This document shows, one piece after another, positions 1 to 64,000 of a DNA stretch of 64,000 nt (within the stretch, counting starts at the first letter, position 1; every line of letters starts with the position of its first letter). Both the position numbers and the translations under genes were made by a program. Below the pieces are notes generated by a model. It saw nothing but the letters and a program-made list of their open reading frames with translations, ran no database searches and was not told the DNA's origin. Source of the DNA: Nitrospira japonica (GTDB lineage: Bacteria > Nitrospirota > Nitrospiria > Nitrospirales > Nitrospiraceae); NCBI RefSeq assembly GCF_900169565.1, contig NZ_LT828648.1, forward strand, positions 2,110,876 to 2,174,875, given 5' to 3'.

Positions 1-303
1 CTGCAAGTGCCAACGAGCAGGGAGGTTCGGACGCTGCAGGAGTTTCGGACGGCGCTGAGCGACGTGGAAGTGAGCGCGATCTATTTTCATGTCTTCGAAG
101 CCCGCCATCGATTAAAGGAGGAAGAGAGCGATTTTTCTACATGGGTCGAACAAGGTCTTGGCTTTCCGGAACTTGCGGAACGACTGCGCGCCATTAATCC
201 ATATCTCGGAAGCCTCGAACGGCTGCGGTCCGCATTGCTGACGGCATGCGACGACTTCCTGAAATCTCAAGACAGTTCGGAAGAGAGGAGGGAATTGCTT
301 TGA
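1..303 (+). CDS. DUF5752-like protein, 5' end possibly cut by window edge
   Basis: The frame is open from the first base. A GTG at position 7 could be the start, but only six bases lie before it, so the gene may begin outside the window. The roughly 98 visible residues form a small, mostly helical, charged protein ([20 protein letters not shown] near the N terminus) that I associate with the DUF5752 family, which has no known activity. The stop overlaps the proposed TTG start of the trehalose synthase gene, so translation is probably coupled. Its place at the head of a trehalose/glucan operon suggests a role in that pathway, but this is inference. Confidence 0.6.
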
Positions 304-1976
304 TATCAGAGACATTGTGGTTTAAAGACGCCGTTTTTTATGAGCTTCATGTCAAAGCGTTTTGTGATGGCAACGATGATGGCATCGGAGATTTTCGAGG
401 TCTCATAAACAAACTGGATTACCTCGAGTGGCTGGGGGTCGACTGTCTTTGGTTGCTACCATTCTTTCCCTCTCCCTTGCGCGATGACGGCTACGACGTT
501 GCGGATTATCGACAAATCGCGCCGGACTACGGTTCGATGGAAGATTTGCGAATGTTCTTGGACGAGGCCCATCGACGAGGCATGCGCGTCATTTCCGACC
601 TTGTGCTGAATCACACCTCTGACCAGCATCCCTGGTTCCAGGAAGCCAGAAGTTCGCCGCAGTCATCCAAGCGTGACTACTATGTGTGGAGTCAGAGCAA
701 TAGGCGGTATGACAAGGCAAGGATAATTTTTATCGATACAGAAAAGTCGAACTGGACTTGGGATCCAATGGCCAATGCGTATTACTGGCATCGGTTTTTC
801 AGCCATCAGCCCGATCTCAACTATGACAACCCGGATTTGCAAAGGGCGATGTTAGACACGATGTCTTTCTGGCTGGAGCAGGGCCTCGATGGATTTCGCT
901 GCGATGCCGTGCCCTATCTGTTTGAGCGGGAAGGCACCATTTGTGAAAACCTTCCTGAAACACATGCGTATTTGAAAGAAGTACGGAAACGAATCGATGA
1001 GAACTATCGAGGGCGAATTCTGCTCGCGGAAGCCAATCAATGGCCTGCTGATGTGCGACCGTACTTTGGTGATGGCGATGAGTGTCACATGGCCTTCCAT
1101 TTTCCACTCATGCCGAGACTGTTCATGGGAGTGCGGAGCGAAGATTGGCACCCCATTGTGGACATGTTCACGCATACACCTCCAATCCCTGAAAACTGTC
1201 AATGGTGCCTGTTTCTACGGAACCATGACGAATTGACTTTGGAAATGTGCGCTGGCGAAGAACGAGACTATATGTATTATGCTTATGCACGAGATCCGCA
1301 GATGCGGCGCAACATTGGAATTGCTCGCCGCTTGGCTCCGTTATTGGATAACGATCGACGGAAAATCGAGCTGCTCAATAGTCTCGTCTTTACCCTTCCA
1401 GGAAGTCCAATTGTTTACTATGGCGATGAAATCGGGATGGGAGACAATGTGCATCTCGGGGATCGCAATGGTGTACGGACACCAATGCAGTGGACAGCGG
1501 ATCGCAATGGCGGATTTTCAAAGACGGACCCGTCGAAGCTATACCTGCCGGCCATAACCGACTCGGTGTACGGATTTCAGGCCATCAACGTGGATTCGCA
1601 GCAGCAATCGCCTCATTCGCTATTGCATTGGATGAAACGCATGATTGCAGGGCGCAAAAAGTATCCCGCGTTTGGGCGTGGCACCATTGTCTTTCTGCGT
1701 CCCCAGACAGACAAAGTGTTCGCGTATTTGCGTGAGTACCGCGGAGAAACCCTCTTGTTGGTGCACAACCTAGCTGGATCGGCTCAAGCCGTGGAGTTGG
1801 ACCTGGCTCGATTCGAGGGCGCAATTCCGATTGAGGTATTCGGCGACTCACGATTTCCGACAATCGGCAAGCATCCCTATGCGTTGAGCCTCGCGCCCTA
1901 TGGGTTCTACTGGTTCAAGCTTCAGCGCACCATGGGCGACGATTTCTCGTATGGATTCGAAGAAAGCGTCATCTAA
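300..1976 (+). CDS. treS: Maltose alpha-D-glucosyltransferase / trehalose synthase (TreS), GH13
   Basis: Cytoplasmic enzyme interconverting trehalose and maltose. The N-terminal [14 protein letters not shown] block, the [12 protein letters not shown] loop and the GH13 catalytic set are visible: nucleophile Asp202 in GFRCD, acid/base Glu244 in LAEANQW, and Asp310 in RNHDE. I start at TTG 300 because AGGAGG (286-291) lies 8 bases upstream and the TTG overlaps the preceding TGA. An in-frame ATG at 246 would overlap the upstream gene by 58 bases and adds residues that do not look like a TreS N terminus. The 558-residue length suits TreS without a fused maltokinase; the kinase is encoded separately at 7264. 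In GlgE pathways TreS supplies maltose for phosphorylation. Confidence 0.93.
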
Positions 1977-2006
1977 TCCGTTCCGCTCGCTGTGGGGGCA
2001 CCCGTG

Positions 2007-3206
2007 ATGGCTCCAGGTTTGGATGAATATCGAAATATTGCACCAAAAGGCACGGTCGACTTTCTCTATCGATTGAGCGAGCAAGTGGCCGGCCGGAGTT
2101 TTGTGCACGTGAGTGCAGGGCGATACGGAGGCGGTATGGCGGAGGTTCTGCGCCGACTGGTGCCTATGATGAACACCCTGGGGATCGACGCTCGCTGGGA
2201 AGTTCTCGCGGGTGACCAGGAATTTGCGCAAGCGACGAAGCGCCTGATGAATGCGCTTCAGGGGCAGGACGAGCAGCTTACTGAGCAAATGCAAAGCGTC
2301 TATCTCAAGATCAACCAGCGCACCGCCCAAACCCTCAATTTGGACGCAGACCTCGTGATGGTCCATGACCCACCGCCCGCTGCATTGATCGAACACCGAA
2401 AGGGAGGAACCTGGTTTTGGCGATGTTATTTGGATATCGCCAAACCTCGCCAAGAGAGCTGGAGTTTTCTGCGGCGATTCATTGTCGGGTACGATGCAGC
2501 GGTATTTTCGCTTCCCGGATTCGCGCATCGACTTCCGATTCCGCAGTTTCTTATTTCTCCTTCCATCGATCCATTGAGCACAAAAAACCGTGAATTGACA
2601 CGTGTCGAAACCAACCAGATCCTCCTTCGGCTCGGAATTCCGCGTGATAAGCCGATCTTGCTGCAACTGGCGCGTTTCGAGTGGTCCAAAGATCCGATAG
2701 GTGTGGTCAAGGCGTATCGCTTGGTCAAGAAACATCACGATTGCCGGTTAGTCCTGGCGGGCTCAGGCGTGACGCACGATTCGGAAGGCGAAGCGGTATT
2801 GGCACAGGTGCTGGAGGCAGCCGGCAGCGATCCGGACATCCATGTCTTGCAGTTGCCTCCCGAAGCAGACCTGGAAATCAATGCGCTGCAACGAGCGGCC
2901 ACGATTGTCTTTCAGAAGTCAATCAGGGAAGGCTTCAACGTCGCTGTTGCTGAAGCCATGTGGAAAGGAAGACCGGTGATCGGAAGCATAGCGGGTGGAA
3001 TAGCCGCTCAAATCGTGGATGGAGTGACAGGACATACCGTGCATTCCGTTGAAGGGATGGCGTTCAGAACGCGACTTCTCCTCAATAACCCAAGCCTCAT
3101 GCAACGCATGGGTGGCGCCGGGCGAGAGCATGTGAGGAGGAACTTTTTGGTGACCCGTCATTTGAGCGATTTCTTGACCCTCATGAAACTCTTCGAAAAG
3201 CGCTAA
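2007..3206 (+). CDS. GT4 glycosyltransferase, TreT-like trehalose synthase
   Basis: A GT-B glycosyltransferase closely resembling trehalose glycosyltransferring synthase (TreT), which joins NDP-glucose and glucose into trehalose. Visible motifs are the N-terminal GRYGGGMAEVLRRLVPMM loop, WEVLAGDQEF, and the C-terminal donor site SIREGFNVAVAEAMWKG with the family EX7E pattern, followed by GGIAAQIVDGVTG. Starts are possible at GTG 1992, GTG 2004 and ATG 2007; a G-rich Shine-Dalgarno sequence (1994-1998) favours 2004 or 2007. It sits directly behind treS. TreT would supply trehalose without OtsA/OtsB, neither of which is in this window. Trehalose phosphorylases share this fold, so the exact donor is inferred. 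Confidence 0.8.
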   Translation: MAPGLDEYRNIAPKGTVDFLYRLSEQVAGRSFVHVSAGRYGGGMAEVLRRLVPMMNTLGIDARWEVLAGDQEFAQATKRLMNALQGQDEQLTEQMQSVYLKINQRTAQTLNLDADLVMVHDPPPAALIEHRKGGTWFWRCYLDIAKPRQESWSFLRRFIVGYDAAVFSLPGFAHRLPIPQFLISPSIDPLSTKNRELTRVETNQILLRLGIPRDKPILLQLARFEWSKDPIGVVKAYRLVKKHHDCRLVLAGSGVTHDSEGEAVLAQVLEAAGSDPDIHVLQLPPEADLEINALQRAATIVFQKSIREGFNVAVAEAMWKGRPVIGSIAGGIAAQIVDGVTGHTVHSVEGMAFRTRLLLNNPSLMQRMGGAGREHVRRNFLVTRHLSDFLTLMKLFEKR

Positions 3207-3225
3207 TACGGAACGGGAGATCGTG

Positions 3226-4503
3226 ATGACGGAAATCTGGTGGGAGCAAGTCCGTGAGCAATGTCCTCACCTGCAGAAGGTGGATCTGCTGGTCGGACTT
3301 CTTACGTTTAACCAGGCGGCCAATGTGGAAGCGGTCACCAGAGTGGTGCTTACGGGCTTGCAGAAGTCATTTCCAAATAGCTCACTCCTACTTGTGAATG
3401 TCGATGTCGGATCGCAGGATGGAACTCCGGAGATTATTAAACGAACCGTCGGAAGTCTTGTGCCTCTCGCCATGCTCCAACAGCCTGCAGACGACGGGCG
3501 CATGAATCCCTTTGCCGTCAATCGAATGTCTTACTCCGGCATGCCAGGTCGTGAGGCGGCGTTCCGCTGTTTGTTCGCGATGACGGAACGACTGCAGGCG
3601 ACGGCGTGCGTGGTTATCGATGCGAATGTCCGATCAGTGGCCCCGGAATGGATCCCCTTGCTCGGCCAGGTGGTCTTAGAAAAAAGTGCAGACTACGTAG
3701 CGCCGATGTTCCGGCGCCCACGATATGAGGGGAGCCTCACCAATAGTCTTATTGCTCCGTTGACTCGGGCGCTCTATGGACAACGTGTTGCCTGCCAGAC
3801 CGGTGGAGGTTATGGCTTTTCGCGAAGAATGGCGAGCCTCTATCTGCAAGAACGCGTCTGGGAAGGCGATGGAGCTCGTTTTGCGATAGACAGTTGGTTG
3901 ACGACCGTCGCCGTGGCTGAAGGCTGTCAGATATGGCAAGCGTTTCTGGGGGCCAAGATCGAGGATGTGAAAGCAACCGGAGCGGATGTCGCGGGAGTGC
4001 TCGCGCAAGCAGTAGGGGCCACGTTCCACTGTATGGAACGCTACGAAGACCGTTGGGAAAGCCTCTCTGGTTCGACTGTCGTGCCGGAGGTGGGCCAGCC
4101 AATGCAAGGCGGCACTGAGTCGCATACCATTAAGGTCGAGCGGATGGTGAACGGGTTTCGACAGGGCTTGAGAGATCTGCTTCCAATCTGGGAAATCATT
4201 CTCGCACCCGACACTTTAGCCGGGATCCTTCCGCTGGGGTTGAGTCAGGAAGATGATTTCGAGTTTCCGCTGCCGCTTTGGGTTCAGACCGTGTACGACT
4301 TCGCCATCGCGTATCACGAGAAACTTATCCATCGGGAGCATCTGCTCAGGTCGTTGACACCACTGTATCTTGGGCGCACCGCATCACTGGTACTGGAAAC
4401 CAAGGACGCCGGCCATGCCGAGGTGGAACGAACGATCGAACAGGGATGCCAGATCTTTGAGAGCATGAAAGCCTATCTGGTCGAGCGATGGAGGTTCCAA
4501 TGA
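3226..4503 (+). CDS. GT-A glycosyltransferase, GT81-like (glucosyl-glycerate type?)
   Basis: A glycosyltransferase of 425-426 residues with a GT-A architecture: VDLLVGLLTFNQ at the N terminus, a nucleotide-binding segment ending VGSQDGTPE, and a metal-binding region VVIDANVRS. A central stretch, FRRPRYEGSLTNSLIAPLTR followed by GGGYGFSRRM, has the layout of GT81 enzymes such as glucosyl-3-phosphoglycerate synthase. Those make compatible solutes or primers for polysaccharide synthesis, which would suit this operon. The precise acceptor cannot be read from sequence. GTG 3223 is an alternative start; GGGAG at 3215-3219 serves either. The stop overlaps the next start (ATGA), so the two are translationally coupled. 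Confidence 0.65.
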   Translation: MTEIWWEQVREQCPHLQKVDLLVGLLTFNQAANVEAVTRVVLTGLQKSFPNSSLLLVNVDVGSQDGTPEIIKRTVGSLVPLAMLQQPADDGRMNPFAVNRMSYSGMPGREAAFRCLFAMTERLQATACVVIDANVRSVAPEWIPLLGQVVLEKSADYVAPMFRRPRYEGSLTNSLIAPLTRALYGQRVACQTGGGYGFSRRMASLYLQERVWEGDGARFAIDSWLTTVAVAEGCQIWQAFLGAKIEDVKATGADVAGVLAQAVGATFHCMERYEDRWESLSGSTVVPEVGQPMQGGTESHTIKVERMVNGFRQGLRDLLPIWEIILAPDTLAGILPLGLSQEDDFEFPLPLWVQTVYDFAIAYHEKLIHREHLLRSLTPLYLGRTASLVLETKDAGHAEVERTIEQGCQIFESMKAYLVERWRFQ

Positions 4504-5198
4504 ACGAAATGTGGCAGGAAGCAATGATCGAGGCATATCGGGAGATGATGAGACGGACCGCCCTGTTTTTTCCCAAATTGATGGCGCTGGTGACATTTCT
4601 GATGCTTGGTGTGGCCATAGGGTGGCTCGTAAAGCTTCTGTTGATGCGCATACTGAAGGCTGTTCGATTCGATGCGATGTGTGAGCGAATGGGGTTGACA
4701 CCCACCTTGGGAAAGGCCGGTATGAAACAACCGGTTTCTCGCTTACTCGGGCGGGCCTCGTTTTGGGTCGTATTCCTGTTTTTTGCGTTTATGGGCGTTG
4801 ATGCCCTAGACCTTCCGGCCACCGCCAATCTTATGAGCGCGATACTAGGATTCTTGCCTCACATCGTTGCCGCGATCCTGGTCGCACTCGTGGGAATTCT
4901 CCTGGGGAATTTCAGTAGCGAAGCGGTATTGATCGCGGCAGTCAATGCGCAAATTCAAGGGGCTCGTCTGATCGCGAACCTGGTCCGATGGGGAGTGGTG
5001 ATCTTTACCACCGCAATGGTCCTGACACAACTTGGCATCGCAAAAGAGATTGTCATAGCTGCCTTCTCCATCATATTTGGCGGCATCGTCTTGGCGATGG
5101 CCCTCGCGCTAGGGTTGGGAGGACGACACATAGCCAAGGAGGCATTGGAGCGGCGGCTGCGGCGGGAGAAGACGGGCGACGAGTTCACACACATTTAA
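4500..5198 (+). CDS. Mechanosensitive-channel-like membrane protein with TM-helix repeats
   Basis: A 232-residue inner-membrane protein with about five hydrophobic segments and paired Gly-rich helices (HIVAAILVALVGILLGNF, IVLAMALALGLGGRHIAKEA) typical of the conserved TM-helix repeat of CmpX-like small mechanosensitive proteins. It lacks the cytoplasmic beta domain of full MscS. Start ATG 4500 overlaps the upstream stop and has GGAGG at 4490-4494; ATG 4488 is also in frame. Lying between glycosyltransferase and glucan genes, it may link osmotic state with trehalose or glycogen metabolism, but that is inference from position only. Confidence 0.75.
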   Translation: MNEMWQEAMIEAYREMMRRTALFFPKLMALVTFLMLGVAIGWLVKLLLMRILKAVRFDAMCERMGLTPTLGKAGMKQPVSRLLGRASFWVVFLFFAFMGVDALDLPATANLMSAILGFLPHIVAAILVALVGILLGNFSSEAVLIAAVNAQIQGARLIANLVRWGVVIFTTAMVLTQLGIAKEIVIAAFSIIFGGIVLAMALALGLGGRHIAKEALERRLRREKTGDEFTHI

Positions 5199-5241
5199 GG
5201 TCGCTTGGAAAGCACGGAACGAACCAGAAGCAGGGGGTGGC

Positions 5242-7236
5242 ATGGCACATGGTCAGGGCAGACAACGGGTGGTTATCGAAGGCGTGCGGCCCGAAATTGA
5301 CGGAGGAAGATTTCCGATCAAGCGGACCATAGGGGAGGACGTCATTGTTGAAGGGGATGCGTTCGCCGACGGCCATGACGTCATCACCATTCTGCTCCGC
5401 TATCGTCAGGAAGCGATTCAGAAATGGACCGAAGTGCCGATGGCATTTCTCGGAAACGACCGGTGGCGCTCCTCGTTTCAAGCAGTCGAATTGGGGCGAT
5501 GGCGATACACCATCACGGCTTGGGTTGATCGCTTTGCGACTTGGCGCCGAGATTTAGTCAAGAAGATCGAGTCAGGGCAAGACATACAGCTGGAGTTGCT
5601 GATTGGTGCGACGCTCATCGAAGAAGCAGCGGAACGAGGGAACGCAAGAGATCGCCAATTGCTTATCAAGACAGGCAAAGATCTTCGCTCGAAGGCCATT
5701 CCCGATCAGGAGCGCATTCAGATGGCAGTAAGTGCGGACATCGAGACTATGATGGCCAAGTATCCTGATCGGGAACATGCCTCTACGTACGAGCGGGAAT
5801 TGACTGTCGTCGTCGACCGTGAGAAAGCCCGTTTTAGTGCCTGGTATGAGATGTTCCCCCGTTCATGGAGTCTCACAGCCGGACGGCACGGCACCTTCAA
5901 AGACTGTGAAGCAAGCTTGCCATATATTGCGTCGATGGGATTTGACGTGCTCTATATTCCCCCTATTCATCCCATCGGAGAAACCCACCGAAAAGGTAAG
6001 AACAACGCGTTGAGCAGCAGTCCAGAGGACCCCGGCAGTCCATGGGCGATAGGCGCACAGGAAGGCGGGCACAAGGCAATTCATCCGGAATTGGGAACCG
6101 TACAGGACTTCCGGAGTCTCATCGAGCAGGCTCAACGGTGGGGCATTGAGGTTGCCATAGACATCGCCTTTCAATGCTCGCCTGACCATCCCTATGTCAC
6201 AGAACATCGTGACTGGTTCCGGATCAGGCCGGACGGCACGGTGCAATATGCGGAAAACCCTCCCAAAATATATCAGGATATCTTCCCTCTGAACTTTGAG
6301 ACCGATCAATGGCGAGAACTCTGGGAAGAATTGAAGAGCGTTATCGTCTATTGGATCGGAGAAGGGGTTCGGATCTTTCGAGTCGATAATCCGCATACGA
6401 AGCCGTTTGCCTTTTGGGAATGGCTCATCAGAGACGTGAAGCAAACCCATCCGGAAGTCATCTTTCTTGCTGAGGCCTTCACGAGGCCAAAGGTCATGGC
6501 GCGGCTGGCCAAACTTGGATTTAGCCAGTCGTACAACTACTTTCCATGGCGAAACACCAAATCCGAACTGGTGCAATATTTCACGGAGCTGACACGAAGC
6601 GAGTTGCGGGAATGTCTTCGGCCCAACCTTTGGCCCAACACGCCGGATATTCTGACCGAGCATCTGCAGCACGGGGGACGGCCAACCTTCATGGCTCGGC
6701 TGGTCCTGGCAGCGACGCTGGGGGCAAATTACGGGATCTATGGTCCCGCGTTTGAGCTCGGGGAGCATGTTCCGCGTGAACCGGGAAGCGAAGAATATAT
6801 GAACTCCGAAAAATATGAGATCAAGCAGTGGAACCTGGAGAATCAGGGCAGCCTTCGTGAGTTTATCGGGATCGTGAACAGCATTAGACGAGAGAACCCG
6901 GCGTTGCAAAATGATTGGAGCCTACGTTTCCACCAGACGTCAAATGATCAATTGATCTGCTACAGCAAACGAACCAAGGATAATGCGAATGTCATTCTTA
7001 TCGTCGTCAATCTCAGTCCTCATCACGTGCACTCGGGATTGCTGGAGCTGGACCTAGAGAGTTTGGCAGTCGATCCTAAAGCGCCGTTCCAGGTACAAGA
7101 CCTTCTGGCACACACCTATTTTCTTTGGGAGGGACCGCGGAACTATGTGGAGATAGATCCTCAGTCGGTTCCAGCCCATATTTTTCGCATCCGAAGACGA
7201 ACACATACGGAACGGGATTTTGACTATTACCTCTAA
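5242..7236 (+). CDS. glgE: Alpha-1,4-glucan:maltose-1-phosphate maltosyltransferase GlgE (GH13_3)
   Basis: Cytoplasmic enzyme transferring maltosyl units from alpha-maltose 1-phosphate to the non-reducing end of alpha-1,4-glucans. The N-terminal beta domain starts RVVIEGVRPEIDGGRFP. The barrel carries FSAWYEMFPRS, VLYIPPIHPIG, IAFQCSPDHPYV, the nucleophile Asp382 in IFRVDNPHTKPF and the acid/base Glu411 in FLAEAFTRPKVM. The 664-residue length matches the family. It lies between the membrane-protein gene and the maltokinase gene that makes its substrate, and glgB follows, so the whole GlgE route is in one transcription unit. Confidence 0.95.
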   Translation: MAHGQGRQRVVIEGVRPEIDGGRFPIKRTIGEDVIVEGDAFADGHDVITILLRYRQEAIQKWTEVPMAFLGNDRWRSSFQAVELGRWRYTITAWVDRFATWRRDLVKKIESGQDIQLELLIGATLIEEAAERGNARDRQLLIKTGKDLRSKAIPDQERIQMAVSADIETMMAKYPDREHASTYERELTVVVDREKARFSAWYEMFPRSWSLTAGRHGTFKDCEASLPYIASMGFDVLYIPPIHPIGETHRKGKNNALSSSPEDPGSPWAIGAQEGGHKAIHPELGTVQDFRSLIEQAQRWGIEVAIDIAFQCSPDHPYVTEHRDWFRIRPDGTVQYAENPPKIYQDIFPLNFETDQWRELWEELKSVIVYWIGEGVRIFRVDNPHTKPFAFWEWLIRDVKQTHPEVIFLAEAFTRPKVMARLAKLGFSQSYNYFPWRNTKSELVQYFTELTRSELRECLRPNLWPNTPDILTEHLQHGGRPTFMARLVLAATLGANYGIYGPAFELGEHVPREPGSEEYMNSEKYEIKQWNLENQGSLREFIGIVNSIRRENPALQNDWSLRFHQTSNDQLICYSKRTKDNANVILIVVNLSPHHVHSGLLELDLESLAVDPKAPFQVQDLLAHTYFLWEGPRNYVEIDPQSVPAHIFRIRRRTHTERDFDYYL

Positions 7237-7263
7237 AGTGACCAGAGAAGCAGGAATGGTGTC

Positions 7264-8898
7264 ATGCTGAGGGTCAAGGAAGATTGGCAGGGTCTGTTTG
7301 AAGGAGAGGGGGGCATAGCCGAGCTCAGTCAGGCTCTGCCAACAATACTACAGACACGTCGATGGTTTGGAGGAAAAGCCCTTCGCATTGCGAAGGTCGA
7401 GATCGCCGATTCCATCGTCATTCTGTCCCACCCGGCGGTCAGAATGCTGATTCTCCGTGTCATTTACGAATCTGCCGATATGGAAAGCTATACCCTTCCC
7501 CTAGGGGCGGCATTTGGGGAAGAAGCCGATCGTATCAGACGGGATTCTCCTCATGCCGTCCTCGCGCCGATTATGGTTCGAAAATGCGAACATGATGTTC
7601 CCGGCATATTGTACGATGCGCTCTGGAACCCGGATGTCGCGCTCTCGCTTCTTGACGCGATCGGTCAGAGCTCCCGCTTTCCCGGAACCGCCGGGTCAAT
7701 CGCTGCTACCTCCACAAATACCTTCACTGAGCTCGTCCCATCGCGGATGGAACTGGAACCAGTCCTGATGAAGACAGAGCAGAGCAATACATCGATCGCA
7801 TACAGCGGGCGTGTCATCTTGAAGCTCTATCGCCGAATAGCAGAGGGAGTGAACCCGGATCTCGAAATTGGCCGCGCTTTGACGTACAGACAGTTTCCCT
7901 ATGTACCATGCATCGCCGGATACCTTGAATATCACGACAGGTTTCGCCGGAGCGCGCCGCTGGCAGTATTGCAGAAATTCGTCGCGAACGAAGGGGATGC
8001 TTGGAAAAGAGGTCTTGAAGAGTTTGAGCGATTTATTGACCGTCTCGAAACAGCACATCTGTGGAAGAGCCAGCCTCCTGCTTTTCCATCTCACCCGTTC
8101 GATCTGGCGCAAGCTCCCTATTCACCCCCACCTGGTCATCTTATCGGACCATTTTTAGAGTCTGTCAGACGACTGGGGAACCGAACCGCGCAACTGCATG
8201 TGGCGCTCAGCCAGATAGTGGATGATCCGGATTTTGCGCCGGAACCGCTGACACGTGACTCCCGACGAAGGCGATATCAAACTATGGTGGAGAATCTGAC
8301 CGACACGCTGTCGCTGGTCAAAGAGCGTATGCAGTTACTGCCGGAGAATGGACAAGCCCTGGCTGAAATCTTGATCGCGCTGCAATCCGATCTCGATCAG
8401 ATGTTCAGCGCGTTTGAGAATATTGAAACAGCGATTTCCCTGATTCGTTGCCAAGGAGATTATCATCTGGGACAAGTCCTCTGTGTAAAAGACGATTTTA
8501 TGATTATTGATTTCGAGGGAGAACCGGCTCAGTCATTGGCCGAACGTCGAATGAAACAGCCTGCTTTCGTGGATGTTGCCGGAATGACTCGATCATTCCA
8601 GTACGTGCCCTTCGTCGTCTTGAAGGGTAAAGGCGCGCAATGGAGTCCGTGGGCGGCATTTTGGTCAGGATGGACCAGTGCTGCATTTCTGCAAGGCTAT
8701 CTGGAGCTTGCAAGTGGCAGTTCATTCTGCCCCCGGAATAGCGAAAGCGCCCGAGTCCTGTTTGATGCGTATCTGATAAAAAAGGCGCTGTACGAATTGC
8801 GCTATGAACTCAATAACAGACCGGATTGGGTCGAAATTCCCCTTCATGGTCTCGTAAACATTATCCGTCCGGCTGACCAGCGGCAACAGCCATCATAG
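7264..8898 (+). CDS. Maltokinase (Mak-type), stand-alone
   Basis: Predicted to phosphorylate maltose to maltose 1-phosphate with ATP. Features of the family are the N-terminal cap LQTRRWFGGKALRI, the ATP-grasping strand VILKLYRRI, the catalytic-loop region GDYHLGQVL and the metal site IIDFEGEPAQSLAERR. After that comes DVAGMTRSF, typical of this aminoglycoside-phosphotransferase-like fold. The 544-residue protein is separate here, whereas many bacteria fuse it to the C terminus of TreS. It is 27 bases downstream of glgE and precedes glgB. The divergent N-terminal cap makes exact substrate preference less certain than the fold. Confidence 0.85.
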   Translation: MLRVKEDWQGLFEGEGGIAELSQALPTILQTRRWFGGKALRIAKVEIADSIVILSHPAVRMLILRVIYESADMESYTLPLGAAFGEEADRIRRDSPHAVLAPIMVRKCEHDVPGILYDALWNPDVALSLLDAIGQSSRFPGTAGSIAATSTNTFTELVPSRMELEPVLMKTEQSNTSIAYSGRVILKLYRRIAEGVNPDLEIGRALTYRQFPYVPCIAGYLEYHDRFRRSAPLAVLQKFVANEGDAWKRGLEEFERFIDRLETAHLWKSQPPAFPSHPFDLAQAPYSPPPGHLIGPFLESVRRLGNRTAQLHVALSQIVDDPDFAPEPLTRDSRRRRYQTMVENLTDTLSLVKERMQLLPENGQALAEILIALQSDLDQMFSAFENIETAISLIRCQGDYHLGQVLCVKDDFMIIDFEGEPAQSLAERRMKQPAFVDVAGMTRSFQYVPFVVLKGKGAQWSPWAAFWSGWTSAAFLQGYLELASGSSFCPRNSESARVLFDAYLIKKALYELRYELNNRPDWVEIPLHGLVNIIRPADQRQQPS

Positions 8899-8950
8899 GT
8901 CCCGACCTCTCGAACGCGTGTAGGTGCTACGCAACAACCAAGGTATTGCC

Positions 8951-10885
8951 ATGACAAAGATGCCAGGTAACCCGAAGACTGACAATCATGTGACGTTGCT
9001 CAGCATGGATGATGTGTACCTCTTCAATGAAGGGACGCACTTTCATCTCTACGATAAATTGGGGGCACATCTTATCCAGCATGGCGGAACTGCTGGAGTG
9101 CATTTCGCGCTATGGGCGCCAAACGCTCAAGAAGTGTCAGTCATAGGTACATTCAATGACTGGAAAAAAGGCAGGCACGTCCTGACTCCTGTGCGAGAAT
9201 CTGGCGTGTGGGAAGGGTTTGTTCCGGATATTGGCAAGGGCATGCTCTATAAATTTCACATTGTGTCACGGACCGGCGGGTACGAGGTGGACAAAACAGA
9301 CCCCTTCGCGATTTTCAACGAAACTCCTCCTAAGACGGCATCGATCGTATGGGATTTGGACTATGAGTGGCGCGACAGTCAGTGGATGGCCAACCGCCGG
9401 AAACACAATGCATTGAATGCTCCAATTTCCATCTATGAGATGCATCTGGGGTCGTGGAAACGAGTGCCGGAGGATGGAAACCGCTCTCTGACGTACCGCG
9501 AGTTGGCGACGACATTGCCGGAATACGTGAAGAGCATGGGCTTCACGCATGTGCAATTTCTGCCGATCATGGATCATCCTTTCTTTGGCTCGTGGGGATA
9601 TCAAGTCACTGGTTACTTTGCGCCGACCGGGAATTACGGGACTCCACAGGAGTTCATGTATTTAATCGATGAACTCCATCGATATGGTATCGGAGTCATC
9701 CTCGATTGGGTGCCGTCTCATTTTCCCACGGACGGTCATGGGTTGAGTTTTTTCGACGGTACTCACCTTTACGAGCATGAGGACCCCCGCCAGGGATTCC
9801 ATCCTGACTGGAACACCTGCATCTTCAATTACGGGCGCAACGAAGTGCGAAGTTTTCTTATCAGCAGTGCGCTGTTCTGGCTGGAAAAGTATCATGTCGA
9901 CGGACTGCGTGTGGATGCGGTCGCGTCGATGCTCTATTTGGACTATTCACGAAAAGAGGGCCAGTGGATCGCGAATCGATATGGAGGCCGTGAAAATCTG
10001 GACGCCATCGAGTTTTTGCGCAGACTGAATGAGGAGATCTATCGGGCCTATCCCGACGTTCAGACTGTCGCTGAGGAATCAACCGCCTGGCCCATGGTGT
10101 CCAGGCCAACCTATGTCGGGGGATTGGGGTTTGGCCTCAAATGGGACATGGGTTGGATGCATGACACACTGGAGTACTTCAAGCAGGATACGCTTTTCAG
10201 AAAATACCATCACAACAAGCTTACCTTTCGCACGATGTATGCATTCTTCGAAAACTTTGTGTTGCCGCTGTCTCATGACGAAGTGGTCTACGGAAAAGCA
10301 TCTCTGCTCGGAAGAATGCCCGGGAATGAATGGCAGCAATTCGCCAATCTCAGACTTCTCTTTGGATACATGTTTGGCCAGCCTGCGAAAAAGCTCTTGT
10401 TCATGGGTGGCGAATTTGGCCAACGCAGAGAATGGGGCCATGATACAGCGCTTGACTGGGAATTAACTCAATACGATCAGCATCGCAATATTCAACGCTG
10501 GGTTGCCGATTTGAACCATCTCTATCAGCGCGAGTCCGCACTTCATGCGCGTGATCTGAATTCGGGCGGGTTTGAATGGATCGATTGCAACGACGCCGAG
10601 TCCAGTGTGATCAGCTTCATTCGAAAAGATGGATCTTCTGACGACCTGATCCTCATTGTGTGCAACTTCACCCCAATCCCACGGAGGAATTATCGCCTTG
10701 GAGTTCCTTGCGGAGGCTCTTGGAGGGAACTCCTGAACAGCGATGCCACACAGTATGGAGGGAGCGGTTGGGGTAACTTTGGGGGCGTGACGGCGGTTCC
10801 CATTCCTTTGCATGGCCGGACTCATTCCGTCACATTGGCATTACCCCCATTATCCAGCCTATTTTTTAAACACGATTCCCGCTGA
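8951..10885 (+). CDS. glgB: 1,4-alpha-glucan branching enzyme GlgB
   Basis: Introduces alpha-1,6 branches into linear glucan. An N-terminal CBM48 domain (FALWAPNAQEVSVIGTFNDW) precedes a GH13_9 barrel with EMHLGSWKR, the nucleophile Asp322 in LRVDAVASM, the acid/base Glu in AEESTAWP (residues 375-376) and LPLSHDEVVYGK. The 644-residue length and C-terminal all-beta domain are normal, although the extra N-terminal N1 domain of some GlgB proteins is missing. I chose ATG 8951; GTG 8924 is in frame but has a poorer ribosome site. It ends the operon: what follows is non-coding and then the left end of a mobile element. Confidence 0.95.
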   Translation: MTKMPGNPKTDNHVTLLSMDDVYLFNEGTHFHLYDKLGAHLIQHGGTAGVHFALWAPNAQEVSVIGTFNDWKKGRHVLTPVRESGVWEGFVPDIGKGMLYKFHIVSRTGGYEVDKTDPFAIFNETPPKTASIVWDLDYEWRDSQWMANRRKHNALNAPISIYEMHLGSWKRVPEDGNRSLTYRELATTLPEYVKSMGFTHVQFLPIMDHPFFGSWGYQVTGYFAPTGNYGTPQEFMYLIDELHRYGIGVILDWVPSHFPTDGHGLSFFDGTHLYEHEDPRQGFHPDWNTCIFNYGRNEVRSFLISSALFWLEKYHVDGLRVDAVASMLYLDYSRKEGQWIANRYGGRENLDAIEFLRRLNEEIYRAYPDVQTVAEESTAWPMVSRPTYVGGLGFGLKWDMGWMHDTLEYFKQDTLFRKYHHNKLTFRTMYAFFENFVLPLSHDEVVYGKASLLGRMPGNEWQQFANLRLLFGYMFGQPAKKLLFMGGEFGQRREWGHDTALDWELTQYDQHRNIQRWVADLNHLYQRESALHARDLNSGGFEWIDCNDAESSVISFIRKDGSSDDLILIVCNFTPIPRRNYRLGVPCGGSWRELLNSDATQYGGSGWGNFGGVTAVPIPLHGRTHSVTLALPPLSSLFFKHDSR

Positions 10886-11015
10886 CATTGCTCGAGATGA
10901 GGGTGGTTTGCCTTGCTCTTCTGTGAGCCAATTACGGAAGGGGCAACGAGAATGTCGGTTTACTGCAACGGGGACATGCGACCGGCTATTGATGGGGATA
11001 AAGGTTGTCGACGAA

Positions 11016-11029
11016 TTTGGTGGAGGGCA
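11016..11029 (+). repeat. Proposed left attachment core (attL)
   Basis: The 14 bases TTTGGTGGAGGGCA are identical to 26789-26802 and in the same orientation. They include the complement of the tRNA-Ala 3' end (CCA plus acceptor bases), so an excised chromosome would still have a complete tRNA. The codon phase is the same in both copies, which supports their being recombination cores. Confidence 0.7.
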
Positions 11030-11102
11030 CCCGCTGCCTGACTTATTTCGGCCCACAATCCTGGTAAAACTGCTACAACACCGCAGGGAATCTACAGGGT
11101 AA
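11016..11102 (+). pseudogene. Stranded C-terminal coding segment of the serine integrase
   Basis: Starting in the repeat in phase TTT GGT GGA GGG CA, this frame is open to TAA 11100-11102 and encodes FGGGHPLPDLFRPTILVKLL followed by QHRRESTG. The integrase at 25127 reads KNKFGGGQGS and stops inside the tRNA. Recombination between the two repeats in the circular form would replace the QGS tail with this longer one, giving a protein of about 582 residues. There is no separate start here, so in the integrated state it is a silent fragment. Confidence 0.6.
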
Positions 11103-11117
11103 TTAAACTGTCATCCT

Positions 11118-11348
11118 TCAGACGTCAATGTCACGGACATGCTGGTATCCCGTAAGGGATTGCACAACTTTAATGGCATCCTCCATGTTGTGTTTGTCTC
11201 TTACGTCGAAGCATCTAACCTTTCGCTTCGCGAACTGAGCCTTATTGACTCTACTGACATGGTCACTGTCGTCAATAAGGGGTCCAGCTATAGAAAACAC
11301 CTTTTTGTCGTCATCGACAATGGCAAGGTAGATTGGCGCCTGTTTCAT
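11118..11348 (-). pseudogene. Possible response-regulator N-terminal remnant
   Basis: The reverse-strand frame begins MKQAPIYLAIVDDDKKV, which resembles the beta1 strand and acidic pocket of a receiver domain. The remaining roughly 60 residues do not follow the receiver pattern, although a CFDVRDKHNM stretch lies near where the phosphorylated Asp would be. At 76 residues it is much shorter than a receiver domain. It may be a decayed gene or a chance frame. Confidence 0.25.
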
Positions 11349-11582
11349 AGAGTGTCGAGCATTTCTGAAGCGAGCGGTTAATATTCCCTCCCAAGGCTTC
11401 TTTAATAAGTAGATTTAGGAAGCTTTCCGTAGGCACACTATAAATTAAACTCTTTAAAACTAGTAGGGGAGTCATATGGATTCCTTTCCGCCAACTGTTC
11501 CGAATGACGATGCAGTCCACCTCATAGGAATGAAGGGTTACTGTAGGCGCCCATCAATCAGATAGGTGTGGAATGCAACTGA

Positions 11583-11666
11583 GGTAAGGCATTCTGGCGG
11601 AATTTATTTCGTCCCACAGGTCTTGTGAAATTGCTACAGCTAGAATCTTCCAAGCGTATGGCCTGA
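11583..11666 (+). pseudogene. Second, diverged integrase C-terminal remnant
   Basis: This frame reads GKAFWRNLFRPTGLVKLLQ and ends in TGA. It shares the LFRPTxLVKLLQ peptide with the fragment at 11016-11102. Of the 12 codons of that peptide, six are identical, five differ synonymously and one changes the residue (Ile to Gly), which is a pattern of protein-level constraint. The best explanation is the end of a related integrase from another element inserted at the same place. No attachment repeat was found beside it. Confidence 0.45.
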
Positions 11667-11781
11667 GGAATGCGCCGAATTTTCATGGACGGTTAGTCAG
11701 GGGTAAAGCTTGTTAATCACCAGACAGAGACACCAATAGAGACTTCAGCGAGCAAAGACGTATTGCTGTTCTTCTCGCATC

Positions 11782-12822
11782 TCAAGAGGGGATATCCATG
11801 ATGTGATGTGGAACAACGCTTGCGAATTCAGGGATTCCATTCTGCATGTCCCACACATGAAGATGGTGTTCATAGTCTATATCCCACCTAATGGCTTTAT
11901 CAGTGCCTCTCCGAACAGTACAACTTGCGCCGCCGCTGTCCCTTCGCAAGGCATGGGATTTCTGCAAATTGCGTCTGAGTAGGACATCTAAAATAGTACT
12001 CATTAATTTCTGGGTTTTACCTGTACTCGAAAGCACGCCAGAGTCTCGCACTGAAGTAAGAAATTCGTTTCCTATCCTAAACGGTGGCGTATCCTCCATG
12101 GTGGCCTTTAAACCTGCGCTAATCGATTCCTTCACCCAAGCGATTCTAATCGATCGTGCGACGCTTTCCTGATCAAAGGCGGTTGATATCAGTTCACATT
12201 CATCAAGTGCGCAAACCAAGGAGAGGTGGTCATCGCAGATGATGATGCTTTCCTTCAGAGAAAGTGGGGTATTTACATGGGTTGTTGCTGAAGTAAATTC
12301 GATCAAATCTATGTCTGCATGAACAGCGGCCTCGGAGACATTGTTTGGCCGAGTTGCCACCGCGAGGACATGATTCGAGCGGTTACGATCCAAATGTCTT
12401 AGATGTATTGAGAGAATAACTAATAATCTTGTTAGTTCATCGTGGAAAGGGTCGTTCGTCCCTGCTGAGTGAATCGGAGGTGTGCATTGAAACTTAGTCC
12501 ATGACGCATCTTGTATTCCCGTCTCGGCTTCCAATGCCATTGATTTGGTTAAAATAAATGTCACCACACTTGCTATATCGTTTATGGAATATTCCCGAAT
12601 TCCAAAACTCTGGAATGATTTACTTAGATCCTCACGATTCGGATAGGAATTTGATGCAGCAAGAACCTCGTGTGAGCGTAATGAAATGCAGAGAGCTACC
12701 CAGTTAGCATTTAGAATGCTGCTCCACTCCAAGAGCTTACGTAGATACTCTTCGAAGGAATTGCGACCCAAGAGAGGATCAGGCACGGCGAGCACGCCTG
12801 GATGCAACGTCACTCTAGGCAT
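11782..12822 (-). CDS. Unrecognised partner protein of the AAA ATPase
   Basis: A 346-residue protein I cannot assign. Start ATG 12822 overlaps the end of the ATPase gene by 8 bases, so the two are almost certainly co-translated. The N terminus, MPRVTLHPGVLAVPDPLL, opens a soluble alpha/beta protein with no signal peptide or membrane segment. The C terminus has a conspicuous motif-like stretch, HALRRDSGG, then TVRRGTDKAIRWDIDYEHHL and HVWDMQNGIPEFASVV. Clustered His, Asp and Arg residues there would suit a catalytic or nucleic-acid-binding site, but no known nuclease motif is clear. In two-gene ATPase modules of defence islands the second gene is often the effector; that role is inference. Confidence 0.75.
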   Translation of the reverse strand: MPRVTLHPGVLAVPDPLLGRNSFEEYLRKLLEWSSILNANWVALCISLRSHEVLAASNSYPNREDLSKSFQSFGIREYSINDIASVVTFILTKSMALEAETGIQDASWTKFQCTPPIHSAGTNDPFHDELTRLLVILSIHLRHLDRNRSNHVLAVATRPNNVSEAAVHADIDLIEFTSATTHVNTPLSLKESIIICDDHLSLVCALDECELISTAFDQESVARSIRIAWVKESISAGLKATMEDTPPFRIGNEFLTSVRDSGVLSSTGKTQKLMSTILDVLLRRNLQKSHALRRDSGGASCTVRRGTDKAIRWDIDYEHHLHVWDMQNGIPEFASVVPHHIMDIPS

Positions 12823-14692
12823 TCTTGCGGTCAATCCCGAGTCGCTTAGCCATTGCCGCGCGTAATATTTGCTCAGCTTCTCGAGGTGATTCGTCGAAGA
12901 AGCCGTGTGGCCAGTCATCAATGGCGCCGTACCTGTTGATACGAAGCTCACGATACTTCGACCGTCCCTCCTCGTTCTCAACAAAATAGACACGCATGAG
13001 GTTAGAGAGTTTGTCATCAGTGTCCACGGCGGCGCGGTATCTGAGCCTATTAATTAAATACTCGCTATGTGTTTCAACAATGCACTGTTTCTGAAGTAAC
13101 GCCATAGATAGCATGAAGTCCGCTAATAATGACTGGACCTTTGGATTGAGGTGAATTTCAGGTTGTTCAAAGACTAGAACCGATCCGCTGTCTGCCAAGA
13201 GTGACATGACAAGAATGGGGAGGACTTGACTAACACCTACACCCACATGAGAAAGGTTGTGAAGATCTTGGGCTCCTCCTGTCGCTACCTGAAGTTCATG
13301 GCCGAATATCCCTCGATCCCGGGTTCGAAACTGAGTTACGACGGTCAGATAGCTTAACCAGTCCTGGATAGCGTCTTTGAGAGCAGCAATCTTTGGTTCC
13401 ATTGCTGTCCCGGGTTTTTTGAAGCAAGAGGATGGGATGTAGCGAATAGGCGAGTTCTTGTAAAGATCAAGTACTGCCGCCGTGTGTTGTCCTTTCAATC
13501 CTACATCACTTGGGTCGGTAACACCTTCCATGGGATACACTGCTTTGGGCTCATCTCTAAGAGGTCCCAAATACTTGAATGCCTCTGAAAAGAGCATTCT
13601 GATCTGATGGTGTATTCCTGAAAGTTCCTCGCCAAGTGGGAAGGAAGTGAGAGTTCTATTCGCGGATGAATTGCCTTTCGAAAGCTGTATCAATTCCTCT
13701 TCGTGTGGTTCGACCAAGGCTCTAAATCGTCTCTGTCCAAAGTAGGAAATAGATTTGAGGAGATTGCTAGGTGTGAGTTCCTGATGAAGCTCCTGTAGTG
13801 AAGCCTCTAATCGCCTTGATCGGACTTCGGTCAAATCAGGAACTTTGAGCTGTGCTCCGCTATTTAGAATGTCTCTCAACTTCTCGAGAAATGGGATTGA
13901 GAGATATGGAGCATCATCTTCGTCGAAGGTCGCTGGTTCTTCTGATGAAAAGTTATTGACGATTTGCTTCGCATACTCTTCGACGCTGTCGTAAGCCATG
14001 GATAGGGATGTTGGTAAAAAATGTGAAAGATGTGCTCCAACAGCCTTGCTCCTTATTGGAAGTCTGAACCCAAATCGGCGAGATTTAAAGGACTTGGGCT
14101 CAACAACCTCGTATGCCAAAGCTATGAGTTCATTAGGAGGTACAGACTTAGAGTTCAGACCGAGTTCCTTTATGCGGTCTTCAATTGGCTTGTTAAGTCT
14201 TCTAAGTACAACGCTATTTGCTTCAGGAGCATCGGCTATTCGAGCGGACATCCTGCAGTATGTCAAGAGTGGTTGCAGTTGAAGTATCTCCTTTGACTCA
14301 TCCTTTGCTTCAGCGGAGAAAGCAAAGTCACAGTCAACGGTTGCGCCTGACAGTTCTGGCCGGCGAAGAATTCGTCTACCCTTGACGATCTCTCCCCTCC
14401 CCGTTACCCGTTGCTCAGTAAACTCTAAGGTGAACCCGATGGATATATCTTTCTTCCCACTATTGCTTGATGCAAGATCCTCAAAGGTCCCCAACCTAGT
14501 AATGTGACCATTCAGCACGATCGGTTTGGAGAATACTTGATTGTCGATTGTCTGTGTGACGAGAAGCATTGACTGAATAAATGTACTCTTGCCAGAGCTA
14601 TTTGCCCCGGCGAATACCGTCAAAGGAAGAAAGCTAAGTTCTGTTGGGTCATACACTGATTTGAAATTGTGCAGACGCCATTTTTGGATCAT
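12815..14692 (-). CDS. AAA15-family ATPase with DUF3696-like C terminus
   Basis: A 625-residue ABC/SMC-type ATPase. The N terminus reads WRLHNFKSVYDPTELSFLPL, followed by Walker A GANSSGKST at about residues 29-37. The C-terminal half has a signature-like region HVGVGVSQVLPI, Walker B VLVFEQPEIHLNP, the switch motif VETHSEYLINRL, and a WPHGFFDESPREAEQ ending typical of DUF3696 ATPases. The central region is helical. Start ATG 14692 is preceded by GAGG. The overlapping downstream gene makes a two-gene ATPase/partner unit. Such ATPases commonly act as sensors or regulators in antiphage modules, but no specific named system is recognised here. Confidence 0.85.
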   Translation of the reverse strand: MIQKWRLHNFKSVYDPTELSFLPLTVFAGANSSGKSTFIQSMLLVTQTIDNQVFSKPIVLNGHITRLGTFEDLASSNSGKKDISIGFTLEFTEQRVTGRGEIVKGRRILRRPELSGATVDCDFAFSAEAKDESKEILQLQPLLTYCRMSARIADAPEANSVVLRRLNKPIEDRIKELGLNSKSVPPNELIALAYEVVEPKSFKSRRFGFRLPIRSKAVGAHLSHFLPTSLSMAYDSVEEYAKQIVNNFSSEEPATFDEDDAPYLSIPFLEKLRDILNSGAQLKVPDLTEVRSRRLEASLQELHQELTPSNLLKSISYFGQRRFRALVEPHEEELIQLSKGNSSANRTLTSFPLGEELSGIHHQIRMLFSEAFKYLGPLRDEPKAVYPMEGVTDPSDVGLKGQHTAAVLDLYKNSPIRYIPSSCFKKPGTAMEPKIAALKDAIQDWLSYLTVVTQFRTRDRGIFGHELQVATGGAQDLHNLSHVGVGVSQVLPILVMSLLADSGSVLVFEQPEIHLNPKVQSLLADFMLSMALLQKQCIVETHSEYLINRLRYRAAVDTDDKLSNLMRVYFVENEEGRSKYRELRINRYGAIDDWPHGFFDESPREAEQILRAAMAKRLGIDRKNA

Positions 14693-14746
14693 CAAAAGCC
14701 TCGGGAGTTAAATGCTTTTGCCGTCAAGGATCGTGATAACACGTGG

Positions 14747-15433
14747 CTACGCTACCATACCAAAAGAGAGTGGGTAGGTCCACGGATTGGATTGCCTGGA
14801 AAGGCATGCCGATCGAAATGCTTCGCACATGGGACGTTTAAAAGGCTCGTGCGAGGGTTGCGAATTAATTGAAGCAGCTAAGATTTGGTGAGAAATTGAA
14901 TTGTGTCTTAACGGAACCAGGTCGGATTGGTTCAGTCTTTGCCCATGTCTTGTCTTACGATATATCCACGGTGGAGTCGGGCTTGGATCGATCCATAAGC
15001 CTTTTTTGGCATCACGTGCCTCTTGTTCCAGTCTTTGTAACTCCGAGTTTGCCGGGGAATATTTGCGATACCACCAGCACCACCCTTCCTTAACTAGTTT
15101 GTGATTGATATTCGTCCCATCGGTCAACATTACGTCGGCAAGAGTGCGTCCGTATCTGTCGACACCATACCTATCTAGAGTCACATCTTTACCGTAGATG
15201 AGTGTCGCGGCAGCCTGCTTTGCTTTCTTACCGTAGGCTTGTCCTCTCTCGGGACAATCAATCCCGATCAGGCGAATGCGCACGATACGGCGATCTTGTA
15301 GGACTTCGATTGTGTCACCGTCAATAATGCTCACCACTTTTGCCGAATTGTTTGCAGTAACAGAAGAGATAGCAAGTGTAGGCAGCAGGAAGGGGCAGGC
15401 GAGGAATAGGGATTTTAGGAAATTTAAAAACAT
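14747..15433 (-). CDS. Secreted thermonuclease-family (SNase-like) nuclease, unusual C-terminal tail
   Basis: An N-terminal signal peptide (FLACPFLLPTLAISSVTA) is followed by a staphylococcal-nuclease fold: VVSIIDGDTIEVL, RIRLIGIDCPERGQAYG with the catalytic Arg and Glu, and DRYGRTLADV with the second Arg. A paralogue at 55746 shares the core up to PPWxYRK. After that point this protein has about 60 residues of basic, Cys-containing sequence with no counterpart in the paralogue, so the tail may come from a recombination or frameshift. It lies 54 bases upstream of the ATPase gene on the same strand and could be co-transcribed with it. Confidence 0.85.
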   Translation of the reverse strand: MFLNFLKSLFLACPFLLPTLAISSVTANNSAKVVSIIDGDTIEVLQDRRIVRIRLIGIDCPERGQAYGKKAKQAAATLIYGKDVTLDRYGVDRYGRTLADVMLTDGTNINHKLVKEGWCWWYRKYSPANSELQRLEQEARDAKKGLWIDPSPTPPWIYRKTRHGQRLNQSDLVPLRHNSISHQILAASINSQPSHEPFKRPMCEAFRSACLSRQSNPWTYPLSFGMVA

Positions 15434-15590
15434 TCAATAGTCCTGTAACTACTTGATAGTGCTAATGAATGATTGTGTTGTCGGAAAATGCACGTATTTG
15501 TCACCTCAAGAGGGTTATTGAAAAAGCTGAATCTCACAAGATAGGCTGCGCCGACAATCGGCAAAGTTACTTACCTAGTAGGTCTTTTGT

Positions 15591-17018
15591 ATGGGGATAC
15601 GCCAGTGGCTTGTTGACCATCTCAATAAACCAAGAACCAACGTTGTTGCATCAATTCTAGAATTCCCAGCGATCGACATTGATGGAATGACTAAGAGACT
15701 GAATCTGAAAAGACTTGCAAAGGAAAAGGGAGAGCAGGGTATTCCCAGGCCGGATAATGAGACTTTCGATGCGACAGAACATTCCATTATCAGTGAGATT
15801 GAGACAGAGGGAAAAATACAATTTAACAAGTACCTTGAGCACCAAAAAACTTACGCTGAGAGGGCTGGAGATGCGAGTGCAAGTGGTCTCCTCATCAAGA
15901 TTAGCTCTGCAGCCGGGGACGCCATAACAAATTTCGAGCGTAAGACCCATGTCGGTACTGGGGATCTTTACGCGAGTAAGCGCGATGTTATGCAATCGGA
16001 CGCTGAGCTCACGACGTTCAAAAATCTTCATGCACTGACTCGCCCTCCTCACGATTTGGGATCACGTACCTACAAGATCGGGATTCTCATACTTATCCTG
16101 GCAATCGAGTCAGTTCTCAATGGCTTCTTTCTAGCGAAAGGGCATGAGTTCGGTCTAATTGGTGGAGTTTCTCAGGCTCTAATCATTGCAGGGATCAATG
16201 TATTCGGAGGAGCAGCCGTTGGAAGATTAGTCTTACCATGGCTCAATCATCGCAACTTGAATGCGCGAGCCGTGGCTACAGTCGCAACACTTGGCTACCT
16301 GTTTATTGATGTTGGGTTTAATCTAGCGGTTGCCCACTATAGAAATGCCGTTGCCACGGATCCCTTTGAGGCCTCCGCAGTAGCCTACCGTTCTCTCCTC
16401 GCAGACCCATTAGGGCTGAATGACTTGCAGTCCTGGCTCTTGTTCTTGGTCGGATTCTTATTTTCAAACGTGGCACTCTACGATGGTTTTCGTATGGATG
16501 ATCCGTACCCCGGATATGGCCGACGTATGAGGCAAAACCTTCAAGCTTTGGACGATTACAACGATCTCAAGGAGCAGTTGCTTGGTGAGTTAGATGAGAT
16601 AAAGACGTCGGCCGAAGAAGAAATTGACGAAACCGTTCGAGATATTGGAACGAAGCAAGGAGAATTTGACTATATCGTCCGAAAAAGTCAGGCGTTACGG
16701 ACGAATATGCTTCAACATTTCATGCATCTTGGACTGGCCGGGAATACATTGCTGAGATTTTATCGCGAAGAGAACATGCGACATCGTCCTGCACATTCGC
16801 CTTCACCTGCTCGATTTAATCAACAATGGAAATACGAGCCACCCCCTCTAGCCGGCGAAGATGTGTCACCAGCAGATCCGGAGGTTTCCAGAAGTGTGAG
16901 TGTGCAGGCTTTGGAGGAGGCTAAGAAGCAGAGGGAAGCGTTACACAACAACTATCGTAAAGCGTGTGACGAGTATAAGCGCATTGATGACCTGGTGGAG
17001 CCTTCGACAGTGCTATGA
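15591..17018 (+). CDS. Four-helix membrane protein, first gene of a motor-like operon
   Basis: A 475-residue protein I recognise only as a conserved companion of MotA/MotB-like genes. About 155 cytoplasmic, mostly helical residues (beginning GIRQWLVDHLNKPRTNVV) precede four predicted membrane segments near residues 160-183, 187-212, 228-248 and 279-298. A charged coiled coil follows from about 320 to 400, then a Pro-rich linker and a second short coiled coil. No enzymatic motif is visible. The stop overlaps the next start by 4 bases. It probably assembles with the three downstream envelope proteins. Confidence 0.8.
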   Translation: MGIRQWLVDHLNKPRTNVVASILEFPAIDIDGMTKRLNLKRLAKEKGEQGIPRPDNETFDATEHSIISEIETEGKIQFNKYLEHQKTYAERAGDASASGLLIKISSAAGDAITNFERKTHVGTGDLYASKRDVMQSDAELTTFKNLHALTRPPHDLGSRTYKIGILILILAIESVLNGFFLAKGHEFGLIGGVSQALIIAGINVFGGAAVGRLVLPWLNHRNLNARAVATVATLGYLFIDVGFNLAVAHYRNAVATDPFEASAVAYRSLLADPLGLNDLQSWLLFLVGFLFSNVALYDGFRMDDPYPGYGRRMRQNLQALDDYNDLKEQLLGELDEIKTSAEEEIDETVRDIGTKQGEFDYIVRKSQALRTNMLQHFMHLGLAGNTLLRFYREENMRHRPAHSPSPARFNQQWKYEPPPLAGEDVSPADPEVSRSVSVQALEEAKKQREALHNNYRKACDEYKRIDDLVEPSTVL

Positions 17019-17836
17019 GGCGCCACTCGAAACGTAGCACCCGGCAGGATAAGAACCGGTTGTTGGGATGGGTCTATGGTGGGATAGGAGTTGTCATCAT
17101 CTGCGGAATCATCACCGCCGCCGTGCTCCTAAATCTTCACAGGAAGGAAACGGACCCCGTCACAGGCTGTCCGAAGGACGGTTACGAAAGCATTACATCT
17201 GTTCTTGTTGACCTTACAGACCCAATCAACCCCGTTCAGGAGGCTGCGCTTCAAAATGCGCTTCTCAAAGTGCGTGATGAAGTTCCAAAGTATGGCCGAC
17301 TTGAAATCTATCCCTTGAAACCCACCATAACTACAGCAATAGAGCCGCTGTTCTTCGGGTGCAGCCCTGGCAGTGGACGTGACGAAGATAACGGGTTTTA
17401 TGGGAACCCTGAGCTAGCAAATCGCCGTTGGAAGCGGATGTTCGCGGACAAAGTTGATGCGGTAATTAACGAACTGCAGAAACTCCCACCGCAGCAGAAT
17501 TCGCCACTTCTTGAGGGCCTGCAATCTGTGGCTGTCACCTCATTGGGATCGCCTCTCGCCGCAAATGCCTCCACAAAACGGATTCTTCTTCTTTCTGACA
17601 TGATTCATCACACTCCAGAATTATCGATGTACAAAGGGGCTCCTGACTTTGTGCAGTTTAAGAGCACGCAGTACTACCCAAGAATTAAGCCGACCTTGCG
17701 TGGTGCTCAAGTCGATGTCTTCCTTATTGTTCGCGACACGCAAAAGCATGTGCAGCAGCCTCCTTTGTATAAGTTTTGGGTCGAATTTATGAACGCGAGC
17801 GGAGGGTTTCTTCAAAACTGGGAACCGCTCCAATAG
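17015..17836 (+). CDS. Membrane-anchored vWA-like periplasmic protein of the motor operon
   Basis: A basic N terminus is followed by one membrane helix (about residues 18-41) and a periplasmic domain of roughly 225 residues. That domain has a von Willebrand A-like start, SVLVDLTDPINPVQ (about 62-75), resembling a partly conserved metal-ion-dependent adhesion site, and a central strand RILLLSDMIHH with a second Asp. Two Cys residues (GCPKDG and FGCSPGS) could form a disulfide. It overlaps the previous gene (ATGA). A vWA sensor or adhesion module attached to a proton-channel pair is not part of the Zorya types I know. Function is unknown. Confidence 0.78.
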   Translation: MRRHSKRSTRQDKNRLLGWVYGGIGVVIICGIITAAVLLNLHRKETDPVTGCPKDGYESITSVLVDLTDPINPVQEAALQNALLKVRDEVPKYGRLEIYPLKPTITTAIEPLFFGCSPGSGRDEDNGFYGNPELANRRWKRMFADKVDAVINELQKLPPQQNSPLLEGLQSVAVTSLGSPLAANASTKRILLLSDMIHHTPELSMYKGAPDFVQFKSTQYYPRIKPTLRGAQVDVFLIVRDTQKHVQQPPLYKFWVEFMNASGGFLQNWEPLQ

Positions 17837-17848
17837 GTATTGACAATA

Positions 17849-19051
17849 ATGGATACACCGGCTGGCAAACGTAGATATCTCAATCCCCTTGGGGATGCGC
17901 AAGACCAGTACCTGTTTTTTGGCCTTTTCATTGTGGGGGCTGTCGGGATATGGATTTTGAAATGGAGCGGCTACAGTCAGCTAATTGTAACACTCTTTCC
18001 CGTCTCCCTGATGCTCATCTACTGCATAATTGCACTAGCTACCAAGCAGTACAGAATTAGGGAAGATCGAGCAGGTGACAATGTTTATTATCTCGGCTTT
18101 CTCTTTACATTAGTCTCGCTGGCGTTTGCCCTCCACGACTATCGACTTGATGGGTCTGGTGTCGAGTACATCCTTAAAGACTTTGGAATCGCAATCTTCA
18201 CGACTATTTTCGGCCTTGCTGGGCGGGTGTTCTTCAGTCAGATGCGCGAGGATCCAGTGGAGTATGAGCGAGAAGCGCGCTATGCCTTGTCGGAAGCAAG
18301 CAGTGCGATGCGCACACAGCTCGGTGATATTTCAACGGATGTTTCGAGCTTTAAGCGCAAACTCGTTCAGATAGTGGAAGAAGGTGTGGTGGATATTACA
18401 AATAGCGCGAATGCAGCCATGACAGAAACCGTCGAGAAGCACTCAGCTGCGAGCATCGAAATAGTCAAGTCTGTCAGGGAAACATTTCAAACATTTGTAG
18501 ACCATTCGACTGAACTCAACGACGCTGCCGCTAAAAATGTCAAAGCCCTACAATCGCTATTCAAACGCATAGAAAAAATCGAAGCTCCTTCCGATATGGT
18601 GGTTGCGAAATTCGATTCCGTCTTAGCAAAGTTTGAAGAGGTCGCGGCTGAAGCATTGAAAAGCAGTCGGACTGAAGCTGGCCAGGTGTCACGGCTACGC
18701 GATTCTATAGATGCGGTGGTCGGGGCAGCGGAAACCATCAAAAAATCATCAGAGCTATACGAGACGGCTATGTCTCAAAGAATTGATAAGCTTAAGACGG
18801 CCATAGAGGTGCTGGTGGAAACCGTCGCATCAATTCAGGTTTCTTCGCTCGGACTAACAAAGGGCCTCGAAGAACACCAGACCGTTATGTCTCAGAGTCG
18901 CTCGCTCATCGAAGATGATCTAAGAGTTGTGCGCAAACATCGGGATTCAATCACCCAGATCGAAGGTGAAAGTAGACAGTCGCTCCAGCAGCTGGAAGCA
19001 TCGCTAGTATCTCTCTGCAAGACCCTTGTGGAGCAGCTAGGTGGAAAATAG
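17849..19051 (+). CDS. ZorA/MotA/ExbB-like stator protein with long coiled-coil tail
   Basis: About 400 residues. Four membrane helices lie near residues 21-38, 43-65, 79-96 (NVYYLGFLFTLVSLAFAL) and 110-130 (DFGIAIFTTIFGLAGRVFF); the last two have the small-residue, Thr-rich pattern of the MotA/TolQ/ExbB proton channel. Everything after residue 140 is predicted helical coiled coil running into the cytoplasm, as in the long ZorA tail. Start ATG 17849 is chosen over TTG 17840. It overlaps the MotB-like gene by 11 bases. Zorya ZorA/ZorB motors drive antiphage activity, but no ZorC, ZorD or ZorE partner occurs here. Confidence 0.8.
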   Translation: MDTPAGKRRYLNPLGDAQDQYLFFGLFIVGAVGIWILKWSGYSQLIVTLFPVSLMLIYCIIALATKQYRIREDRAGDNVYYLGFLFTLVSLAFALHDYRLDGSGVEYILKDFGIAIFTTIFGLAGRVFFSQMREDPVEYEREARYALSEASSAMRTQLGDISTDVSSFKRKLVQIVEEGVVDITNSANAAMTETVEKHSAASIEIVKSVRETFQTFVDHSTELNDAAAKNVKALQSLFKRIEKIEAPSDMVVAKFDSVLAKFEEVAAEALKSSRTEAGQVSRLRDSIDAVVGAAETIKKSSELYETAMSQRIDKLKTAIEVLVETVASIQVSSLGLTKGLEEHQTVMSQSRSLIEDDLRVVRKHRDSITQIEGESRQSLQQLEASLVSLCKTLVEQLGGK

Positions 19052-19901
19052 AACCCGGAGAGTATTCACTCAGGATAGTGCTCATCGTCGTGGTCTAGTC
19101 CTGGGCCTAACAATGGCCGAAATTATGGTGCTCACTTTGTTCATTCTGTTGCTCATCGTTGCGGTAGCCCTGGAGCGACACAGAAAGGAACTCGAACGAA
19201 ACGCAGACACCATTAACAAGCAGCGTCAGGAGATCAAGAATCTTCTAGTCTTCCAAAAGGTGGTTACTGACAACCCGAATGGTGTTGTCGTCAAAGATAT
19301 CGTGCAACAACTCTCGCGCCAGAAGGAAGACATCGCTCGCCTTGAGGCCGAGGCGCAACAACGTTCACCAACGGAATCCAGCGTCAGAGCGTTTGAGACA
19401 CTTGTCTCGGCTCTGACCAAAGAATCAAATGGTAAGGCAACGGATCAACAGATCAGGGACAAAATCAAAGAGACATCAGCAGTGATGAAAGAAAGTGAAA
19501 CTCTGAAAGGACAGATCGCTCAACTCAGAAGTCAAATTAAAGCATCTGGACGAGGAAACGAATTTCCGAGTTGCTGGGTTACTACTCCAGAAGGAAAGAT
19601 CGAAAGTATATTTGAGTTGCTTATGAGCGAGACCGGCATACGGATTATTGAACGACCGCTCCCTCACCGAGCTGAAGACAAGGCGAAACTTCCCTTGTCG
19701 GCGATTCGGTACAATACCGAGTATCCACGTTATGAATTTGAAGCCTTGATGCGACCGCTTTATGAGTGGAGCGTAGCCCATGAATGCCGTTTTTACGTAA
19801 TCACGGCATCATCCGAACTTAGTGCCCCCATTTCTCTTGTGAACGCCATAAATGGATACTTTTATCCCGATGGAAAGATTCACCTGCGCACAGGTGCCTG
19901 A
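19041..19901 (+). CDS. ZorB/MotB-like stator partner with periplasmic domain
   Basis: A short cytoplasmic arm, one membrane helix (about residues 19-44, LGLTMAEIMVLTLFILLL), a coiled coil to about residue 170, and a C-terminal domain starting FPSCWVTTPEGKIES. Glu27 sits where MotB, ExbD and ZorB carry their proton-binding Asp, a noticeable substitution. The C-terminal domain does not show the OmpA-like peptidoglycan-binding motif of MotB; it has two Cys (PSCW and HECRFYV) that may pair. The start is GTG 19041 with GGAG 7 bases upstream. The gene overlaps its partner and the following small gene. Confidence 0.78.
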   Translation: MENRTRRVFTQDSAHRRGLVLGLTMAEIMVLTLFILLLIVAVALERHRKELERNADTINKQRQEIKNLLVFQKVVTDNPNGVVVKDIVQQLSRQKEDIARLEAEAQQRSPTESSVRAFETLVSALTKESNGKATDQQIRDKIKETSAVMKESETLKGQIAQLRSQIKASGRGNEFPSCWVTTPEGKIESIFELLMSETGIRIIERPLPHRAEDKAKLPLSAIRYNTEYPRYEFEALMRPLYEWSVAHECRFYVITASSELSAPISLVNAINGYFYPDGKIHLRTGA

Positions 19902-20089
19902 TGGAGACTCTCGAATTTGCCATCCTTGAGCTGCGCGTCCGCGCTCTGTATCACATTGCACGTTTAAAGGGATTAAAGACTACTGCTGGTTCCATACGAT
20001 TGCTTGCATCTGAGTTGTCTGATTCCGAGATCATGTCGATAATACAGAGAAAGAATGCGAAATGGTGGAATCTCTATTACTGGGGATGA
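19901..20089 (+). CDS. Small protein ending the motor operon
   Basis: A 62-residue protein whose ATG shares one base with the preceding stop, so it is coupled to the motor genes. It is predicted helical and soluble (LEFAILELRVRALYHIARLK), ends in aromatic residues (KWWNLYYWG), and has no Cys or signal peptide. I do not recognise it. Overlap and order support expression; coding status rests mainly on that context. Confidence 0.55.
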   Translation: METLEFAILELRVRALYHIARLKGLKTTAGSIRLLASELSDSEIMSIIQRKNAKWWNLYYWG

Positions 20090-20268
20090 TGAGTTTCAAA
20101 TAGTAGAGTCGCACTTGTGGCAGGATTATGATTGTGATTCCTCTAGACTCCTTCTGTAAAGTGTCATAGGATATTACTACTACATAACATCTCGCTCGCA
20201 CTGGACGCACAGAAGACAGAACATCTCTTCTCTCCCCCGGATGCCACCGAGAGTGCAAGGGCACCTCG

Positions 20269-20532
20269 ATGGCAAAAATTCAAGGACATCGCAAGACATC
20301 CGTTAGCCGCCTGAAAGACTTAGAGTCTGACAGGCATGCTTTCTTCTTATCCCAAAAACTTGCCAGTCATCCGTCTGCTATTCGTGAGGTCGATGCGCCC
20401 TTAGTGCGTCGAAGCAGCCCCCATCTGGCATTGGTCAAACTTCTCGCCGAAATTGCAGTCGCGTCCTACCTAGAGAAGTCAAATCCTTCAAGTGCAGCCA
20501 ACAACCAACTAGAGGTCAAAAATGGAGATTGA
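20269..20532 (+). CDS. Small hypothetical protein of the phage-like module
   Basis: An 87-residue basic protein, MAKIQGHRKTSVSRLKDLES onward, with a helical C-terminal half (HLALVKLLAEIAVASYLEK). An AAGGG ribosome site precedes ATG 20269, and the stop lies inside the next gene, indicating coupling. No family is recognised. It opens a run of genes leading to the terminase, so an accessory phage role is likely. Confidence 0.5.
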   Translation: MAKIQGHRKTSVSRLKDLESDRHAFFLSQKLASHPSAIREVDAPLVRRSSPHLALVKLLAEIAVASYLEKSNPSSAANNQLEVKNGD

Positions 20533-20920
20533 TTGGCCTGAGGGTCCACCTACTGAAGTAGATCTTCCGGCGGGCACTTACGTCGCGTCTTACAAGGGTT
20601 ATGCTCATCGGAACATGTTCCGACAGTCAAAGATCCAACTGAATTTCAAGATTGTTGCGCCCTCTGAGTCAGCTGGTATCGAGGTATCGCTTTTCGCCAC
20701 CTTTCCCTTACAAGGCAAACCTCCCCATCGGTCAAAGTATTTTGAACTTTGGAGTAAGGCCAATGGTAGGCCTCCGATACGTGGGCAACGCATGTCAGCA
20801 GGCATCTTCGAGGGTTATTGGAATGTCCGTATCGAGTGGAGCAAACCCAGGAATGGAGGGCCAGGAATGCCGATCATTGTTGAACTTATTAGTCGAGAGG
20901 CTGGAGGACCACGTCGATGA
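20522..20920 (+). CDS. Phage-type conserved hypothetical protein
   Basis: A 132-residue, beta-rich protein: VDLPAGTYVASYKGYAHRNM, FRQSKIQLNFKIV, and a C-terminal MPIIVELISREAG. This layout resembles a small conserved protein found in prophage and island replication/packaging regions; I cannot name a function. AGAGG lies 7 bases before ATG 20522. It overlaps both neighbours, consistent with a polycistronic phage early or packaging region. Confidence 0.6.
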   Translation: MEIDWPEGPPTEVDLPAGTYVASYKGYAHRNMFRQSKIQLNFKIVAPSESAGIEVSLFATFPLQGKPPHRSKYFELWSKANGRPPIRGQRMSAGIFEGYWNVRIEWSKPRNGGPGMPIIVELISREAGGPRR

Positions 20921-21381
20921 TTTCAAGCTTCGTGCTTCCTGACTCTGATGATATGCCATTTTCTCATGGCAATCAGCAACTTATCCCACCGAAACCTAGG
21001 GCGGGTAGGGTTAGGAAAGTTTTAGGGAGGGAAAGAAAGAGGAATAGAAATGGAATGCGAGGGAATAAGCGAAGGTTCAATCGATGTTACCAGCGTTCGC
21101 GGATCAACCAAAAACCCGCGACGGCCCTACGTGGGGCAATAACTCACGTCCAGGTGACCCCCTACGATCTTCGCGATCGTCGGGGGTCTCTTCGGTCCAA
21201 CGAATCGGGCAGCATCTGGCTTTTGCCTCAAAATATTTGTGCGCAACCAGTTCAAGAATCATTGATTCTTGTTGATGCGGAATCTCGGGGTCCCGTGTTT
21301 CTCGTAGACATTCGTCACCCTTTCAATCTGAATTCGACGGAGGAAAGATGGCAGGACAAGCCGGACGAAGTGGCCCAATAG
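20917..21381 (+). CDS. Doubtful ORF between phage genes
   Basis: The frame has a good start context (GGAGGA 8 bases before an ATGA overlap) and encodes 154 residues. The composition is odd: a very basic centre (RVRKVLGRERKRNRNGMRGN) and no family resemblance. It runs through a strong hairpin (21156-21188) and overlaps the start of the small terminase gene by 34 bases. An HNH endonuclease often sits here in phage, but no HNH motif is seen. It may be a basic DNA-binding protein or only partly coding. Confidence 0.3.
   Translation: MISSFVLPDSDDMPFSHGNQQLIPPKPRAGRVRKVLGRERKRNRNGMRGNKRRFNRCYQRSRINQKPATALRGAITHVQVTPYDLRDRRGSLRSNESGSIWLLPQNICAQPVQESLILVDAESRGPVFLVDIRHPFNLNSTEERWQDKPDEVAQ
21156..21188. 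terminator. Strong hairpin upstream of terminase genes
   Basis: The arms GACCCCC-T-ACGATC and GATCGT-C-GGGGGTC form 13 base pairs with one internal mismatch around a TTCGC loop. No T-tract follows, so it may be a pausing, processing or packaging-related structure rather than a canonical intrinsic terminator. Confidence 0.4.
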
Positions 21382-21773
21382 GAAATCTGAATGCAGCCAG
21401 ACACCCGTGGCGCAGCTTCTGGCGTCGTCGCGCACTACGCCCAAGCGAGAAGTGGATACTGCCGACCCTTGAGCGATACAGCGGTGGTCTTGCCTCAGAC
21501 AAACCAAACCTGAGCGAAGCTGAAGCACGAATAATCGAAATAGCTCAGACAGCTCGAGGCGCGACGATGTTAATTTTGGCCGAGTGTGCGCGGTCAGGAT
21601 TCATAGTTAAAGAAGACGGCTCCTGGAATCTCGCGCCAGGAGCACGAGAATTGGGTCGGTTTCTGGCTATCGAACGGCAGGCCCTTCAGACTCTTGGGTT
21701 AGACCGTCGAGCTAAACCGACAGGTCGGTCCCTCGCCGAACTCCTGACCGCCCCAACCAAGGAGTCAGCATGA
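21348..21773 (+). CDS. Phage terminase small subunit-like protein
   Basis: A 141-residue protein whose N terminus (GPIGNLNAARHPWRSFWRRR) and following helices, including SEAEARIIEIAQTARGATML and ELGRFLAIERQALQTLGL, resemble the small terminase proteins that precede TerL in temperate phages. Such proteins bind the phage DNA packaging site and regulate the large subunit. GGAGG is 5 bases upstream of ATG 21348. The stop overlaps the terL start (ATGA). I identify it by resemblance and position; no recognition helix is diagnostic by eye. Confidence 0.7.
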   Translation: MAGQAGRSGPIGNLNAARHPWRSFWRRRALRPSEKWILPTLERYSGGLASDKPNLSEAEARIIEIAQTARGATMLILAECARSGFIVKEDGSWNLAPGARELGRFLAIERQALQTLGLDRRAKPTGRSLAELLTAPTKESA

Positions 21774-23218
21774 TTGGCGCACCGAGCAGAATTGCAGCCT
21801 GTGCTGGACAGGTGTCGCCGATGCAATTCTTCTCACTACTTTCTTGGCTGGATGGTAGGCCACTTCTCGATGTGATGGAGACGTACCGTCAGCAAATCCT
21901 AACTGAGGCACTGTTCTCCGTTCGACCAGATGGACGGCCGCAGTTCAAACGAATCCTTACTGGCCGTGCGAAGAAGAATGGCAAGACGGCAGATGCTGTG
22001 ATGGCGGCTCTGTACAAGTTGTTGGTTTGGGTGCCAGCCGGAAATGCTGGAAATCAGTGCTTTTTCGTAGCTTCGGATCTTGGACAAGCCAATGATGACC
22101 TGGATTTGGCTAAGAAAATAATTCGCTGTAATCCAATTCTCGAATCCGAATTGAATGTGATGAGAAACATTGTCGAGCGTCGGGACGGCAAAGGATTCCT
22201 GCAAATTCTTCCAGCCGGTGATGCGCCAGGGCTGCATGGCAAAACCTATCTTTTCCTAGTAGTTGATGAACTCCACACCCAGAGCGACTATCGACTGCTA
22301 GAAGCGTTGGAACTGGATCGTACTCGACCCGATGCCGTGCAATGGTTCGCAAGCTATGCGGCGATTTCGACACAATCGGGAATACCCATCAATGACATGC
22401 TTCGCCAATACCACAAAGGGACCGATCCTCGACTATTTGTCAGTTGGTTCTCTGGATCTATCGAAGAGGCAAACCCGTCCCTAAATGGCCCCTTGGGTCC
22501 CACCTTGCCTGACATTGAAGACGCCCAAAGGTCCCTGCCCTCATGGATCTTCCGCCGCCTGTATTTGAATCTTCCAGGACAGCCTGACGGTGCGGCCTTT
22601 GATGCGGGAGGAATTGATGCGGCGGTAATCCCAGGACGTATTGTGTTGCCACCTCAACTGGGTATCAAGTACATGGCCTTTGCTGATTTGAGCGGTGGCG
22701 GAGCCGACGACGCAACACTGGCCATTGCTCATGCGCAGGACGGACGGGCCATTCTTGACTTGCTCATCGACCAAGGACCACGAACCAATGGCACTTTCTC
22801 GCCGGAGAATGCCGTCACACTGTTCTCATCGGTGCTCAAACAATACGGCTGTACCGTGGTGATCGGGGACCGATACGCAGCCCAGTGGCCCATTCAAGCG
22901 TTTGCGAAGTGCGGAATTCAGTACCGCCCTGCGCAACAGACCCGTAGCCAGCTCTATGCCAATTTGGAACCCTTGCTGAATAGTGGACGGATCGAACTCC
23001 TCGACCAGTCCAAGTTGATCGGACAACTGATCGGACTCGTGCGCAAGGGGGAGAAGATCGACCATTCTATTGGTCAACACGACGACTGGGCGAACGCGGC
23101 AACCGGCGTACTGGTTTCCGCCGCGACGTTACCGAAGACAGTTTCGAAAGAATCCATCGAGGGCTGGATAGAATCATGCTCAAGATTGTCTAAGTCCCGA
23201 TGGCGACCAGGCGATTGA
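21770..23218 (+). CDS. Phage terminase large subunit
   Basis: The packaging motor and nuclease. The N-terminal ATPase has a deviant Walker A, GRAKKNGKT (about residues 65-73), and Walker B LFLVVDELH (about 162-169). The C-terminal RNase H-like nuclease shows all three acidic positions: MAFADLSGGGADDATLA, VVIGDRYAAQWP and HDDWANAATG. At 482 residues it is full-length and probably active. AAGGAG precedes the ATG. Despite an apparently intact terminase, portal, protease and capsid genes are not found, suggesting a satellite that packages into a helper's capsid or a deletion derivative. Confidence 0.88.
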   Translation: MIGAPSRIAACAGQVSPMQFFSLLSWLDGRPLLDVMETYRQQILTEALFSVRPDGRPQFKRILTGRAKKNGKTADAVMAALYKLLVWVPAGNAGNQCFFVASDLGQANDDLDLAKKIIRCNPILESELNVMRNIVERRDGKGFLQILPAGDAPGLHGKTYLFLVVDELHTQSDYRLLEALELDRTRPDAVQWFASYAAISTQSGIPINDMLRQYHKGTDPRLFVSWFSGSIEEANPSLNGPLGPTLPDIEDAQRSLPSWIFRRLYLNLPGQPDGAAFDAGGIDAAVIPGRIVLPPQLGIKYMAFADLSGGGADDATLAIAHAQDGRAILDLLIDQGPRTNGTFSPENAVTLFSSVLKQYGCTVVIGDRYAAQWPIQAFAKCGIQYRPAQQTRSQLYANLEPLLNSGRIELLDQSKLIGQLIGLVRKGEKIDHSIGQHDDWANAATGVLVSAATLPKTVSKESIEGWIESCSRLSKSRWRPGD

Positions 23219-23244
23219 TGCCCTGTAAGAAAGGAGAGCTGACC

Positions 23245-23904
23245 ATGGCCACATCGACTGCTACAACGGCTGAGGAAATCGAGCGACAACTCAAGGCATT
23301 GACCGAGCAACGACCAAAACTTGAGGCGCAGTTAGGTGCCGCTCGGCAAGCACTGACGTCGGAAGAGGATCGGCACCAAACGCTGCTTGCGGCTGCTTTG
23401 ATTGACGGAACTACAGAAACAAACACCACCGTAAACGACGCGGAGGATGCGGTCTCAGTGGCGCATAGAAAGGTTCGCACGCTTGTCCGCTCCTTGGAGA
23501 CACTGGATCGTGAGCTCGTACGACTCGAAAGAGAGTTCGTCAGGGCAAAGCAGGTTCTGGCGCGGGCAGCGTTGCATCAAGAGGCTCGGCGACACCAAGA
23601 GCTAGGTCGCGAGCTTGACCGACGGCTGGCTGAGGTGGGTGAGATTCTCTCTCAGTGGATGGACTCGGCGATCCGTTGTTACCAGTGTCAGGCCGATGCA
23701 GGACGCTCTCCGGGACGAACCCCCAAATCTCGCTTTCGTGAGGCCTGGCTGTCCTTTGGAAGCAAGTATGGACGGCCTGTGCTCGACGGCCCACTGATTC
23801 CAGGGGGATTCGAATGTCAGAGTTACTCAGCGCCAAGACCCGACCCTCAGACGGTAGTCTCCGCGCCGAATGTGAGTGACGTAACGCATGGGAGGGGGCA
23901 ATGA
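23245..23904 (+). CDS. Coiled-coil protein of the phage module
   Basis: A 219-residue protein starting at ATG 23245, selected because AAGGAG lies 8 bases before it. Residues from about 8 to 140 are strongly helical and charged (EIERQLKALTEQRPKLEAQL), with an Ala/Gln-rich heptad-like pattern; a Pro-rich tail follows. No enzymatic motif is visible. Its position after terL and before an XkdF-like gene would suit a scaffolding or head-associated protein, but this is positional inference. The stop overlaps the next start. Confidence 0.6.
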   Translation: MATSTATTAEEIERQLKALTEQRPKLEAQLGAARQALTSEEDRHQTLLAAALIDGTTETNTTVNDAEDAVSVAHRKVRTLVRSLETLDRELVRLEREFVRAKQVLARAALHQEARRHQELGRELDRRLAEVGEILSQWMDSAIRCYQCQADAGRSPGRTPKSRFREAWLSFGSKYGRPVLDGPLIPGGFECQSYSAPRPDPQTVVSAPNVSDVTHGRGQ

Positions 23905-24383
23905 ACATCTTACAGGACCTACGAGTGGATGAGGTGAGCCTTGTGAGCGAGGGGGCAAACAAGGGGGCACGAATCATTATCGTGAAGCGCAACGAAGAAT
24001 CCGACAGTCCTATGGCACCCGCGGACATCTTCACAAGAGACGAGTTGTTCGCATCCTTATGCGCAGTATTGAAGACGGAATACCCAAAACTGAATTTGCC
24101 CCAAGCCGTCGCGACCATGGCTAAGGAGTATCCCGATGAACTTCAGGCTTGGCGCGAGTGCCATAGAACGGCTCCTTTCGACAGAAGTGAGGTCCGCCTT
24201 AGGAATGTCGGGACATCGAGTCATAGTGCAATTGAAGAGTTCGAGCAGCGCGCTCAAAGTCTTGTGGCTCAGGGCGAAGTAGAAAATCTAGTAGATGCAG
24301 TTTGTCTAATCGCGCATAACGATCCGGACTTTTACGAAGTTTATGTTCAGGAAGTGCGGGGCGGTCAGACCCCATACCCCTAA
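23901..24383 (+). CDS. XkdF-like phage protein
   Basis: A 160-residue protein opening LRVDEVSLVSEGANKGARII, very like the VSLVDxGAN motif at the start of XkdF-type phage proteins, which are associated with head maturation or portal regions. The rest is helical and acidic (DELFASLCAVLKTEYPKLNL). It starts four bases inside the upstream gene with a GGGAGGGGG site. It is shorter than typical XkdF proteins, so it may be a reduced form. No protease triad is evident. Confidence 0.6.
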   Translation: MNILQDLRVDEVSLVSEGANKGARIIIVKRNEESDSPMAPADIFTRDELFASLCAVLKTEYPKLNLPQAVATMAKEYPDELQAWRECHRTAPFDRSEVRLRNVGTSSHSAIEEFEQRAQSLVAQGEVENLVDAVCLIAHNDPDFYEVYVQEVRGGQTPYP

Positions 24384-24480
24384 CACCTATCTACGCTCTT
24401 GACGGATAAGGAGAAACTTGTGACGGTCATGGCGCATTGGCTGCCCGGGAGTATGAACAATTTCCGGAAAGGATCGCCCC

Positions 24481-24681
24481 ATGAATTTACACACGCGAGT
24501 GAGCGGCAACAGGAATATCAAAGTTCGAGGACTGAGCCTTCGCCATCTTACCGAGCGCGATACAGAACGAGTTGAAGAGGCTATGAACTGTAATGATACA
24601 GAGACCATGTTGGCCGTCGTCGACGATCTTATTAGCAAAGCAGTTCGGCGCGCGACGACACGATTCAAGAAACCAATATAG
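24481..24681 (+). CDS. Small basic hypothetical protein
   Basis: A 66-residue protein with GGAAAGGA just upstream of its ATG. It is basic at both ends and predicted helical (LRHLTERDTERVEEAMNCND). No family is recognised. Size and position between phage genes and the integrase fit a regulator such as an excisionase or repressor, but no helix-turn-helix can be asserted. Confidence 0.4.
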   Translation: MNLHTRVSGNRNIKVRGLSLRHLTERDTERVEEAMNCNDTETMLAVVDDLISKAVRRATTRFKKPI

Positions 24682-24745
24682 GATTGGTTCTTTATTGCAA
24701 TTCAATTGAATCATCGGTTGTTGTTTTTGGAAGAAAGGGAACTAA

Positions 24746-25117
24746 ATGGGTAACTGCCGAACCGCTCGCTGGCTGACATCTAAGGTCAAAATACTGTCTT
24801 GCCTGCTTCTGATCTATGGGACATTAATGCTAGGTGGCTGCATAAACATTACCACTCGGATACAACCTGAGAACAAAGACATACCAGCGAAAAAGGAAGG
24901 CAGTGACTGTGTTCCGATTATTCTCGGATTTGGAGCGGGGACTGCCGACATTGATGCCGCAATGATTAAAGAGTACGAAGAAAACGCGAAGGGGATGGAT
25001 GGGGATGTCGTGCGGACAGTGCGGACTCCCTACATTACGAGGGTTAGGCGCATAGAGATTCAAGAGATCATGTTTCTGTCGTTCGGGGCACGTTGTGTAA
25101 ATGTGATTGGCGATTGA
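24746..25117 (+). CDS. TRL-like family lipoprotein
   Basis: A 123-residue protein with a signal peptide ending in lipobox LMLGGC, so it should be lipidated at that Cys. The mature part, including VPIILGFGAGTADIDAAMIK and ITRVRRIEIQEI, resembles the small TRL-like family of envelope proteins. A remaining pair of Cys (DCVPI and ARCVNV) may form a disulfide. It has its own AAGGGA ribosome site and lies just ahead of the integrase as likely cargo. Function is unknown. Confidence 0.65.
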   Translation: MGNCRTARWLTSKVKILSCLLLIYGTLMLGGCINITTRIQPENKDIPAKKEGSDCVPIILGFGAGTADIDAAMIKEYEENAKGMDGDVVRTVRTPYITRVRRIEIQEIMFLSFGARCVNVIGD

Positions 25118-25126
25118 GGTGAAACT

Positions 25127-26812
25127 ATGACACGAGTTGCCTTGTACGCGCGCTATTCATCGGAAGGTCAGCGTGAGGCATCCATCGAGGACCAGTTTCG
25201 CAACTGCGAACAGTATTCGCAGCGGGAAAACCAATGGACTGTGATCTATCGCTATTTCGACAAGGCCATTTCAGGGGCTACGCACCATCGTGAGAGCTAT
25301 CAACAGATGCTGAAGGACGCCCAGGCAGCTTGTTTTGATGTCCTCCTCGTTGACGACTTATCTCGGCTGTCCCGTGACCAGGTTGAGACGGAAATGGTTC
25401 GACGACGCCTGGTTTACTGGGGCATACGACTGATTGGCGTTAGCGATGGCATCGATACGGCAAAAAGAGGCCATAAGGTAATCGCCAACTTCAAAGGGAT
25501 GATGAACGAGGTATTTCTCGACGATCTTCGAGACAAGACTCGCCGAGGAATGGTCGGACAGGTACTCAAAGGGTACCATGGTGGAGGGCGCATATTTGGC
25601 TATCGGCTTGTCCCACAATTACACCCTACCCAGCGAGACCCCTATGGTCAACCGATCCGCGTAGGCACACGGCTTGAGATTGACGAGGCCCAGGCCCGCT
25701 GGGTGAAATGGATTTTCGAACAGTACGCAGACGGTATGTCCCCAGTGAAAATAGTTGAGGAACTAAACCGTCGGAACGTACCCCCTCCTGGCATTGCATA
25801 CCGTCGCAGATCAACCAGGTCTCCCTCATGGTGTGCTAGTGCCCTTTACGGCAATGTGAAGTACGGCCTTGGGATGCTAAACAATCGTTTGTATAAAGGA
25901 GAAATGGTCTGGGGCAGGTCCCGTTGGGAAAAGGATCCAGACACTAAGAAAAAGCGCCGATTTCTCTGTGACGAAAGAGATTGGATCAAGCACAAAGACG
26001 AAAATTTGAGAATTGTAGACGACCAGCTATGGGAATGCGTAAAGCAACGGCAGGAATCCGTACATGATGCGAGTCTAGCTATTCGCGAAAAACTCCATGC
26101 AAATGCACGCACAGGCCGTGGACCCAAATACCTGTTCTCCGGTCTCCTGACTTGTGGCCAATGCGGCTATAGGTTTGTAATAATTGATCCGAGCCGGTAT
26201 GGGTGCTCCGGATGGAAGTATCGTGGTCTTTCAGTCTGCACCAATACCATCATGGCCTCGCGCAAACTTATCGAAAAGATCCTGTTGGAATCGATCAAGC
26301 ACGATCTCTTTACCCCAGAGCGAATTGCCGTATTTACGCGAGAGGCCAGTATGCTCTTGGCAAAGCGACAGCACGAGCAGAATTTAGTGCAGAATCGTCA
26401 ACCGGTGCGTCTTTCCCAGGTAGAGCAGGAAATCGAAAATCTACTAGCAGCTATAAAGGCAGGAATAGTTACACCGAGGACGAAGCATGAACTAGAAAAA
26501 GCTGAGGCCGAAAGGGAAGTGCTGATAAGGGCCAGCGAACTAGGGCGTCAGAGATCGGAGGAAATAGCATCCTTCCTGCCTAACGCGGTCGATCGATTCA
26601 AGACCCTTTTGGATGACCTTGCGGGTGCTTTGCAGGTGCATGTCGACAGGGCTCGGGGAATCCTTCGAGTGCTGCTTGGCGAAAAGATACTCCTGCATCC
26701 GACGTCAAACGGGGTAGAGCGGTTTTTGACTGCTGAAATCAGCGGGAATTACGCGGGGTTAGTGCGTTTGGCAACTGGAAAAAATAAGTTTGGTGGAGGG
26801 CAGGGGAGTTGA
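25127..26812 (+). CDS. Large serine recombinase (integrase) running into tRNA-Ala
   Basis: A 561-residue large serine recombinase. The catalytic domain has Ser11 in LYARYSSEGQREASIEDQF and DVLLVDDLSRLSRD; the recombinase domain follows, with GGGRIFGYRL and LNRRNVPPPG. A zinc ribbon is visible (LLTCGQCGYRF, then GCSGWKYRGLSVC), then a coiled coil near residues 420-470. GAGGTGA lies before the ATG. The last residues, FGGGQGS, are encoded by the attachment repeat and by the 3' half of tRNA-Ala on the other strand. In the excised circle the frame would instead continue into 11030-11102, so the present C terminus is a product of integration. Serine integrases more often target protein genes than tRNAs, which makes this site notable. 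Confidence 0.93.
   Translation: MTRVALYARYSSEGQREASIEDQFRNCEQYSQRENQWTVIYRYFDKAISGATHHRESYQQMLKDAQAACFDVLLVDDLSRLSRDQVETEMVRRRLVYWGIRLIGVSDGIDTAKRGHKVIANFKGMMNEVFLDDLRDKTRRGMVGQVLKGYHGGGRIFGYRLVPQLHPTQRDPYGQPIRVGTRLEIDEAQARWVKWIFEQYADGMSPVKIVEELNRRNVPPPGIAYRRRSTRSPSWCASALYGNVKYGLGMLNNRLYKGEMVWGRSRWEKDPDTKKKRRFLCDERDWIKHKDENLRIVDDQLWECVKQRQESVHDASLAIREKLHANARTGRGPKYLFSGLLTCGQCGYRFVIIDPSRYGCSGWKYRGLSVCTNTIMASRKLIEKILLESIKHDLFTPERIAVFTREASMLLAKRQHEQNLVQNRQPVRLSQVEQEIENLLAAIKAGIVTPRTKHELEKAEAEREVLIRASELGRQRSEEIASFLPNAVDRFKTLLDDLAGALQVHVDRARGILRVLLGEKILLHPTSNGVERFLTAEISGNYAGLVRLATGKNKFGGGQGS
26789..26802 (+). repeat. Proposed right attachment core (attR)
   Basis: Identical to 11016-11029. It overlaps codons 555-559 of the integrase and the complement of the last 12 bases of tRNA-Ala including CCA. 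Crossover here leaves the tRNA sequence unchanged. Confidence 0.7.
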
Positions 26813-26866
26813 ACCCCCGACCCCTACGTTGCGAACGTAGTGCTCTCCCAACTGAGCTAGCCCCCC
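26791..26866 (-). tRNA. tRNA-Ala (anticodon CGC)
   Basis: A 76-base tRNA on the reverse strand. The acceptor arm is GGGGGGC paired with GCCCTCC (one G-T pair), with an encoded ACCA end. The D arm is GCTC/GAGC. The anticodon stem CTACG/CGTAG encloses TTCGCAA, giving anticodon CGC (Ala, codon GCG), and GGTTCAA is in the T arm. It serves as the integration site of the element. Confidence 0.96.
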
Positions 26867-26882
26867 ACACGAGATGACGGAC

Positions 26883-26981
26883 AGGAGATGCGAGCATGGA
26901 ACCCGCAAGGTTGGCTACGCATTATTGCGCAGGCGCTGATTGCGGTAAGGAGAACGGGGAGGAGTCAGGCTCGCATCTCCT
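26883..26981. repeat. 13-bp inverted repeat in the tRNA-Ala 5' leader
   Basis: Perfect arms at 26883-26895 (AGGAGATGCGAGC) and 26969-26981 enclose 73 bases that hold a nested CCGCAA/TTGCGG pair and a CGCA-TTAT-TGCG hairpin. The arms lie between a TATAAT box and the tRNA gene. The fold suggests a structured leader or a small RNA. It lacks the signature motifs of SRP RNA. Confidence 0.5.
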
Positions 26982-26990
26982 TGCCCGCGC

Positions 26991-26996
26991 ATTATA
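26991..26996 (-). promoter_or_regulatory. Likely -10 box for tRNA-Ala leader
   Basis: Reverse-strand TATAAT, preceded by TTGTG, with no good -35 at the usual spacing. A start near 26984 would put the 13-bp inverted repeat at the very beginning of the tRNA precursor. Confidence 0.4.
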
Positions 26997-27079
26997 CACA
27001 AGCCGACCGCCGGCTGCTACGGGGGAATGATAGAGACTTGCCGGCGCAGGGCGGGCCGGAGTGAGTCATCCGGCGGCCA

Positions 27080-27424
27080 TCACCGGCGGTGCCCGTGTTT
27101 TCTGTATACCACCTGGACTCGGTCAAGAAAGTCATCGAGCCTGTCGGTCTGTTGTGTGATGGCGGGACGGTCTTCGCGAATCGCCGCTTGTTCGAGCACC
27201 TCTCCGATCTCGCTGATCGTGTTAAACCCATATCCGCCGCCATCGCCCTTCATGCGATGACCCAGCAGGCGTACGGTTTTGAAATCGCTTTCGTCAAGGG
27301 CGGTGCGAAGCGTGCCCACATCGCGGCGTCTGTTCCTCATGAAGACCGGGACGATCTCTTCCAAATCGGGATCAATCGTCACGGTAATGAAGTCGGGGTC
27401 GGACTGTTGAGCAGGCTGTGTCAT
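27080..27424 (-). CDS. HPt-domain phosphotransfer protein
   Basis: A 114-residue histidine phosphotransfer protein. The phosphorylatable His56 sits in [17 protein letters not shown], inside a helix bundle typical of HPt domains. The ATG overlaps the stop of the upstream hybrid kinase (ATGA), so the two are stoichiometrically coupled. It should carry phosphate from the kinase's receiver domains to a final regulator, most simply the receiver proteins encoded just upstream. Confidence 0.88.
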
Positions 27425-29709
27425 GATCGAAGCCCCTGGCAGGCCTGAAGAACCTCAAGAAGTGTCTGCTTCCGGACCGGTTTGGTCATGTGGGCGTTGC
27501 AACCAGACTGAAGAATCCGCTCGCCCTCCTCTTTGAGAGCCAGGGCCGTCAATGCGACGATTTGAGTGGGGGGCAGATCATGGTCCGCTTCCCAGGCACG
27601 AATCGTCCTGGTGGCTTCGTATCCGTCCATCACGGGCATTTGCATATCCATGAGGATCAAGTCATAGCGCCCGCTCTTGAACTTGTCGACGCCGGCTGCG
27701 CCGTCGTCCGCGATGTCCATGCGGTACGGTGTGTGCTTGAGATACGAGCGAATCAGGAATTGGTTGTCGGGGGAATCTTCCACCAGCAGGATGTGCAGGG
27801 GGCGCGTTGAATTGGGCAACGCCGCGACCTGCGGAGGAGCCGAACGGGCCGCCGTCGGATTCTTTTTTCGATCGAGGGCGATGCTGATGGTCTGCAACAA
27901 ATCGGAGCGCCGGATGGGTTTGACCATATATCCACCCAGGCCCATGTCATAGGTCCGTGCAATGTCATCGGCCCATTGATGAGAGGCGAGCATGACGATG
28001 GTCAATCCTTCCGCAAGGTGTGCTTGCCGGATCTGCTCGACGACGGCGAATCCGTCCATGTCCGGCATGCGGCAGTCGAGGAGCATCAGTTGATAGGGTT
28101 GAGATGCATCTGAGGCGCCTCGCAGTTCATCCACTGCGTCCTTTCCGTTGGACGCATCCGTTACCACGGCATTCCAAGATGCCAGTGTTTCCTTGAGAAT
28201 GGTGCGGTTGGCCGGATGGTCGTCAACGACCAATGTCCTGACGTTGCACAGGTCGATGGGGATCAGCGGGCTTGCGGGACCGGTCCGGCGTTGGATCCCG
28301 AGATGTACGGAACAATGAAAGGTGCTTCCTCGTCCGACCGTGCTTTCAACCCAGATATGTCCGTGCATGAGCTTGGCCAGTTGCCTGGAGATGGTCAGGC
28401 CCAGACCGGTTCCCCCGTATTTTCGGCTGGTCGAAGCGTGGGCCTGTGTAAAACTCTCAAAAATGGTTTCGAACATATCTTCGGGAACGCCGATGCCGGT
28501 ATCGGTCACGGAGAACCGAATCGCCCCGGGGGAATCCTTGTCGCGGTCATTCGTCACTTCGACGACGATGGATCCGCTGTCCGTGAATTTGATGGCGTTG
28601 CTGATGAGGTTGATCAGGATCTGGTGAAGGCGATTGGGGTCTCCGATCAACGCACAGGGGACATCCGGAGAAAGATGGCAGGCCAGTTCGAGCCCTTTTT
28701 CGTTTGCCCGCATCGCCAGAATCTCAATCGCCTTTTCGACGAGATCGTTGAGATCGAACTCGATGGCTTCGAGTTCGATGTGGCCGGCTTCGACCTTTGA
28801 CAGGTCGAGAATGTCATTGATGAGCATCAGGAGGTTGCTGCCGGCCCGCCGGAAGGTCCGAAGATATTTCCGCTGTTCCGGGGTGAGGTCTGTTTCCCAA
28901 AGCAGGTCGGCCATGCCGATGATGGTATTCATGGGCGTCCGAATTTCGTGGCTGACGCTGGCCAGGAACTCGCTCTTGGCTTTGCTGGCGACTTCTGCCG
29001 CTTCCTTTGCAAGACGCAGGTCGGTTTCCGTCTGCCGCCGCTCGGCCGCTTCGAGCGCCAGGGTGACCATCGTCGCCAGGGAGCTGGTGAATTGCTCCTC
29101 ATAGACCGTCCATTGGCGAGATCCTCCGACGTGCTCCGTGCAAAGGACGCCCACGACTCGGCCTTTCTGCCTGATGGGGGCGTCCAACATGGCGCCGATA
29201 TCCAGCGGGACCAGATAGTCGGTCAGGAACTCCCTGGTTCGAGGATCCCGATGCGCGTCGTGCGCCGCAATGGCCCACTCTTCGGTAATCAACGCTCGAA
29301 AATATGCGGGATGGTCCGAAGCATGGAGGACGGATCCGGCGCTGTGAGACCGGTCGGTCGCTCGAAACAGGTCCATCAGGGTAATCGACGTGCGATGCTC
29401 GTCGAACAGCCAGATGCTCGTCCGTTCGGCATGAAGAAGCTGCGCGCAGGCTTCGGTGATCACACGAAACGCTTGCTCGAGTTCCCCGCTGTTGAGGCCT
29501 TCACTCTGCGAGAGTTTTCGCAACGTGTTCTGGTAGCGGCTCAAGAGGGTCGTCGGATCGTCGGAAGATGCACGTGGGGGGCGTTTCTTTGGAGATGCCG
29601 ACTTTGCTTGGATCTTAGGCTGCCGGGCGGGCGGTGGAAGAGAAGGGCGCGATATGCGTCGAGGGGTGTTGCGTTCTTGCCGAGTCGAGGGGCGTTGATG
29701 GCGTGCCAT
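27421..29709 (-). CDS. Hybrid histidine kinase: GAF, HisKA, HATPase, two receivers
   Basis: A 762-residue soluble sensor kinase. A basic, Pro-rich N terminus (about 1-50) precedes a GAF domain (about 70-225), then HisKA with His254 in [14 protein letters not shown]. The HATPase has [19 protein letters not shown] and [11 protein letters not shown]. Two receivers follow ([11 protein letters not shown] with [11 protein letters not shown], then [10 protein letters not shown] with [11 protein letters not shown]). No membrane segment is seen, so it senses a cytoplasmic signal, probably through GAF. It is the core of a phosphorelay with the overlapping HPt gene. The architecture resembles BarA/ArcB relays. 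Confidence 0.93.
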
Positions 29710-29753
29710 GTCCGTCCCGAATCATTCCTGAAAATGGTCCGGTGATGCCGAGT

Positions 29754-30758
29754 CTACTCTTCGTGCGAATGGGGAACGAGGGACAGTATTCCCGCCTGTT
29801 TAGCGCGGTTTCGGCCTTCCTGTTTGGCCTGATAGAGCGCTTGATCGGCGGCCTTAATGAGGTCGGTCTGGGAGGCGCTTCGATTCGGAATGGTGCTGGC
29901 GTATCCCACACTGATGGTCATGACGTCTCCCTCGGAATGGGTGATGCCGAGAGATTCGATCCGCCGGCGGAGTGTTTCCGCCACTTGGGCCGCGCCTTCC
30001 GTCGTCGTACCGGGAAGAACGACCACAAACTCGTCCCCTCCGTAGCGTGCGACCAGGTCGCCGGGCCGGTTGACCGCCCCCGAAATCGCGTTGGCGACCT
30101 GCCGCAGGCATTCATCGCCGACCGTATGTCCTTGGGTGTCGTTGTACGACTTGAAGCGGTCGATATCGAGCATGATCAGCGACAACGGCGTGGATTCACG
30201 AACGGCGCGCCGCCATTCTTGATCCAGAAAGTCATCGAACTGCCGCCGGTTGGTGATGCCGGTCAAACCGTCGAGACAAGACAGCCGAAGCAGCATCTGA
30301 TTGGCTTCCTGGAGCTGGCGCATGACCTCCAAGAGTTCCTGCTCGTGGGCCCGGCGTCGTTCAATCTCATGGACGAGACGGAGCACGGAGCGCACTCGGG
30401 TCAACAATTCGATCTTGTTGATGGGCTTGGCGATGTAATCCAGCGCGCCGGCGGCAAAGGCCAATTGGAGGTCGACGGGGTCGGTTTTGACCGTCACCAT
30501 AATGATCGGCGTGTCGCGGTACCGCTCGACGGCCTTGATCTGGCGGCAGGCTTCGATGCCGTTCATCTCCGGCATGACGATGTCCATGAGGATCAGATCG
30601 ATGCGACCGGCGCTCTGTTTGCCGCCTTCCATCCCGAGCAGACGGAACGCCGTGGTGGCGGATTCTGCCGAGAGGATATGATCGTATCCGGCGGCGGACA
30701 AGATCGACTGCAACAGCGCGCGATCGTCGGGAGAGTCGTCAATGATCAGGATGCTCAT
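29754..30758 (-). CDS. Receiver-GGDEF diguanylate cyclase
   Basis: A 334-residue response regulator with a receiver domain ([11 protein letters not shown], phospho-Asp in [13 protein letters not shown]) and a GGDEF domain containing the full active motif in [13 protein letters not shown]. The inhibitory site RPGD lies five residues before GGDEF, so product feedback is expected. It makes c-di-GMP when activated. It is adjacent to the hybrid kinase and a second receiver gene on the same strand, so it is a likely output of that relay. PilZ proteins elsewhere in the window are possible receptors. Confidence 0.92.
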
Positions 30759-30803
30759 GGGGCAACGCCTCAGGGATTGGAAATGATTGAAAAATCCTAG
30801 CAG

Positions 30804-31442
30804 CTAATCCGGATAAACACCAGGATAAAGCCGTTTGATACAGGGAAGGCAGAGTCCATGGCTGAACTCAGCCTCGGAATGTTGGCTGAGATACTCCTCC
30901 AATTGCTGCCAGAACCCTCCGTCATTGCGGATCTTTTTGCAGGATGCGCAAATGGGAATCAGCCCTCGGAGCACCTTGACCTCGCGGAGGGCGCGCTGCA
31001 GTTCCTCATTGCTTCGTTGCAACTCCAACTCGTGGGCCTTCCGCCGGTCGGTTTCCTGCTTGAGCGCCAATGCCGACGAAACGCGCGCCAGCAGTTCCAC
31101 GCTCTGTACCGGTTTGTTGATGTAGTCGTTGGCCCCCGCCGCAAAGGCGGCCTTGAGGTTTGAGAGATCATTGTCCGCCGTTACCATGATGACGGGAACG
31201 TCACGCAGGTCGGCACAGGTCTTGATTTGCCTGCAGGCTTCGACCCCGTCCTGTTCCGGCATCAGCACATCCATGAGTACGAGATCGACTCTCGGGTCCG
31301 TTCCTCGGGCGGCGGGATCCAGGAGTTTCCATGCCGACTTCGCGGAGTCGGCGCACAAAATGTCGGTATGACCTGCTTTGTCGAGAATGGAGGAAAGGAG
31401 CGCGCGCTGGTCCGAAGAATCGTCGACGATGAGGATGCTCAT
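30804..31442 (-). CDS. Receiver protein with Cys-rich C-terminal segment
   Basis: A 212-residue protein. Its N-terminal receiver (ILIVDDSSDQR, LVLMDVLMPEQDG, KPVQSVELL) is closely related to that of the adjacent diguanylate cyclase. It is followed by a coiled coil (DRRKAHELELQRSNEELQRA) and a C-terminal segment, GLIPICASCKKIRNDGGFW then HGLCLPCIKRLYP. The two CxxC pairs probably bind zinc. This tail is common in two-component proteins of environmental bacteria and has no known activity. It may be a phosphate sink or a partner of the cyclase. Confidence 0.88.
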   Translation of the reverse strand: MSILIVDDSSDQRALLSSILDKAGHTDILCADSAKSAWKLLDPAARGTDPRVDLVLMDVLMPEQDGVEACRQIKTCADLRDVPVIMVTADNDLSNLKAAFAAGANDYINKPVQSVELLARVSSALALKQETDRRKAHELELQRSNEELQRALREVKVLRGLIPICASCKKIRNDGGFWQQLEEYLSQHSEAEFSHGLCLPCIKRLYPGVYPD

Positions 31443-31560
31443 GATGGCCCCATGTGAGCTGCAGTGTGGCGACGCAAGGCGTCGATGGAGAGAAACGCCA
31501 GGAAAAGTATAGCAGGCAGAAGTAGGGAGGAAAGAAAAACGTGAAGTCGTGAAATTCGAG

Positions 31561-32007
31561 CTACTGCAGCTTGGCCCGCACGAGGTCGCTGACCTGTTTG
31601 CCGTCGACAGGTTGGCCGCCGAGGCGGCTCATGACGGCCTTCATGACCGCACCCATGTCCTTCAATGAGGCCGCCCCGGTGTCTCGGATGACGTTCGAAA
31701 CGACCTCGGCCAGCTCCTCCTGGGTGAGGGCTTTGGGGAGGTACGATTCAATAATGGAAATTTCCTGCCGCTCCTTCGCGGCGAGTTCACTTCGGTTGCC
31801 CTTCTCGTATTGCTCGACCGATTCCTTGCGCTGCTTGATCATGGTGGTCATGATCCGGCTCATCTCGGCGTCGTCGAGGTCCTTTTTAACTTCCACTTCC
31901 TTATTGAGGACTGCCGCTTTGATCATGCGGATGACATCCATGCGGAGCTGATCGCGGGCTTTCATGGCCTGCTTCAAATCTTCTGAAAGGCGGTCGCGTA
32001 GTGACAT
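31561..32007 (-). CDS. yqeY: GatB/YqeY domain protein
   Basis: A 148-residue stand-alone YqeY protein. MSLRDRLSEDLKQAMKARDQ, IRMIKAAVLNKEVE, the EISIIESYLPKALTQEEL block and GQPVDGKQVSDLVRAKL cover the whole family length. The domain is shared with the C terminus of GatB amidotransferase and is thought to help tRNA-related recognition; the function of the stand-alone form is not settled. No operon partner is apparent. Confidence 0.9.
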   Translation of the reverse strand: MSLRDRLSEDLKQAMKARDQLRMDVIRMIKAAVLNKEVEVKKDLDDAEMSRIMTTMIKQRKESVEQYEKGNRSELAAKERQEISIIESYLPKALTQEELAEVVSNVIRDTGAASLKDMGAVMKAVMSRLGGQPVDGKQVSDLVRAKLQ

Positions 32008-32242
32008 GATGAATCAGGGGGCATGGGGCAAATGTGCCGCCAGGATAGCGCGAGACCCCAGGCCAGTCAATCCGGGATCGGAGAAGCCGGACGTAAATCG
32101 TGCTACATGCGGATCAGGAGGTGGCGTTGAGATTGTGGGACAGGATATGATACCCGATGTCTGTCAGCGGCGATGGGACTGTCGCCGGATCCGGCGGAAC
32201 GGTCGGAGGGAAACGGACAAAGCCTCATGGAGGAGCACAGCT

Positions 32243-32461
32243 ATGGCGAGCGAGACATCTGAACACGAGCGTGTTCGTAGAATCGGCGTTGCGTTGGTGG
32301 TTTCGGCGGTGATGCTGGCAACAGCCGGCTGTTCCAGCGAGCAGCCGAAACCGATGCCGCAGCCGACGCCGGATCAAGTCCGAAGCCACGGCGATCGGAC
32401 GTTCGACAAGCTCAAGCAGGAAGAACAGGAACGGGGCGCGCAGCCGTCGGCTCCGCGGTAG
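32243..32461 (+). CDS. Small lipoprotein
   Basis: A 72-residue protein beginning at ATG 32243 with GGAGGAG 7 bases upstream; longer upstream frames lack a signal. The basic N terminus and hydrophobic helix (RIGVALVVSAVMLATAGC) end in a lipobox with the Cys in AGCSSEQ. The mature part is only about 40 residues, Pro- and Gln-rich and charged. No function is recognised. It is convergent with the MFS transporter gene. Confidence 0.7.
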   Translation: MASETSEHERVRRIGVALVVSAVMLATAGCSSEQPKPMPQPTPDQVRSHGDRTFDKLKQEEQERGAQPSAPR

Positions 32462-32463
32462 CC

Positions 32464-33867
32464 CTACCTGCCGAGTCGCAGGAGCGGACTTGCGATCCAT
32501 TGCTGTATGTGGCGCACCGGTGTCAGCAGCGGAAGCTCCAGGAGCAGCCGCGAGAGCGGGGCCTGTTCGACTGCGCGGGGTTCGTGAAATTGTCTCATCA
32601 GTCCGACGGAAATCAGCAACCTCAGCACGCCTGATACGAAAAATACGACCGGCAGACTCGATCCCCATGACCATCCCGCCCATTCAAACCGTGAAGGCAG
32701 GGCCGCGATGAGCCAGCTTCCCATCAGCGCGCCGCAGCACCATCCGACGGCATTGAGGGTACTATACACGGCGACGGCCGTGGCACGATCCTCCTCCGGT
32801 ACCGCGTCGAACACGTAGTTTTGAAGTCCCAGCGCCAATCCGGCCCAGATCATGCCGGAAAAGAAATTCACTCCCATGATGAAGATCGCGTTCGTCGTCA
32901 CCATGTAGAACATGGGCAGTATGGGCACGATGAACCCGGTGATCGAAAGGAGCGCCTTGTTCCCGAATCGATCCGCGAATCGGCCCCACCCCTGCAAGGT
33001 CAACAGTTGTCCGAGCACGCCGGCGGCAAGCCATGCTCCGTAGGTCAGATAAGAAAAATGAAGGTCGCGGAGCATGTAGAGTACGAAATAGGGGCCGGCA
33101 ATCAGCACGGCCAGATGCATCAAGCTGGAAAACAGCAGGAAGCGGCGAAAACTTCGGCTCGAGTTCCGCAAAAACACTCGAAACCCTTCATGGCCTGAAC
33201 GAGGCTCCCGATGCGGAAGGTCCGGGACCGGCCGGAGCGCGGCTGCCGAAAACAGTCGCGCCGTTCCTGCGGCAAGAAAGATGAGCACGAAGCCGATCCA
33301 TGCCGTATGGCGAGGCCAGAGACTGAGCAGCCCGCCCGCGGCGCACAGCGCGCCGAAACTGACGGCGGCGACGATCGACGCACGACGGGCAAAATAGGCC
33401 CCCCGTTCGTGCTGATCGAGGTGGTCCGCAATGAAGCTCGTCCACGTGGGAGCCGTGAAATGGTTGCAGGCAAAATATATGGCGGCGCCCATGATGAGCA
33501 GCCAGGGACCCCAGGCCGGAAACGCCAGGGGAAGCAGGAGAATCGGTATCCAGGAGAGAGCCTGCCCGACGGTCCCGAGCCGGACCAGTGATTTGCGATC
33601 CGGGAAACAGCGCAGCAGCTTTACCGAGGCCAACTGGGCGGTGGTGCCGATCAGCTGCGGAAGCGCCGACAGGATTCCAAGCTGAAACGGCCCGGCGTGC
33701 AGGAGCAAGGCAAACGCGGATAGGAAGTGTTCCCCACTGCCCTGCGTGACGGCCTGAGAGGCTCCGTCGAGCAAGCCATACCGCCGGCAGCGCAAGCGAT
33801 CATGTTCTGAAGTCCGAGGGGCTGACGCTGAGCCTGGAGGCGAGGCAAGGTCTTGGGGACCGCGCAA
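32464..33867 (-). CDS. MFS transporter
   Basis: A 467-residue major facilitator protein with about 12 hydrophobic helices. After a cytoplasmic N-terminal arm, the first helices include SAFALLLHAGPFQLGILSAL. The loop between helices 2 and 3 (FPDRKSLVRLG) and the equivalent in the second half (GRFADRFGNKALL) carry the MFS A-like motif. A TTG 33867 start is the outermost; an internal start may be correct because the first 30 residues look poorly conserved. Substrate cannot be told. It is transcribed away from the exported protein at 34041. Confidence 0.85.
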   Translation of the reverse strand: MRGPQDLASPPGSASAPRTSEHDRLRCRRYGLLDGASQAVTQGSGEHFLSAFALLLHAGPFQLGILSALPQLIGTTAQLASVKLLRCFPDRKSLVRLGTVGQALSWIPILLLPLAFPAWGPWLLIMGAAIYFACNHFTAPTWTSFIADHLDQHERGAYFARRASIVAAVSFGALCAAGGLLSLWPRHTAWIGFVLIFLAAGTARLFSAAALRPVPDLPHREPRSGHEGFRVFLRNSSRSFRRFLLFSSLMHLAVLIAGPYFVLYMLRDLHFSYLTYGAWLAAGVLGQLLTLQGWGRFADRFGNKALLSITGFIVPILPMFYMVTTNAIFIMGVNFFSGMIWAGLALGLQNYVFDAVPEEDRATAVAVYSTLNAVGWCCGALMGSWLIAALPSRFEWAGWSWGSSLPVVFFVSGVLRLLISVGLMRQFHEPRAVEQAPLSRLLLELPLLTPVRHIQQWIASPLLRLGR

Positions 33868-34040
33868 AGAAATGTCTCATTTATTAGGGTTTCGCATACC
33901 TTACCATAAGGGCCGAGCGCGCGCCATTTGGGGTAGCCGGTGAGTCGATCGTCCGCGGACGGGTTGACCCGGAGACTTCCGCCCGATACGATAAATACGA
34001 TGGGTGAGAGCCTAAGGTGACGCCTCGACGTGGTGAAACC

Positions 34041-34676
34041 GTGAATCGATCGCAGCTCCAATGGAGGCTGGCGGTTTCCTCTTTATTATGTGCAGTGACC
34101 CTGCTCGATCCAGATCTTTCCCTCGCCGCCAGGGATCTGGTGGCTCCAAAAGAACAATCGGACACCGAGATCGATCCCACGCTCCTGCCCTCGTTCGACG
34201 ATCAGAAAAAAGGCATCCCTCAGGCGATCTTCGTATGGATCAAGATGGCCAAGGGTTACGACGTGGAATGGGACAGTTTCGGACGCAAGGGGTGGTATAC
34301 GCAGGACCCCCGCTTGAAGCCGATTGATCCCGGGACTGTCTTTACACCGGATACGCCGGCTATCTACATCGTATTCGAAGTGGCGCCCTTGGAAGATCCC
34401 GCTCAATTCAGCGCGCAGTGGTTCCTGGAAGGGCCTGATCGAACGATTTCCGCCTCTCCGATCGGAAAGGACACCTTGGAAGTGCCGGGGCACGAGCGGT
34501 ATGGGTTTCTGGAATTGAAGCGCCCAGGCGACAAATGGGCCACGGGCACATATCTGGCCAAACTCTTCATTACTCCACTGGGGCAGCAGCCGTTTCACGC
34601 CGTGAACCAAGTCGGCACGATGCGGTTTACGGTCGCTGAGGCCTCATCGTCGGGCCAGACAGGTTCGACGAAGTAG
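34041..34676 (+). CDS. Exported protein of unknown function
   Basis: About 211 residues from GTG 34041 (ACG 34017 to here is also open). A signal peptide (LAVSSLLCAVTLLDPDLSLA) leads into a beta-rich mature domain, with FVWIKMAKGYDVEWDSFGRK, IYIVFEVAPLEDPAQFSAQW and GTYLAKLFITPLG. The pattern looks like an immunoglobulin-like or cupredoxin-like sandwich, but no metal ligands stand out. I do not recognise the family. It has no clear operon partner. Confidence 0.65.
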   Translation: MNRSQLQWRLAVSSLLCAVTLLDPDLSLAARDLVAPKEQSDTEIDPTLLPSFDDQKKGIPQAIFVWIKMAKGYDVEWDSFGRKGWYTQDPRLKPIDPGTVFTPDTPAIYIVFEVAPLEDPAQFSAQWFLEGPDRTISASPIGKDTLEVPGHERYGFLELKRPGDKWATGTYLAKLFITPLGQQPFHAVNQVGTMRFTVAEASSSGQTGSTK

Positions 34677-34748
34677 CGAGAATCCCCGATCGACGACCAA
34701 CCGGTCACTATTCATTATCATCCACGAACGAGCAGGAGCGACCATCAG

Positions 34749-35033
34749 ATGGGAACCCGCGTCAAGATTACCGATCCGGAGAAACTTGCCTTGCTATATG
34801 AGCGCTTTCGCGATGTCTGTCTGGTCGAGAAAGAGGTATGGAAAGAGATCTTCATGCCGCGGGAGGTGTCGCAAGGGCCGGTGCGGACGAATATTCAGGA
34901 CCGCTATGACGTGGAAATCGACGATCCAGCCGTCGAGGACACGCTCGACGCCAATATCTCACTGGGAGGGGCGGCCTTGGGGGCAGCCATTCAGGAATAT
35001 CGGCAGCACATCGGATTCTACCGCTGCAGTTAG
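34749..35033 (+). CDS. Conserved hypothetical protein, 94 residues
   Basis: A small soluble acidic protein (VKITDPEKLALLYERFRDVC, then DRYDVEIDDPAVEDTLDANI). GAGCAGGAG lies a little far upstream of the ATG. It has two Cys, one near each end. No family is recognised. GC-rich codon use like its neighbours and a compact fold support coding. Confidence 0.6.
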   Translation: MGTRVKITDPEKLALLYERFRDVCLVEKEVWKEIFMPREVSQGPVRTNIQDRYDVEIDDPAVEDTLDANISLGGAALGAAIQEYRQHIGFYRCS

Positions 35034-35067
35034 GGCCGGGCGACTGGAATAACCCGGGCCGACTTGG

Positions 35068-35658
35068 TTACTTCTGTGCCAGCACCCGTTCGACTTCCTT
35101 CACCACTTCAGGCGCCAGTGGTTTGGTCCGATGATGGAAGCGATCGACGACATTACCCGATCGATCGATCAGGTATTTCTGGAAGTTCCATTCGACTTCG
35201 CCAGGGAAAGGGCTCTGCTCCGTGAGATATTGATACAGCGGATGTTTGTCCGATCCTTTCACGCTGATCTTGCTGAAGAGCGGGAACGTCACGCTGTATT
35301 TCGTGAGACAGAATCCTTTGATTTCGGCATTGCTACCGGGTTCCTGTTGTCCGAAGTTATTGGCCGGGAACGCCAGAACCTCGAACCCCTGTTCGTGATA
35401 TTGCTCGTACAGGGTCTCGAGGTCCGTATATTGCGGCGTATTGCCGCACATGCTTGCGGTGTTCACGACCAAGAGCACCTTGCCGTGGTACTCCTTCAAA
35501 TTGACCGGTTTGCCGTCGATGTCGTCCATGGTGAAGTCGTAGAGGCTGGCGGTCTTGGACGCCACGAGCGGCTCCTCGGCCGCGGGCACGTCGGGGAGGC
35601 CGAACACGAATCCGGAACTCATGACGAGGGTCGAGATCGCGATGAGACGGGTCAGCAT
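35068..35658 (-). CDS. Exported glutathione peroxidase-family thiol peroxidase
   Basis: A 196-residue protein with an N-terminal signal sequence (IAISTLVMSSGFVFGLPDVP). The peroxidase fold carries the active Cys in VNTASMCGNTPQY, the conserved Gln in FPANNFGQQEPG and the Trp/Asn region VEWNFQKYLIDR. The catalytic residue is Cys, not selenocysteine. Non-animal members usually use thioredoxin rather than glutathione to reduce hydroperoxides. It is probably periplasmic. It lies directly downstream of htpX on the same strand, so a shared envelope stress role is possible. Confidence 0.9.
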   Translation of the reverse strand: MLTRLIAISTLVMSSGFVFGLPDVPAAEEPLVASKTASLYDFTMDDIDGKPVNLKEYHGKVLLVVNTASMCGNTPQYTDLETLYEQYHEQGFEVLAFPANNFGQQEPGSNAEIKGFCLTKYSVTFPLFSKISVKGSDKHPLYQYLTEQSPFPGEVEWNFQKYLIDRSGNVVDRFHHRTKPLAPEVVKEVERVLAQK

Positions 35659-35677
35659 AGGGCCTCCTCCGTGACGG

Positions 35678-36595
35678 TTAAAGTTGTTGCAGCGCGGCGA
35701 TCCGGGCTTCGATGGGCGGATGCGTTGCCAGGAGCGCCATCACGCCGGACGACGTCCCGGAGATTTTCATGGTGGCCAGCGCGTCCTGGTTCGTATATTC
35801 GAACTGCGTCCGGTTGACCCACCGGTCGATCCCCTGCAGCGCCCCGATCATGGACTGCTTCCCGTACACTTTGGCTGAAAACGCGTCCGCTTCGTATTCC
35901 CGCCGCCGGGAATGCCAGCTCACGACGATCATGGCCAGGAACGACAGAACGATTTGCAGGAAGAAGTACACCACCATCGCGAGGATCGGATTGCCCGTCG
36001 AGCCTCCCTCTTCCCGGTCTCCGCTGGGTTGGCCGACCATCGACGCCAACATGTTGCTGATGTAATAGACGAAGGTGTTCATCAGGCCGGCCAGGATGGT
36101 CGTCGTGAACATGTCGCCGTTGAAGACGTGACCCATTTCGTGTGCCAGAACGGCCTTCACTTCATCTTCTTTGAGGTTCTGAAGCAGTCCGGTAGAAACG
36201 GCCACCATGGAATTGTTTTTGCTCGGTCCGGTCGCAAAGGCATTGGGATCCGGCGCGTCGTAGACCCAGACTTCCGGCATGGTGACGTGCAGACGATCCG
36301 CGATCTCCTTTACCGAGCCATAGATGACCTGCTCGGCATGGGAGCGGGGCTCGGTGATCTGCTGGCAGTGAAGCATCGCCCGGGCCATCTGCTTGGAAAA
36401 GAGCAAGCTGATGAAGGCGCCCCCGAAACCGATCACGAGCGACCAGACCAGCAGTTGCTGACTGAACACTCCCCGTACGTCGATGCCGAAGGCCGGGAGC
36501 ACCACATTGATCAGGATGCTGGCGGTGACCGACAGCGTCAGATAAATCAGTACGTTCGCAATCAGGAACAGCGTGATACCTTTCAACCACTTCAT
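35678..36595 (-). CDS. htpX: Membrane zinc metalloprotease HtpX
   Basis: A 305-residue M48 protease of the inner membrane. Two N-terminal helices (ITLFLIANVLIYLTLSV, WSLVIGFGGAFISLLFS) precede the catalytic AVLAHEMGHVFNGDM. Two further helices follow, then the third zinc ligand Glu in RRREYEADAFSAKVYG. It degrades misfolded membrane proteins together with FtsH. The length is normal and all active-site residues are present. It is followed closely by the peroxidase gene. Confidence 0.95.
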   Translation of the reverse strand: MKWLKGITLFLIANVLIYLTLSVTASILINVVLPAFGIDVRGVFSQQLLVWSLVIGFGGAFISLLFSKQMARAMLHCQQITEPRSHAEQVIYGSVKEIADRLHVTMPEVWVYDAPDPNAFATGPSKNNSMVAVSTGLLQNLKEDEVKAVLAHEMGHVFNGDMFTTTILAGLMNTFVYYISNMLASMVGQPSGDREEGGSTGNPILAMVVYFFLQIVLSFLAMIVVSWHSRRREYEADAFSAKVYGKQSMIGALQGIDRWVNRTQFEYTNQDALATMKISGTSSGVMALLATHPPIEARIAALQQL

Positions 36596-36633
36596 CGAGC
36601 ATCCTCCTTACGTGCGCGGCGTCTTGCGTGTTC

Positions 36634-36657
36634 CTGCCGCCACGGTCTTGGCGGCAG
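36634..36657. promoter_or_regulatory. Hairpin upstream of htpX
   Basis: An 8-bp perfect stem (CTGCCGCC and GGCGGCAG) with an 8-base loop, 39 bases before the htpX start. It may be a leader structure or an operator. There is no T-tract to suggest termination. Confidence 0.3.
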
Positions 36658-36761
36658 CGCGCTCACAATTATACAAACCTTCCGGCGCCGGTTTCTACAA
36701 TAACTCCGGAACGGACAAGGTCAAGTTGACCTGTTCTCGGCCTTCCTGTTAGAACCGTCTC

Positions 36762-37196
36762 ATGGTGCCGTCGCCCATGCGATACGTGATCTTGGCGGCG
36801 TTCAGCGCCGCGATGTCCGCCTGGGCTCCCGTCCTCGCCGCCGATTCACCGCCCCTCGCCGCCCCTGTGATCGTCCCTGTCGGAGCCGACGGGGTGCAGC
36901 GCGTCACGATTACGCTCGACAGCTATTCATATGCGCCGGCTCATCTGATCGTCGAAGCAGGCAAACCGGTCGAATTCACCCTGAACAGCGTGACGACCCT
37001 CACTCCGCACAATTTCATCATCAAGGAGCCCGCCGCAGGCCTTGTTGTCGAACAGGATGTCAGCGCCGGAAAAACCGCGGTGGTCAGATTCACGCCGTCC
37101 AAACCCGGGATCTTCCCCATCTATTGCGACAAGCGGCTCTGGCCGCTGCCGAGTCATCGGGACAAGGGGATGGAAGGCACGCTGGAAGTGAAGTAG
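36762..37196 (+). CDS. Periplasmic cupredoxin
   Basis: A 144-residue blue-copper-like protein with a signal peptide (VILAAFSAAMSAWAPVLAA). The copper ligands are visible: His in LTPHNFII, Cys in FPIYCDKRLW, His in LPSHRDKG and Met in GMEGTLEVK. The C-to-H spacing is longer than in plastocyanin. It should be a periplasmic electron carrier or copper-binding protein. Alternative starts are ATG 36762 and 36777. The squalene-synthase homologue follows within a few bases. Confidence 0.85.
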   Translation: MVPSPMRYVILAAFSAAMSAWAPVLAADSPPLAAPVIVPVGADGVQRVTITLDSYSYAPAHLIVEAGKPVEFTLNSVTTLTPHNFIIKEPAAGLVVEQDVSAGKTAVVRFTPSKPGIFPIYCDKRLWPLPSHRDKGMEGTLEVK

Positions 37197-37198
37197 GA

Positions 37199-38245
37199 GT
37201 GGCTACGGATACCACGGCTTCCAAGCATGAACTGCTCCGCGATCTGCTCAAGCGTGTCTCGCGACTCTTTTATACGACCCTGGCCGTCGTGCCGGCCAAC
37301 GTGCGGGACCAAGTCAGCCTGGCCTACTTGTTTGCCCGCGCCGCCGATACCATCGCCGATACCGACCTGATCGACCGTCCTCGTCGGCTTGATTATCTCG
37401 GCCAGCTCAAAGCCCAGTTCATCAGCGACCACGTCGCCTGGATTCAAGTCAAAGACATTCGGGAGGCGATCGGCCCGCTGCAGCAGCATGAAGCCGAACG
37501 GGTGTTGTTGGAACGGTTGGAGGATTGCTTCCGTCTGTTCCAGTCGTTTGCGCCGGACGACCGGCGACGCGTACAGCGGCTCATGACGACGCTTACACAA
37601 GGCATGGAAATGGATCTGACCGCATTTCCCGGGACCAGCGCCGCCGACCTCACCTCGTTCAAGACCCTCGACGATCTCGACCGCTACACCTACTACGTCG
37701 CCGGATGCGTCGGAGAGTTCTGGACCGATCTGATGTGCGCGCATCGCCCCGCACTCCGTTCCTGGGATGTGCGGGCAATGTCGGAAGTGGGCGTGCGCTT
37801 CGGGAAAGGGCTGCAGCTGACCAATGTGGTCAAAGATATCGCCCACGATTTGCAGCGAGGCCGGTGTTACGTGCCGGAGGCGCTACTCTCCAAGGCCGGA
37901 CTCACGCCGAGACATCTTCTGGATGGCAATAATCTCCCGCGCGTTCGCCCGGTGCTGACCCACCTGGTTCGGACGGCCGTGGAGCATCTCGACCAGGGCT
38001 GGTTGTACACCATGGCTATCCCGCGTCAGGAGATCCGGCTCCGTCTCTCCTGCATGTGGCCCATCCTGTCGGCGGGCGAATCCCTGAAACGGGTCCTCAA
38101 CGCTCCCGATCTGCTGAATCCAGCCGTTCATGTCAAAATCCCGCGGAGCAAGGTGTATCAGATTCTCGCCCTGACGACCGCCACCGGGGCGTGCGGATAC
38201 GTCGGCACGGCCTATTGGGGACGGTTGAGAAAGCAGCTGGCCTGA
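37199..38245 (+). CDS. Squalene/phytoene synthase family protein
   Basis: About 348 residues from GTG 37199, directly behind the cupredoxin. Both Asp-rich Mg-diphosphate sites are present: AADTIADTDLI and VVKDIAHDLQRG. YTYYVAGCVGEFWTDL and GLQLTNV complete the head-to-head prenyl synthase pattern. The overall order and a hydrophobic C terminus (ATGACGYVGTAYWG) look more like squalene synthase than bacterial phytoene synthase. It probably joins two farnesyl diphosphates for hopanoid or related triterpene synthesis. No other hopanoid genes are in view. Confidence 0.82.
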   Translation: MATDTTASKHELLRDLLKRVSRLFYTTLAVVPANVRDQVSLAYLFARAADTIADTDLIDRPRRLDYLGQLKAQFISDHVAWIQVKDIREAIGPLQQHEAERVLLERLEDCFRLFQSFAPDDRRRVQRLMTTLTQGMEMDLTAFPGTSAADLTSFKTLDDLDRYTYYVAGCVGEFWTDLMCAHRPALRSWDVRAMSEVGVRFGKGLQLTNVVKDIAHDLQRGRCYVPEALLSKAGLTPRHLLDGNNLPRVRPVLTHLVRTAVEHLDQGWLYTMAIPRQEIRLRLSCMWPILSAGESLKRVLNAPDLLNPAVHVKIPRSKVYQILALTTATGACGYVGTAYWGRLRKQLA

Positions 38246-38315
38246 GCGGACGCGTCGAAGGGCCGCACGATCGCAACGCCGCGACGTGAGTTTTGGCTGC
38301 GGGGCTGGGGGGAAG

Positions 38316-38618
38316 TTACTTTTTCTGCGGCTCCAGGAGCTTGTCGCCCTTTCTGAACACGGCATAGATGGCCTGTGACGGGCAGGCATCCAGGCAGAGG
38401 CGGCAGCTTTCCAAGCAGCGTGACGGATCGAATTTATAGGGGGGCGTCGACAACCATGCGCTGGTCGGACAGATGGGAACGCAGATCGCCTGGTGAAGGC
38501 AGCGGTCGGGATGCCGGACGAGGTGATCGCGAATGACCATCATAGGCTTGACTCCTTCGAAGAGGCCCTGGGAAAAAATTTCGAACATGTTCTTTTTGGG
38601 GAGGCTGCTCACTTCCAT
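38316..38618 (-). CDS. Ferredoxin-like 4Fe-4S protein
   Basis: A 100-residue protein with two Cys clusters. CLHQAICVPICP is an atypical first set lacking one regular spacing; CLESCRLCLDACP is a near-classic 4Fe-4S motif. At least one cluster is likely. The start overlaps the preceding gene by 10 bases. It is the last of four closely packed reverse-strand genes, three of them with Cys motifs or ferredoxin folds, suggesting a joint redox function. Confidence 0.8.
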   Translation of the reverse strand: MEVSSLPKKNMFEIFSQGLFEGVKPMMVIRDHLVRHPDRCLHQAICVPICPTSAWLSTPPYKFDPSRCLESCRLCLDACPSQAIYAVFRKGDKLLEPQKK

Positions 38619-39022
38619 TCCTCCACGAGGCGTTTCAACTGATCCTTCAATTCCGGAATCTGCTCGAGGTTGTTCCGGATCGCGCCGACGATTTTTTCAA
38701 GCCTGGCGGCCTTGAGCGCGTCCTGATCCTTCTTCACCAGCCGGTCATATTCCGCGTAGGCGTCCGGATGACTCCGTTCCAGATAGGGTCTGGCGCGCTG
38801 GAGCGTCTCGCCGAGCTCGTAGGGTTGGGCCGACATGGGCGGCGCAACGGTGAACGTCCCATCGTTGAACACGATCGCTGCCGCACCCTGCTTGCCCGTC
38901 AACGGGATGACCGCTTCGACGGATTTGCGCTCCAGCGCCGCCCACTCAACCAGCAGGCCCGGAAATCGTTTCATGAAGGCCACCTTCTCCAAATTGGCCT
39001 TCCATTTCTCTTCGACGGCCAT
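38609..39022 (-). CDS. Hypothetical protein of the Fe-S gene cluster
   Basis: A 137-residue soluble protein starting at ATG 39022; a longer upstream frame overlaps neighbouring genes and looks random. It contains a beta hairpin region (GAAAIVFNDGTFTVAPPM) followed by a long charged helix (YDRLVKKDQDALKAARLEKI). No Cys residues are present. No family is recognised. Tight spacing between two ferredoxin genes argues for co-function. Confidence 0.65.
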   Translation of the reverse strand: MAVEEKWKANLEKVAFMKRFPGLLVEWAALERKSVEAVIPLTGKQGAAAIVFNDGTFTVAPPMSAQPYELGETLQRARPYLERSHPDAYAEYDRLVKKDQDALKAARLEKIVGAIRNNLEQIPELKDQLKRLVEEWK

Positions 39023-39039
39023 CGGGTCCTCGCGCGGTG

Positions 39040-39390
39040 CTAGAGAGGCAACGGAGGGAGCTTGGACGGCGCCGGGTGATCGGGCATGATCAGGCGGGTG
39101 ACGATCTCGCCCCGCATCACGTGGCGTTCCATGATTTCGGTCACGTCGGCTTCCGACCTCACCGTGTACCACACGCCTTCTGGATACACGACGACGCTCG
39201 GGCCTTGCGCGCAATGGTCGAGACAGCCCGCCTTGTTGGCGCGCACCACGTTTTTCAGATTGAGCCGTTTGGTCTCCTGCTTGAATTTGGCATGCAAGGC
39301 CTCCGACCCGAGCAGCGAACAGCTCCCGCGCGGATCGTCGGCGCTCCGTTGATTCGTGCAGACGAAAATATGTCGGGCGAAGGAGGGCAA
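39040..39390 (-). CDS. Thioredoxin-like 2Fe-2S ferredoxin
   Basis: A 116-residue protein of the thioredoxin-like ferredoxin family: HIFVCTNQRSADDPRGSC near the N terminus and ANKAGCLDHCAQGPSVVVYP near the middle supply the four Cys ligands. It resembles NuoE-type and (2Fe-2S) ferredoxin domains. The apparent start is TTG 39390. It lies between two other genes of the cluster with gaps of under 20 bases. Confidence 0.88.
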   Translation of the reverse strand: MPSFARHIFVCTNQRSADDPRGSCSLLGSEALHAKFKQETKRLNLKNVVRANKAGCLDHCAQGPSVVVYPEGVWYTVRSEADVTEIMERHVMRGEIVTRLIMPDHPAPSKLPPLPL

Positions 39391-39405
39391 GGCGATCTCT
39401 GGTAT

Positions 39406-39786
39406 TCAGGCACGCATGGTGGTCGTTTGAAATCGGTCGATCAGGCTCTTCACGTCCGCGGCATTCAACAGGGTCGATTGGCCGGATGAGCCCCCGAGGA
39501 TGGCGACGATCTCCCTGAGACGAAGCGTGGCGCGCTGAAACGCCTCCTGATTGGAAAGTTCCGAGTGCTGCCCCGCCGCCAGCTTGTCGTGCTCGGCCCG
39601 GATATCGCGAAAGTCTCGCTGGAGATTCTTTTGCATCGAACACCCTTCGCAGAACCACATCGGGCTCTGATCACTCGAGGGCGACAAGCGGTCGTATGTG
39701 CGGCCGAAAAAGTCTTTTCCAAGCGACAGCTTCATCAACGGAATGCCGCTGGCTCGGCAAGCGCTGCAGGAATCTGCGGCAGTCAT
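39406..39786 (-). CDS. Hypothetical protein with two CxxC-type motifs
   Basis: A 126-residue protein beginning at ATG 39786, chosen for the GGAGGA about 9 bases upstream. CSACRASGIPL and FCEGCSMQ suggest a metal site; a helical C-terminal half follows (EAFQRATLRLREIVAILGG). It heads the four-gene reverse cluster. The metal site could be zinc or a redox centre. No family is recognised. Confidence 0.65.
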   Translation of the reverse strand: MTAADSCSACRASGIPLMKLSLGKDFFGRTYDRLSPSSDQSPMWFCEGCSMQKNLQRDFRDIRAEHDKLAAGQHSELSNQEAFQRATLRLREIVAILGGSSGQSTLLNAADVKSLIDRFQTTTMRA

Positions 39787-40018
39787 GAACGGCGTCCTCC
39801 GGGTTGATTCTTGCCGGCATGAGCGTCTCGGGAAACCCGTGCGGCCGGCGGCTCGAGAAGAAAGAAGTCTTTCACGAAAGGTCTTCATCCGCGCGCGTGA
39901 AACGATACTGCAAGAAGAAGCGCGCGGTACGAGCAAACAAGACCAGAAAAAACCACCTCGCTGAAGGTGTGTATCCCGTCGCCGGAATCGTGAGGCTCCG
40001 GGTCAAGCAAGCTCTGTT

Positions 40019-40095
40019 TGGTCGGGGCGAAAGGATTTGAACCTTCGACCCCTGCGTCCCGAACGCAGTGCGCTACCGGGCTGCGCTACGCCCCG
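40019..40095 (-). tRNA. tRNA-Pro (anticodon CGG)
   Basis: A 77-base reverse-strand tRNA. Acceptor CGGGGCG pairs with CGCCCCG, followed by an encoded ACCA. The anticodon stem CTGCG/CGCAG encloses TTCGGGA, giving anticodon CGG (Pro, codon CCG). The T arm has GGTTCAAATCC. No repeat of its 3' end was seen nearby. Confidence 0.95.
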
Positions 40096-40138
40096 ACCCC
40101 GTCAGACATACGGTGCAACAAAGCGAGGGCCGATTGTC

Positions 40139-41242
40139 TTATATCAGGGGGGTGAAACGCAAGCCGTGCGCGTCGGCTACGGCCGGGCAGGTCACGTCGC
40201 CATTATAGAGGTTCACGCCCTTGCGGAATCCTGCGTCGGATCGCATGACCGGCTCGACGCCGTCCGCCGCCACCCTGAGCACGTAGGGGAGCGTGACGTT
40301 CGTGAGTGCGCCGGTGGATGTGCGGGGGACGATCCCCGGCATGTTCGCGACGCAATAATGTAGTACCCCGTCCACGAAATACACGGGATCCGAGTGGGTC
40401 GTGGGTTTCGTCGTCTCGATGCATCCCCCTTGATCCACGGCCACGTCGACGATCACTGCGCCCTTCCTCATGCGCCCGACTAACCGCCGTGAAACCAATT
40501 TCGGCGCGCGGGCGCCCGCCACGAGCACCGCGCCGATCAGCAGATCGGCCGTCGGAACCGATTCTTCGATGGCGGCCTGGGTAGCGGCGCGCGTGACGAT
40601 GCGCCCTTGATACTGTTCGTCCAGGATGCGGAGACGTTCAAGATCGAGATTGATGACGGTGACGCGGGCCCCCATGCCGGTCGCAATTCTGACCGCTGCG
40701 CTGCCGACCACTCCGGCTCCGAGCACGACCACGTGCGCCGGTTCCACCCCCGGCATTCCGGACAGCAACAGGCCCCGGCCTCCCTGAGTCTTTTCCAGAT
40801 AGCGCGCGCCGATCTGTACGGACATGCGTCCGGCGATGTCGCTCATGGGCCTGAGCATGGGGAGCGTGCCGTCTTTGGCTTCGACCGTCTCATAGGCGAT
40901 CGCCGTGACGCGGCTCTCCATCAGTTTTTTGGTCAACTCGGCGGAGGAGGCGAGATGGAGGTAAGTGAACAGAATGTGACCGGCGTGCAGCAGACGGCAT
41001 TCAGACAGGAGCGGTTCCTTGACTTTGATGATGAGGGCGGCTCGTTCGAAGACCTCCGCTGCCGACTGTATGATGGAAGCGCCGGCCTGCCGATATTCTT
41101 CATCCGTAAACCCACTGCCTTCGCCGGCGGAAATTTCGACCAAGACCTGGTGGCCCGCCTGGTGTAGGGCTCGCGCGCCGTCCGGCGTCAAGCCGACGCG
41201 GTATTCATGATCCTTGATTTCCCTTGGAACGCCGACGATCAT
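40139..41242 (-). CDS. ald: Alanine dehydrogenase
   Basis: A 367-residue NAD-dependent L-alanine dehydrogenase (alanine to pyruvate and ammonia). [31 protein letters not shown] and FTYLHLASS form the substrate domain with its catalytic Lys and His. The Rossmann motif is [17 protein letters not shown], and [15 protein letters not shown] and [16 protein letters not shown] follow. Length and motifs are complete. It is divergent from the acylphosphatase gene. Confidence 0.96.
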
Positions 41243-41570
41243 AACCTCCTCCGTCGTACAGGCAGAAAGGGCAGGAATCCGTCCGATGCGCCGACACGCC
41301 GTCGCGTTTCTTCTGCATTGTACTCAGAGGTCGCCGAAATTAATACAGCGTGCGGGACACGCCGCGCAGAATGCGATACTCATGTGATCATTCGGCGGCC
41401 GATTTGGTGCCGGATGTCGGAAAGCGAATATTCTGTTTGTTTCGAGGGCGGCGCGCCGCCGTCCGTTCGCGCGGAAGCGCAAAAGACGTGACGCGTTTCG
41501 GCAGGTGTGAGAATATTCTTCCGTCGGGACGAAGTCAGCGATCCCGGCGCTCGTTCCGGTGACATCCTTC
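41243..41570. other. Intergenic region between ald and acyP
   Basis: About 330 bases between divergent genes. It must hold both promoters, but no clear -10/-35 pair, RNA gene or repeat was seen. Open frames here show no protein-like pattern. Confidence 0.5.
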
Positions 41571-41879
41571 ATGACCGATTCAACCGATCCGGCAACGGTC
41601 CGAGCGACGATCTCCGTGGCGGGGAGGGTACAAGGAGTGGGATATCGTGCGTTCGCCCTGCGAGTCGCCGCCGCCCGCGGGCTCCGCGGAACGGTGCGGA
41701 ATCTTGACGACGGACGCGTGGAACTCGACGTGGAGGGACCGAAGGAGCGGATCGAATCTCTTCTGAACGATCTTCGCACGGGACCGCCCGCGGCGCGGGT
41801 GACCGATGTGCGCATTGAATGGGGGCGCGCGACGGGACGATTCTCAGATTTCCGGATCAGTTACGAGGGCGGGGCATAA
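41571..41879 (+). CDS. Acylphosphatase
   Basis: About 102 residues from ATG 41571 (ATG in GTG-12 context; an outer GTG 41559 adds four residues). The active-site loop [16 protein letters not shown] provides the phosphate-binding Arg, and [14 protein letters not shown] provides the catalytic Asn. It hydrolyses acyl phosphates in the cytoplasm. The sigma-factor gene follows after eight bases, so the two may be co-transcribed. Confidence 0.93.
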
Positions 41880-41887
41880 GGACGGAC

Positions 41888-42847
41888 ATGGCCAGGGAAC
41901 AGGACAATTTCGAGAACGAAAGCGAAGCGCGCCGGCATCATGTCGAGCGCGACGAAGAGTTCGCCGACCGCGAAGAGGGAGGGGACGGCGAGGAAGAAAA
42001 GAGGGGCCGCCGGTCCGAGGGGCTGGACACGCTGAAAAGCTATCTCCGGGAGATCCGTCGCTCCAGCCTGCTCACGTTTAAGCAGGAGCAGCAACTGGGC
42101 AAGCGCGTCATGGCCGGCGACGAACAAGCACGCCAGCAGATGATCGAATCCAATCTTCGTCTCGTGATCAGCATCGGCAAGCGATACATGCACCGCGGCT
42201 TTCCCTTCTCCGACATCGTGGAGGAGGGCAACATCGGCCTCATCAAAGCGGTGGAGAAATTCAACTACAAGCGCGGCTTCCGATTCAGCACCTACGCCTC
42301 CTGGTGGATCCGTCAGTACATCGAGCGCGCCATCATCAACCAAGGCAAGCTGGTGCGCCTGCCGGTTCATGTGGTCGAGCGACTCAATCGCTACCTCAAC
42401 CGCAGCGAGGCCCTCGTCCAGACGCTGGGCCGCGAACCGACCGCGGCCGAGGTGGCGGTCCGCCTGAAGACGACGGAGGAGGAGGTGCTGGACCTCAAGC
42501 AGGTCATCCGCACGACCTGCTCGTTGGACAGTCCCATCAACGATCAGGCGGACACCTTCCTGCGCGACGTCATCGAAGATCCCAGCTGTCCCTCACCGGC
42601 GGATACCGCAGAAGGCGTCCTGCGTCGTGCGGAGATGATGGCGTGGGTGAAGGAGTTGCCTGAAAAAGAGCAAACTGTTATTGTGTCGCGGTTCGGATTG
42701 GATGGCAGCGAGGCCAAAACGCTCGAAGAGATCGGCACGGAGATGGGTCTCACCCGCGAGCGGGTCCGGCAGATCGAAATGGCCGCGCTGAGCCGCCTTC
42801 GCCATACCATCGAACGCAAGACGTTGACACAATCGGATCTGCTCTGA
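41888..42847 (+). CDS. RpoS/RpoD-like group 2 sigma-70 factor
   Basis: A 319-residue primary-like sigma factor starting at ATG 41888, with AAGGA upstream. An acidic, charged N terminus replaces region 1.1. Region 1.2/2 includes [53 protein letters not shown] and the -10-binding [17 protein letters not shown]. Region 3 and 4 follow, ending with the -35-recognition helix-turn-helix [20 protein letters not shown]. It lacks the long RpoD non-conserved region, so it looks like RpoS or another stress/alternative group 2 factor. Confidence 0.92.
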
Positions 42848-42851
42848 GTCA

Positions 42852-43376
42852 ATGACCGTCGATCAGTACCGCTCGCTCATCCGCGAAGTTCCCGATTTTC
42901 CCCGTGCCGGCATTCTCTTTTACGACATCACGACGCTGCTCAAAGATCCTGCCGCATTCGCTGCGATTGCGGACGAATTGACCGCGTACTATCAAGGCCA
43001 AGGCATCTCCAAGGTCGTCGGCATTGAATCGCGCGGGTTCATCTACGGTGGCACCCTGGCGCAGCGACTCAAGGCGGGATTCGTCCCGGTTCGCAAACCC
43101 GGCAAGCTCCCGGCGGCGATCTATGAAGTGAATTACGAATTGGAATACGGATCCAATTCGTTGGCGATCCATCGTGACGCCATCGTCAAGGGAGAGCGGG
43201 TGCTCATCGTGGACGATCTGTTGGCCACCGGGGGCACCGCGGCCGCCACGGTGATGCTCATCAAGCAGCTGGGCGGTGAGATCGCCGGATTGGATTTTCT
43301 GGTCGAGCTTCAGAGCCTCAACGGACGAGACAAACTGGCCGGCTATCCCGTGCACAGCACCATCCTCTATCCATAG
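42852..43376 (+). CDS. apt: Adenine phosphoribosyltransferase
   Basis: A 174-residue purine salvage enzyme converting adenine and PRPP to AMP. MTVDQYRSLIREVPDFPRAG, FYDITTLLKDP, VGIESRGFIYG, VPVRKPGKLPA and the PRPP loop VLIVDDLLATGGTAAAT are all present. It starts 4 bases after the sigma-factor stop and is probably co-transcribed. Confidence 0.97.
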   Translation: MTVDQYRSLIREVPDFPRAGILFYDITTLLKDPAAFAAIADELTAYYQGQGISKVVGIESRGFIYGGTLAQRLKAGFVPVRKPGKLPAAIYEVNYELEYGSNSLAIHRDAIVKGERVLIVDDLLATGGTAAATVMLIKQLGGEIAGLDFLVELQSLNGRDKLAGYPVHSTILYP

Positions 43377-43485
43377 GGCACGCGTCCCTTTTCGTCCACT
43401 ACCCCTTGTCAACGTCCCGGTACCCGTGCTATGAATGCCGAACTTTTTCCCGGCCAATCGACGTGCATCAAGAGAGGACGGCGTC

Positions 43486-44067
43486 ATGGCAACCAAAACC
43501 CCCGCGAAAAAGAAACCAGCTATGAAAAGTAAACCGACAGTGAAACCGGTCGCCAAATCGACGAACGTCAATCCGCCTGAGGCCGTCATCGAGAAGCTTG
43601 AAGTCCCGGAAAAGCCGTCATCCGTCGCCGTGTCTCCGCTTGCGGCCAAGCCGAAGGAGTCCCCCAAGGAACGGGAGGCGCGTGAGCGGCGCCGGGATGC
43701 GCTGCAGAAGATGCTCATGCGGAAACGGCAGGAGATCATCAAGGAGATCGAAGGAAGCCTGGGACAATCGCTGACGGAAGACCAGCAGCGGCGCTTGGAA
43801 TCCGCCCGCGACGTCGGCGATCAGGCGCTGATGGATCTGGACCGTGAGTTGGGCATTTCGCTCATGGAAATGCGCAATCGGCGCCGTCAGGCCATGGACG
43901 AAGCGTTGGTGCGCCTCTCCGAGGGAACCTATGGCATCTGCGCCGAGTGCGGCGTCGAGATCAGCGAGCGCCGGTTGGAGGCCGTGCCGTTCGCCAAGCT
44001 CTGCGTCGAATGCCAATCGAGAGAAGAACTGCTCGAAAAAATCGAAAAAGAAGAAGAACGCGACTGA
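43486..44067 (+). CDS. DksA/TraR-family zinc-finger protein
   Basis: A 193-residue protein from ATG 43486. A Lys/Pro/Ala-rich basic tail of about 70 residues (TPAKKKPAMKSKPTVKPVAK) precedes the DksA-like coiled coil (REARERRRDALQKMLMRKRQ) and a C4 zinc finger, YGICAECGVEISERRLEAVP then KLCVECQ. DksA proteins bind RNA polymerase's secondary channel. The long basic extension is unusual and may bind nucleic acid. A 7-bp hairpin overlaps the stop codon. Confidence 0.85.
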   Translation: MATKTPAKKKPAMKSKPTVKPVAKSTNVNPPEAVIEKLEVPEKPSSVAVSPLAAKPKESPKEREARERRRDALQKMLMRKRQEIIKEIEGSLGQSLTEDQQRRLESARDVGDQALMDLDRELGISLMEMRNRRRQAMDEALVRLSEGTYGICAECGVEISERRLEAVPFAKLCVECQSREELLEKIEKEEERD

Positions 44068-44082
44068 CGGTGTTCCCGTCAG
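44064..44082 (+). terminator. Hairpin at the end of the DksA-like gene
   Basis: CTGACGG and CCGTCAG form a perfect 7-bp stem with loop TGTTC, overlapping the TGA stop. No T-run follows, so termination would be weak or Rho-assisted. Confidence 0.35.
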
Positions 44083-44217
44083 CCCCGCCTCCTTGGACGT
44101 TCCGCTGACGCTCGACCCAATTCAGTATTTTCCGCATATTCCGCGCCCACACCCGGGTGATCCGGCGACGGGCGCACCTGCCTGTCTTCGAGACCGCAAC
44201 GATCGTCAGGAGGCGCC

Positions 44218-44916
44218 ATGTCAGGAGTGAACGGTTCTCGCGCCGTCGTTCTGGCCAGCGGGGGGCTCGATTCCGCCGTGACGGCGGCCATTGCGCGTCG
44301 GGACGGACATGAACTCTATTTTCTCACGTTCGACTACGGCCAGCGTCACGCCGTGGAAGTTCGTCAGGCGCGGCGGCTGGCGGAAGCGATGGCGGTGACG
44401 CACCATCTCGTCTGTTCGGTCGATCTCCGTGCGATCGGCGGATCGGCCTTGACGGGCGATCAGGGGGTGCCAAAAGATTTCGACAGGCCGGGACGGGCCT
44501 CTGAGATTCCCGTGACCTATGTCCCTGGCCGGAATCTCATTTTCCTGTCGCTGGCTTCAGCCTATGCCGAGACGATCGGCGCCGAGTCCGTCTACTTCGG
44601 CGCCAATGTGCTCGACTATTCGGGGTATCCGGATTGCCGCCCTCAGTTCATCCGGGCTTTTGAAAAAGCCGTGAAAGAAGGCACCAAGGCCGGTGTCGAG
44701 GGACGGGCTCTGCGAGTCCAGGCGCCGTTGCTTGCGCTGTCCAAGGCGGACATCATTCGGGAAGGCGTGGCGCTCGGTGTGCCGCTCGCGCTGACGCATA
44801 GTTGCTATGATCCGGTCGGCGACCTGGCCTGCGGGCAATGCGACAGTTGCCGCATCCGGCGCGACGGATTTCGGACGGCCGGGGTTGTAGATCCCACACG
44901 ATATGCGATAACGTAG
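44218..44916 (+). CDS. queC: 7-cyano-7-deazaguanine synthase QueC
   Basis: A 232-residue ATP-dependent enzyme of queuosine/preQ0 synthesis, turning 7-carboxy-7-deazaguanine into preQ0. The PP-loop AVVLASGGLDSAVTAAI, FLTFDYGQRH, YVPGRNLIFLSLA, and the zinc site SCYDP...CGQCDSCRIRRDGF are complete. No other que genes are in view. A small membrane-protein gene follows closely. Confidence 0.96.
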   Translation: MSGVNGSRAVVLASGGLDSAVTAAIARRDGHELYFLTFDYGQRHAVEVRQARRLAEAMAVTHHLVCSVDLRAIGGSALTGDQGVPKDFDRPGRASEIPVTYVPGRNLIFLSLASAYAETIGAESVYFGANVLDYSGYPDCRPQFIRAFEKAVKEGTKAGVEGRALRVQAPLLALSKADIIREGVALGVPLALTHSCYDPVGDLACGQCDSCRIRRDGFRTAGVVDPTRYAIT

Positions 44917-44920
44917 CCGA

Positions 44921-45088
44921 ATGTCTCCGGAAGAATTCTTCATGTATCTGACGATCGGATTGATCGTTATTGCTCCCATCGGAGCCAGACTCTACCGGCG
45001 CATGACCTTGCGCCGCACGCAGGCCATGCTTCGCGAACAGTTCGGCCACGCCAATGCACCCGAACGCGGACCCGGTACCGGCCGATGA
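44921..45088 (+). CDS. Small membrane protein, 55 residues
   Basis: This short frame begins MSPEEFFMYLTIGLIVIAPI, a single membrane helix, followed by a basic stretch (GARLYRRMTLRRTQAMLREQ) and a flexible tail. Its TGA overlaps the ATG of the cytochrome gene (ATGA), and queC ends only 4 bases before its start, which supports coding despite the weak ribosome site. The topology suggests a cytoplasmic basic tail on an inner-membrane anchor. It could be a helper for the adjacent cytochrome, but function is unknown. Confidence 0.6.
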   Translation: MSPEEFFMYLTIGLIVIAPIGARLYRRMTLRRTQAMLREQFGHANAPERGPGTGR

Positions 45089-45486
45089 GGCTGAATCGCA
45101 CAGCCGGCTTCCGGTGGTCGTGGGGATTGGCCGGCGTTCTCCTCGTTGCGATGGCCGCCTGTGACCCGCCTCAGCCGACTCCCGCCGCCGGCGGCGCGGC
45201 GACCCCTGCGGAGTTGCAAGCGGGCGAGGCCAAGTTCAATGCCAATTGCTCCGTCTGCCACGGACAACAGGGAACCGGCACCGCGCAAGGTCCTCCACTG
45301 GTTCACAAGATCTACGAGCCCAATCATCATGGCGACGCGGCGTTTCAGCGGGCTGCGGCCGGCGGGGTACGGGCTCACCACTGGGAGTTCGGCAACATGC
45401 CGAAGATCGATGCCCTCACCTCCGCGGATGTCGATCAGATCATTCAATACGTGCGTTGGCTTCAGAAACAAGCCGGCATTTTCTAA
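45085..45486 (+). CDS. Lipid-anchored c-type cytochrome
   Basis: A 133-residue class I cytochrome c. The signal sequence ends LLVAMAACDPP, a lipobox-like Cys, so it may be membrane-anchored. One haem-binding motif, NANCSVCHGQQGTG, is present with an axial Met in FGNMPKID. A single haem and Pro/Ala-rich linker fit a small periplasmic electron shuttle. It is translationally coupled to the small membrane protein upstream. Confidence 0.9.
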   Translation: MRLNRTAGFRWSWGLAGVLLVAMAACDPPQPTPAAGGAATPAELQAGEAKFNANCSVCHGQQGTGTAQGPPLVHKIYEPNHHGDAAFQRAAAGGVRAHHWEFGNMPKIDALTSADVDQIIQYVRWLQKQAGIF

Positions 45487-45670
45487 CCCGCTCGGCCTAC
45501 ACTCCTGCTACCTCGTGTCATCTGCTTATCGACGGCGTCTGCGCCCCTCGTTTGACTTTGTTTCCGCCTGCTACGTAAGGTGTATTCTCTGATTTGAGAG
45601 CCTGATCGAGCGCGGCGGTGCGGGGCCTGCAACATCGAATCGGCCCGTCATCAACAACAGGAGGCTTGTT

Positions 45671-46507
45671 ATGAGAGGACCAGTCACGCGTGTTCTAGGT
45701 GCTGTGGCTGTCTGTGGCGCAATGGCAGTGTTGGCCGGTTGTGCGGCGGTTGAAGCGGGGCATGAAGGTGTCTTCGTCGAGCAGCCCTGGTTCTTCGGCC
45801 ACGGCGGGGTCGATCCGGTTCCCTCGAAGACGGGCCGCGTATGGATTGCTCCGACGACGAAAGTCATCGATGTCGATGTGCGGCCTATTCAATACTCCGA
45901 GCACTTCGACATTATTTCGGCCGAAAACGCGCCGGTATCCTTCGATGCGTTCATGATCGCCAATGTCGTCGAAGGCCGTTCGCCGGAGCTCATTTCCCGT
46001 TACGGGCCGACGTGGTATCTGAACAACGTCAAGGAGGCGTTCCGCACGTTCGTCCGTGAGGAAGTTCAGAAGTATCCGCTCTTCCAGTTGACGACCGATC
46101 CGACGACGCGGACCAAGCTGCAGGAAGCGATCGCCCGGGAAGTCCAGATCAAACTCATTGAAAAACAAAACATTCCCATCCGCCTCAACCGGGTCGTCGT
46201 CGGCAGTATCCTGCCCCCGAAGGGCGTGGTGGAACAAACGACTCAGACGATTGTGCAGGAGCAGCGAAAAATTACGATGGTGGAATTTCAGAAAGCCGAG
46301 GAAGCTCGCGAGAAGGCCGAGAAACAGCGCGGCATCGCGGATCGCGCCTACCGTGAATCCCTGGGCCTGACTGCCCCGGAGTTCGTGGACCTTCGGCGGA
46401 TCGAAGTCCAGAAGGAAATCGTGCAACATGCACCGTCGTCTCTCACGGTGATCATGGGATTGGAACGCTTCGGCATCAACATGCCGCCGCTCGCGGCAGA
46501 AAAATAG
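45671..46507 (+). CDS. SPFH/Band 7 domain lipoprotein
   Basis: A 278-residue prohibitin-like protein. The N terminus is a lipoprotein signal (AVAVCGAMAVLAGCAAVEAG) rather than a membrane helix. The SPFH domain follows (VDVRPIQYSEHFDIISAENA, then LYNNVKEAF-like NNVKEAFRTFVREEVQKYP), and a charged coiled coil rich in EKAEKQR completes it. AGGAGG lies 6 bases upstream. Band 7 proteins usually scaffold inner-membrane proteases; the lipid anchor would place this one on the periplasmic face or outer membrane, which is unusual. Confidence 0.85.
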   Translation: MRGPVTRVLGAVAVCGAMAVLAGCAAVEAGHEGVFVEQPWFFGHGGVDPVPSKTGRVWIAPTTKVIDVDVRPIQYSEHFDIISAENAPVSFDAFMIANVVEGRSPELISRYGPTWYLNNVKEAFRTFVREEVQKYPLFQLTTDPTTRTKLQEAIAREVQIKLIEKQNIPIRLNRVVVGSILPPKGVVEQTTQTIVQEQRKITMVEFQKAEEAREKAEKQRGIADRAYRESLGLTAPEFVDLRRIEVQKEIVQHAPSSLTVIMGLERFGINMPPLAAEK

Positions 46508-46656
46508 CTGATACTAGGGAAATCCCTGGTTGTTTTGTCAGATTCCGGTCACACGCCGAAAAATTCTTCGGTTTCCACTATATTACGCCTGAGCCGATAG
46601 GGTACTATGGCCTCATATCTACAAAGATTAGAGCAGGATCATGAAAAGAGGCCGCC

Positions 46657-47181
46657 ATGCATAGCATTGTTCGTCCTGGATCGGGAACCGGCTCCGACGC
46701 CGGCGTCATCGGATCGTCAACCTCCCAAGGCGATGTCGAGCCACCGCCCGTATCAACGGGACGCCGGCTGCGGGTATTGCTGGTAGACGATAACGAAAGA
46801 GACCGCTACCTGCTCAAGGTCCTCTTGGAAGAACAGGAGGAGATCGAAGTCGTGGGGGAGGCATCCAACGCGGAAGAAGCTCAGATTCTTGCGGAGCGAG
46901 AGCAGCCGGACATCATTCTCATGGATATCCGGCTCCCCCGGGCGACCGGCATCGAGGCGACACGCCAGATCAACAAACGCCTGCCCGAGGTCACGATCAT
47001 CGGAGTCTCCAGTTTGTATACGCCCCATGACTACAACGCCATGATCACGGCCGGCGCCGTGGCCTTCGTTCGGAAAGAAGACGCGGTGGAAGCGCTGTAT
47101 AAAACCATCCACCATTCCACGCGACGGTATCGCCGTGATCGACCGATCAATACGGGACGCACTACCCAGCGAGTCAGTTAG
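46657..47181 (+). CDS. Single-domain NarL-like response regulator
   Basis: A 174-residue protein with a disordered N terminus of about 40 residues, a receiver (LRVLLVDDNERDRYLL, phospho-Asp in IILMDIRLPRATG, then VTIIGVSSLY and VAFVRKEDAVEAL), and a basic tail without a DNA-binding helix-turn-helix. It probably acts by protein contacts. No kinase is adjacent. Confidence 0.88.
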   Translation: MHSIVRPGSGTGSDAGVIGSSTSQGDVEPPPVSTGRRLRVLLVDDNERDRYLLKVLLEEQEEIEVVGEASNAEEAQILAEREQPDIILMDIRLPRATGIEATRQINKRLPEVTIIGVSSLYTPHDYNAMITAGAVAFVRKEDAVEALYKTIHHSTRRYRRDRPINTGRTTQRVS

Positions 47182-47419
47182 ATCCCTGGGCTCTGTCGAG
47201 CCTGTTCCTACAGATCTCCTCGTTTCAGGTTTCGGGTCTCACCGTTTTATGCGGGACCGTCGCTGCTCTCATCCCTCACATCAGCAATGCCAAGACCGCA
47301 GCTGATGCTCATTTTCAGGGTCTGACAGCTTCGATACCGGGGGAACTCCGAGGCAACGGCAGCCGGCCGATCACGTAAGGGTACCTCAAAGGAAACAGGC
47401 CACCGGTCTGGACCGCACT

Positions 47420-49711
47420 ATGACTATGTCCAATATCACAATTGCTCGAGCAGTGGTCCTGTGGCTGATCGTTCTATTCGGCTCCCCCGTCGTCTACGGT
47501 GTCGAACCGCCGGCGGCCAATCCGCCATCTGCACCCGATGGAACTCCGGCTGTTTCATTCAGCCCCGCCGACTTGGATGCGTTGCGGGCCAAACGTGGCA
47601 AGGCTGAGCAGGATCTCAAGGCGCTGTCCGCTTCCGTTCCCGGCAAGAATGCGGCCGGGATCGAAGTGGAAATGCACCAGGAACGGTTGGCCTTCTTGCG
47701 GCAGATCATTCGTGGCTACGACGAACAGATCGACGAAGCCGACCGGTTGCGGGAATCGGCGAAACGGCGCGAGGAAGTGAAGCAGGAAGATGCCGAATGG
47801 GAAGGATTCAAGGACCCCCCGCCCTATTCCATCCTCTTTGTCGACCAGCTCTGGAGTTCCACCGCTGCCCTTCGTTTGGCTGTCGAAGGGCTCCAGTCGC
47901 AACTGAGCTTGATCGCGTTGCGGGCGGACCGTGCCAGGGGAGCTTTGCAAGCGGCAGACGAACAACTGCGGAAAAACTCCGAGCGGTCGGAATCGGCCGC
48001 CGATTCCACCCAGCTTTCCCATGTGCGAATCCAACGGGAATTAGATGAGTTGCGCAAACGCGCCGGTGCCGTACGAGTGGCGGCGGTGGAAGCCTCGAAG
48101 CAGCGGGTCGAGCAGGAACTGGCGGAAACCAAGACGCGATTGGCCTTCGTCGAACGGCAACTGGCCGCGGCGGAACAGCAGGTGCGGTTCGAAGATAAAG
48201 ACCTCGACCAGGTCCGCAAACGCAATCAGCAGGAACGGCAACAGCTCGAAGATGAACTCGAACGCACCGCGGCGGAACGGTCTGTGCAGGCTCAGGCGCT
48301 GCAGGCCGACGTGCGACGAGAGGAAGACGCATCGGCCCTTGTGTCCTCCGGAGCGTCGAAGCCCCAGAGCCTCCGCCGGGCCGAACTGGCCAGGCAGACG
48401 ATCGAGCTCCAGCGGGCGCGGCTCGACAATGTCATTGCCCGAGGCGACCTGCTCACACAGCTGCTCGACGTCGTGGAGGGGGAGCGGCAGCTATGGGAAA
48501 GCCGCTTCGCCATGGCACACGATCCGGAGCCCGGCTTGGCGCGGCGGGCCTATGCCAGGTTCGCCCCATTGTTCGCCAATTTCAGCGCATCGCGTGACCA
48601 TCTGCGGCAACAGCTGCTGGTGGCGTCGGGGCAGGTCAGCGAACTGGACAACAGGCTGGCCCACGCGTCGAAGGCGCAGGAGCGCCGCCACGCGCAGGAA
48701 CTGCTGAAAATCCATCGTCAGCGGGAGGCGGACTACAATCGATCCCTCCAGCGGATGGACGATACGGCCAGACTCTTTGAACGCTGGCGGTCGCAGGTCA
48801 AGGATCAGCGCAACGAGTTGCCCTTGTCGGCCAAGATCGACGATTGGGGGCGCCATGCGTGGAGCGCCTTGCGATCCGCCTGGAGCGTCGAGATCTTCAC
48901 CGCCGAGGATACGATCGAGGTCGAGGGAAAGAAGATTACCGGCTACCGGAGCGTGACCCTGGGGAAGATCGTCAGTGCCCTCGTCATGCTCCTGGTTGGC
49001 TACTGGCTGTGTCTCTATGTGGCGCGGGTGATCGGACGAATGGCCGTCACGAGATTCGGCCTGTCGGCCGGCGTCGCCAATTTGATTCGCCAGTGGAGCC
49101 AGGCCTTTCTCATCACCATGGTGATCATCATCAGTCTCGTCTCGGTCAAGATCCCGCTGACCATCTTCGCGTTTCTGGGCGGCGCGTTCGCCATTGGCGT
49201 GGGCTTCGGCGCGCAGAACCTCCTCAAGAACGTCATCAGCGGCATCCTCGTGTTGATCGAACGGCCGCTCCGGGTGGGCGACCTCATCGAAGTCGATCAG
49301 GTGCGGGGCCGGGTCACCACCATCGGTTTGCGCTCTTCCACGGTGCGGGACGCCAAGGGGATGGATACGCTCATCCCGAACAGCAGCTTTCTGGAGCGGC
49401 ATCTGACGAACTGGACCTATTCCAGCCGCCAAAGCCGGTTCTCGCTTCGTCTGGGCGTGCCCTACGGCTCCTCCACGCCGGAAGTGATTGCGCTATTGGC
49501 GTCGGTGGCGGCCGAACACAAACGGATCTTGAAGGAGCCGGCTCCGCAAGTGCTGTTGGAGGAGTTCGGCGCGCAGGCCAGGATCTTTTCACTGAACTAT
49601 TGGTTGGAGATCAGACCCGACATCGACCCGAACGAAGTCGCCAGTGAACTGCGGTTCGCGATCGAGGACAAGTTTCTGCAGCTGGGGTGGAAGGTGTTGC
49701 CGGCAGCGTAA
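47420..49711 (+). CDS. MscS/MscK-type mechanosensitive channel with coiled-coil periplasmic domain
   Basis: A 763-residue protein. A signal sequence (VVLWLIVLFGSPVVYG) leads to a periplasmic region of about 470 residues dominated by long Gln/Glu/Arg-rich coiled coils. Near residues 510-640 are membrane helices (GKIVSALVMLLVGYWLCL, FLITMVIIISLVSVKI), then the pore helix FAFLGGAFAIGVGFGAQNLL. The cytoplasmic MscS beta domain includes RVGDLIEVDQVRGRV and TLIPNSSFLERHLTNW. It should release solutes on hypoosmotic shock. The coiled-coil input domain resembles MscK-like channels. Confidence 0.9.
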   Translation: MTMSNITIARAVVLWLIVLFGSPVVYGVEPPAANPPSAPDGTPAVSFSPADLDALRAKRGKAEQDLKALSASVPGKNAAGIEVEMHQERLAFLRQIIRGYDEQIDEADRLRESAKRREEVKQEDAEWEGFKDPPPYSILFVDQLWSSTAALRLAVEGLQSQLSLIALRADRARGALQAADEQLRKNSERSESAADSTQLSHVRIQRELDELRKRAGAVRVAAVEASKQRVEQELAETKTRLAFVERQLAAAEQQVRFEDKDLDQVRKRNQQERQQLEDELERTAAERSVQAQALQADVRREEDASALVSSGASKPQSLRRAELARQTIELQRARLDNVIARGDLLTQLLDVVEGERQLWESRFAMAHDPEPGLARRAYARFAPLFANFSASRDHLRQQLLVASGQVSELDNRLAHASKAQERRHAQELLKIHRQREADYNRSLQRMDDTARLFERWRSQVKDQRNELPLSAKIDDWGRHAWSALRSAWSVEIFTAEDTIEVEGKKITGYRSVTLGKIVSALVMLLVGYWLCLYVARVIGRMAVTRFGLSAGVANLIRQWSQAFLITMVIIISLVSVKIPLTIFAFLGGAFAIGVGFGAQNLLKNVISGILVLIERPLRVGDLIEVDQVRGRVTTIGLRSSTVRDAKGMDTLIPNSSFLERHLTNWTYSSRQSRFSLRLGVPYGSSTPEVIALLASVAAEHKRILKEPAPQVLLEEFGAQARIFSLNYWLEIRPDIDPNEVASELRFAIEDKFLQLGWKVLPAA

Positions 49712-49747
49712 GGCCGAGGGCTGATGAGCGGAAGAAAGTTGGCCTGG

Positions 49748-50098
49748 TCACCCGCGCTGCCAGATGCGGAGCGCGAGATCCGCCTCGTTCTCCTGAATCA
49801 ATTCCCGGAGCCGCCGCTGCTGGTCCGGCTCGATCCGGACGAACTCCACGCCGAATTCCGCGCCTCTCGTCCACCGCACCGTTGCCGTCAAGATCTCCAG
49901 CGGATGCTGGCGGCGGGGCACCTCGATACTCACGCCCAACTCGCCCCCCGACACGGGCACATCGCTCAACGCACGGCAGCCGGAGATCGAAAGGTTGAGA
50001 ATGATGCCGTTGGTGTGGACGTCCTTCGCGGAAAAGGATCCTGCATATTCGACCGGATATCGAACGTGGCGGCGTTGTTCGTGCGGAACTGTATCCAT
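49748..50098 (-). CDS. PilZ-domain protein (likely c-di-GMP receptor)
   Basis: A 116-residue single-domain PilZ protein. Both c-di-GMP motifs are present: RRHVR (RxxxR) in EQRRHVRYPVEY and NLSISG ([D/N]xSxxG). The C terminus has VRWTRGAEFGVEFVRI. With an active GGDEF cyclase in this window, it is a plausible receptor. It is convergent with the MscS-type gene. Two related PilZ sequences occur downstream, one of them a remnant. Confidence 0.9.
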   Translation of the reverse strand: MDTVPHEQRRHVRYPVEYAGSFSAKDVHTNGIILNLSISGCRALSDVPVSGGELGVSIEVPRRQHPLEILTATVRWTRGAEFGVEFVRIEPDQQRRLRELIQENEADLALRIWQRG

Positions 50099-50666
50099 CG
50101 TCTCGATGCGTCAACCGGTCAGGATCTGCCGGAGAAGAGAGTCCAATCGTGACCGCACTCCGGCAAGCGACCGATGATTCGTATACACGCGCAATTGGCA
50201 GAAACAAAGAGTCGTATGGCTCTGAGCCGTCCGGCCCTAGAGATATCTCTAAGGGTGACTGTATCCATCAGTTGTTTCATCTGGGCAGTACCAGATGAAA
50301 TCAGCGGTTTTCGGCAAGCCGCTTAGCCACGGCATAATGTCGCAAGGGATTTCCTGCGACCAATTCTCTGAACGAATCTAGACAAAACGCCTTCGGCCGA
50401 CAGGTTGTCATGTCATTTCGGACTTGGATCTCCGGGCTGCTCCATCTAGAATAACCTCCCCTGCGAGGCCCTCATGCCCTTCATGATTCGATCCATCGGG
50501 CGTGTGCCAGTTTGTTGCCCGCTCGACTATCAAGTGGAGATTTGAGGGCCTTGTTCTAGCGTAGAATGTCGCGCCAATGGGTTGGCAGTTCCTCAGGTGA
50601 TCTGCCCCTGCGTCTAGTGGGATCAGGAGAAGAAGGGAACCGCGCTTATCCTACGAAGGGTAGATC
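50099..50666. other. Intergenic region with a PilZ gene remnant
   Basis: About 570 bases separating the core region from an AT-richer segment. Apart from the PilZ 5' fragment at 50474-50545, no gene, RNA or repeat is supported. Confidence 0.6.
50474..50545 (+). pseudogene. Truncated PilZ-like gene fragment
   Basis: Twenty-three codons from ATG 50474 encode MPFMIRSIGRVPVCCPLDYQ then VEI and a TGA. The intact gene at 55015 begins MPFTIRPFLRTPLCCPVTYQ, so the two share MPFxIR, RxPxCCP and YQVE. The remnant ends in an early stop with no continuation of the fold, consistent with a decayed copy. Confidence 0.6.
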
Positions 50667-51269
50667 ATGGGAATGAGCGGACTGCGCTCTAGATCTCTGC
50701 GTCTCAGAACGAGCGTCCTCGACCAGCCTCCATCTCCGTTTCTCAAGAAGTGCCTAGGAAGTATCGTATTAGCAAAGCCAAGTCTTTGGCTTGATGTTCC
50801 CTGTGGAGCCGGACGAAACGCTCTCCTGTTACGGGAATTGGGCTGCAAGATAGTCTGTATTGATAATGCTGATTCAGCTCTGCAAGCGATTACAGAAGCA
50901 GAAAGTTTACTCGGCAGACGCAGTGGACAGCCGTCTCAGGGAGAATTGATTCCACTTCGCCATGATCTGAAGCGCGATCCATGGCCATTTCCGCCAAAGA
51001 CCTTTGCTGGAATTATCAACGCGCATTTTGTCTGTCCATTTTTATTTGAGCGTTTTCTCGTCTCGTTAAAGCCAGGAGGCTATTTACTTTGTGAAACCTA
51101 TGGTGGTCATGGCATGAACTATGTTGGTCTGCCCCAAAAGGGTTCATGGAAAGCACTGCTGCAGGATCGAATGGATTGGATCACTTACCGGGAGCATTCG
51201 GTGGGGCCGCCTGATCAGCAGGCGGTGACGGTCAAGTTTCTTGGAAAAAAAAGAACCTCGGCACTATGA
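50667..51269 (+). CDS. Class I SAM-dependent methyltransferase, TehB-like
   Basis: A 200-residue methyltransferase. Motif I is LWLDVPCGAGRNALLL, the acidic loop at motif II is IVCIDNADSAL, and motif IV-like sequence is FAGIINAHFVCPFLFERFL. It resembles the small TehB/thiopurine-type family acting on small molecules. The substrate is not deducible. It is convergent with the Hxs operon and starts an AT-richer segment; a link to Hxs maturation is possible but unsupported. Confidence 0.8.
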   Translation: MGMSGLRSRSLRLRTSVLDQPPSPFLKKCLGSIVLAKPSLWLDVPCGAGRNALLLRELGCKIVCIDNADSALQAITEAESLLGRRSGQPSQGELIPLRHDLKRDPWPFPPKTFAGIINAHFVCPFLFERFLVSLKPGGYLLCETYGGHGMNYVGLPQKGSWKALLQDRMDWITYREHSVGPPDQQAVTVKFLGKKRTSAL

Positions 51270-51359
51270 GCAGGGTTCGCTGTTAAACGGATCAAGGAGG
51301 AAGTCCTATCGCTCAACATGAATCTGCCCTTACATGCGTAAAGTTAGCAGAAAGCTAGC

Positions 51360-52559
51360 TTAGCGGGGATAATTCACAGGGGGTTTGCTGGCCGGCAGAA
51401 CTGAATCAGGAGGAAAGGCCGTAATGTATGCACTGTGTTTATACAGTTTTGATGAACTGAATAACCCGCCACATTCCCGTCGTTTTGCACACTTAACACA
51501 TTCCTCCAGATATTCGTTCTTCCAATCACTAATGGATTTGCGGTAATTCTCAGTAACATCCGGATTTACCGTACAGAGTTGATGATTGTAGACCGAGGTT
51601 GGAACCCCATAGGAATTGAGCAAAGTCACCGCTTCACTGAGGACATCCTTGTACTCAAAAGGATCGATCCAGAGGAGATCCAAATTCGGGCGGGTAAAAC
51701 CAGTAATTTCCAGTCCCATTAACGCCACGTGGTCAATGAATAGGAGGTTGCGTGCAATAAAGCGGCAGGTTTGAACGAGTCGATCCACAGTCTGTCGATG
51801 AATGACAATTCGAATTTCCACGCGCTGCTGGAGAGATTTGAGATTGAGTATGCCTTGAATGGTTTCATCAAATGCCCCACGACTCTGTACGACGTAGTCA
51901 TGCCTGACGGCATCATCCGAGTAGATGGGAATGCCGACCATTAGCTCAGGATGCTGAACCTCAGCATAGGCCTTGGCAAAATCCATATCTTTAAACGCTC
52001 GCCCATTTGATAGCACGTCGATGGCCGTCTTTGGCAGAGAAGTTTTGGTATGCCGAAGTAGGTCAATGAAGCCTTGGCCATAGAGTGTCGGTTCTCCTCC
52101 TGAAAAGCCCAAGCATTCGGTCTCTGGTGGGATCATTGCAACCAGGTCTCTTGCTTCTTTCAGTAACCACGAGTCATCAATTTGCTTCGGGGGCTGTGAA
52201 CACATGAGGCAATAATGGTCACACTGCTCGGTCAGCAGAATCGTATTGTTCGGAGAGGCTCTACGGTACAAGCAGCGGATTGCTCCTGAGGCGGGATCGA
52301 GGCGGAGAATATCGCCGTCATTGAGGTACGCGTATTCCTCACCGATCTGAAAGACATCACTTTGCTGCGCCTGTGTAACGGGGTAAGGCTGATCCGTCAG
52401 GATCGCTTTGAAGCCTTCAGGATTCATCCCCTGTCGCATCAGCAATGCTCTTGTTTGTCTCGCCTCAGGGGAAACGCGGTCATCAGTGGTCACCGTGATT
52501 AAGTACGGAGGATTGGCGGCGGTTTGTATGATTGGCAGTCGCCCGTGGAGTTTGAGCAT
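51360..52559 (-). CDS. hxsC: His-Xaa-Ser system radical SAM maturase HxsC
   Basis: About 399 residues (GTG 52574 is an alternative start). The 4Fe-4S/SAM motif is LTEQCDHYCLMCSQPP (CxxxCxxC), followed by the SAM-binding LGFSGGEPTLYG. A C-terminal CVKCAKRREC pair may hold an auxiliary cluster. I recognise it as HxsC of the His-Xaa-Ser system. The chosen ATG overlaps the stop of hxsB as TAATG. It presumably modifies the HxS repeats of HxsA with HxsB; the chemistry is not established as far as I know. Confidence 0.88.
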   Translation of the reverse strand: MLKLHGRLPIIQTAANPPYLITVTTDDRVSPEARQTRALLMRQGMNPEGFKAILTDQPYPVTQAQQSDVFQIGEEYAYLNDGDILRLDPASGAIRCLYRRASPNNTILLTEQCDHYCLMCSQPPKQIDDSWLLKEARDLVAMIPPETECLGFSGGEPTLYGQGFIDLLRHTKTSLPKTAIDVLSNGRAFKDMDFAKAYAEVQHPELMVGIPIYSDDAVRHDYVVQSRGAFDETIQGILNLKSLQQRVEIRIVIHRQTVDRLVQTCRFIARNLLFIDHVALMGLEITGFTRPNLDLLWIDPFEYKDVLSEAVTLLNSYGVPTSVYNHQLCTVNPDVTENYRKSISDWKNEYLEECVKCAKRRECGGLFSSSKLYKHSAYITAFPPDSVLPASKPPVNYPR

Positions 52560-54016
52560 TACCGATTTGCCCACTTGGTAAACAGTTGATTCACGAACGA
52601 GTCCTTCTCCATCTTCAAAATGAGATACCGAAAGATTTCCATGTTCCGCTTGCAGAACTCGGATTCTGGCTTTCTTCCCACATAATCTCCGTGTACGGCG
52701 TAGTGGTAAACCGGATCGGCTCCGCAGTAGGGCTCAAACGCACAATCGTGGCACATGGGATTGCTATAGGCGAAGGAGTCTTCTAGGGAATCGAGTAGCT
52801 TGGAAGAGGTGAAAATATCTTTGTACGTATCGGTCAACACGTGACCAAGTTTAAATTCTTCCTTGCCCATTTCCGCGAGCATCCGGCTCTCGTCAGATGC
52901 ATACACATGCCCGTCGTAGTTGTACACCACCGCACCAATGCCAATCCCAGCCGGGCTCATCAGATCCACATAGCCGGGATCGTCACTAGTGAGCATCTTC
53001 TTGAGAATGGTTGAGGCGTAGTACTCGGAGAAGTCATGCCCGCGCCGATTCAACTCAATGATGTGTTCGAGCCCTTCCTTGAAAAATGTCAGCCAGCGAT
53101 CGGTGTTGTACGCCTGATAGGAACGCGTCTTAATGGCAAAGCCATATGGGGAGAGCGGGCGAAGAAAAATCCCCTTGAAACCTTGAGCGACGTACTCATC
53201 GATGATCGCGATAGCATGCGAAAGGCTTGCCTCAGTGGTCGTCATCAAGGCAGACACCTGATCATGGCCGAGAGATTCCCTGGCAAGGGTAATGCCCCGA
53301 ATCGTCCGTTCGTAGCTATCCCCTCCAGGACGTGGTCGATTCTGGTTGTGAAGATCTCGCGGCCCGTCAAGCGATGTCGAAATCAGGATGGAGTGATCAC
53401 GACAGAACGTGAGCATTTCCTCGGTAATCAAAGCGAGGTTGGTCGCAATCACAAACGCCAACTCTTTCTTGAGTACTCGATTGCGTTCTTTGGCTTCCAA
53501 TACGAGCGTTTGAATAAGGGGAAAATTGAGGAGAGGTTCGCCTCCTTGAAATTCGATCTTAATATGCGTGGATGGTGAACGAAGGGCTAGTGCAAGCGCG
53601 GCACGTCCCGCGTCAGGCCCCATGTCGTAACGTAAGGTATCCTGCGAACGTCGGGAAACTTGGCAGTACGGACAGGAGTGTTCACATCTCAGGGTAACCA
53701 CAAACAGATGAAGGCCTGTAAATTCTGCCAGTCGATGATTGCGAGTACGAAGCTTGATGCTCAAGAGTTGAGGCGCAATGGCGGTGCTCGCATCCATGAG
53801 GAAATGCCTGGCTCGCAACTCGCAATATGCTGGGTCAGTTTGCTGAAGACGATGGGCGAGCAGATTTAGCAGGGTCGATCGTTCTGTCGTCCAATACTCC
53901 CCCGCGAGATTTGTGAGGACGTATTGCTCGTTCTGTAGATGGCTGAATCGAAAAGGGAGGAGACGATAGCTCGATGTGGACGGCTGATAGTGTTCAATGC
54001 CCTGGAAATGACTCAT
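52559..54016 (-). CDS. hxsB: His-Xaa-Ser system radical SAM maturase HxsB
   Basis: A 485-residue radical SAM enzyme. The N-terminal RiPP-recognition-like region (YRLLPFRFSHLQNEQYVLTN) precedes the cluster motif TLRCEHSCPYCQVSRR and the SAM loop IKIEFQGGEPLLNF. The C-terminal SPASM-like Cys set is MCHDCAFEPYCGADP then FCKRNMEIF. Overlaps with hxsD (23 bases) and hxsC (TAATG) show an operon. This is the larger of the two Hxs maturases. Confidence 0.9.
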   Translation of the reverse strand: MSHFQGIEHYQPSTSSYRLLPFRFSHLQNEQYVLTNLAGEYWTTERSTLLNLLAHRLQQTDPAYCELRARHFLMDASTAIAPQLLSIKLRTRNHRLAEFTGLHLFVVTLRCEHSCPYCQVSRRSQDTLRYDMGPDAGRAALALALRSPSTHIKIEFQGGEPLLNFPLIQTLVLEAKERNRVLKKELAFVIATNLALITEEMLTFCRDHSILISTSLDGPRDLHNQNRPRPGGDSYERTIRGITLARESLGHDQVSALMTTTEASLSHAIAIIDEYVAQGFKGIFLRPLSPYGFAIKTRSYQAYNTDRWLTFFKEGLEHIIELNRRGHDFSEYYASTILKKMLTSDDPGYVDLMSPAGIGIGAVVYNYDGHVYASDESRMLAEMGKEEFKLGHVLTDTYKDIFTSSKLLDSLEDSFAYSNPMCHDCAFEPYCGADPVYHYAVHGDYVGRKPESEFCKRNMEIFRYLILKMEKDSFVNQLFTKWANR

Positions 54017-54323
54017 TGTCGATTAACCCGGTCTTCGAAAATGCATGCGCTAAGATTAGATTTCTCACGCCCTCTGTTTCGGCCTTCAATCGTTCTCGAA
54101 GATCCTGATCCAGCACTTCATTCTTGAATTCATTGATAAGTCGTTGCGCATTCTCCTCAGTTACCGTAGCTTTAAATGTGAGCGAGCACCGGATCTCATC
54201 AGCTTCCGTAGTAATATCGGTCGTGAATCTATCCAGATATCGGTAGGCGGCTTGTTTCACGGCAGTTACCGAGTACACATTCTTATCGAATGTCAGAGTC
54301 CTTGTGGGTTGATCGTGTCCCAT
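53994..54323 (-). CDS. hxsD: His-Xaa-Ser system protein HxsD
   Basis: A 109-residue protein matching the HxsD pattern: TLTFDKNVYSVTAVKQAAYR, then the acidic beta region ADEIRCSLTFKATVTEENAQ and a helical C-terminus, VRNLILAHAF. HxsD is a small constant member of Hxs loci, of unknown biochemical role, possibly a chaperone or peptide-binding partner. It overlaps hxsB and lies 129 bases downstream of hxsA. Confidence 0.85.
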   Translation of the reverse strand: MGHDQPTRTLTFDKNVYSVTAVKQAAYRYLDRFTTDITTEADEIRCSLTFKATVTEENAQRLINEFKNEVLDQDLRERLKAETEGVRNLILAHAFSKTGLIDNESFPGH

Positions 54324-54452
54324 AGAGACTATTGGCCAACTTGATGCGACCGGTGAGACGGATGGGATAAATGGTCACAATGGATTGGCATAGGAACAGT
54401 ATCGAATGGTCTCCCAGGCACGAACGGCGTTCGCTGCGAAGCCTACGCGACG

Positions 54453-54758
54453 TTAATAACCCGAGCGATGCGATTGGTGGGATCTGTGCGATTGATGGGA
54501 CACGTGGGATCCGTGACCCGCATACAGCGCTCCAGCACTCGATTGACGAAGGAGCAAGGCATGCGCTTCAGATCCGAGGACGTATTTCATCTCCTGGACC
54601 ACTGGATCAAGCGCGGCAGATTTGTCGGATAGTGCCGCTGAGGTAGACGTGTCAGAGGATTTCGGTGCTTCTGTCGCTGGGATCGCCGCATGAATCTTGG
54701 CCGGTAGGATCGCCGCAATAGCAACTCCAATGGGAACGAGAAATCCTCTTGTTGCCAT
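54453..54758 (-). CDS. hxsA: His-Xaa-Ser repeat precursor HxsA (short form)
   Basis: A 101-residue exported precursor. A signal peptide (FLVPIGVAIAAILPAKIHAA) is followed by a Ser/Ala/Thr-rich linker and a C-terminal block of six consecutive H-x-S triplets (HGS HVS HQS HRS HQS HRS) before Gly-Tyr. The repeats occupy 54462-54515. GGAGGAG lies 6 bases before the ATG and a TATAAT box is upstream. It should be the substrate of HxsB and HxsC. The protein looks shorter than many HxsA sequences. Confidence 0.88.
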   Translation of the reverse strand: MATRGFLVPIGVAIAAILPAKIHAAIPATEAPKSSDTSTSAALSDKSAALDPVVQEMKYVLGSEAHALLLRQSSAGALYAGHGSHVSHQSHRSHQSHRSGY

Positions 54759-54792
54759 CTTTTCTCCTCCTCATTCGTGCCGAAGTCGGGAG

Positions 54793-54798
54793 ATTATA
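54793..54798 (-). promoter_or_regulatory. -10 box of the hxs operon
   Basis: Reverse-strand TATAAT, 35 bases before the hxsA start. The -35 region is weak. The distance leaves room for the ribosome site, so this is the probable hxsADBC promoter. Confidence 0.45.
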
Positions 54799-55014
54799 GT
54801 CATTTGTATGACGCAATTCTACTTCCTCCTTAGAGGGGGTATGCAGAAAATGCATGTATTTCCCCTTACTTGACCTCTTGAGCGTCCTCCGTAGCACTCC
54901 TATAATCCCTCCGCACCACTGTGAGGCGTTGTCTTTTCAAAGAGGCTTCTCGCCATTTACCCATTTCGCAAGCCTTTTGGGGTCTGTACTACCATAAACG
55001 GCTGTGAGTTCTTA

Positions 55015-55326
55015 ATGCCCTTCACGATTCGCCCTTTTCTTCGCACCCCACTCTGTTGCCCGGTCACTTATCAGGTCGAAGATTTTGAAGGCTTCGGTAT
55101 GGTCTGGAATGTCACCCCGATGGGGTGGCGATTCTCTGGAAACTTGCCGCTACGAGTTGGCGAGGTGTGCTCGCTGACGGTACTGCTCCCTACGCATCGG
55201 GAAATCTATGTTGCGGCCGCCATTGTCCGGTGGGTGCGGGGCGAGGAGTTCGGGGTGGAGACGCTGGTGATGGATGAGGAATCGCGTGATGATCTAGGCT
55301 TGTTAATGAATCCCTCAAATAGGTGA
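55015..55326 (+). CDS. Degenerate PilZ-like protein
   Basis: A 103-residue PilZ-fold protein (YQVEDFEGFGMVWNVTPMGW, IVRWVRGEEFGVETL). Unlike the protein at 49748, it lacks the full nucleotide motifs: RxxxR is reduced to RTPLC, and the second motif reads NVTPMG with Thr in place of Ser. It may not bind c-di-GMP. Its N terminus closely matches the remnant at 50474, so a duplication has flanked the Hxs segment. Confidence 0.78.
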   Translation: MPFTIRPFLRTPLCCPVTYQVEDFEGFGMVWNVTPMGWRFSGNLPLRVGEVCSLTVLLPTHREIYVAAAIVRWVRGEEFGVETLVMDEESRDDLGLLMNPSNR

Positions 55327-55345
55327 TGAACTGAGATATTGAACT

Positions 55346-55732
55346 ATGACTCCATGGCGCAGATGGATCAGCATCGGATACTTTGCATCGGCATTTATGG
55401 CTGTAATCTATGTACCGTGGGTTCAGCACGACACCTCTTACCAGTTTTACGAGTATGCCTTCATTTTTAATCCTCCTCAGTTCAGGGCAGAAATCGCGTA
55501 TGGCATTGTAATCCTGGAAATCCTTGCCATTAGTCTTGTGGCTTCGGCTCTATTTATCTTCGAAGATATTCTTGAGCCACGTGTTTCGCAGTGGATTGCC
55601 GAAGCTCAAAAACCCCCGCCCCCGCTGCGACCCCTTGATCCTCTCTGGGAGAAGAATTGGGAAAACGTTGGTCGCAGACTTGGGACCTTCTACCGTACGC
55701 TGCGACAGAAATCGCGGACTAAGCGGTCTTGA
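55346..55732 (+). CDS. Small membrane protein with two helices
   Basis: A 128-residue protein with membrane helices near residues 8-25 (ISIGYFASAFMAVIYVPW) and 50-72 (IAYGIVILEILAISLVASAL). A Pro-rich, basic cytoplasmic tail (EAQKPPPPLRPLDPLW) follows. No family is recognised. It lies between the PilZ and thermonuclease genes and may be co-transcribed with them. Confidence 0.7.
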   Translation: MTPWRRWISIGYFASAFMAVIYVPWVQHDTSYQFYEYAFIFNPPQFRAEIAYGIVILEILAISLVASALFIFEDILEPRVSQWIAEAQKPPPPLRPLDPLWEKNWENVGRRLGTFYRTLRQKSRTKRS

Positions 55733-55745
55733 TGCTGGTGCTCTT

Positions 55746-56285
55746 TTGGCTCTATCAGTTAATCCACGCACTCTTGTTTTTCTTCTCTGTGGTTCCCTCC
55801 TGTTTGCAAACACCGTTCTTGCCGACTTCATAGGCCTCGTCGTCTCCATCCTCGATGGCGACACCATCGAAGTCATGCAGGGGCAGCAAGCTCTGCGTAT
55901 TCGACTTAATGAAATCGATTGCCCCGAGAAGAGGCAGGCATATGGAACCAAGGCGAAGCAGGCGGCCTCGGGGCTCGTGTTCGGGAAAGAGGTCACCGTA
56001 CACACTCATGGCATGGACAAGTACGGCCGCACGATTGCTGACGTGCTGTTGCCAGACGGAACGAACGTGAATCATGCGCTCGTCAAAGGGGGCTGGTGCT
56101 GGTGGTATCGAAAATATGCGCCCACGGACGTGACCCTGGAGCAGTTGGAACAGTCTGCACGCGCCGCAAATTTAGGACTTTGGGCCGATCCGCAACCGAT
56201 ACCACCGTGGGAGTATCGGAAGGCTGTGCGCGGAAAGGCGCCGGCCTGGTTGGATCCGGAGCTGGAGGAAGGTATGGTTCGGTGA
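55746..56285 (+). CDS. Secreted thermonuclease-family nuclease
   Basis: About 179 residues from TTG 55746, giving a clean signal peptide (LVFLLCGSLLFANTVLA); a longer frame to 55524 overlaps the upstream gene and is unlikely. The SNase core has VVSILDGDTIEVM, RIRLNEIDCPEKRQAYG and DKYGRTIADVLL, with catalytic Arg, Glu and Arg. It ends WADPQPIPPWEYRKAVRGKA, a normal tail unlike the paralogue at 14747. The two share most of their cores but lie in different accessory regions. Confidence 0.85.
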   Translation: MALSVNPRTLVFLLCGSLLFANTVLADFIGLVVSILDGDTIEVMQGQQALRIRLNEIDCPEKRQAYGTKAKQAASGLVFGKEVTVHTHGMDKYGRTIADVLLPDGTNVNHALVKGGWCWWYRKYAPTDVTLEQLEQSARAANLGLWADPQPIPPWEYRKAVRGKAPAWLDPELEEGMVR

Positions 56286-56328
56286 AGGCATGGGCTTTAG
56301 CTTACATAACCTAGAGATGGGCATCTCA

Positions 56329-56823
56329 ATGTATAAATCTTACCTGCTCCTCGTGTTAACGCTGATGCTGTGGTCTATTCCATCCGAATCACTGGCCTTG
56401 CGGTCCGCCATGACGGGAGTAAATTTCGACGATGTTGAACTGACGCTACTTGTCCCCCCTGCCTATTACGAACAACTATATGACAGGGCTATTGAAGCGT
56501 TCGCGAAGGCGGGCTTGAGACCAAAGCGAGAAATCGATCGAACGATTCTACAAGAAGGGAAAGGGTATATTCTTTTCATCGAGCTTTGGGCAAAATCAAT
56601 CGAAACCTGTCCTGGGCATTACCGCTACGAGCAGACCGCTGAGCTTCAAGAATGGGTCTACTTCGATAGAATCGGTGAACGCCTACTCATGAGTTCGCCT
56701 ATGGGTTCGGATAATTCACTAGTAGTGACAGCCAAACCAGACTTAACTCGACTGCAACGGGACCTAGACGATCTATTGGCTGTCATTATCCAGCATTATC
56801 GCGTGGTGAACATGGAACGGTAA
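56329..56823 (+). CDS. Exported hypothetical protein
   Basis: About 164 residues from ATG 56329. A signal peptide (SYLLLVLTLMLWSIPSESLA) is followed by an alpha/beta domain (VELTLLVPPAYYEQLYDRAI, GKGYILFIELWAKSIE, DLDDLLAVIIQHYRVVNMER). One Cys remains after processing. No family is recognised. It is followed by a lipoprotein gene on the same strand, probably part of the same accessory group. Confidence 0.6.
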   Translation: MYKSYLLLVLTLMLWSIPSESLALRSAMTGVNFDDVELTLLVPPAYYEQLYDRAIEAFAKAGLRPKREIDRTILQEGKGYILFIELWAKSIETCPGHYRYEQTAELQEWVYFDRIGERLLMSSPMGSDNSLVVTAKPDLTRLQRDLDDLLAVIIQHYRVVNMER

Positions 56824-56877
56824 GACGTTAGTCTCAAACAGGGCCAAACGGCGACGGCAAATTCGTACCGGCAATCG

Positions 56878-57564
56878 ATGACTCTCAAGCTTCTTCTGCT
56901 GAGCTGGAAACTAAGTTTCGTCCTGATAGCATTCCAGGGTTGTATTGTCATTTCCTACGGGACGTATAGCTCGCCAGCGATATCAGACTCGATTACGATA
57001 GACAGAAAGGAAAGCCTTCACTGGTATGGACGCCGCAAAGGCGATGTGCTTGCTCTACCCAACTTGCGGCTGGAGGTTCTTCCCATCAATGAACGGGTTA
57101 CGATAAGCATTTGGGGGTTGATCGTGCCGTTCCTTCCGCTGCCGGGCGGCAGCAATGAGTCTGCGCTCTATTCGCCCTTTCAGTTCTTGATGACCCTGCG
57201 AATTCTCGATGGCGACGATAAGCTTACGCTGCTCCCCGGGGAAATTGTGCTCCAGTTCCACGACGGCAAGTCGATTCGACCAAGCGCCTTCTGGGGACCG
57301 CAATCCGGACCAGCAAATTGCCGGGCATATGAAAATACAAAAGTGCGGCAAGCCGCGACGCCAATAACACCCACCCATGAATCCCTAGCTATTACGACGG
57401 GCACGTGCGTCACCTTGCTTTTCGATCGTTCTCCCCCGCCTCCTGATGAAGAATTCAGCCTTCTGGTAAAGGGGATACGACAAGGGGGCAAGCCAATAGG
57501 TGTCCCAGCTATCAATTTTCAAAGGGAATCCATGTGGGTGATGGAAAGAGCTCACGACAATTGA
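56878..57564 (+). CDS. Lipoprotein of unknown function
   Basis: A 228-residue protein. The hydrophobic N terminus ends FVLIAFQGCIVIS, a usable lipobox Cys. The mature part is beta-rich (DVLALPNLRLEVLPINERVT, ISIWGLIVPFLPLPGG, LTLLPGEIVLQFHDG), with two further Cys. No family is recognised. It is the last intact gene of the AT-richer segment that carries the Hxs system. Confidence 0.6.
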   Translation: MTLKLLLLSWKLSFVLIAFQGCIVISYGTYSSPAISDSITIDRKESLHWYGRRKGDVLALPNLRLEVLPINERVTISIWGLIVPFLPLPGGSNESALYSPFQFLMTLRILDGDDKLTLLPGEIVLQFHDGKSIRPSAFWGPQSGPANCRAYENTKVRQAATPITPTHESLAITTGTCVTLLFDRSPPPPDEEFSLLVKGIRQGGKPIGVPAINFQRESMWVMERAHDN

Positions 57565-57961
57565 GAACACACCAAGACCATGTTGAGGTGAATCTCTCCA
57601 TAGTGGCGATCTCATAGGAATCCATCACGCTTCAGATTCTTCAAAATTTGATCGAAGGGACGTGTCGGTTCTTTGGCGCGCGTATCAAAGGCTTCTAAAT
57701 CGACCTGCATCTTCGCGGAGTGTCTCAACCACGGCGGCATTGATCAGCCCTCAAACCGAGCGATCGGTGCGTCGAAATCAAGACGGGGAAGCGACGGATC
57801 ATCGAGTATCTCTTGAGCCTCCTTCTAAGGTCGCTCAAAGAAAGCATGCGGGAACGCTAGGCTCAGACGGACGATCCGTCGAGGCTCCGTGAGGGTTGGG
57901 ATGGAAGGGAATAGCTATGGGAACTCACGTGGTTGATCGGCTCGATGTCAGGACTGATTCG
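57565..57961. other. Intergenic region with an HlyD gene remnant
   Basis: About 400 bases marking the end of the second accessory segment. The only recognisable content is the HlyD C-terminal fragment at 57750-57860. No promoter or RNA gene was seen. Confidence 0.6.
57750..57860 (+). pseudogene. C-terminal remnant of an HlyD-type secretion adaptor
   Basis: An open stretch of 36 codons before TAG encodes VEIKTGKRRIIEYLLSLLLR then SLKESMRER. Type I secretion adaptors of the HlyD family end in EIKTGxRxVIxYLLSP followed by ESLRER, so the match is specific. There is no start codon or upstream continuation, so it is the surviving 3' end of a deleted gene. Confidence 0.65.
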
Positions 57962-58687
57962 CTATTTCACGAGCCAGACGCGGTAGGTTTTGGCGGCGAG
58001 CGGTTTGGCGACTTTCAGCACGCCGGTTGCACCGGGGTTCATGACGTCGTCTCCGGATACGCTGCGTCTGGCTGGATAGCGCTCGGTGCGGATGAGGAAC
58101 TTTTGATCATCGTAGAAGTCCACCATGATGTCGGCCGTTTCGCGTAGTCCGCCTTGGTAGTTCGTGTTCAGCCAATCGAGCCGCCGCAGCGCTTGGTATT
58201 CGATGGAGATGGTGCCGTTGGCTTCATCTCGGACGGCGAGGATCTTGAGCGAGCGGTTTTGATCGAGATTGTCTGCACCGGAAGGTTCGCCCGCCAGTTG
58301 CGTTCGGATCGCCTTCACGCTTTCGTCCACGACGAGCGTGCCGCGGACACGACAGGTTACGGTCTTGCCCTGCTGGAATTGTTCGAGGATTTGCTGGTCC
58401 TTGACGTACTTGGTCACGAGGTTGTTGGCCACCTCGCGCAGCAATACGGAGTCGACGACGTTGGCGGTTTGATCGCGATACGGGGCCGATTCGGTCACGG
58501 CCAGTCTCCAGGCTTCGCGGCAGGCCAGTGTCAGCGCATCCGACGGCGTCTCCGGATCGTGAAACGTGTAGCGATATTCGCCCGTCACCTCGGTCTTCTC
58601 CGGTGCGGCTTCCGCGGCAAAGTTGGTCAAGGGAGTCAAAAGGAGGAGGACGAGGACGCCAAGGGTCGGTTTGTGTGAGTTCACCAT
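57962..58687 (-). CDS. Exported conserved hypothetical protein
   Basis: A 241-residue protein with a signal peptide (TLGVLVLLLLTPLTNFAAEA). The mature region includes ALTLACREAWRLAVTESAPY, TVTCRVRGTLVVDESV and a C-terminal beta domain (TYRVWLVK). The first part resembles the LPP20/FlgT-like pattern of small envelope proteins, but the assignment is weak. Neighbours give no further clue. Confidence 0.6.
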   Translation of the reverse strand: MVNSHKPTLGVLVLLLLTPLTNFAAEAAPEKTEVTGEYRYTFHDPETPSDALTLACREAWRLAVTESAPYRDQTANVVDSVLLREVANNLVTKYVKDQQILEQFQQGKTVTCRVRGTLVVDESVKAIRTQLAGEPSGADNLDQNRSLKILAVRDEANGTISIEYQALRRLDWLNTNYQGGLRETADIMVDFYDDQKFLIRTERYPARRSVSGDDVMNPGATGVLKVAKPLAAKTYRVWLVK

Positions 58688-58849
58688 GTGACCCTCCTCT
58701 CCCGTCTGGACGAACGCGTGTTCATCGGCCCGGTCAAATCACGGGCACATCCTACCATGCGGATTGAGCAACATAAAGGCAGCGCGACGGCCTTTGGCCG
58801 CACCTGTCGCGGACGGAGGCGCCGCCGATCGAAACCTGGGTCCGAGCCG

Positions 58850-59743
58850 CTATAACGCCGCTTTCAAAGCTTGAACTGTGAGGGGACTGCAACCCTCGGC
58901 CCGATTGTTGGCGAGCACATAGATAGGTATGCCCTCATGAACCGCCTGTTTGATGATCAGGACCGTGTCCTGTCTCATGCGCGGCTGTTCTTGTACGACC
59001 CGGTTGTAGGGTTTGTACCGCGCGACGGCCTTTTCATATGCGAGGCCGAGCGGAGTCAGCAGCCGCAGGACGGCGAACGAGGCGGAAAAGCGACGGTCCA
59101 AGACTTGGTGCTGGGAGGCCAGCGGCGGCATGGAGGTCCAGTGGTTGTAGACGTGAGCGACGTTACGCGCCCGGAGGATGTCGGCGTAGCGACGGCCGAG
59201 CAGGGCCGGGTTGCGGATTTCGACCGCATACCGCTGGCCGGAAGGAAGTCGTTCCAAGAATTGATCGAGCTGGTTGAGAAAGGCGGGTGCTTCGATGCCC
59301 CATCGTTGAAACTCGAAGATGAACGGACCGAGTTTGCCGCCCAAACCCGTTATCGACGGAGTCAGCACGGACTCATGAAACAGGGAGACGTCTAAGAAAT
59401 GCGGATTGGATTTTCCCGCTCTCGCTCCATAGCGCGGCAGGTTGGCGTAGGCGGGAACGGTGATGTCCTCCCAGACTTTCTGGCAAAAGTGAAAGCCGTC
59501 CGGCACCTGCCCGGCGTAGTGCGCGAGTTGGTTCGCATCGGCCGGGTGATAAAAAGAATGATCGATGCCCACGGTGCGGAACAGCGGCGACTCTCCGTCG
59601 TGGAACGTGTGCGCCGCATATTCGGCGAGCGTGTCTTGGCTAAAGCGGCCTTTCGGATACGCCCGATGGTAGACCAATCCCTGCCAGCCTTCGTAGGCCC
59701 AGGAACTGGTACCGAATCGCACGAGGTCGGAGAGGGAATTCAT
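58850..59743 (-). CDS. DUF72 domain protein
   Basis: A 297-residue TIM-barrel-like DUF72 protein from ATG 59743. Recognisable parts are VRFGTSSWAYEGWQGLVY, GIDHSFYHPADANQLAHYAG, FHFCQKVWEDIT, FIFEFQRWG and YAVEIRNPALLG. The family's activity is unknown; a sugar-phosphate or nuclease-like role has been guessed for relatives. It is complete in length and divergent from malQ. Confidence 0.88.
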   Translation of the reverse strand: MNSLSDLVRFGTSSWAYEGWQGLVYHRAYPKGRFSQDTLAEYAAHTFHDGESPLFRTVGIDHSFYHPADANQLAHYAGQVPDGFHFCQKVWEDITVPAYANLPRYGARAGKSNPHFLDVSLFHESVLTPSITGLGGKLGPFIFEFQRWGIEAPAFLNQLDQFLERLPSGQRYAVEIRNPALLGRRYADILRARNVAHVYNHWTSMPPLASQHQVLDRRFSASFAVLRLLTPLGLAYEKAVARYKPYNRVVQEQPRMRQDTVLIIKQAVHEGIPIYVLANNRAEGCSPLTVQALKAAL

Positions 59744-59825
59744 ACGGCTGCATTCTACTGAAATCGTGTTCAAGAACAATAGGATAGCTTGACTTGAGTG
59801 GCGTCTTCACTCAGACTCTCCCCTT

Positions 59826-62075
59826 ATGTCGGATTCCCACGAATCTTCTCTCCTCGCGACTCTGGCCGAACGGGTTGGCATCGCCTCGGAATATTACGAC
59901 ATCGGCGGGACGTTGCACGTCGCATCCGATGAGACGAAGCGGGCGATTCTCTCCGCGATGGGATTCACTGTCCGTTCGACTGAAGATCTCGCTGCAGCGT
60001 TGGAAGATTGGGATGAAGCGCCCTGGCGCCGTCCGTGCGAGCCGGTGCTGGTGGTGCGAGATGGGGCCGGCGAACCGGTGGTGCGCTGCTGTCTCATACT
60101 TGAAGACGGTAAAGAACGATCGGCGGTCGTGCGATGGACGATCGCGGACGAAAGCGGGCAACCGCTGCGGTCCGGTGAAGCGGGCCCTGGCCTATCGGCG
60201 GCCGAAGCGAGATGTGTGGACGGGCAACGGCGGGTCAAACTGGATTGCCGCCTGCCGGGTGACCTGCCGATCGGCTATTACCAGGTGACGGTTCAGGCAT
60301 CGGGACTGGCCGGCGGTTCGTCCGGGACGATGCGTTTGATCGTGGCCCCGCAGCAGTGCTATTTGCCGCCTGCGCTTGCGGATCACCGGCGTATTTGGGG
60401 CGTGGCGCTGCAACTCTATTCATTGTCGTCGAATCGAAATTGGGGCTGCGGAGACTTTACGGATCTGGGCGCGGTGGTCGAATGGGCCGGTACCTCGCTG
60501 GGCGCGGGCTTGATCGGTCTCAATCCACTGCACGCACTGCGGAACAGCGCCCCGCACCATACGAGCCCGTATGCACCCGTCACGCGCCTCTTTCTCAATG
60601 AGCTCTATATTGATCTCGAACGGTTGCCGGAATTCTGGGCCTCCCAAGAGGCGCAGCGTCGGTTCCAAGCGCCGGAGTTCCAGGCCAAGCTCAAGGCTCT
60701 GCGCGAGAGCCGCCGGGTAGACTATGGCGCCATTGCCGACGCTAAGCGGAACTTGTTGGATTTAGCCTATCGGCAATTCTTGACGGAGCACTATGCCGGG
60801 CAGGAGCCTGACTTACAGCCGAAGACCGCCCGCGCCAAGGTGCTCGAGCGGTTTATTCGGGCCGAAGGCGAGCCGCTCGAACTGTATGCCACGTTCCAGA
60901 CGCTGGAAGAGGAACGCCGACTGATTCAACCGACCGCCTCGTCGTGGCGCGATTGGCCCGCACAGTTTCAATCCCCCGGGCCGGCCGTGCGCGAATATGG
61001 GAAGCGGCATCGAAAGCGCCTGAGATTCTTTCAGTATATTCAGTGGGTTGCGTCTGAACAATTGGGCGAAAACCGGCGACGGTCGGAACAGGCAGGCATG
61101 ACAATCGGATTGTACAACGATCTGGCTTTGGGCGCGGAGCGGTTCGGCGCCGAGTCCTGGATGTTTCAGTCGACGCTTGCGCTTGAGGCGGATTGCGGCG
61201 CGCCCCCGGACTCCTTGGGACCGGAGGGTCAGAATTGGGGATTGCCGCCGGTCAATCCGCTGGCGTTGCGTTCCAGCGGGTATGAACTGATCATCCGCCT
61301 GCTGCGCAACAACCTCCGGTTCGGCGGCGCGATTAGGCTGGATCATGTGATGGCGCTGTGCCGGCTCTTCTGGATCCCGCGCGGAAAACCGGCGGCGGAG
61401 GGGACGTATGTGCACTATCCGTTCGAAGACCTGCTGGCCATTGTCGCACTGGAGAGCGTGCGGGCGAAGACGTTGGTCATTGGCGAGGATCTCGGCACCG
61501 TCCCCGATTGGGTGCGGGAGGAACTGGCAAAAGCCGGTGTTCTATCCTATCGCGTCTTCTATTTCGAACGTCACGGCGATGGAACCTGCAAAGCGCCGAA
61601 TGAATATCCCGAACAGTCGCTTGCCGTGGTCGGCACGCACGATCTGCCGACCTTGACCGGGTTCTGGTCCGGCCAGGATCTGCAGGTTCGAGCGGCGCTG
61701 GGTACCTCGGGAGATGATGACGCCAAACGTCGGGCATGGGAGGACCGTCGACGGGATAAAGGGCGCATGCTGGAGGCGCTCGCCCGTGAAGGCTTGTTGC
61801 CGGAAGGTGTCTCCATCGACCCGGACTCGACCCCCTCGATGACGCCGGCTCTGTGCCAAGCGATCCATGTCTACCTCGCCCGCAGCATGTCCGCCGTCGT
61901 GTTGGCCAATCTGGAGGATGGTTTGGAGGAACTGTCGCAGACCAACCTGCCTGGCACGATCGATTCCCATCCCAATTGGAATAGAAAGTATGCCGTATCG
62001 GTGGAAGCCCTGCCTGCCGACCCTCGTTTGCACGACCTGGCCGCCGTCTTGCGTTCCACACGCCCTCTAGGCTAA
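59826..62075 (+). CDS. malQ: 4-alpha-glucanotransferase (amylomaltase) MalQ
   Basis: A 749-residue GH77 enzyme with an N-terminal beta domain of about 180 residues, as in the long MalQ type. The GH77 barrel begins RIWGVALQLYSLSSNRNWGC and continues LIGLNPLHALRNSAPHHTSP. Catalytic residues lie in GAIRLDHVMALCRLFWIP (nucleophile Asp) and LVIGEDLGTVPDWV (acid/base Glu), then VGTHDLPTL. It disproportionates maltodextrins and would remodel glucan made by the GlgE operon 50 kb away. It appears to be a single-gene unit. Confidence 0.93.
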   Translation: MSDSHESSLLATLAERVGIASEYYDIGGTLHVASDETKRAILSAMGFTVRSTEDLAAALEDWDEAPWRRPCEPVLVVRDGAGEPVVRCCLILEDGKERSAVVRWTIADESGQPLRSGEAGPGLSAAEARCVDGQRRVKLDCRLPGDLPIGYYQVTVQASGLAGGSSGTMRLIVAPQQCYLPPALADHRRIWGVALQLYSLSSNRNWGCGDFTDLGAVVEWAGTSLGAGLIGLNPLHALRNSAPHHTSPYAPVTRLFLNELYIDLERLPEFWASQEAQRRFQAPEFQAKLKALRESRRVDYGAIADAKRNLLDLAYRQFLTEHYAGQEPDLQPKTARAKVLERFIRAEGEPLELYATFQTLEEERRLIQPTASSWRDWPAQFQSPGPAVREYGKRHRKRLRFFQYIQWVASEQLGENRRRSEQAGMTIGLYNDLALGAERFGAESWMFQSTLALEADCGAPPDSLGPEGQNWGLPPVNPLALRSSGYELIIRLLRNNLRFGGAIRLDHVMALCRLFWIPRGKPAAEGTYVHYPFEDLLAIVALESVRAKTLVIGEDLGTVPDWVREELAKAGVLSYRVFYFERHGDGTCKAPNEYPEQSLAVVGTHDLPTLTGFWSGQDLQVRAALGTSGDDDAKRRAWEDRRRDKGRMLEALAREGLLPEGVSIDPDSTPSMTPALCQAIHVYLARSMSAVVLANLEDGLEELSQTNLPGTIDSHPNWNRKYAVSVEALPADPRLHDLAAVLRSTRPLG

Positions 62076-62160
62076 GACCTTCCGTCGGGATGGAGGTTTC
62101 GTCGGCATCCTTTCCTAATAAGGGACGGGATCTCCAGACCCTTCGTCGCGGACGTTCAAG

Positions 62161-63315
62161 ATGAACAAGCAGAACCGCATTCTCCTGGCCGTCGCGGGAG
62201 TCGTCTTTCTTGCCATCGTGATTCTCGAAACCGCTGCGCCGGCGAACATCGTCGCCGCATACGGTTTGGTGTTTCCCATTTTGCTGGTCGCACGGCTGCG
62301 CAATCGGGTGTTGATGGTGCTGGCGGTCGTCTGCTGTGTGGCGGCGACCTATCTAGGGCTCATGCAGCCCACGAAGCCTGGGCGTTTTCAGGCCGCGGTC
62401 ATCAATCGCTCGGTCGTCGCGGGCGTGTTGATGGTGGTGGCGTATGTCGGCATGACATGGGAAGAGCGGAAGGCGAGGGAAGAGGCGTCAAAGGCGGCTC
62501 TCGCACAACAGACCGAAAGTCTGCTGCGTGCCAATACGCTGTTGGTGGACGCGAAAGATCAATTGAATCGTTCGGAGCGTCTGGCGGCCGTCGGGCAGCT
62601 CGTGGCCTCCGTCGCTCACGAAGTCGGGACGCCGCTGCATTCGATCGCGTGGCATGTGCAGGCCTTGGCCGAGGAGCCGGGTGTCACGCCGGCCATGAAG
62701 AAGCGCATCACGGTCATCGACGAGCAGTTAAATCGTGTGGTCCGAATCATTCAAGACCTGCTGTCTTCGACCAGACAGCGGAAGCCCGAACCCGTGTGGA
62801 TGTCGACGGAACGGGTCATCAATCCCGCCACGGCGCTGATGGAACCGGCGTTCCACGCGAAAGGGGTGTCGTTAAGCACCGAGTTGGCCATCGGAATTCC
62901 GCATGTATGGGCCGATGCGGAGAAGGTGCATCAAGTGCTGGTCAACCTGCTGGCGAACGCCTTGGCAGCGACGGCCCAACATGGCTCGGTCATCGTGCAA
63001 GCGAGCGGTCGCCCCGCTACGGCGGAGGAAGTGGACGTGGCGCGACGGATGGCCCCGGACATGACGGCGATGATGGTGACCATCGCCGTGCGTGACACGG
63101 GGGTGGGGATGCCGGCGGCGGACGTCCAGCGGGCCTTTCATCCATTTTTCACCACGAAGGAAGTTGGCAAAGGAACCGGATTGGGACTATTCTTGAGCCG
63201 TGAAACGGTGACGGCGCATGGAGGGAGCCTGTCCCTCCAGAGCGAAGCCGGTCGCGGAACTGTGGTGACGGTGATATTGCCCGGGAAGATGCCGAATCCA
63301 AGCGCAACGGTATAG
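62161..63315 (+). CDS. Membrane histidine kinase
   Basis: A 384-residue kinase. Three to four N-terminal membrane helices ([67 protein letters not shown]) with almost no periplasmic loop suggest sensing within the membrane. A coiled linker leads to HisKA with His153 in [16 protein letters not shown]. The HATPase has [16 protein letters not shown] and [11 protein letters not shown]. The NtrC-type regulator follows after eight bases, making a two-component pair. Confidence 0.92.
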
Positions 63316-63323
63316 AGACAATC

Positions 63324-64000
63324 ATGAAAACTGCGACGATTGTGGTGGTTGACGACGATGCGGTGGCCCGTGAGCTGTTGGCGGAAGCGTTGAAGAAAGA
63401 AGGCTATAACGTTGAGGCCTTCGGGAGCGGCGAAGAGGCGATCGCACGCGGACGTGAAGGGTCGGTGGACCTCGTGCTCACCGATATCCGCATGGGGGCG
63501 GTGGACGGCCTGACGGTGTTACGCGAGTTTAAGCGGACAAGCCCGGATACCGCCGTCGTCGTGCTGACGGCCTTCGGCTCGCTGGAAGGCGCGATCGAGG
63601 CCATCAAGCAGGGTGCCTACGACTATTTGGCCAAGCCGTTCAAGAAGGAGGAGATCAAACTCGTCGTCGAACGGAGCTTGGATCATTGCCGTCTGGTCCG
63701 GGAAAATGCGCGATTCCGGGAAGAGCTGAAAGGTAAAGAGGATTGGTCGCCGCTGGTGGGCAGCAGCCCTGCCATGCTCGAAGTCTATAAGCTGGTCGCC
63801 CGGGTGTCGGAAGGCAAGAGCACGGTATTGTTGCAGGGCGAAAGCGGAACCGGAAAGGAACTGATCGCCCGTGCCATCCATGCGAACGGACCCCGGCGTG
63901 AGAATACGTTCGTGCCTGTAAATTGCGGAGCGCTTCCGGACGCGCTGCTCGAATCGGAGATGTTCGGGCATGAGAAGGGTGCATTTACCGGAGCGGTGGG
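63324..64000 (+). CDS. Sigma-54-dependent NtrC-type response regulator, cut by window end
   Basis: The first 225 residues are present. The receiver has [13 protein letters not shown], phospho-Asp54 in [13 protein letters not shown] and KPFKKEEI. The AAA+ domain follows with Walker [15 protein letters not shown] and the sigma-54-contact GAFTGA at the window edge. The rest of the AAA+ domain and the DNA-binding domain lie beyond the window. It is encoded right after its likely kinase and should activate sigma-54 promoters. Confidence 0.93.

What the first reader, a model, noticed from the sequence alone, without database searches (positions are those of the whole stretch)
15591..20089. Five-gene membrane motor operon with a vWA-like protein: possible undescribed defence or envelope system
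Seen: five genes with overlaps or tiny gaps encode a four-helix protein with a large cytoplasmic N-terminal region, a single-helix periplasmic vWA-like protein, a ZorA/MotA-like channel with a 260-residue coiled-coil tail, a ZorB/MotB-like partner, and a 62-residue protein. Known: Zorya uses ZorA/ZorB proton-driven motors plus ZorC/D or ZorE effectors against phage. None of those effectors is here, while a vWA-like sensor and an extra four-helix protein are. The operon sits in a tRNA-integrated element beside an ATPase pair. Inference: a motor-based system with a new sensor/effector arrangement.
Basis: partly seen in the sequence, partly recalled or inferred. Interest (0 to 1): 0.88.

Follow-up and report, generated by a model that had tools for sequence, protein, structure and literature searches.

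The report
Membrane motor paired with periplasmic nuclease
A five-gene stretch in this bacterium encodes an ion-driven membrane motor of the flagellar/Zorya type plus two new membrane proteins, and across many other bacteria the same set sits next to, or is physically fused to, a DNA-cutting enzyme outside the inner membrane, suggesting an undescribed machine that cuts incoming DNA as it crosses the cell wall.

Summary
The five ORFs exist as described. A signal-peptide SNase (thermonuclease) gene lies 157 bp away, divergently transcribed, and it belongs to the system. The ORF1-ORF2-ORF3-ORF4 order is conserved in 81 of 84 scored loci, mostly alphaproteobacterial. Of 51 dereplicated, untruncated loci, 31 have an SNase within 3 kb or fused, in five arrangements (about 0.3% per locus expected). 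In four loci the SNase is fused to the C-terminus of the MotB/ZorB-like subunit. In a fifth, a GmrSD-type HNH nuclease sits there instead. So the effector appears to be an exchangeable, exported nuclease carried on the periplasmic end of the motor. ORF2 is a vWA protein by predicted fold; ORF1 has no known relative. ORF3/ORF4 are remote relatives of ZorA/ZorB, with an invariant Glu (101/101) where MotB/ZorB have Asp. It is not Zorya: the Zorya effectors are absent. Best explanation: a PMF-driven trans-envelope motor that positions or activates a periplasmic nuclease against DNA entering the cell. Motor plus nuclease is well supported. The anti-phage role is inferred: distribution is patchy and on plasmids or integrated elements, but defence-gene enrichment is weak and no phenotype is known.

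The parts
15591..17018 (+). ORF1, 475 aa: four TM helices between two long cytoplasmic helical regions; new family (invariant Glu173, Asn177, Asn244, His249, Arg251, Asp304)
   Evidence: No Pfam, PADLOC, NCBIfam or PDB sequence match; AF2 model pLDDT 89, all helical, no PDB fold match at E<=0.001; homologues in 34 aligned loci
17015..17836 (+). ORF2, 273 aa: N-terminal TM anchor plus periplasmic vWA domain with MIDAS-like DxTD...S...D; invariant Cys52 and Cys116
   Evidence: AF2 pLDDT 89.5 and Foldseek vWA hits; conserved residues; homologues on 20 plasmids
17840..19051 (+). ORF3, 403 aa: A subunit of the motor (ZorA/MotA-like TM hairpin, invariant Thr90, Ser93, Thr122) plus coiled-coil tail
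   Evidence: hhalign of the TM core with ZorA type II E=1.3e-4, better than 30/30 block shuffles; invariant columns
19041..19901 (+). ORF4, 286 aa: B subunit of the motor; TM with invariant Glu27 (LTMAE); here with a non-OmpA 'CW' C-terminal domain
   Evidence: Glu in 101/101 B subunits; relatives match PomB in the PDB and ZorB models; hhalign with ZorB E=3e-6
14747..15433 (-). Exported SNase/thermonuclease with catalytic residues present (IDGDT, IRLIGIDCPE, DRYGR): proposed effector
   Evidence: Pfam SNase 4.8e-28; adjacency or fusion across relatives
19901..20089 (+). ORF5, 62 aa, overlapping the ORF4 stop; probably lineage-specific
   Evidence: no homologue in any related locus
12815..14695 (-). 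AAA_15/AAA_21/DUF3696 ATPase next to the SNase (candidate defence gene; could alternatively share an operon with the SNase)
   Evidence: Pfam AAA_15 3.2e-21; PADLOC NsnB 1.6e-69, HEC-03B 2.5e-53
25127..26812 (+). Large serine recombinase of the integrated element
   Evidence: Pfam Resolvase/Recombinase; phrog_95 integrase 6e-77
26789..26802 (+). Candidate attachment repeat TTTGGTGGAGGGCA at the tRNA-Ala 3' end; second copy at 11016-11029
   Evidence: synteny with G006 breaks here

Best explanation
The operon encodes a 5:2-type ion-driven motor (ORF3 ring, ORF4 dimer) that spans inner membrane and periplasm. The working tool at its periplasmic end is a nuclease: usually a separate exported SNase, in some relatives an SNase or HNH domain fused to ORF4. 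The OmpA-like domain (most relatives) or the CW domain (window type) holds the B subunit to the cell wall or to another partner. The vWA protein is a periplasmic adaptor or sensor, and ORF1 links the motor to the cytoplasmic side. Most likely sequence of events (inferred): something piercing the envelope disturbs the cell-wall anchor or the vWA protein, ion flow turns or re-orients ORF4, and the nuclease is brought onto or unlocked for DNA passing through the periplasm, such as phage DNA being injected or plasmid DNA arriving. Shown here: conserved gene order, motor-like A and B subunits, an invariant ion-site acid (Glu), an exported nuclease with catalytic residues, and its adjacency or fusion. 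Inferred: rotation, triggering, the DNA target, and protection against phage.
For: The four-gene order is present in 81 of 84 loci scored. SNase lies within 3 kb or fused in 31 of 51 dereplicated, untruncated loci in five arrangements; one of the 31 (L116) is only a 78-aa remnant. Chance is about 0.3% per locus from 16 SNase genes in 36.3 Mb. On the ORF1 tree the arrangement changes at least 20 times. ORF4-SNase fusions occur in L115, L120, L121 and L142 (Pfam SNase in the three scanned, OmpA in between in L121 and L142). A TM-OmpA-HNH (GmrSD_C 2.3e-11) fusion occurs in L141. Of 28 stand-alone SNases, 23 have a hydrophobic export or anchor segment. Glu is invariant in 101/101 B subunits. The vWA fold is predicted with confidence. 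Distribution is patchy, with copies on conjugative or mobilizable plasmids and in a tRNA-integrated element. The S. fredii NXT3 plasmid has cassette, thermonuclease, a DUF4041 (SNIPE-type) gene and a CHAT gene in a row; SNIPE cuts phage DNA at injection (PMC13190303).
Against: Fifteen dereplicated cassettes with ORF3 (including the whole R. tropici-like clade, with constant flanks) have no SNase or other recognised nuclease in cis. The sampled genomes of that kind do carry SNase genes elsewhere, so the nuclease may act in trans or be dispensable. Flanking genes are only weakly enriched in defence families. In the window the SNase is divergent and could share a transcript with the AAA ATPase. 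No relative was found in 50,697 phage records, and there is no phenotype. A 5:2 assembly was not modelled.
Confidence: 0.55

Rival explanations
1. A scavenging or DNA-processing machine: the motor energises the envelope to bring in or process environmental DNA, and the periplasmic nuclease degrades it for phosphate or nucleotides (or prepares it for uptake).
For: Exported SNase, motor and a MIDAS-type vWA in one module; accessory location on large rhizobial plasmids.
Against: No outer-membrane receptor, TonB-like protein, pilus or permease gene recurs next to the cassette; a nuclease fused to a cell-wall-anchored B subunit is an odd design for import.
Confidence: 0.17
2. A Zorya-like system in which ORF1 (large cytoplasmic helical regions) and the ORF3 tail act on a cytoplasmic effector encoded elsewhere, and the SNase is an accessory.
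For: ORF3 and ORF4 are remote ZorA and ZorB relatives; ORF1 has about 150 and 170 cytoplasmic residues; many cassettes lack a cis SNase.
Against: No ZorC, ZorD, ZorE, ZorF or ZorG gene is seen beside the window cassette or recurs beside relatives; repeated nuclease fusions are on the periplasmic side.
Confidence: 0.14
3. An envelope-maintenance or force-transducing complex, like the vWA proteins next to TolQ-type motors, with the nuclease only clearing DNA from the cell wall.
For: vWA proteins beside 5:2 motors are predicted force transducers (PMC12204202); SH3_3 and DUF4236 genes recur nearby; the genus carries a related motor pair beside a lipase or a Sel1-repeat gene.
Against: Very patchy distribution (4% of sampled alphaproteobacteria) and mobile context do not fit housekeeping; ORF2 has neither the SHLS motif nor a TM aspartate of those vWA families (by inspection).
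Confidence: 0.14

Closest known systems
Zorya (ZorA/ZorB plus ZorC/D, ZorE or ZorF/G)
   Same: A/B motor pair with a ZorA-like TM hairpin, long A-subunit tail, OmpA-type B subunit in most relatives, and a nuclease as effector
   Different: Nuclease is exported/periplasmic and adjacent or fused to B; two extra membrane proteins (ORF1, vWA); Glu instead of Asp at the ion site; no Zorya effector genes
vWA force transducers next to TolQ/TolR-type motors (PMC12204202)
   Same: Membrane-anchored periplasmic vWA protein encoded beside a 5:2-type motor
   Different: ORF2 lacks the SHLS motif and the pore-helix aspartate; a separate B subunit is present; a nuclease and ORF1 belong to the module
SNIPE (DUF4041 plus GIY-YIG; PMC13190303)
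   Same: Membrane-linked nuclease proposed to meet DNA as it enters
   Different: No DUF4041 or GIY-YIG domain; the nuclease is exported; an ion-driven motor is present
MotAB / PomAB flagellar stators
   Same: A/B architecture, OmpA-like peptidoglycan-binding domain in B (PomB matches)
   Different: No torque-generating cytoplasmic domain; long coiled-coil tail; Glu for Asp; not with flagellar genes

Membership tests
Zorya | ZorA-like A subunit with TM core and long cytoplasmic tail | tested here: met
   hhalign E=1.3e-4 versus ZorA type II, best of 30 block shuffles 3.6e-3; remote, below NCBIfam ZorA cut-off
Zorya | ZorB-like B subunit with ion-carrying Asp in its TM helix | tested here: not met
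   Position is Glu in 101/101 members; ZorB has Asp (PMC11890865; sequences)
Zorya | OmpA-like peptidoglycan-binding domain in B | tested here: inconclusive
   Present in most relatives; absent from the window protein, L116, L117, L118
Zorya | Effector genes ZorC/D, ZorE or ZorF/G in the operon | tested here: not met
   None among the window neighbours or among recurrent neighbours of relatives
Zorya | Anti-phage activity | not testable with these tools
   Needs plaque assays
vWA force transducers of PMC12204202 | SHLS motor-binding motif, or pore helix with Asp, in the vWA protein's TM | tested here: not met
   ORF2 TM (residues about 17-41) has neither, by inspection of the sequence
vWA fold | Rossmann-like vWA/I domain with MIDAS residues | tested here: met
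   D66, D69, S163, D195 invariant
SNase (PF00565) | Profile match and catalytic residues | tested here: met
   (4.8e-28); motifs
SNIPE | DUF4041 plus GIY-YIG nuclease | tested here: not met
   No such domain in the window ORFs scanned
5:2 ion-driven motors | A5B2 assembly | not testable with these tools
   Only single-chain prediction offered; motor residues inferred from conservation

The most novel reading that the evidence does not exclude
The first rotary-motor system whose effector is a nuclease carried on the motor's periplasmic end, so that DNA is attacked outside the cytoplasm while it enters the cell. It would be a new kind of envelope-based immunity, with ORF1 a new protein family.
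Probability: 0.4. Interest if true: 0.93.

Novelty: new variant of a known kind. Interest (0 to 1): 0.78.

Why it matters
Zorya is thought to sense envelope damage and recruit a nuclease in the cytoplasm; how the motor's motion is turned into nuclease action is unsettled. A family in which the nuclease is covalently part of the B subunit would make motor-to-nuclease coupling directly testable in one protein. It would also suggest that bacteria police DNA inside the periplasm. Two protein families (ORF1, and this vWA group), now annotated 'hypothetical' and without Pfam, NCBIfam or PADLOC models, would gain a context. The system is found on plasmids of nitrogen-fixing rhizobia, where it could shape phage resistance and plasmid exchange.

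Tried and rejected
Single-protein scan of genome contigs with ORF3 (poor patterns, no hit) and tblastn of ORF4 on plasmids (no hit) were replaced by alignment-based searches. A1 was too divergent to scan with, so ORF3 core A5 was used. PDB sequence search with ORF3 gave mostly coiled-coil noise, as did the PADLOC ZorA matches, which for the window protein lie in the tail; so the TM core was compared with ZorA separately. ORF1 Foldseek gave no significant match. Defence enrichment of flanking genes was tested against random regions of the same kind of genomes and is weak, so it is not used as main evidence. Empty-site test: genus-mates confirm the right edge but not the left one, because glgB is not next to tRNA-Ala there. 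ORF1+ORF2-only loci (L122, L123, L143, L144, L125) were left out of the tree. The literature searches found no description of this operon, but bioRxiv itself is not held.
Full report
OBSERVATION. The five ORFs are present as described, with 1-11 bp overlaps or a 3 bp gap. Pfam and NCBIfam have no model for ORF1, ORF2 or ORF5, and only chance-level coiled-coil matches for ORF3 and ORF4. The search tools place the window in a 4.08 Mb single-contig genome. Hydrophobicity gives four TM segments in ORF1, one in ORF2 and one in ORF4; ORF3 has three above threshold plus a weaker fourth.

RELATIVES. tblastn with ORF2 found 20 plasmids of Rhizobium, Sinorhizobium, Microvirga, Paracoccus and Tistrella. 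In all five opened, the same four genes follow one another, and in four a 'thermonuclease family protein' is adjacent. A scan of 84,980 genomes with the ORF3 core gave 210 relatives. The best 80 are alphaproteobacterial, plus three viral-collection contigs. Profile scans of their ORFs show ORF1-ORF2-ORF3-ORF4 complete, once each and in that order in 81 of 84 loci; the other three have a contig end or a split ORF2. Sampling drawn evenly from larger groups shows the system is rare and scattered: 16 of 385 alphaproteobacterial genomes, 12 of 398 Pseudomonadota, and 2 convincing of 296 in the window's own phylum (one further hit is short and weak). The closest relative of the window cassette, L116 with 54% identity in ORF1, lies in the alphaproteobacterial sample, so the window copy was probably acquired horizontally.

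THE NUCLEASE. In the window an SNase gene with a hydrophobic N-terminus and the catalytic motifs lies 157 bp upstream, divergent. After dereplication at 85% ORF1 identity and removal of truncated loci, 31 of 51 loci have an SNase within 3 kb or fused (one of these, L116, is a 78-aa remnant). The arrangements are upstream same strand, upstream opposite, downstream same, downstream opposite, and fused. SNase genes occur at 16 per 36.3 Mb in six of these genomes, about 0.3% per locus by chance. Shared ancestry makes the binomial value optimistic, but the ORF1 tree needs at least 20 changes of arrangement and 13 changes of presence, so the association has been rebuilt many times. The decisive finding is fusion: in L115, L120, L121 and L142 the gene after ORF3 encodes an ORF4-type TM helix and a C-terminal SNase domain. 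Pfam confirms SNase in the three scanned (L115, L121, L142) and finds OmpA in between in L121 and L142; in L115 the OmpA-type motif is visible in sequence but below the Pfam threshold used. In L141 the SNase is replaced by a GmrSD_C (HNH) nuclease after the OmpA domain. Of 28 stand-alone SNases, 23 have a hydrophobic export or anchor segment. Since OmpA domains are periplasmic, the fused nucleases should be too.

THE MOTOR. The ORF3 core aligns with the ZorA type II hairpin at E=1.3e-4, against 3.6e-3 for the best of 30 block-shuffled controls. ORF4 aligns with ZorB at 3e-6 (one of 20 shuffles reached 6e-5), and relatives match PomB in the PDB. Thr90, Ser93 and Thr122 of ORF3 are invariant, in the places where motor A subunits present Ser/Thr to the B-subunit acid (PMC11890865). 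That acid is Glu in 101 of 101 B subunits here, while MotB and ZorB have Asp; this is a family signature. The window B subunit, and those of L116-L118, end in a different 'CW' domain instead of OmpA.

ORF1 AND ORF2. AlphaFold2 models are confident. ORF2 (pLDDT 89.5) is an N-terminal TM plus a vWA fold with MIDAS-like residues and two invariant cysteines. ORF1 (pLDDT 89) is all-helical: four TM helices between long helical regions, without a PDB counterpart.

CONTEXT. The window cassette lies beside an AAA ATPase matching candidate defence models and remnant phage genes (terminase, head protease), next to a large serine recombinase. Synteny with a genus-mate breaks exactly at the tRNA-Ala 3' end. 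A 14-bp copy of that end lies at 11016-11029, suggesting an element of about 15.8 kb; the left edge is unproven. Many relatives are on conjugative or mobilizable plasmids. The S. fredii NXT3 locus joins cassette, thermonuclease, a DUF4041 gene and a CHAT gene. Against a strong defence-island claim, PADLOC hits in flanking genes exceed random regions only modestly, and a Rhizobium tropici-like clade keeps the cassette, without SNase, at a fixed chromosomal site.

MECHANISM. Shown: gene order, motor-like A and B subunits, exported nuclease, fusion. Inferred: ion flow moves ORF4, and the nuclease acts on DNA in the periplasm. Defence against incoming DNA is preferred because a nuclease with no evident sequence specificity can only be safe where the cell's own DNA is absent, because the distribution is patchy and mobile, and because the nearest functional relative, Zorya, is anti-phage. 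Scavenging and envelope roles remain possible.

COMPARISON. It fails two Zorya criteria (ion-site Asp, effector genes) and so is not filed as Zorya, though it may work like it. It is not the vWA force-transducer family of PMC12204202 and not SNIPE (PMC13190303). The searched literature and family libraries hold no description of it (bioRxiv not searched).

Noticed in passing
L002 (own genome C1:3545290), L003: A second, divergent A/B motor pair in the same genome and in genus-mates, next to a class-3 lipase-like gene (L002) or a Sel1-repeat gene (L003); its B subunit has Gln (L002) or Glu (L003) at the ion site and a CW-type C-terminal region.
   Followed up: partly
L037, L041, L042, L045, L048, L053 and others: In Mesorhizobium-type loci a DUF4236 gene overlaps or follows ORF4 and looks co-operonic; in L047, L061 and L066 a DUF4236-SH3 gene lies a few kb away. 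A stand-alone SH3 gene recurs too.
   Followed up: partly
L122, L123, L125, L143, L144: Loci with ORF1 and ORF2 homologues but no recognised ORF3/ORF4: possibly an older two-protein module used without this motor.
   Followed up: no
L019:5387-6475: An HsdR-N-domain protein (Pfam HSDR_N 1.1e-11) lies 75 bp upstream of ORF1 in a cassette without SNase; possibly another nuclease partner.
   Followed up: no
window 55524-56285 (+): A second SNase gene, far from the cassette.
   Followed up: no
window 11782-14695 (-): AAA ATPase (DUF3696) plus an overlapping 411-aa protein without any family match: a candidate two-gene defence pair; the ATPase gene is 52 bp from the SNase stop, so they may share a transcript.
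   Followed up: partly
window 20269-24383 (+): Remnant phage packaging genes (terminase large subunit, head-protease-like) between the cassette and the recombinase: a decayed prophage or satellite.
   Followed up: partly
L149 (G006): The same tRNA-Ala in a genus-mate carries unrelated sequence with a weak translated match to the serine recombinase on the other side of the same break point: possibly an integration hotspot.
   Followed up: no
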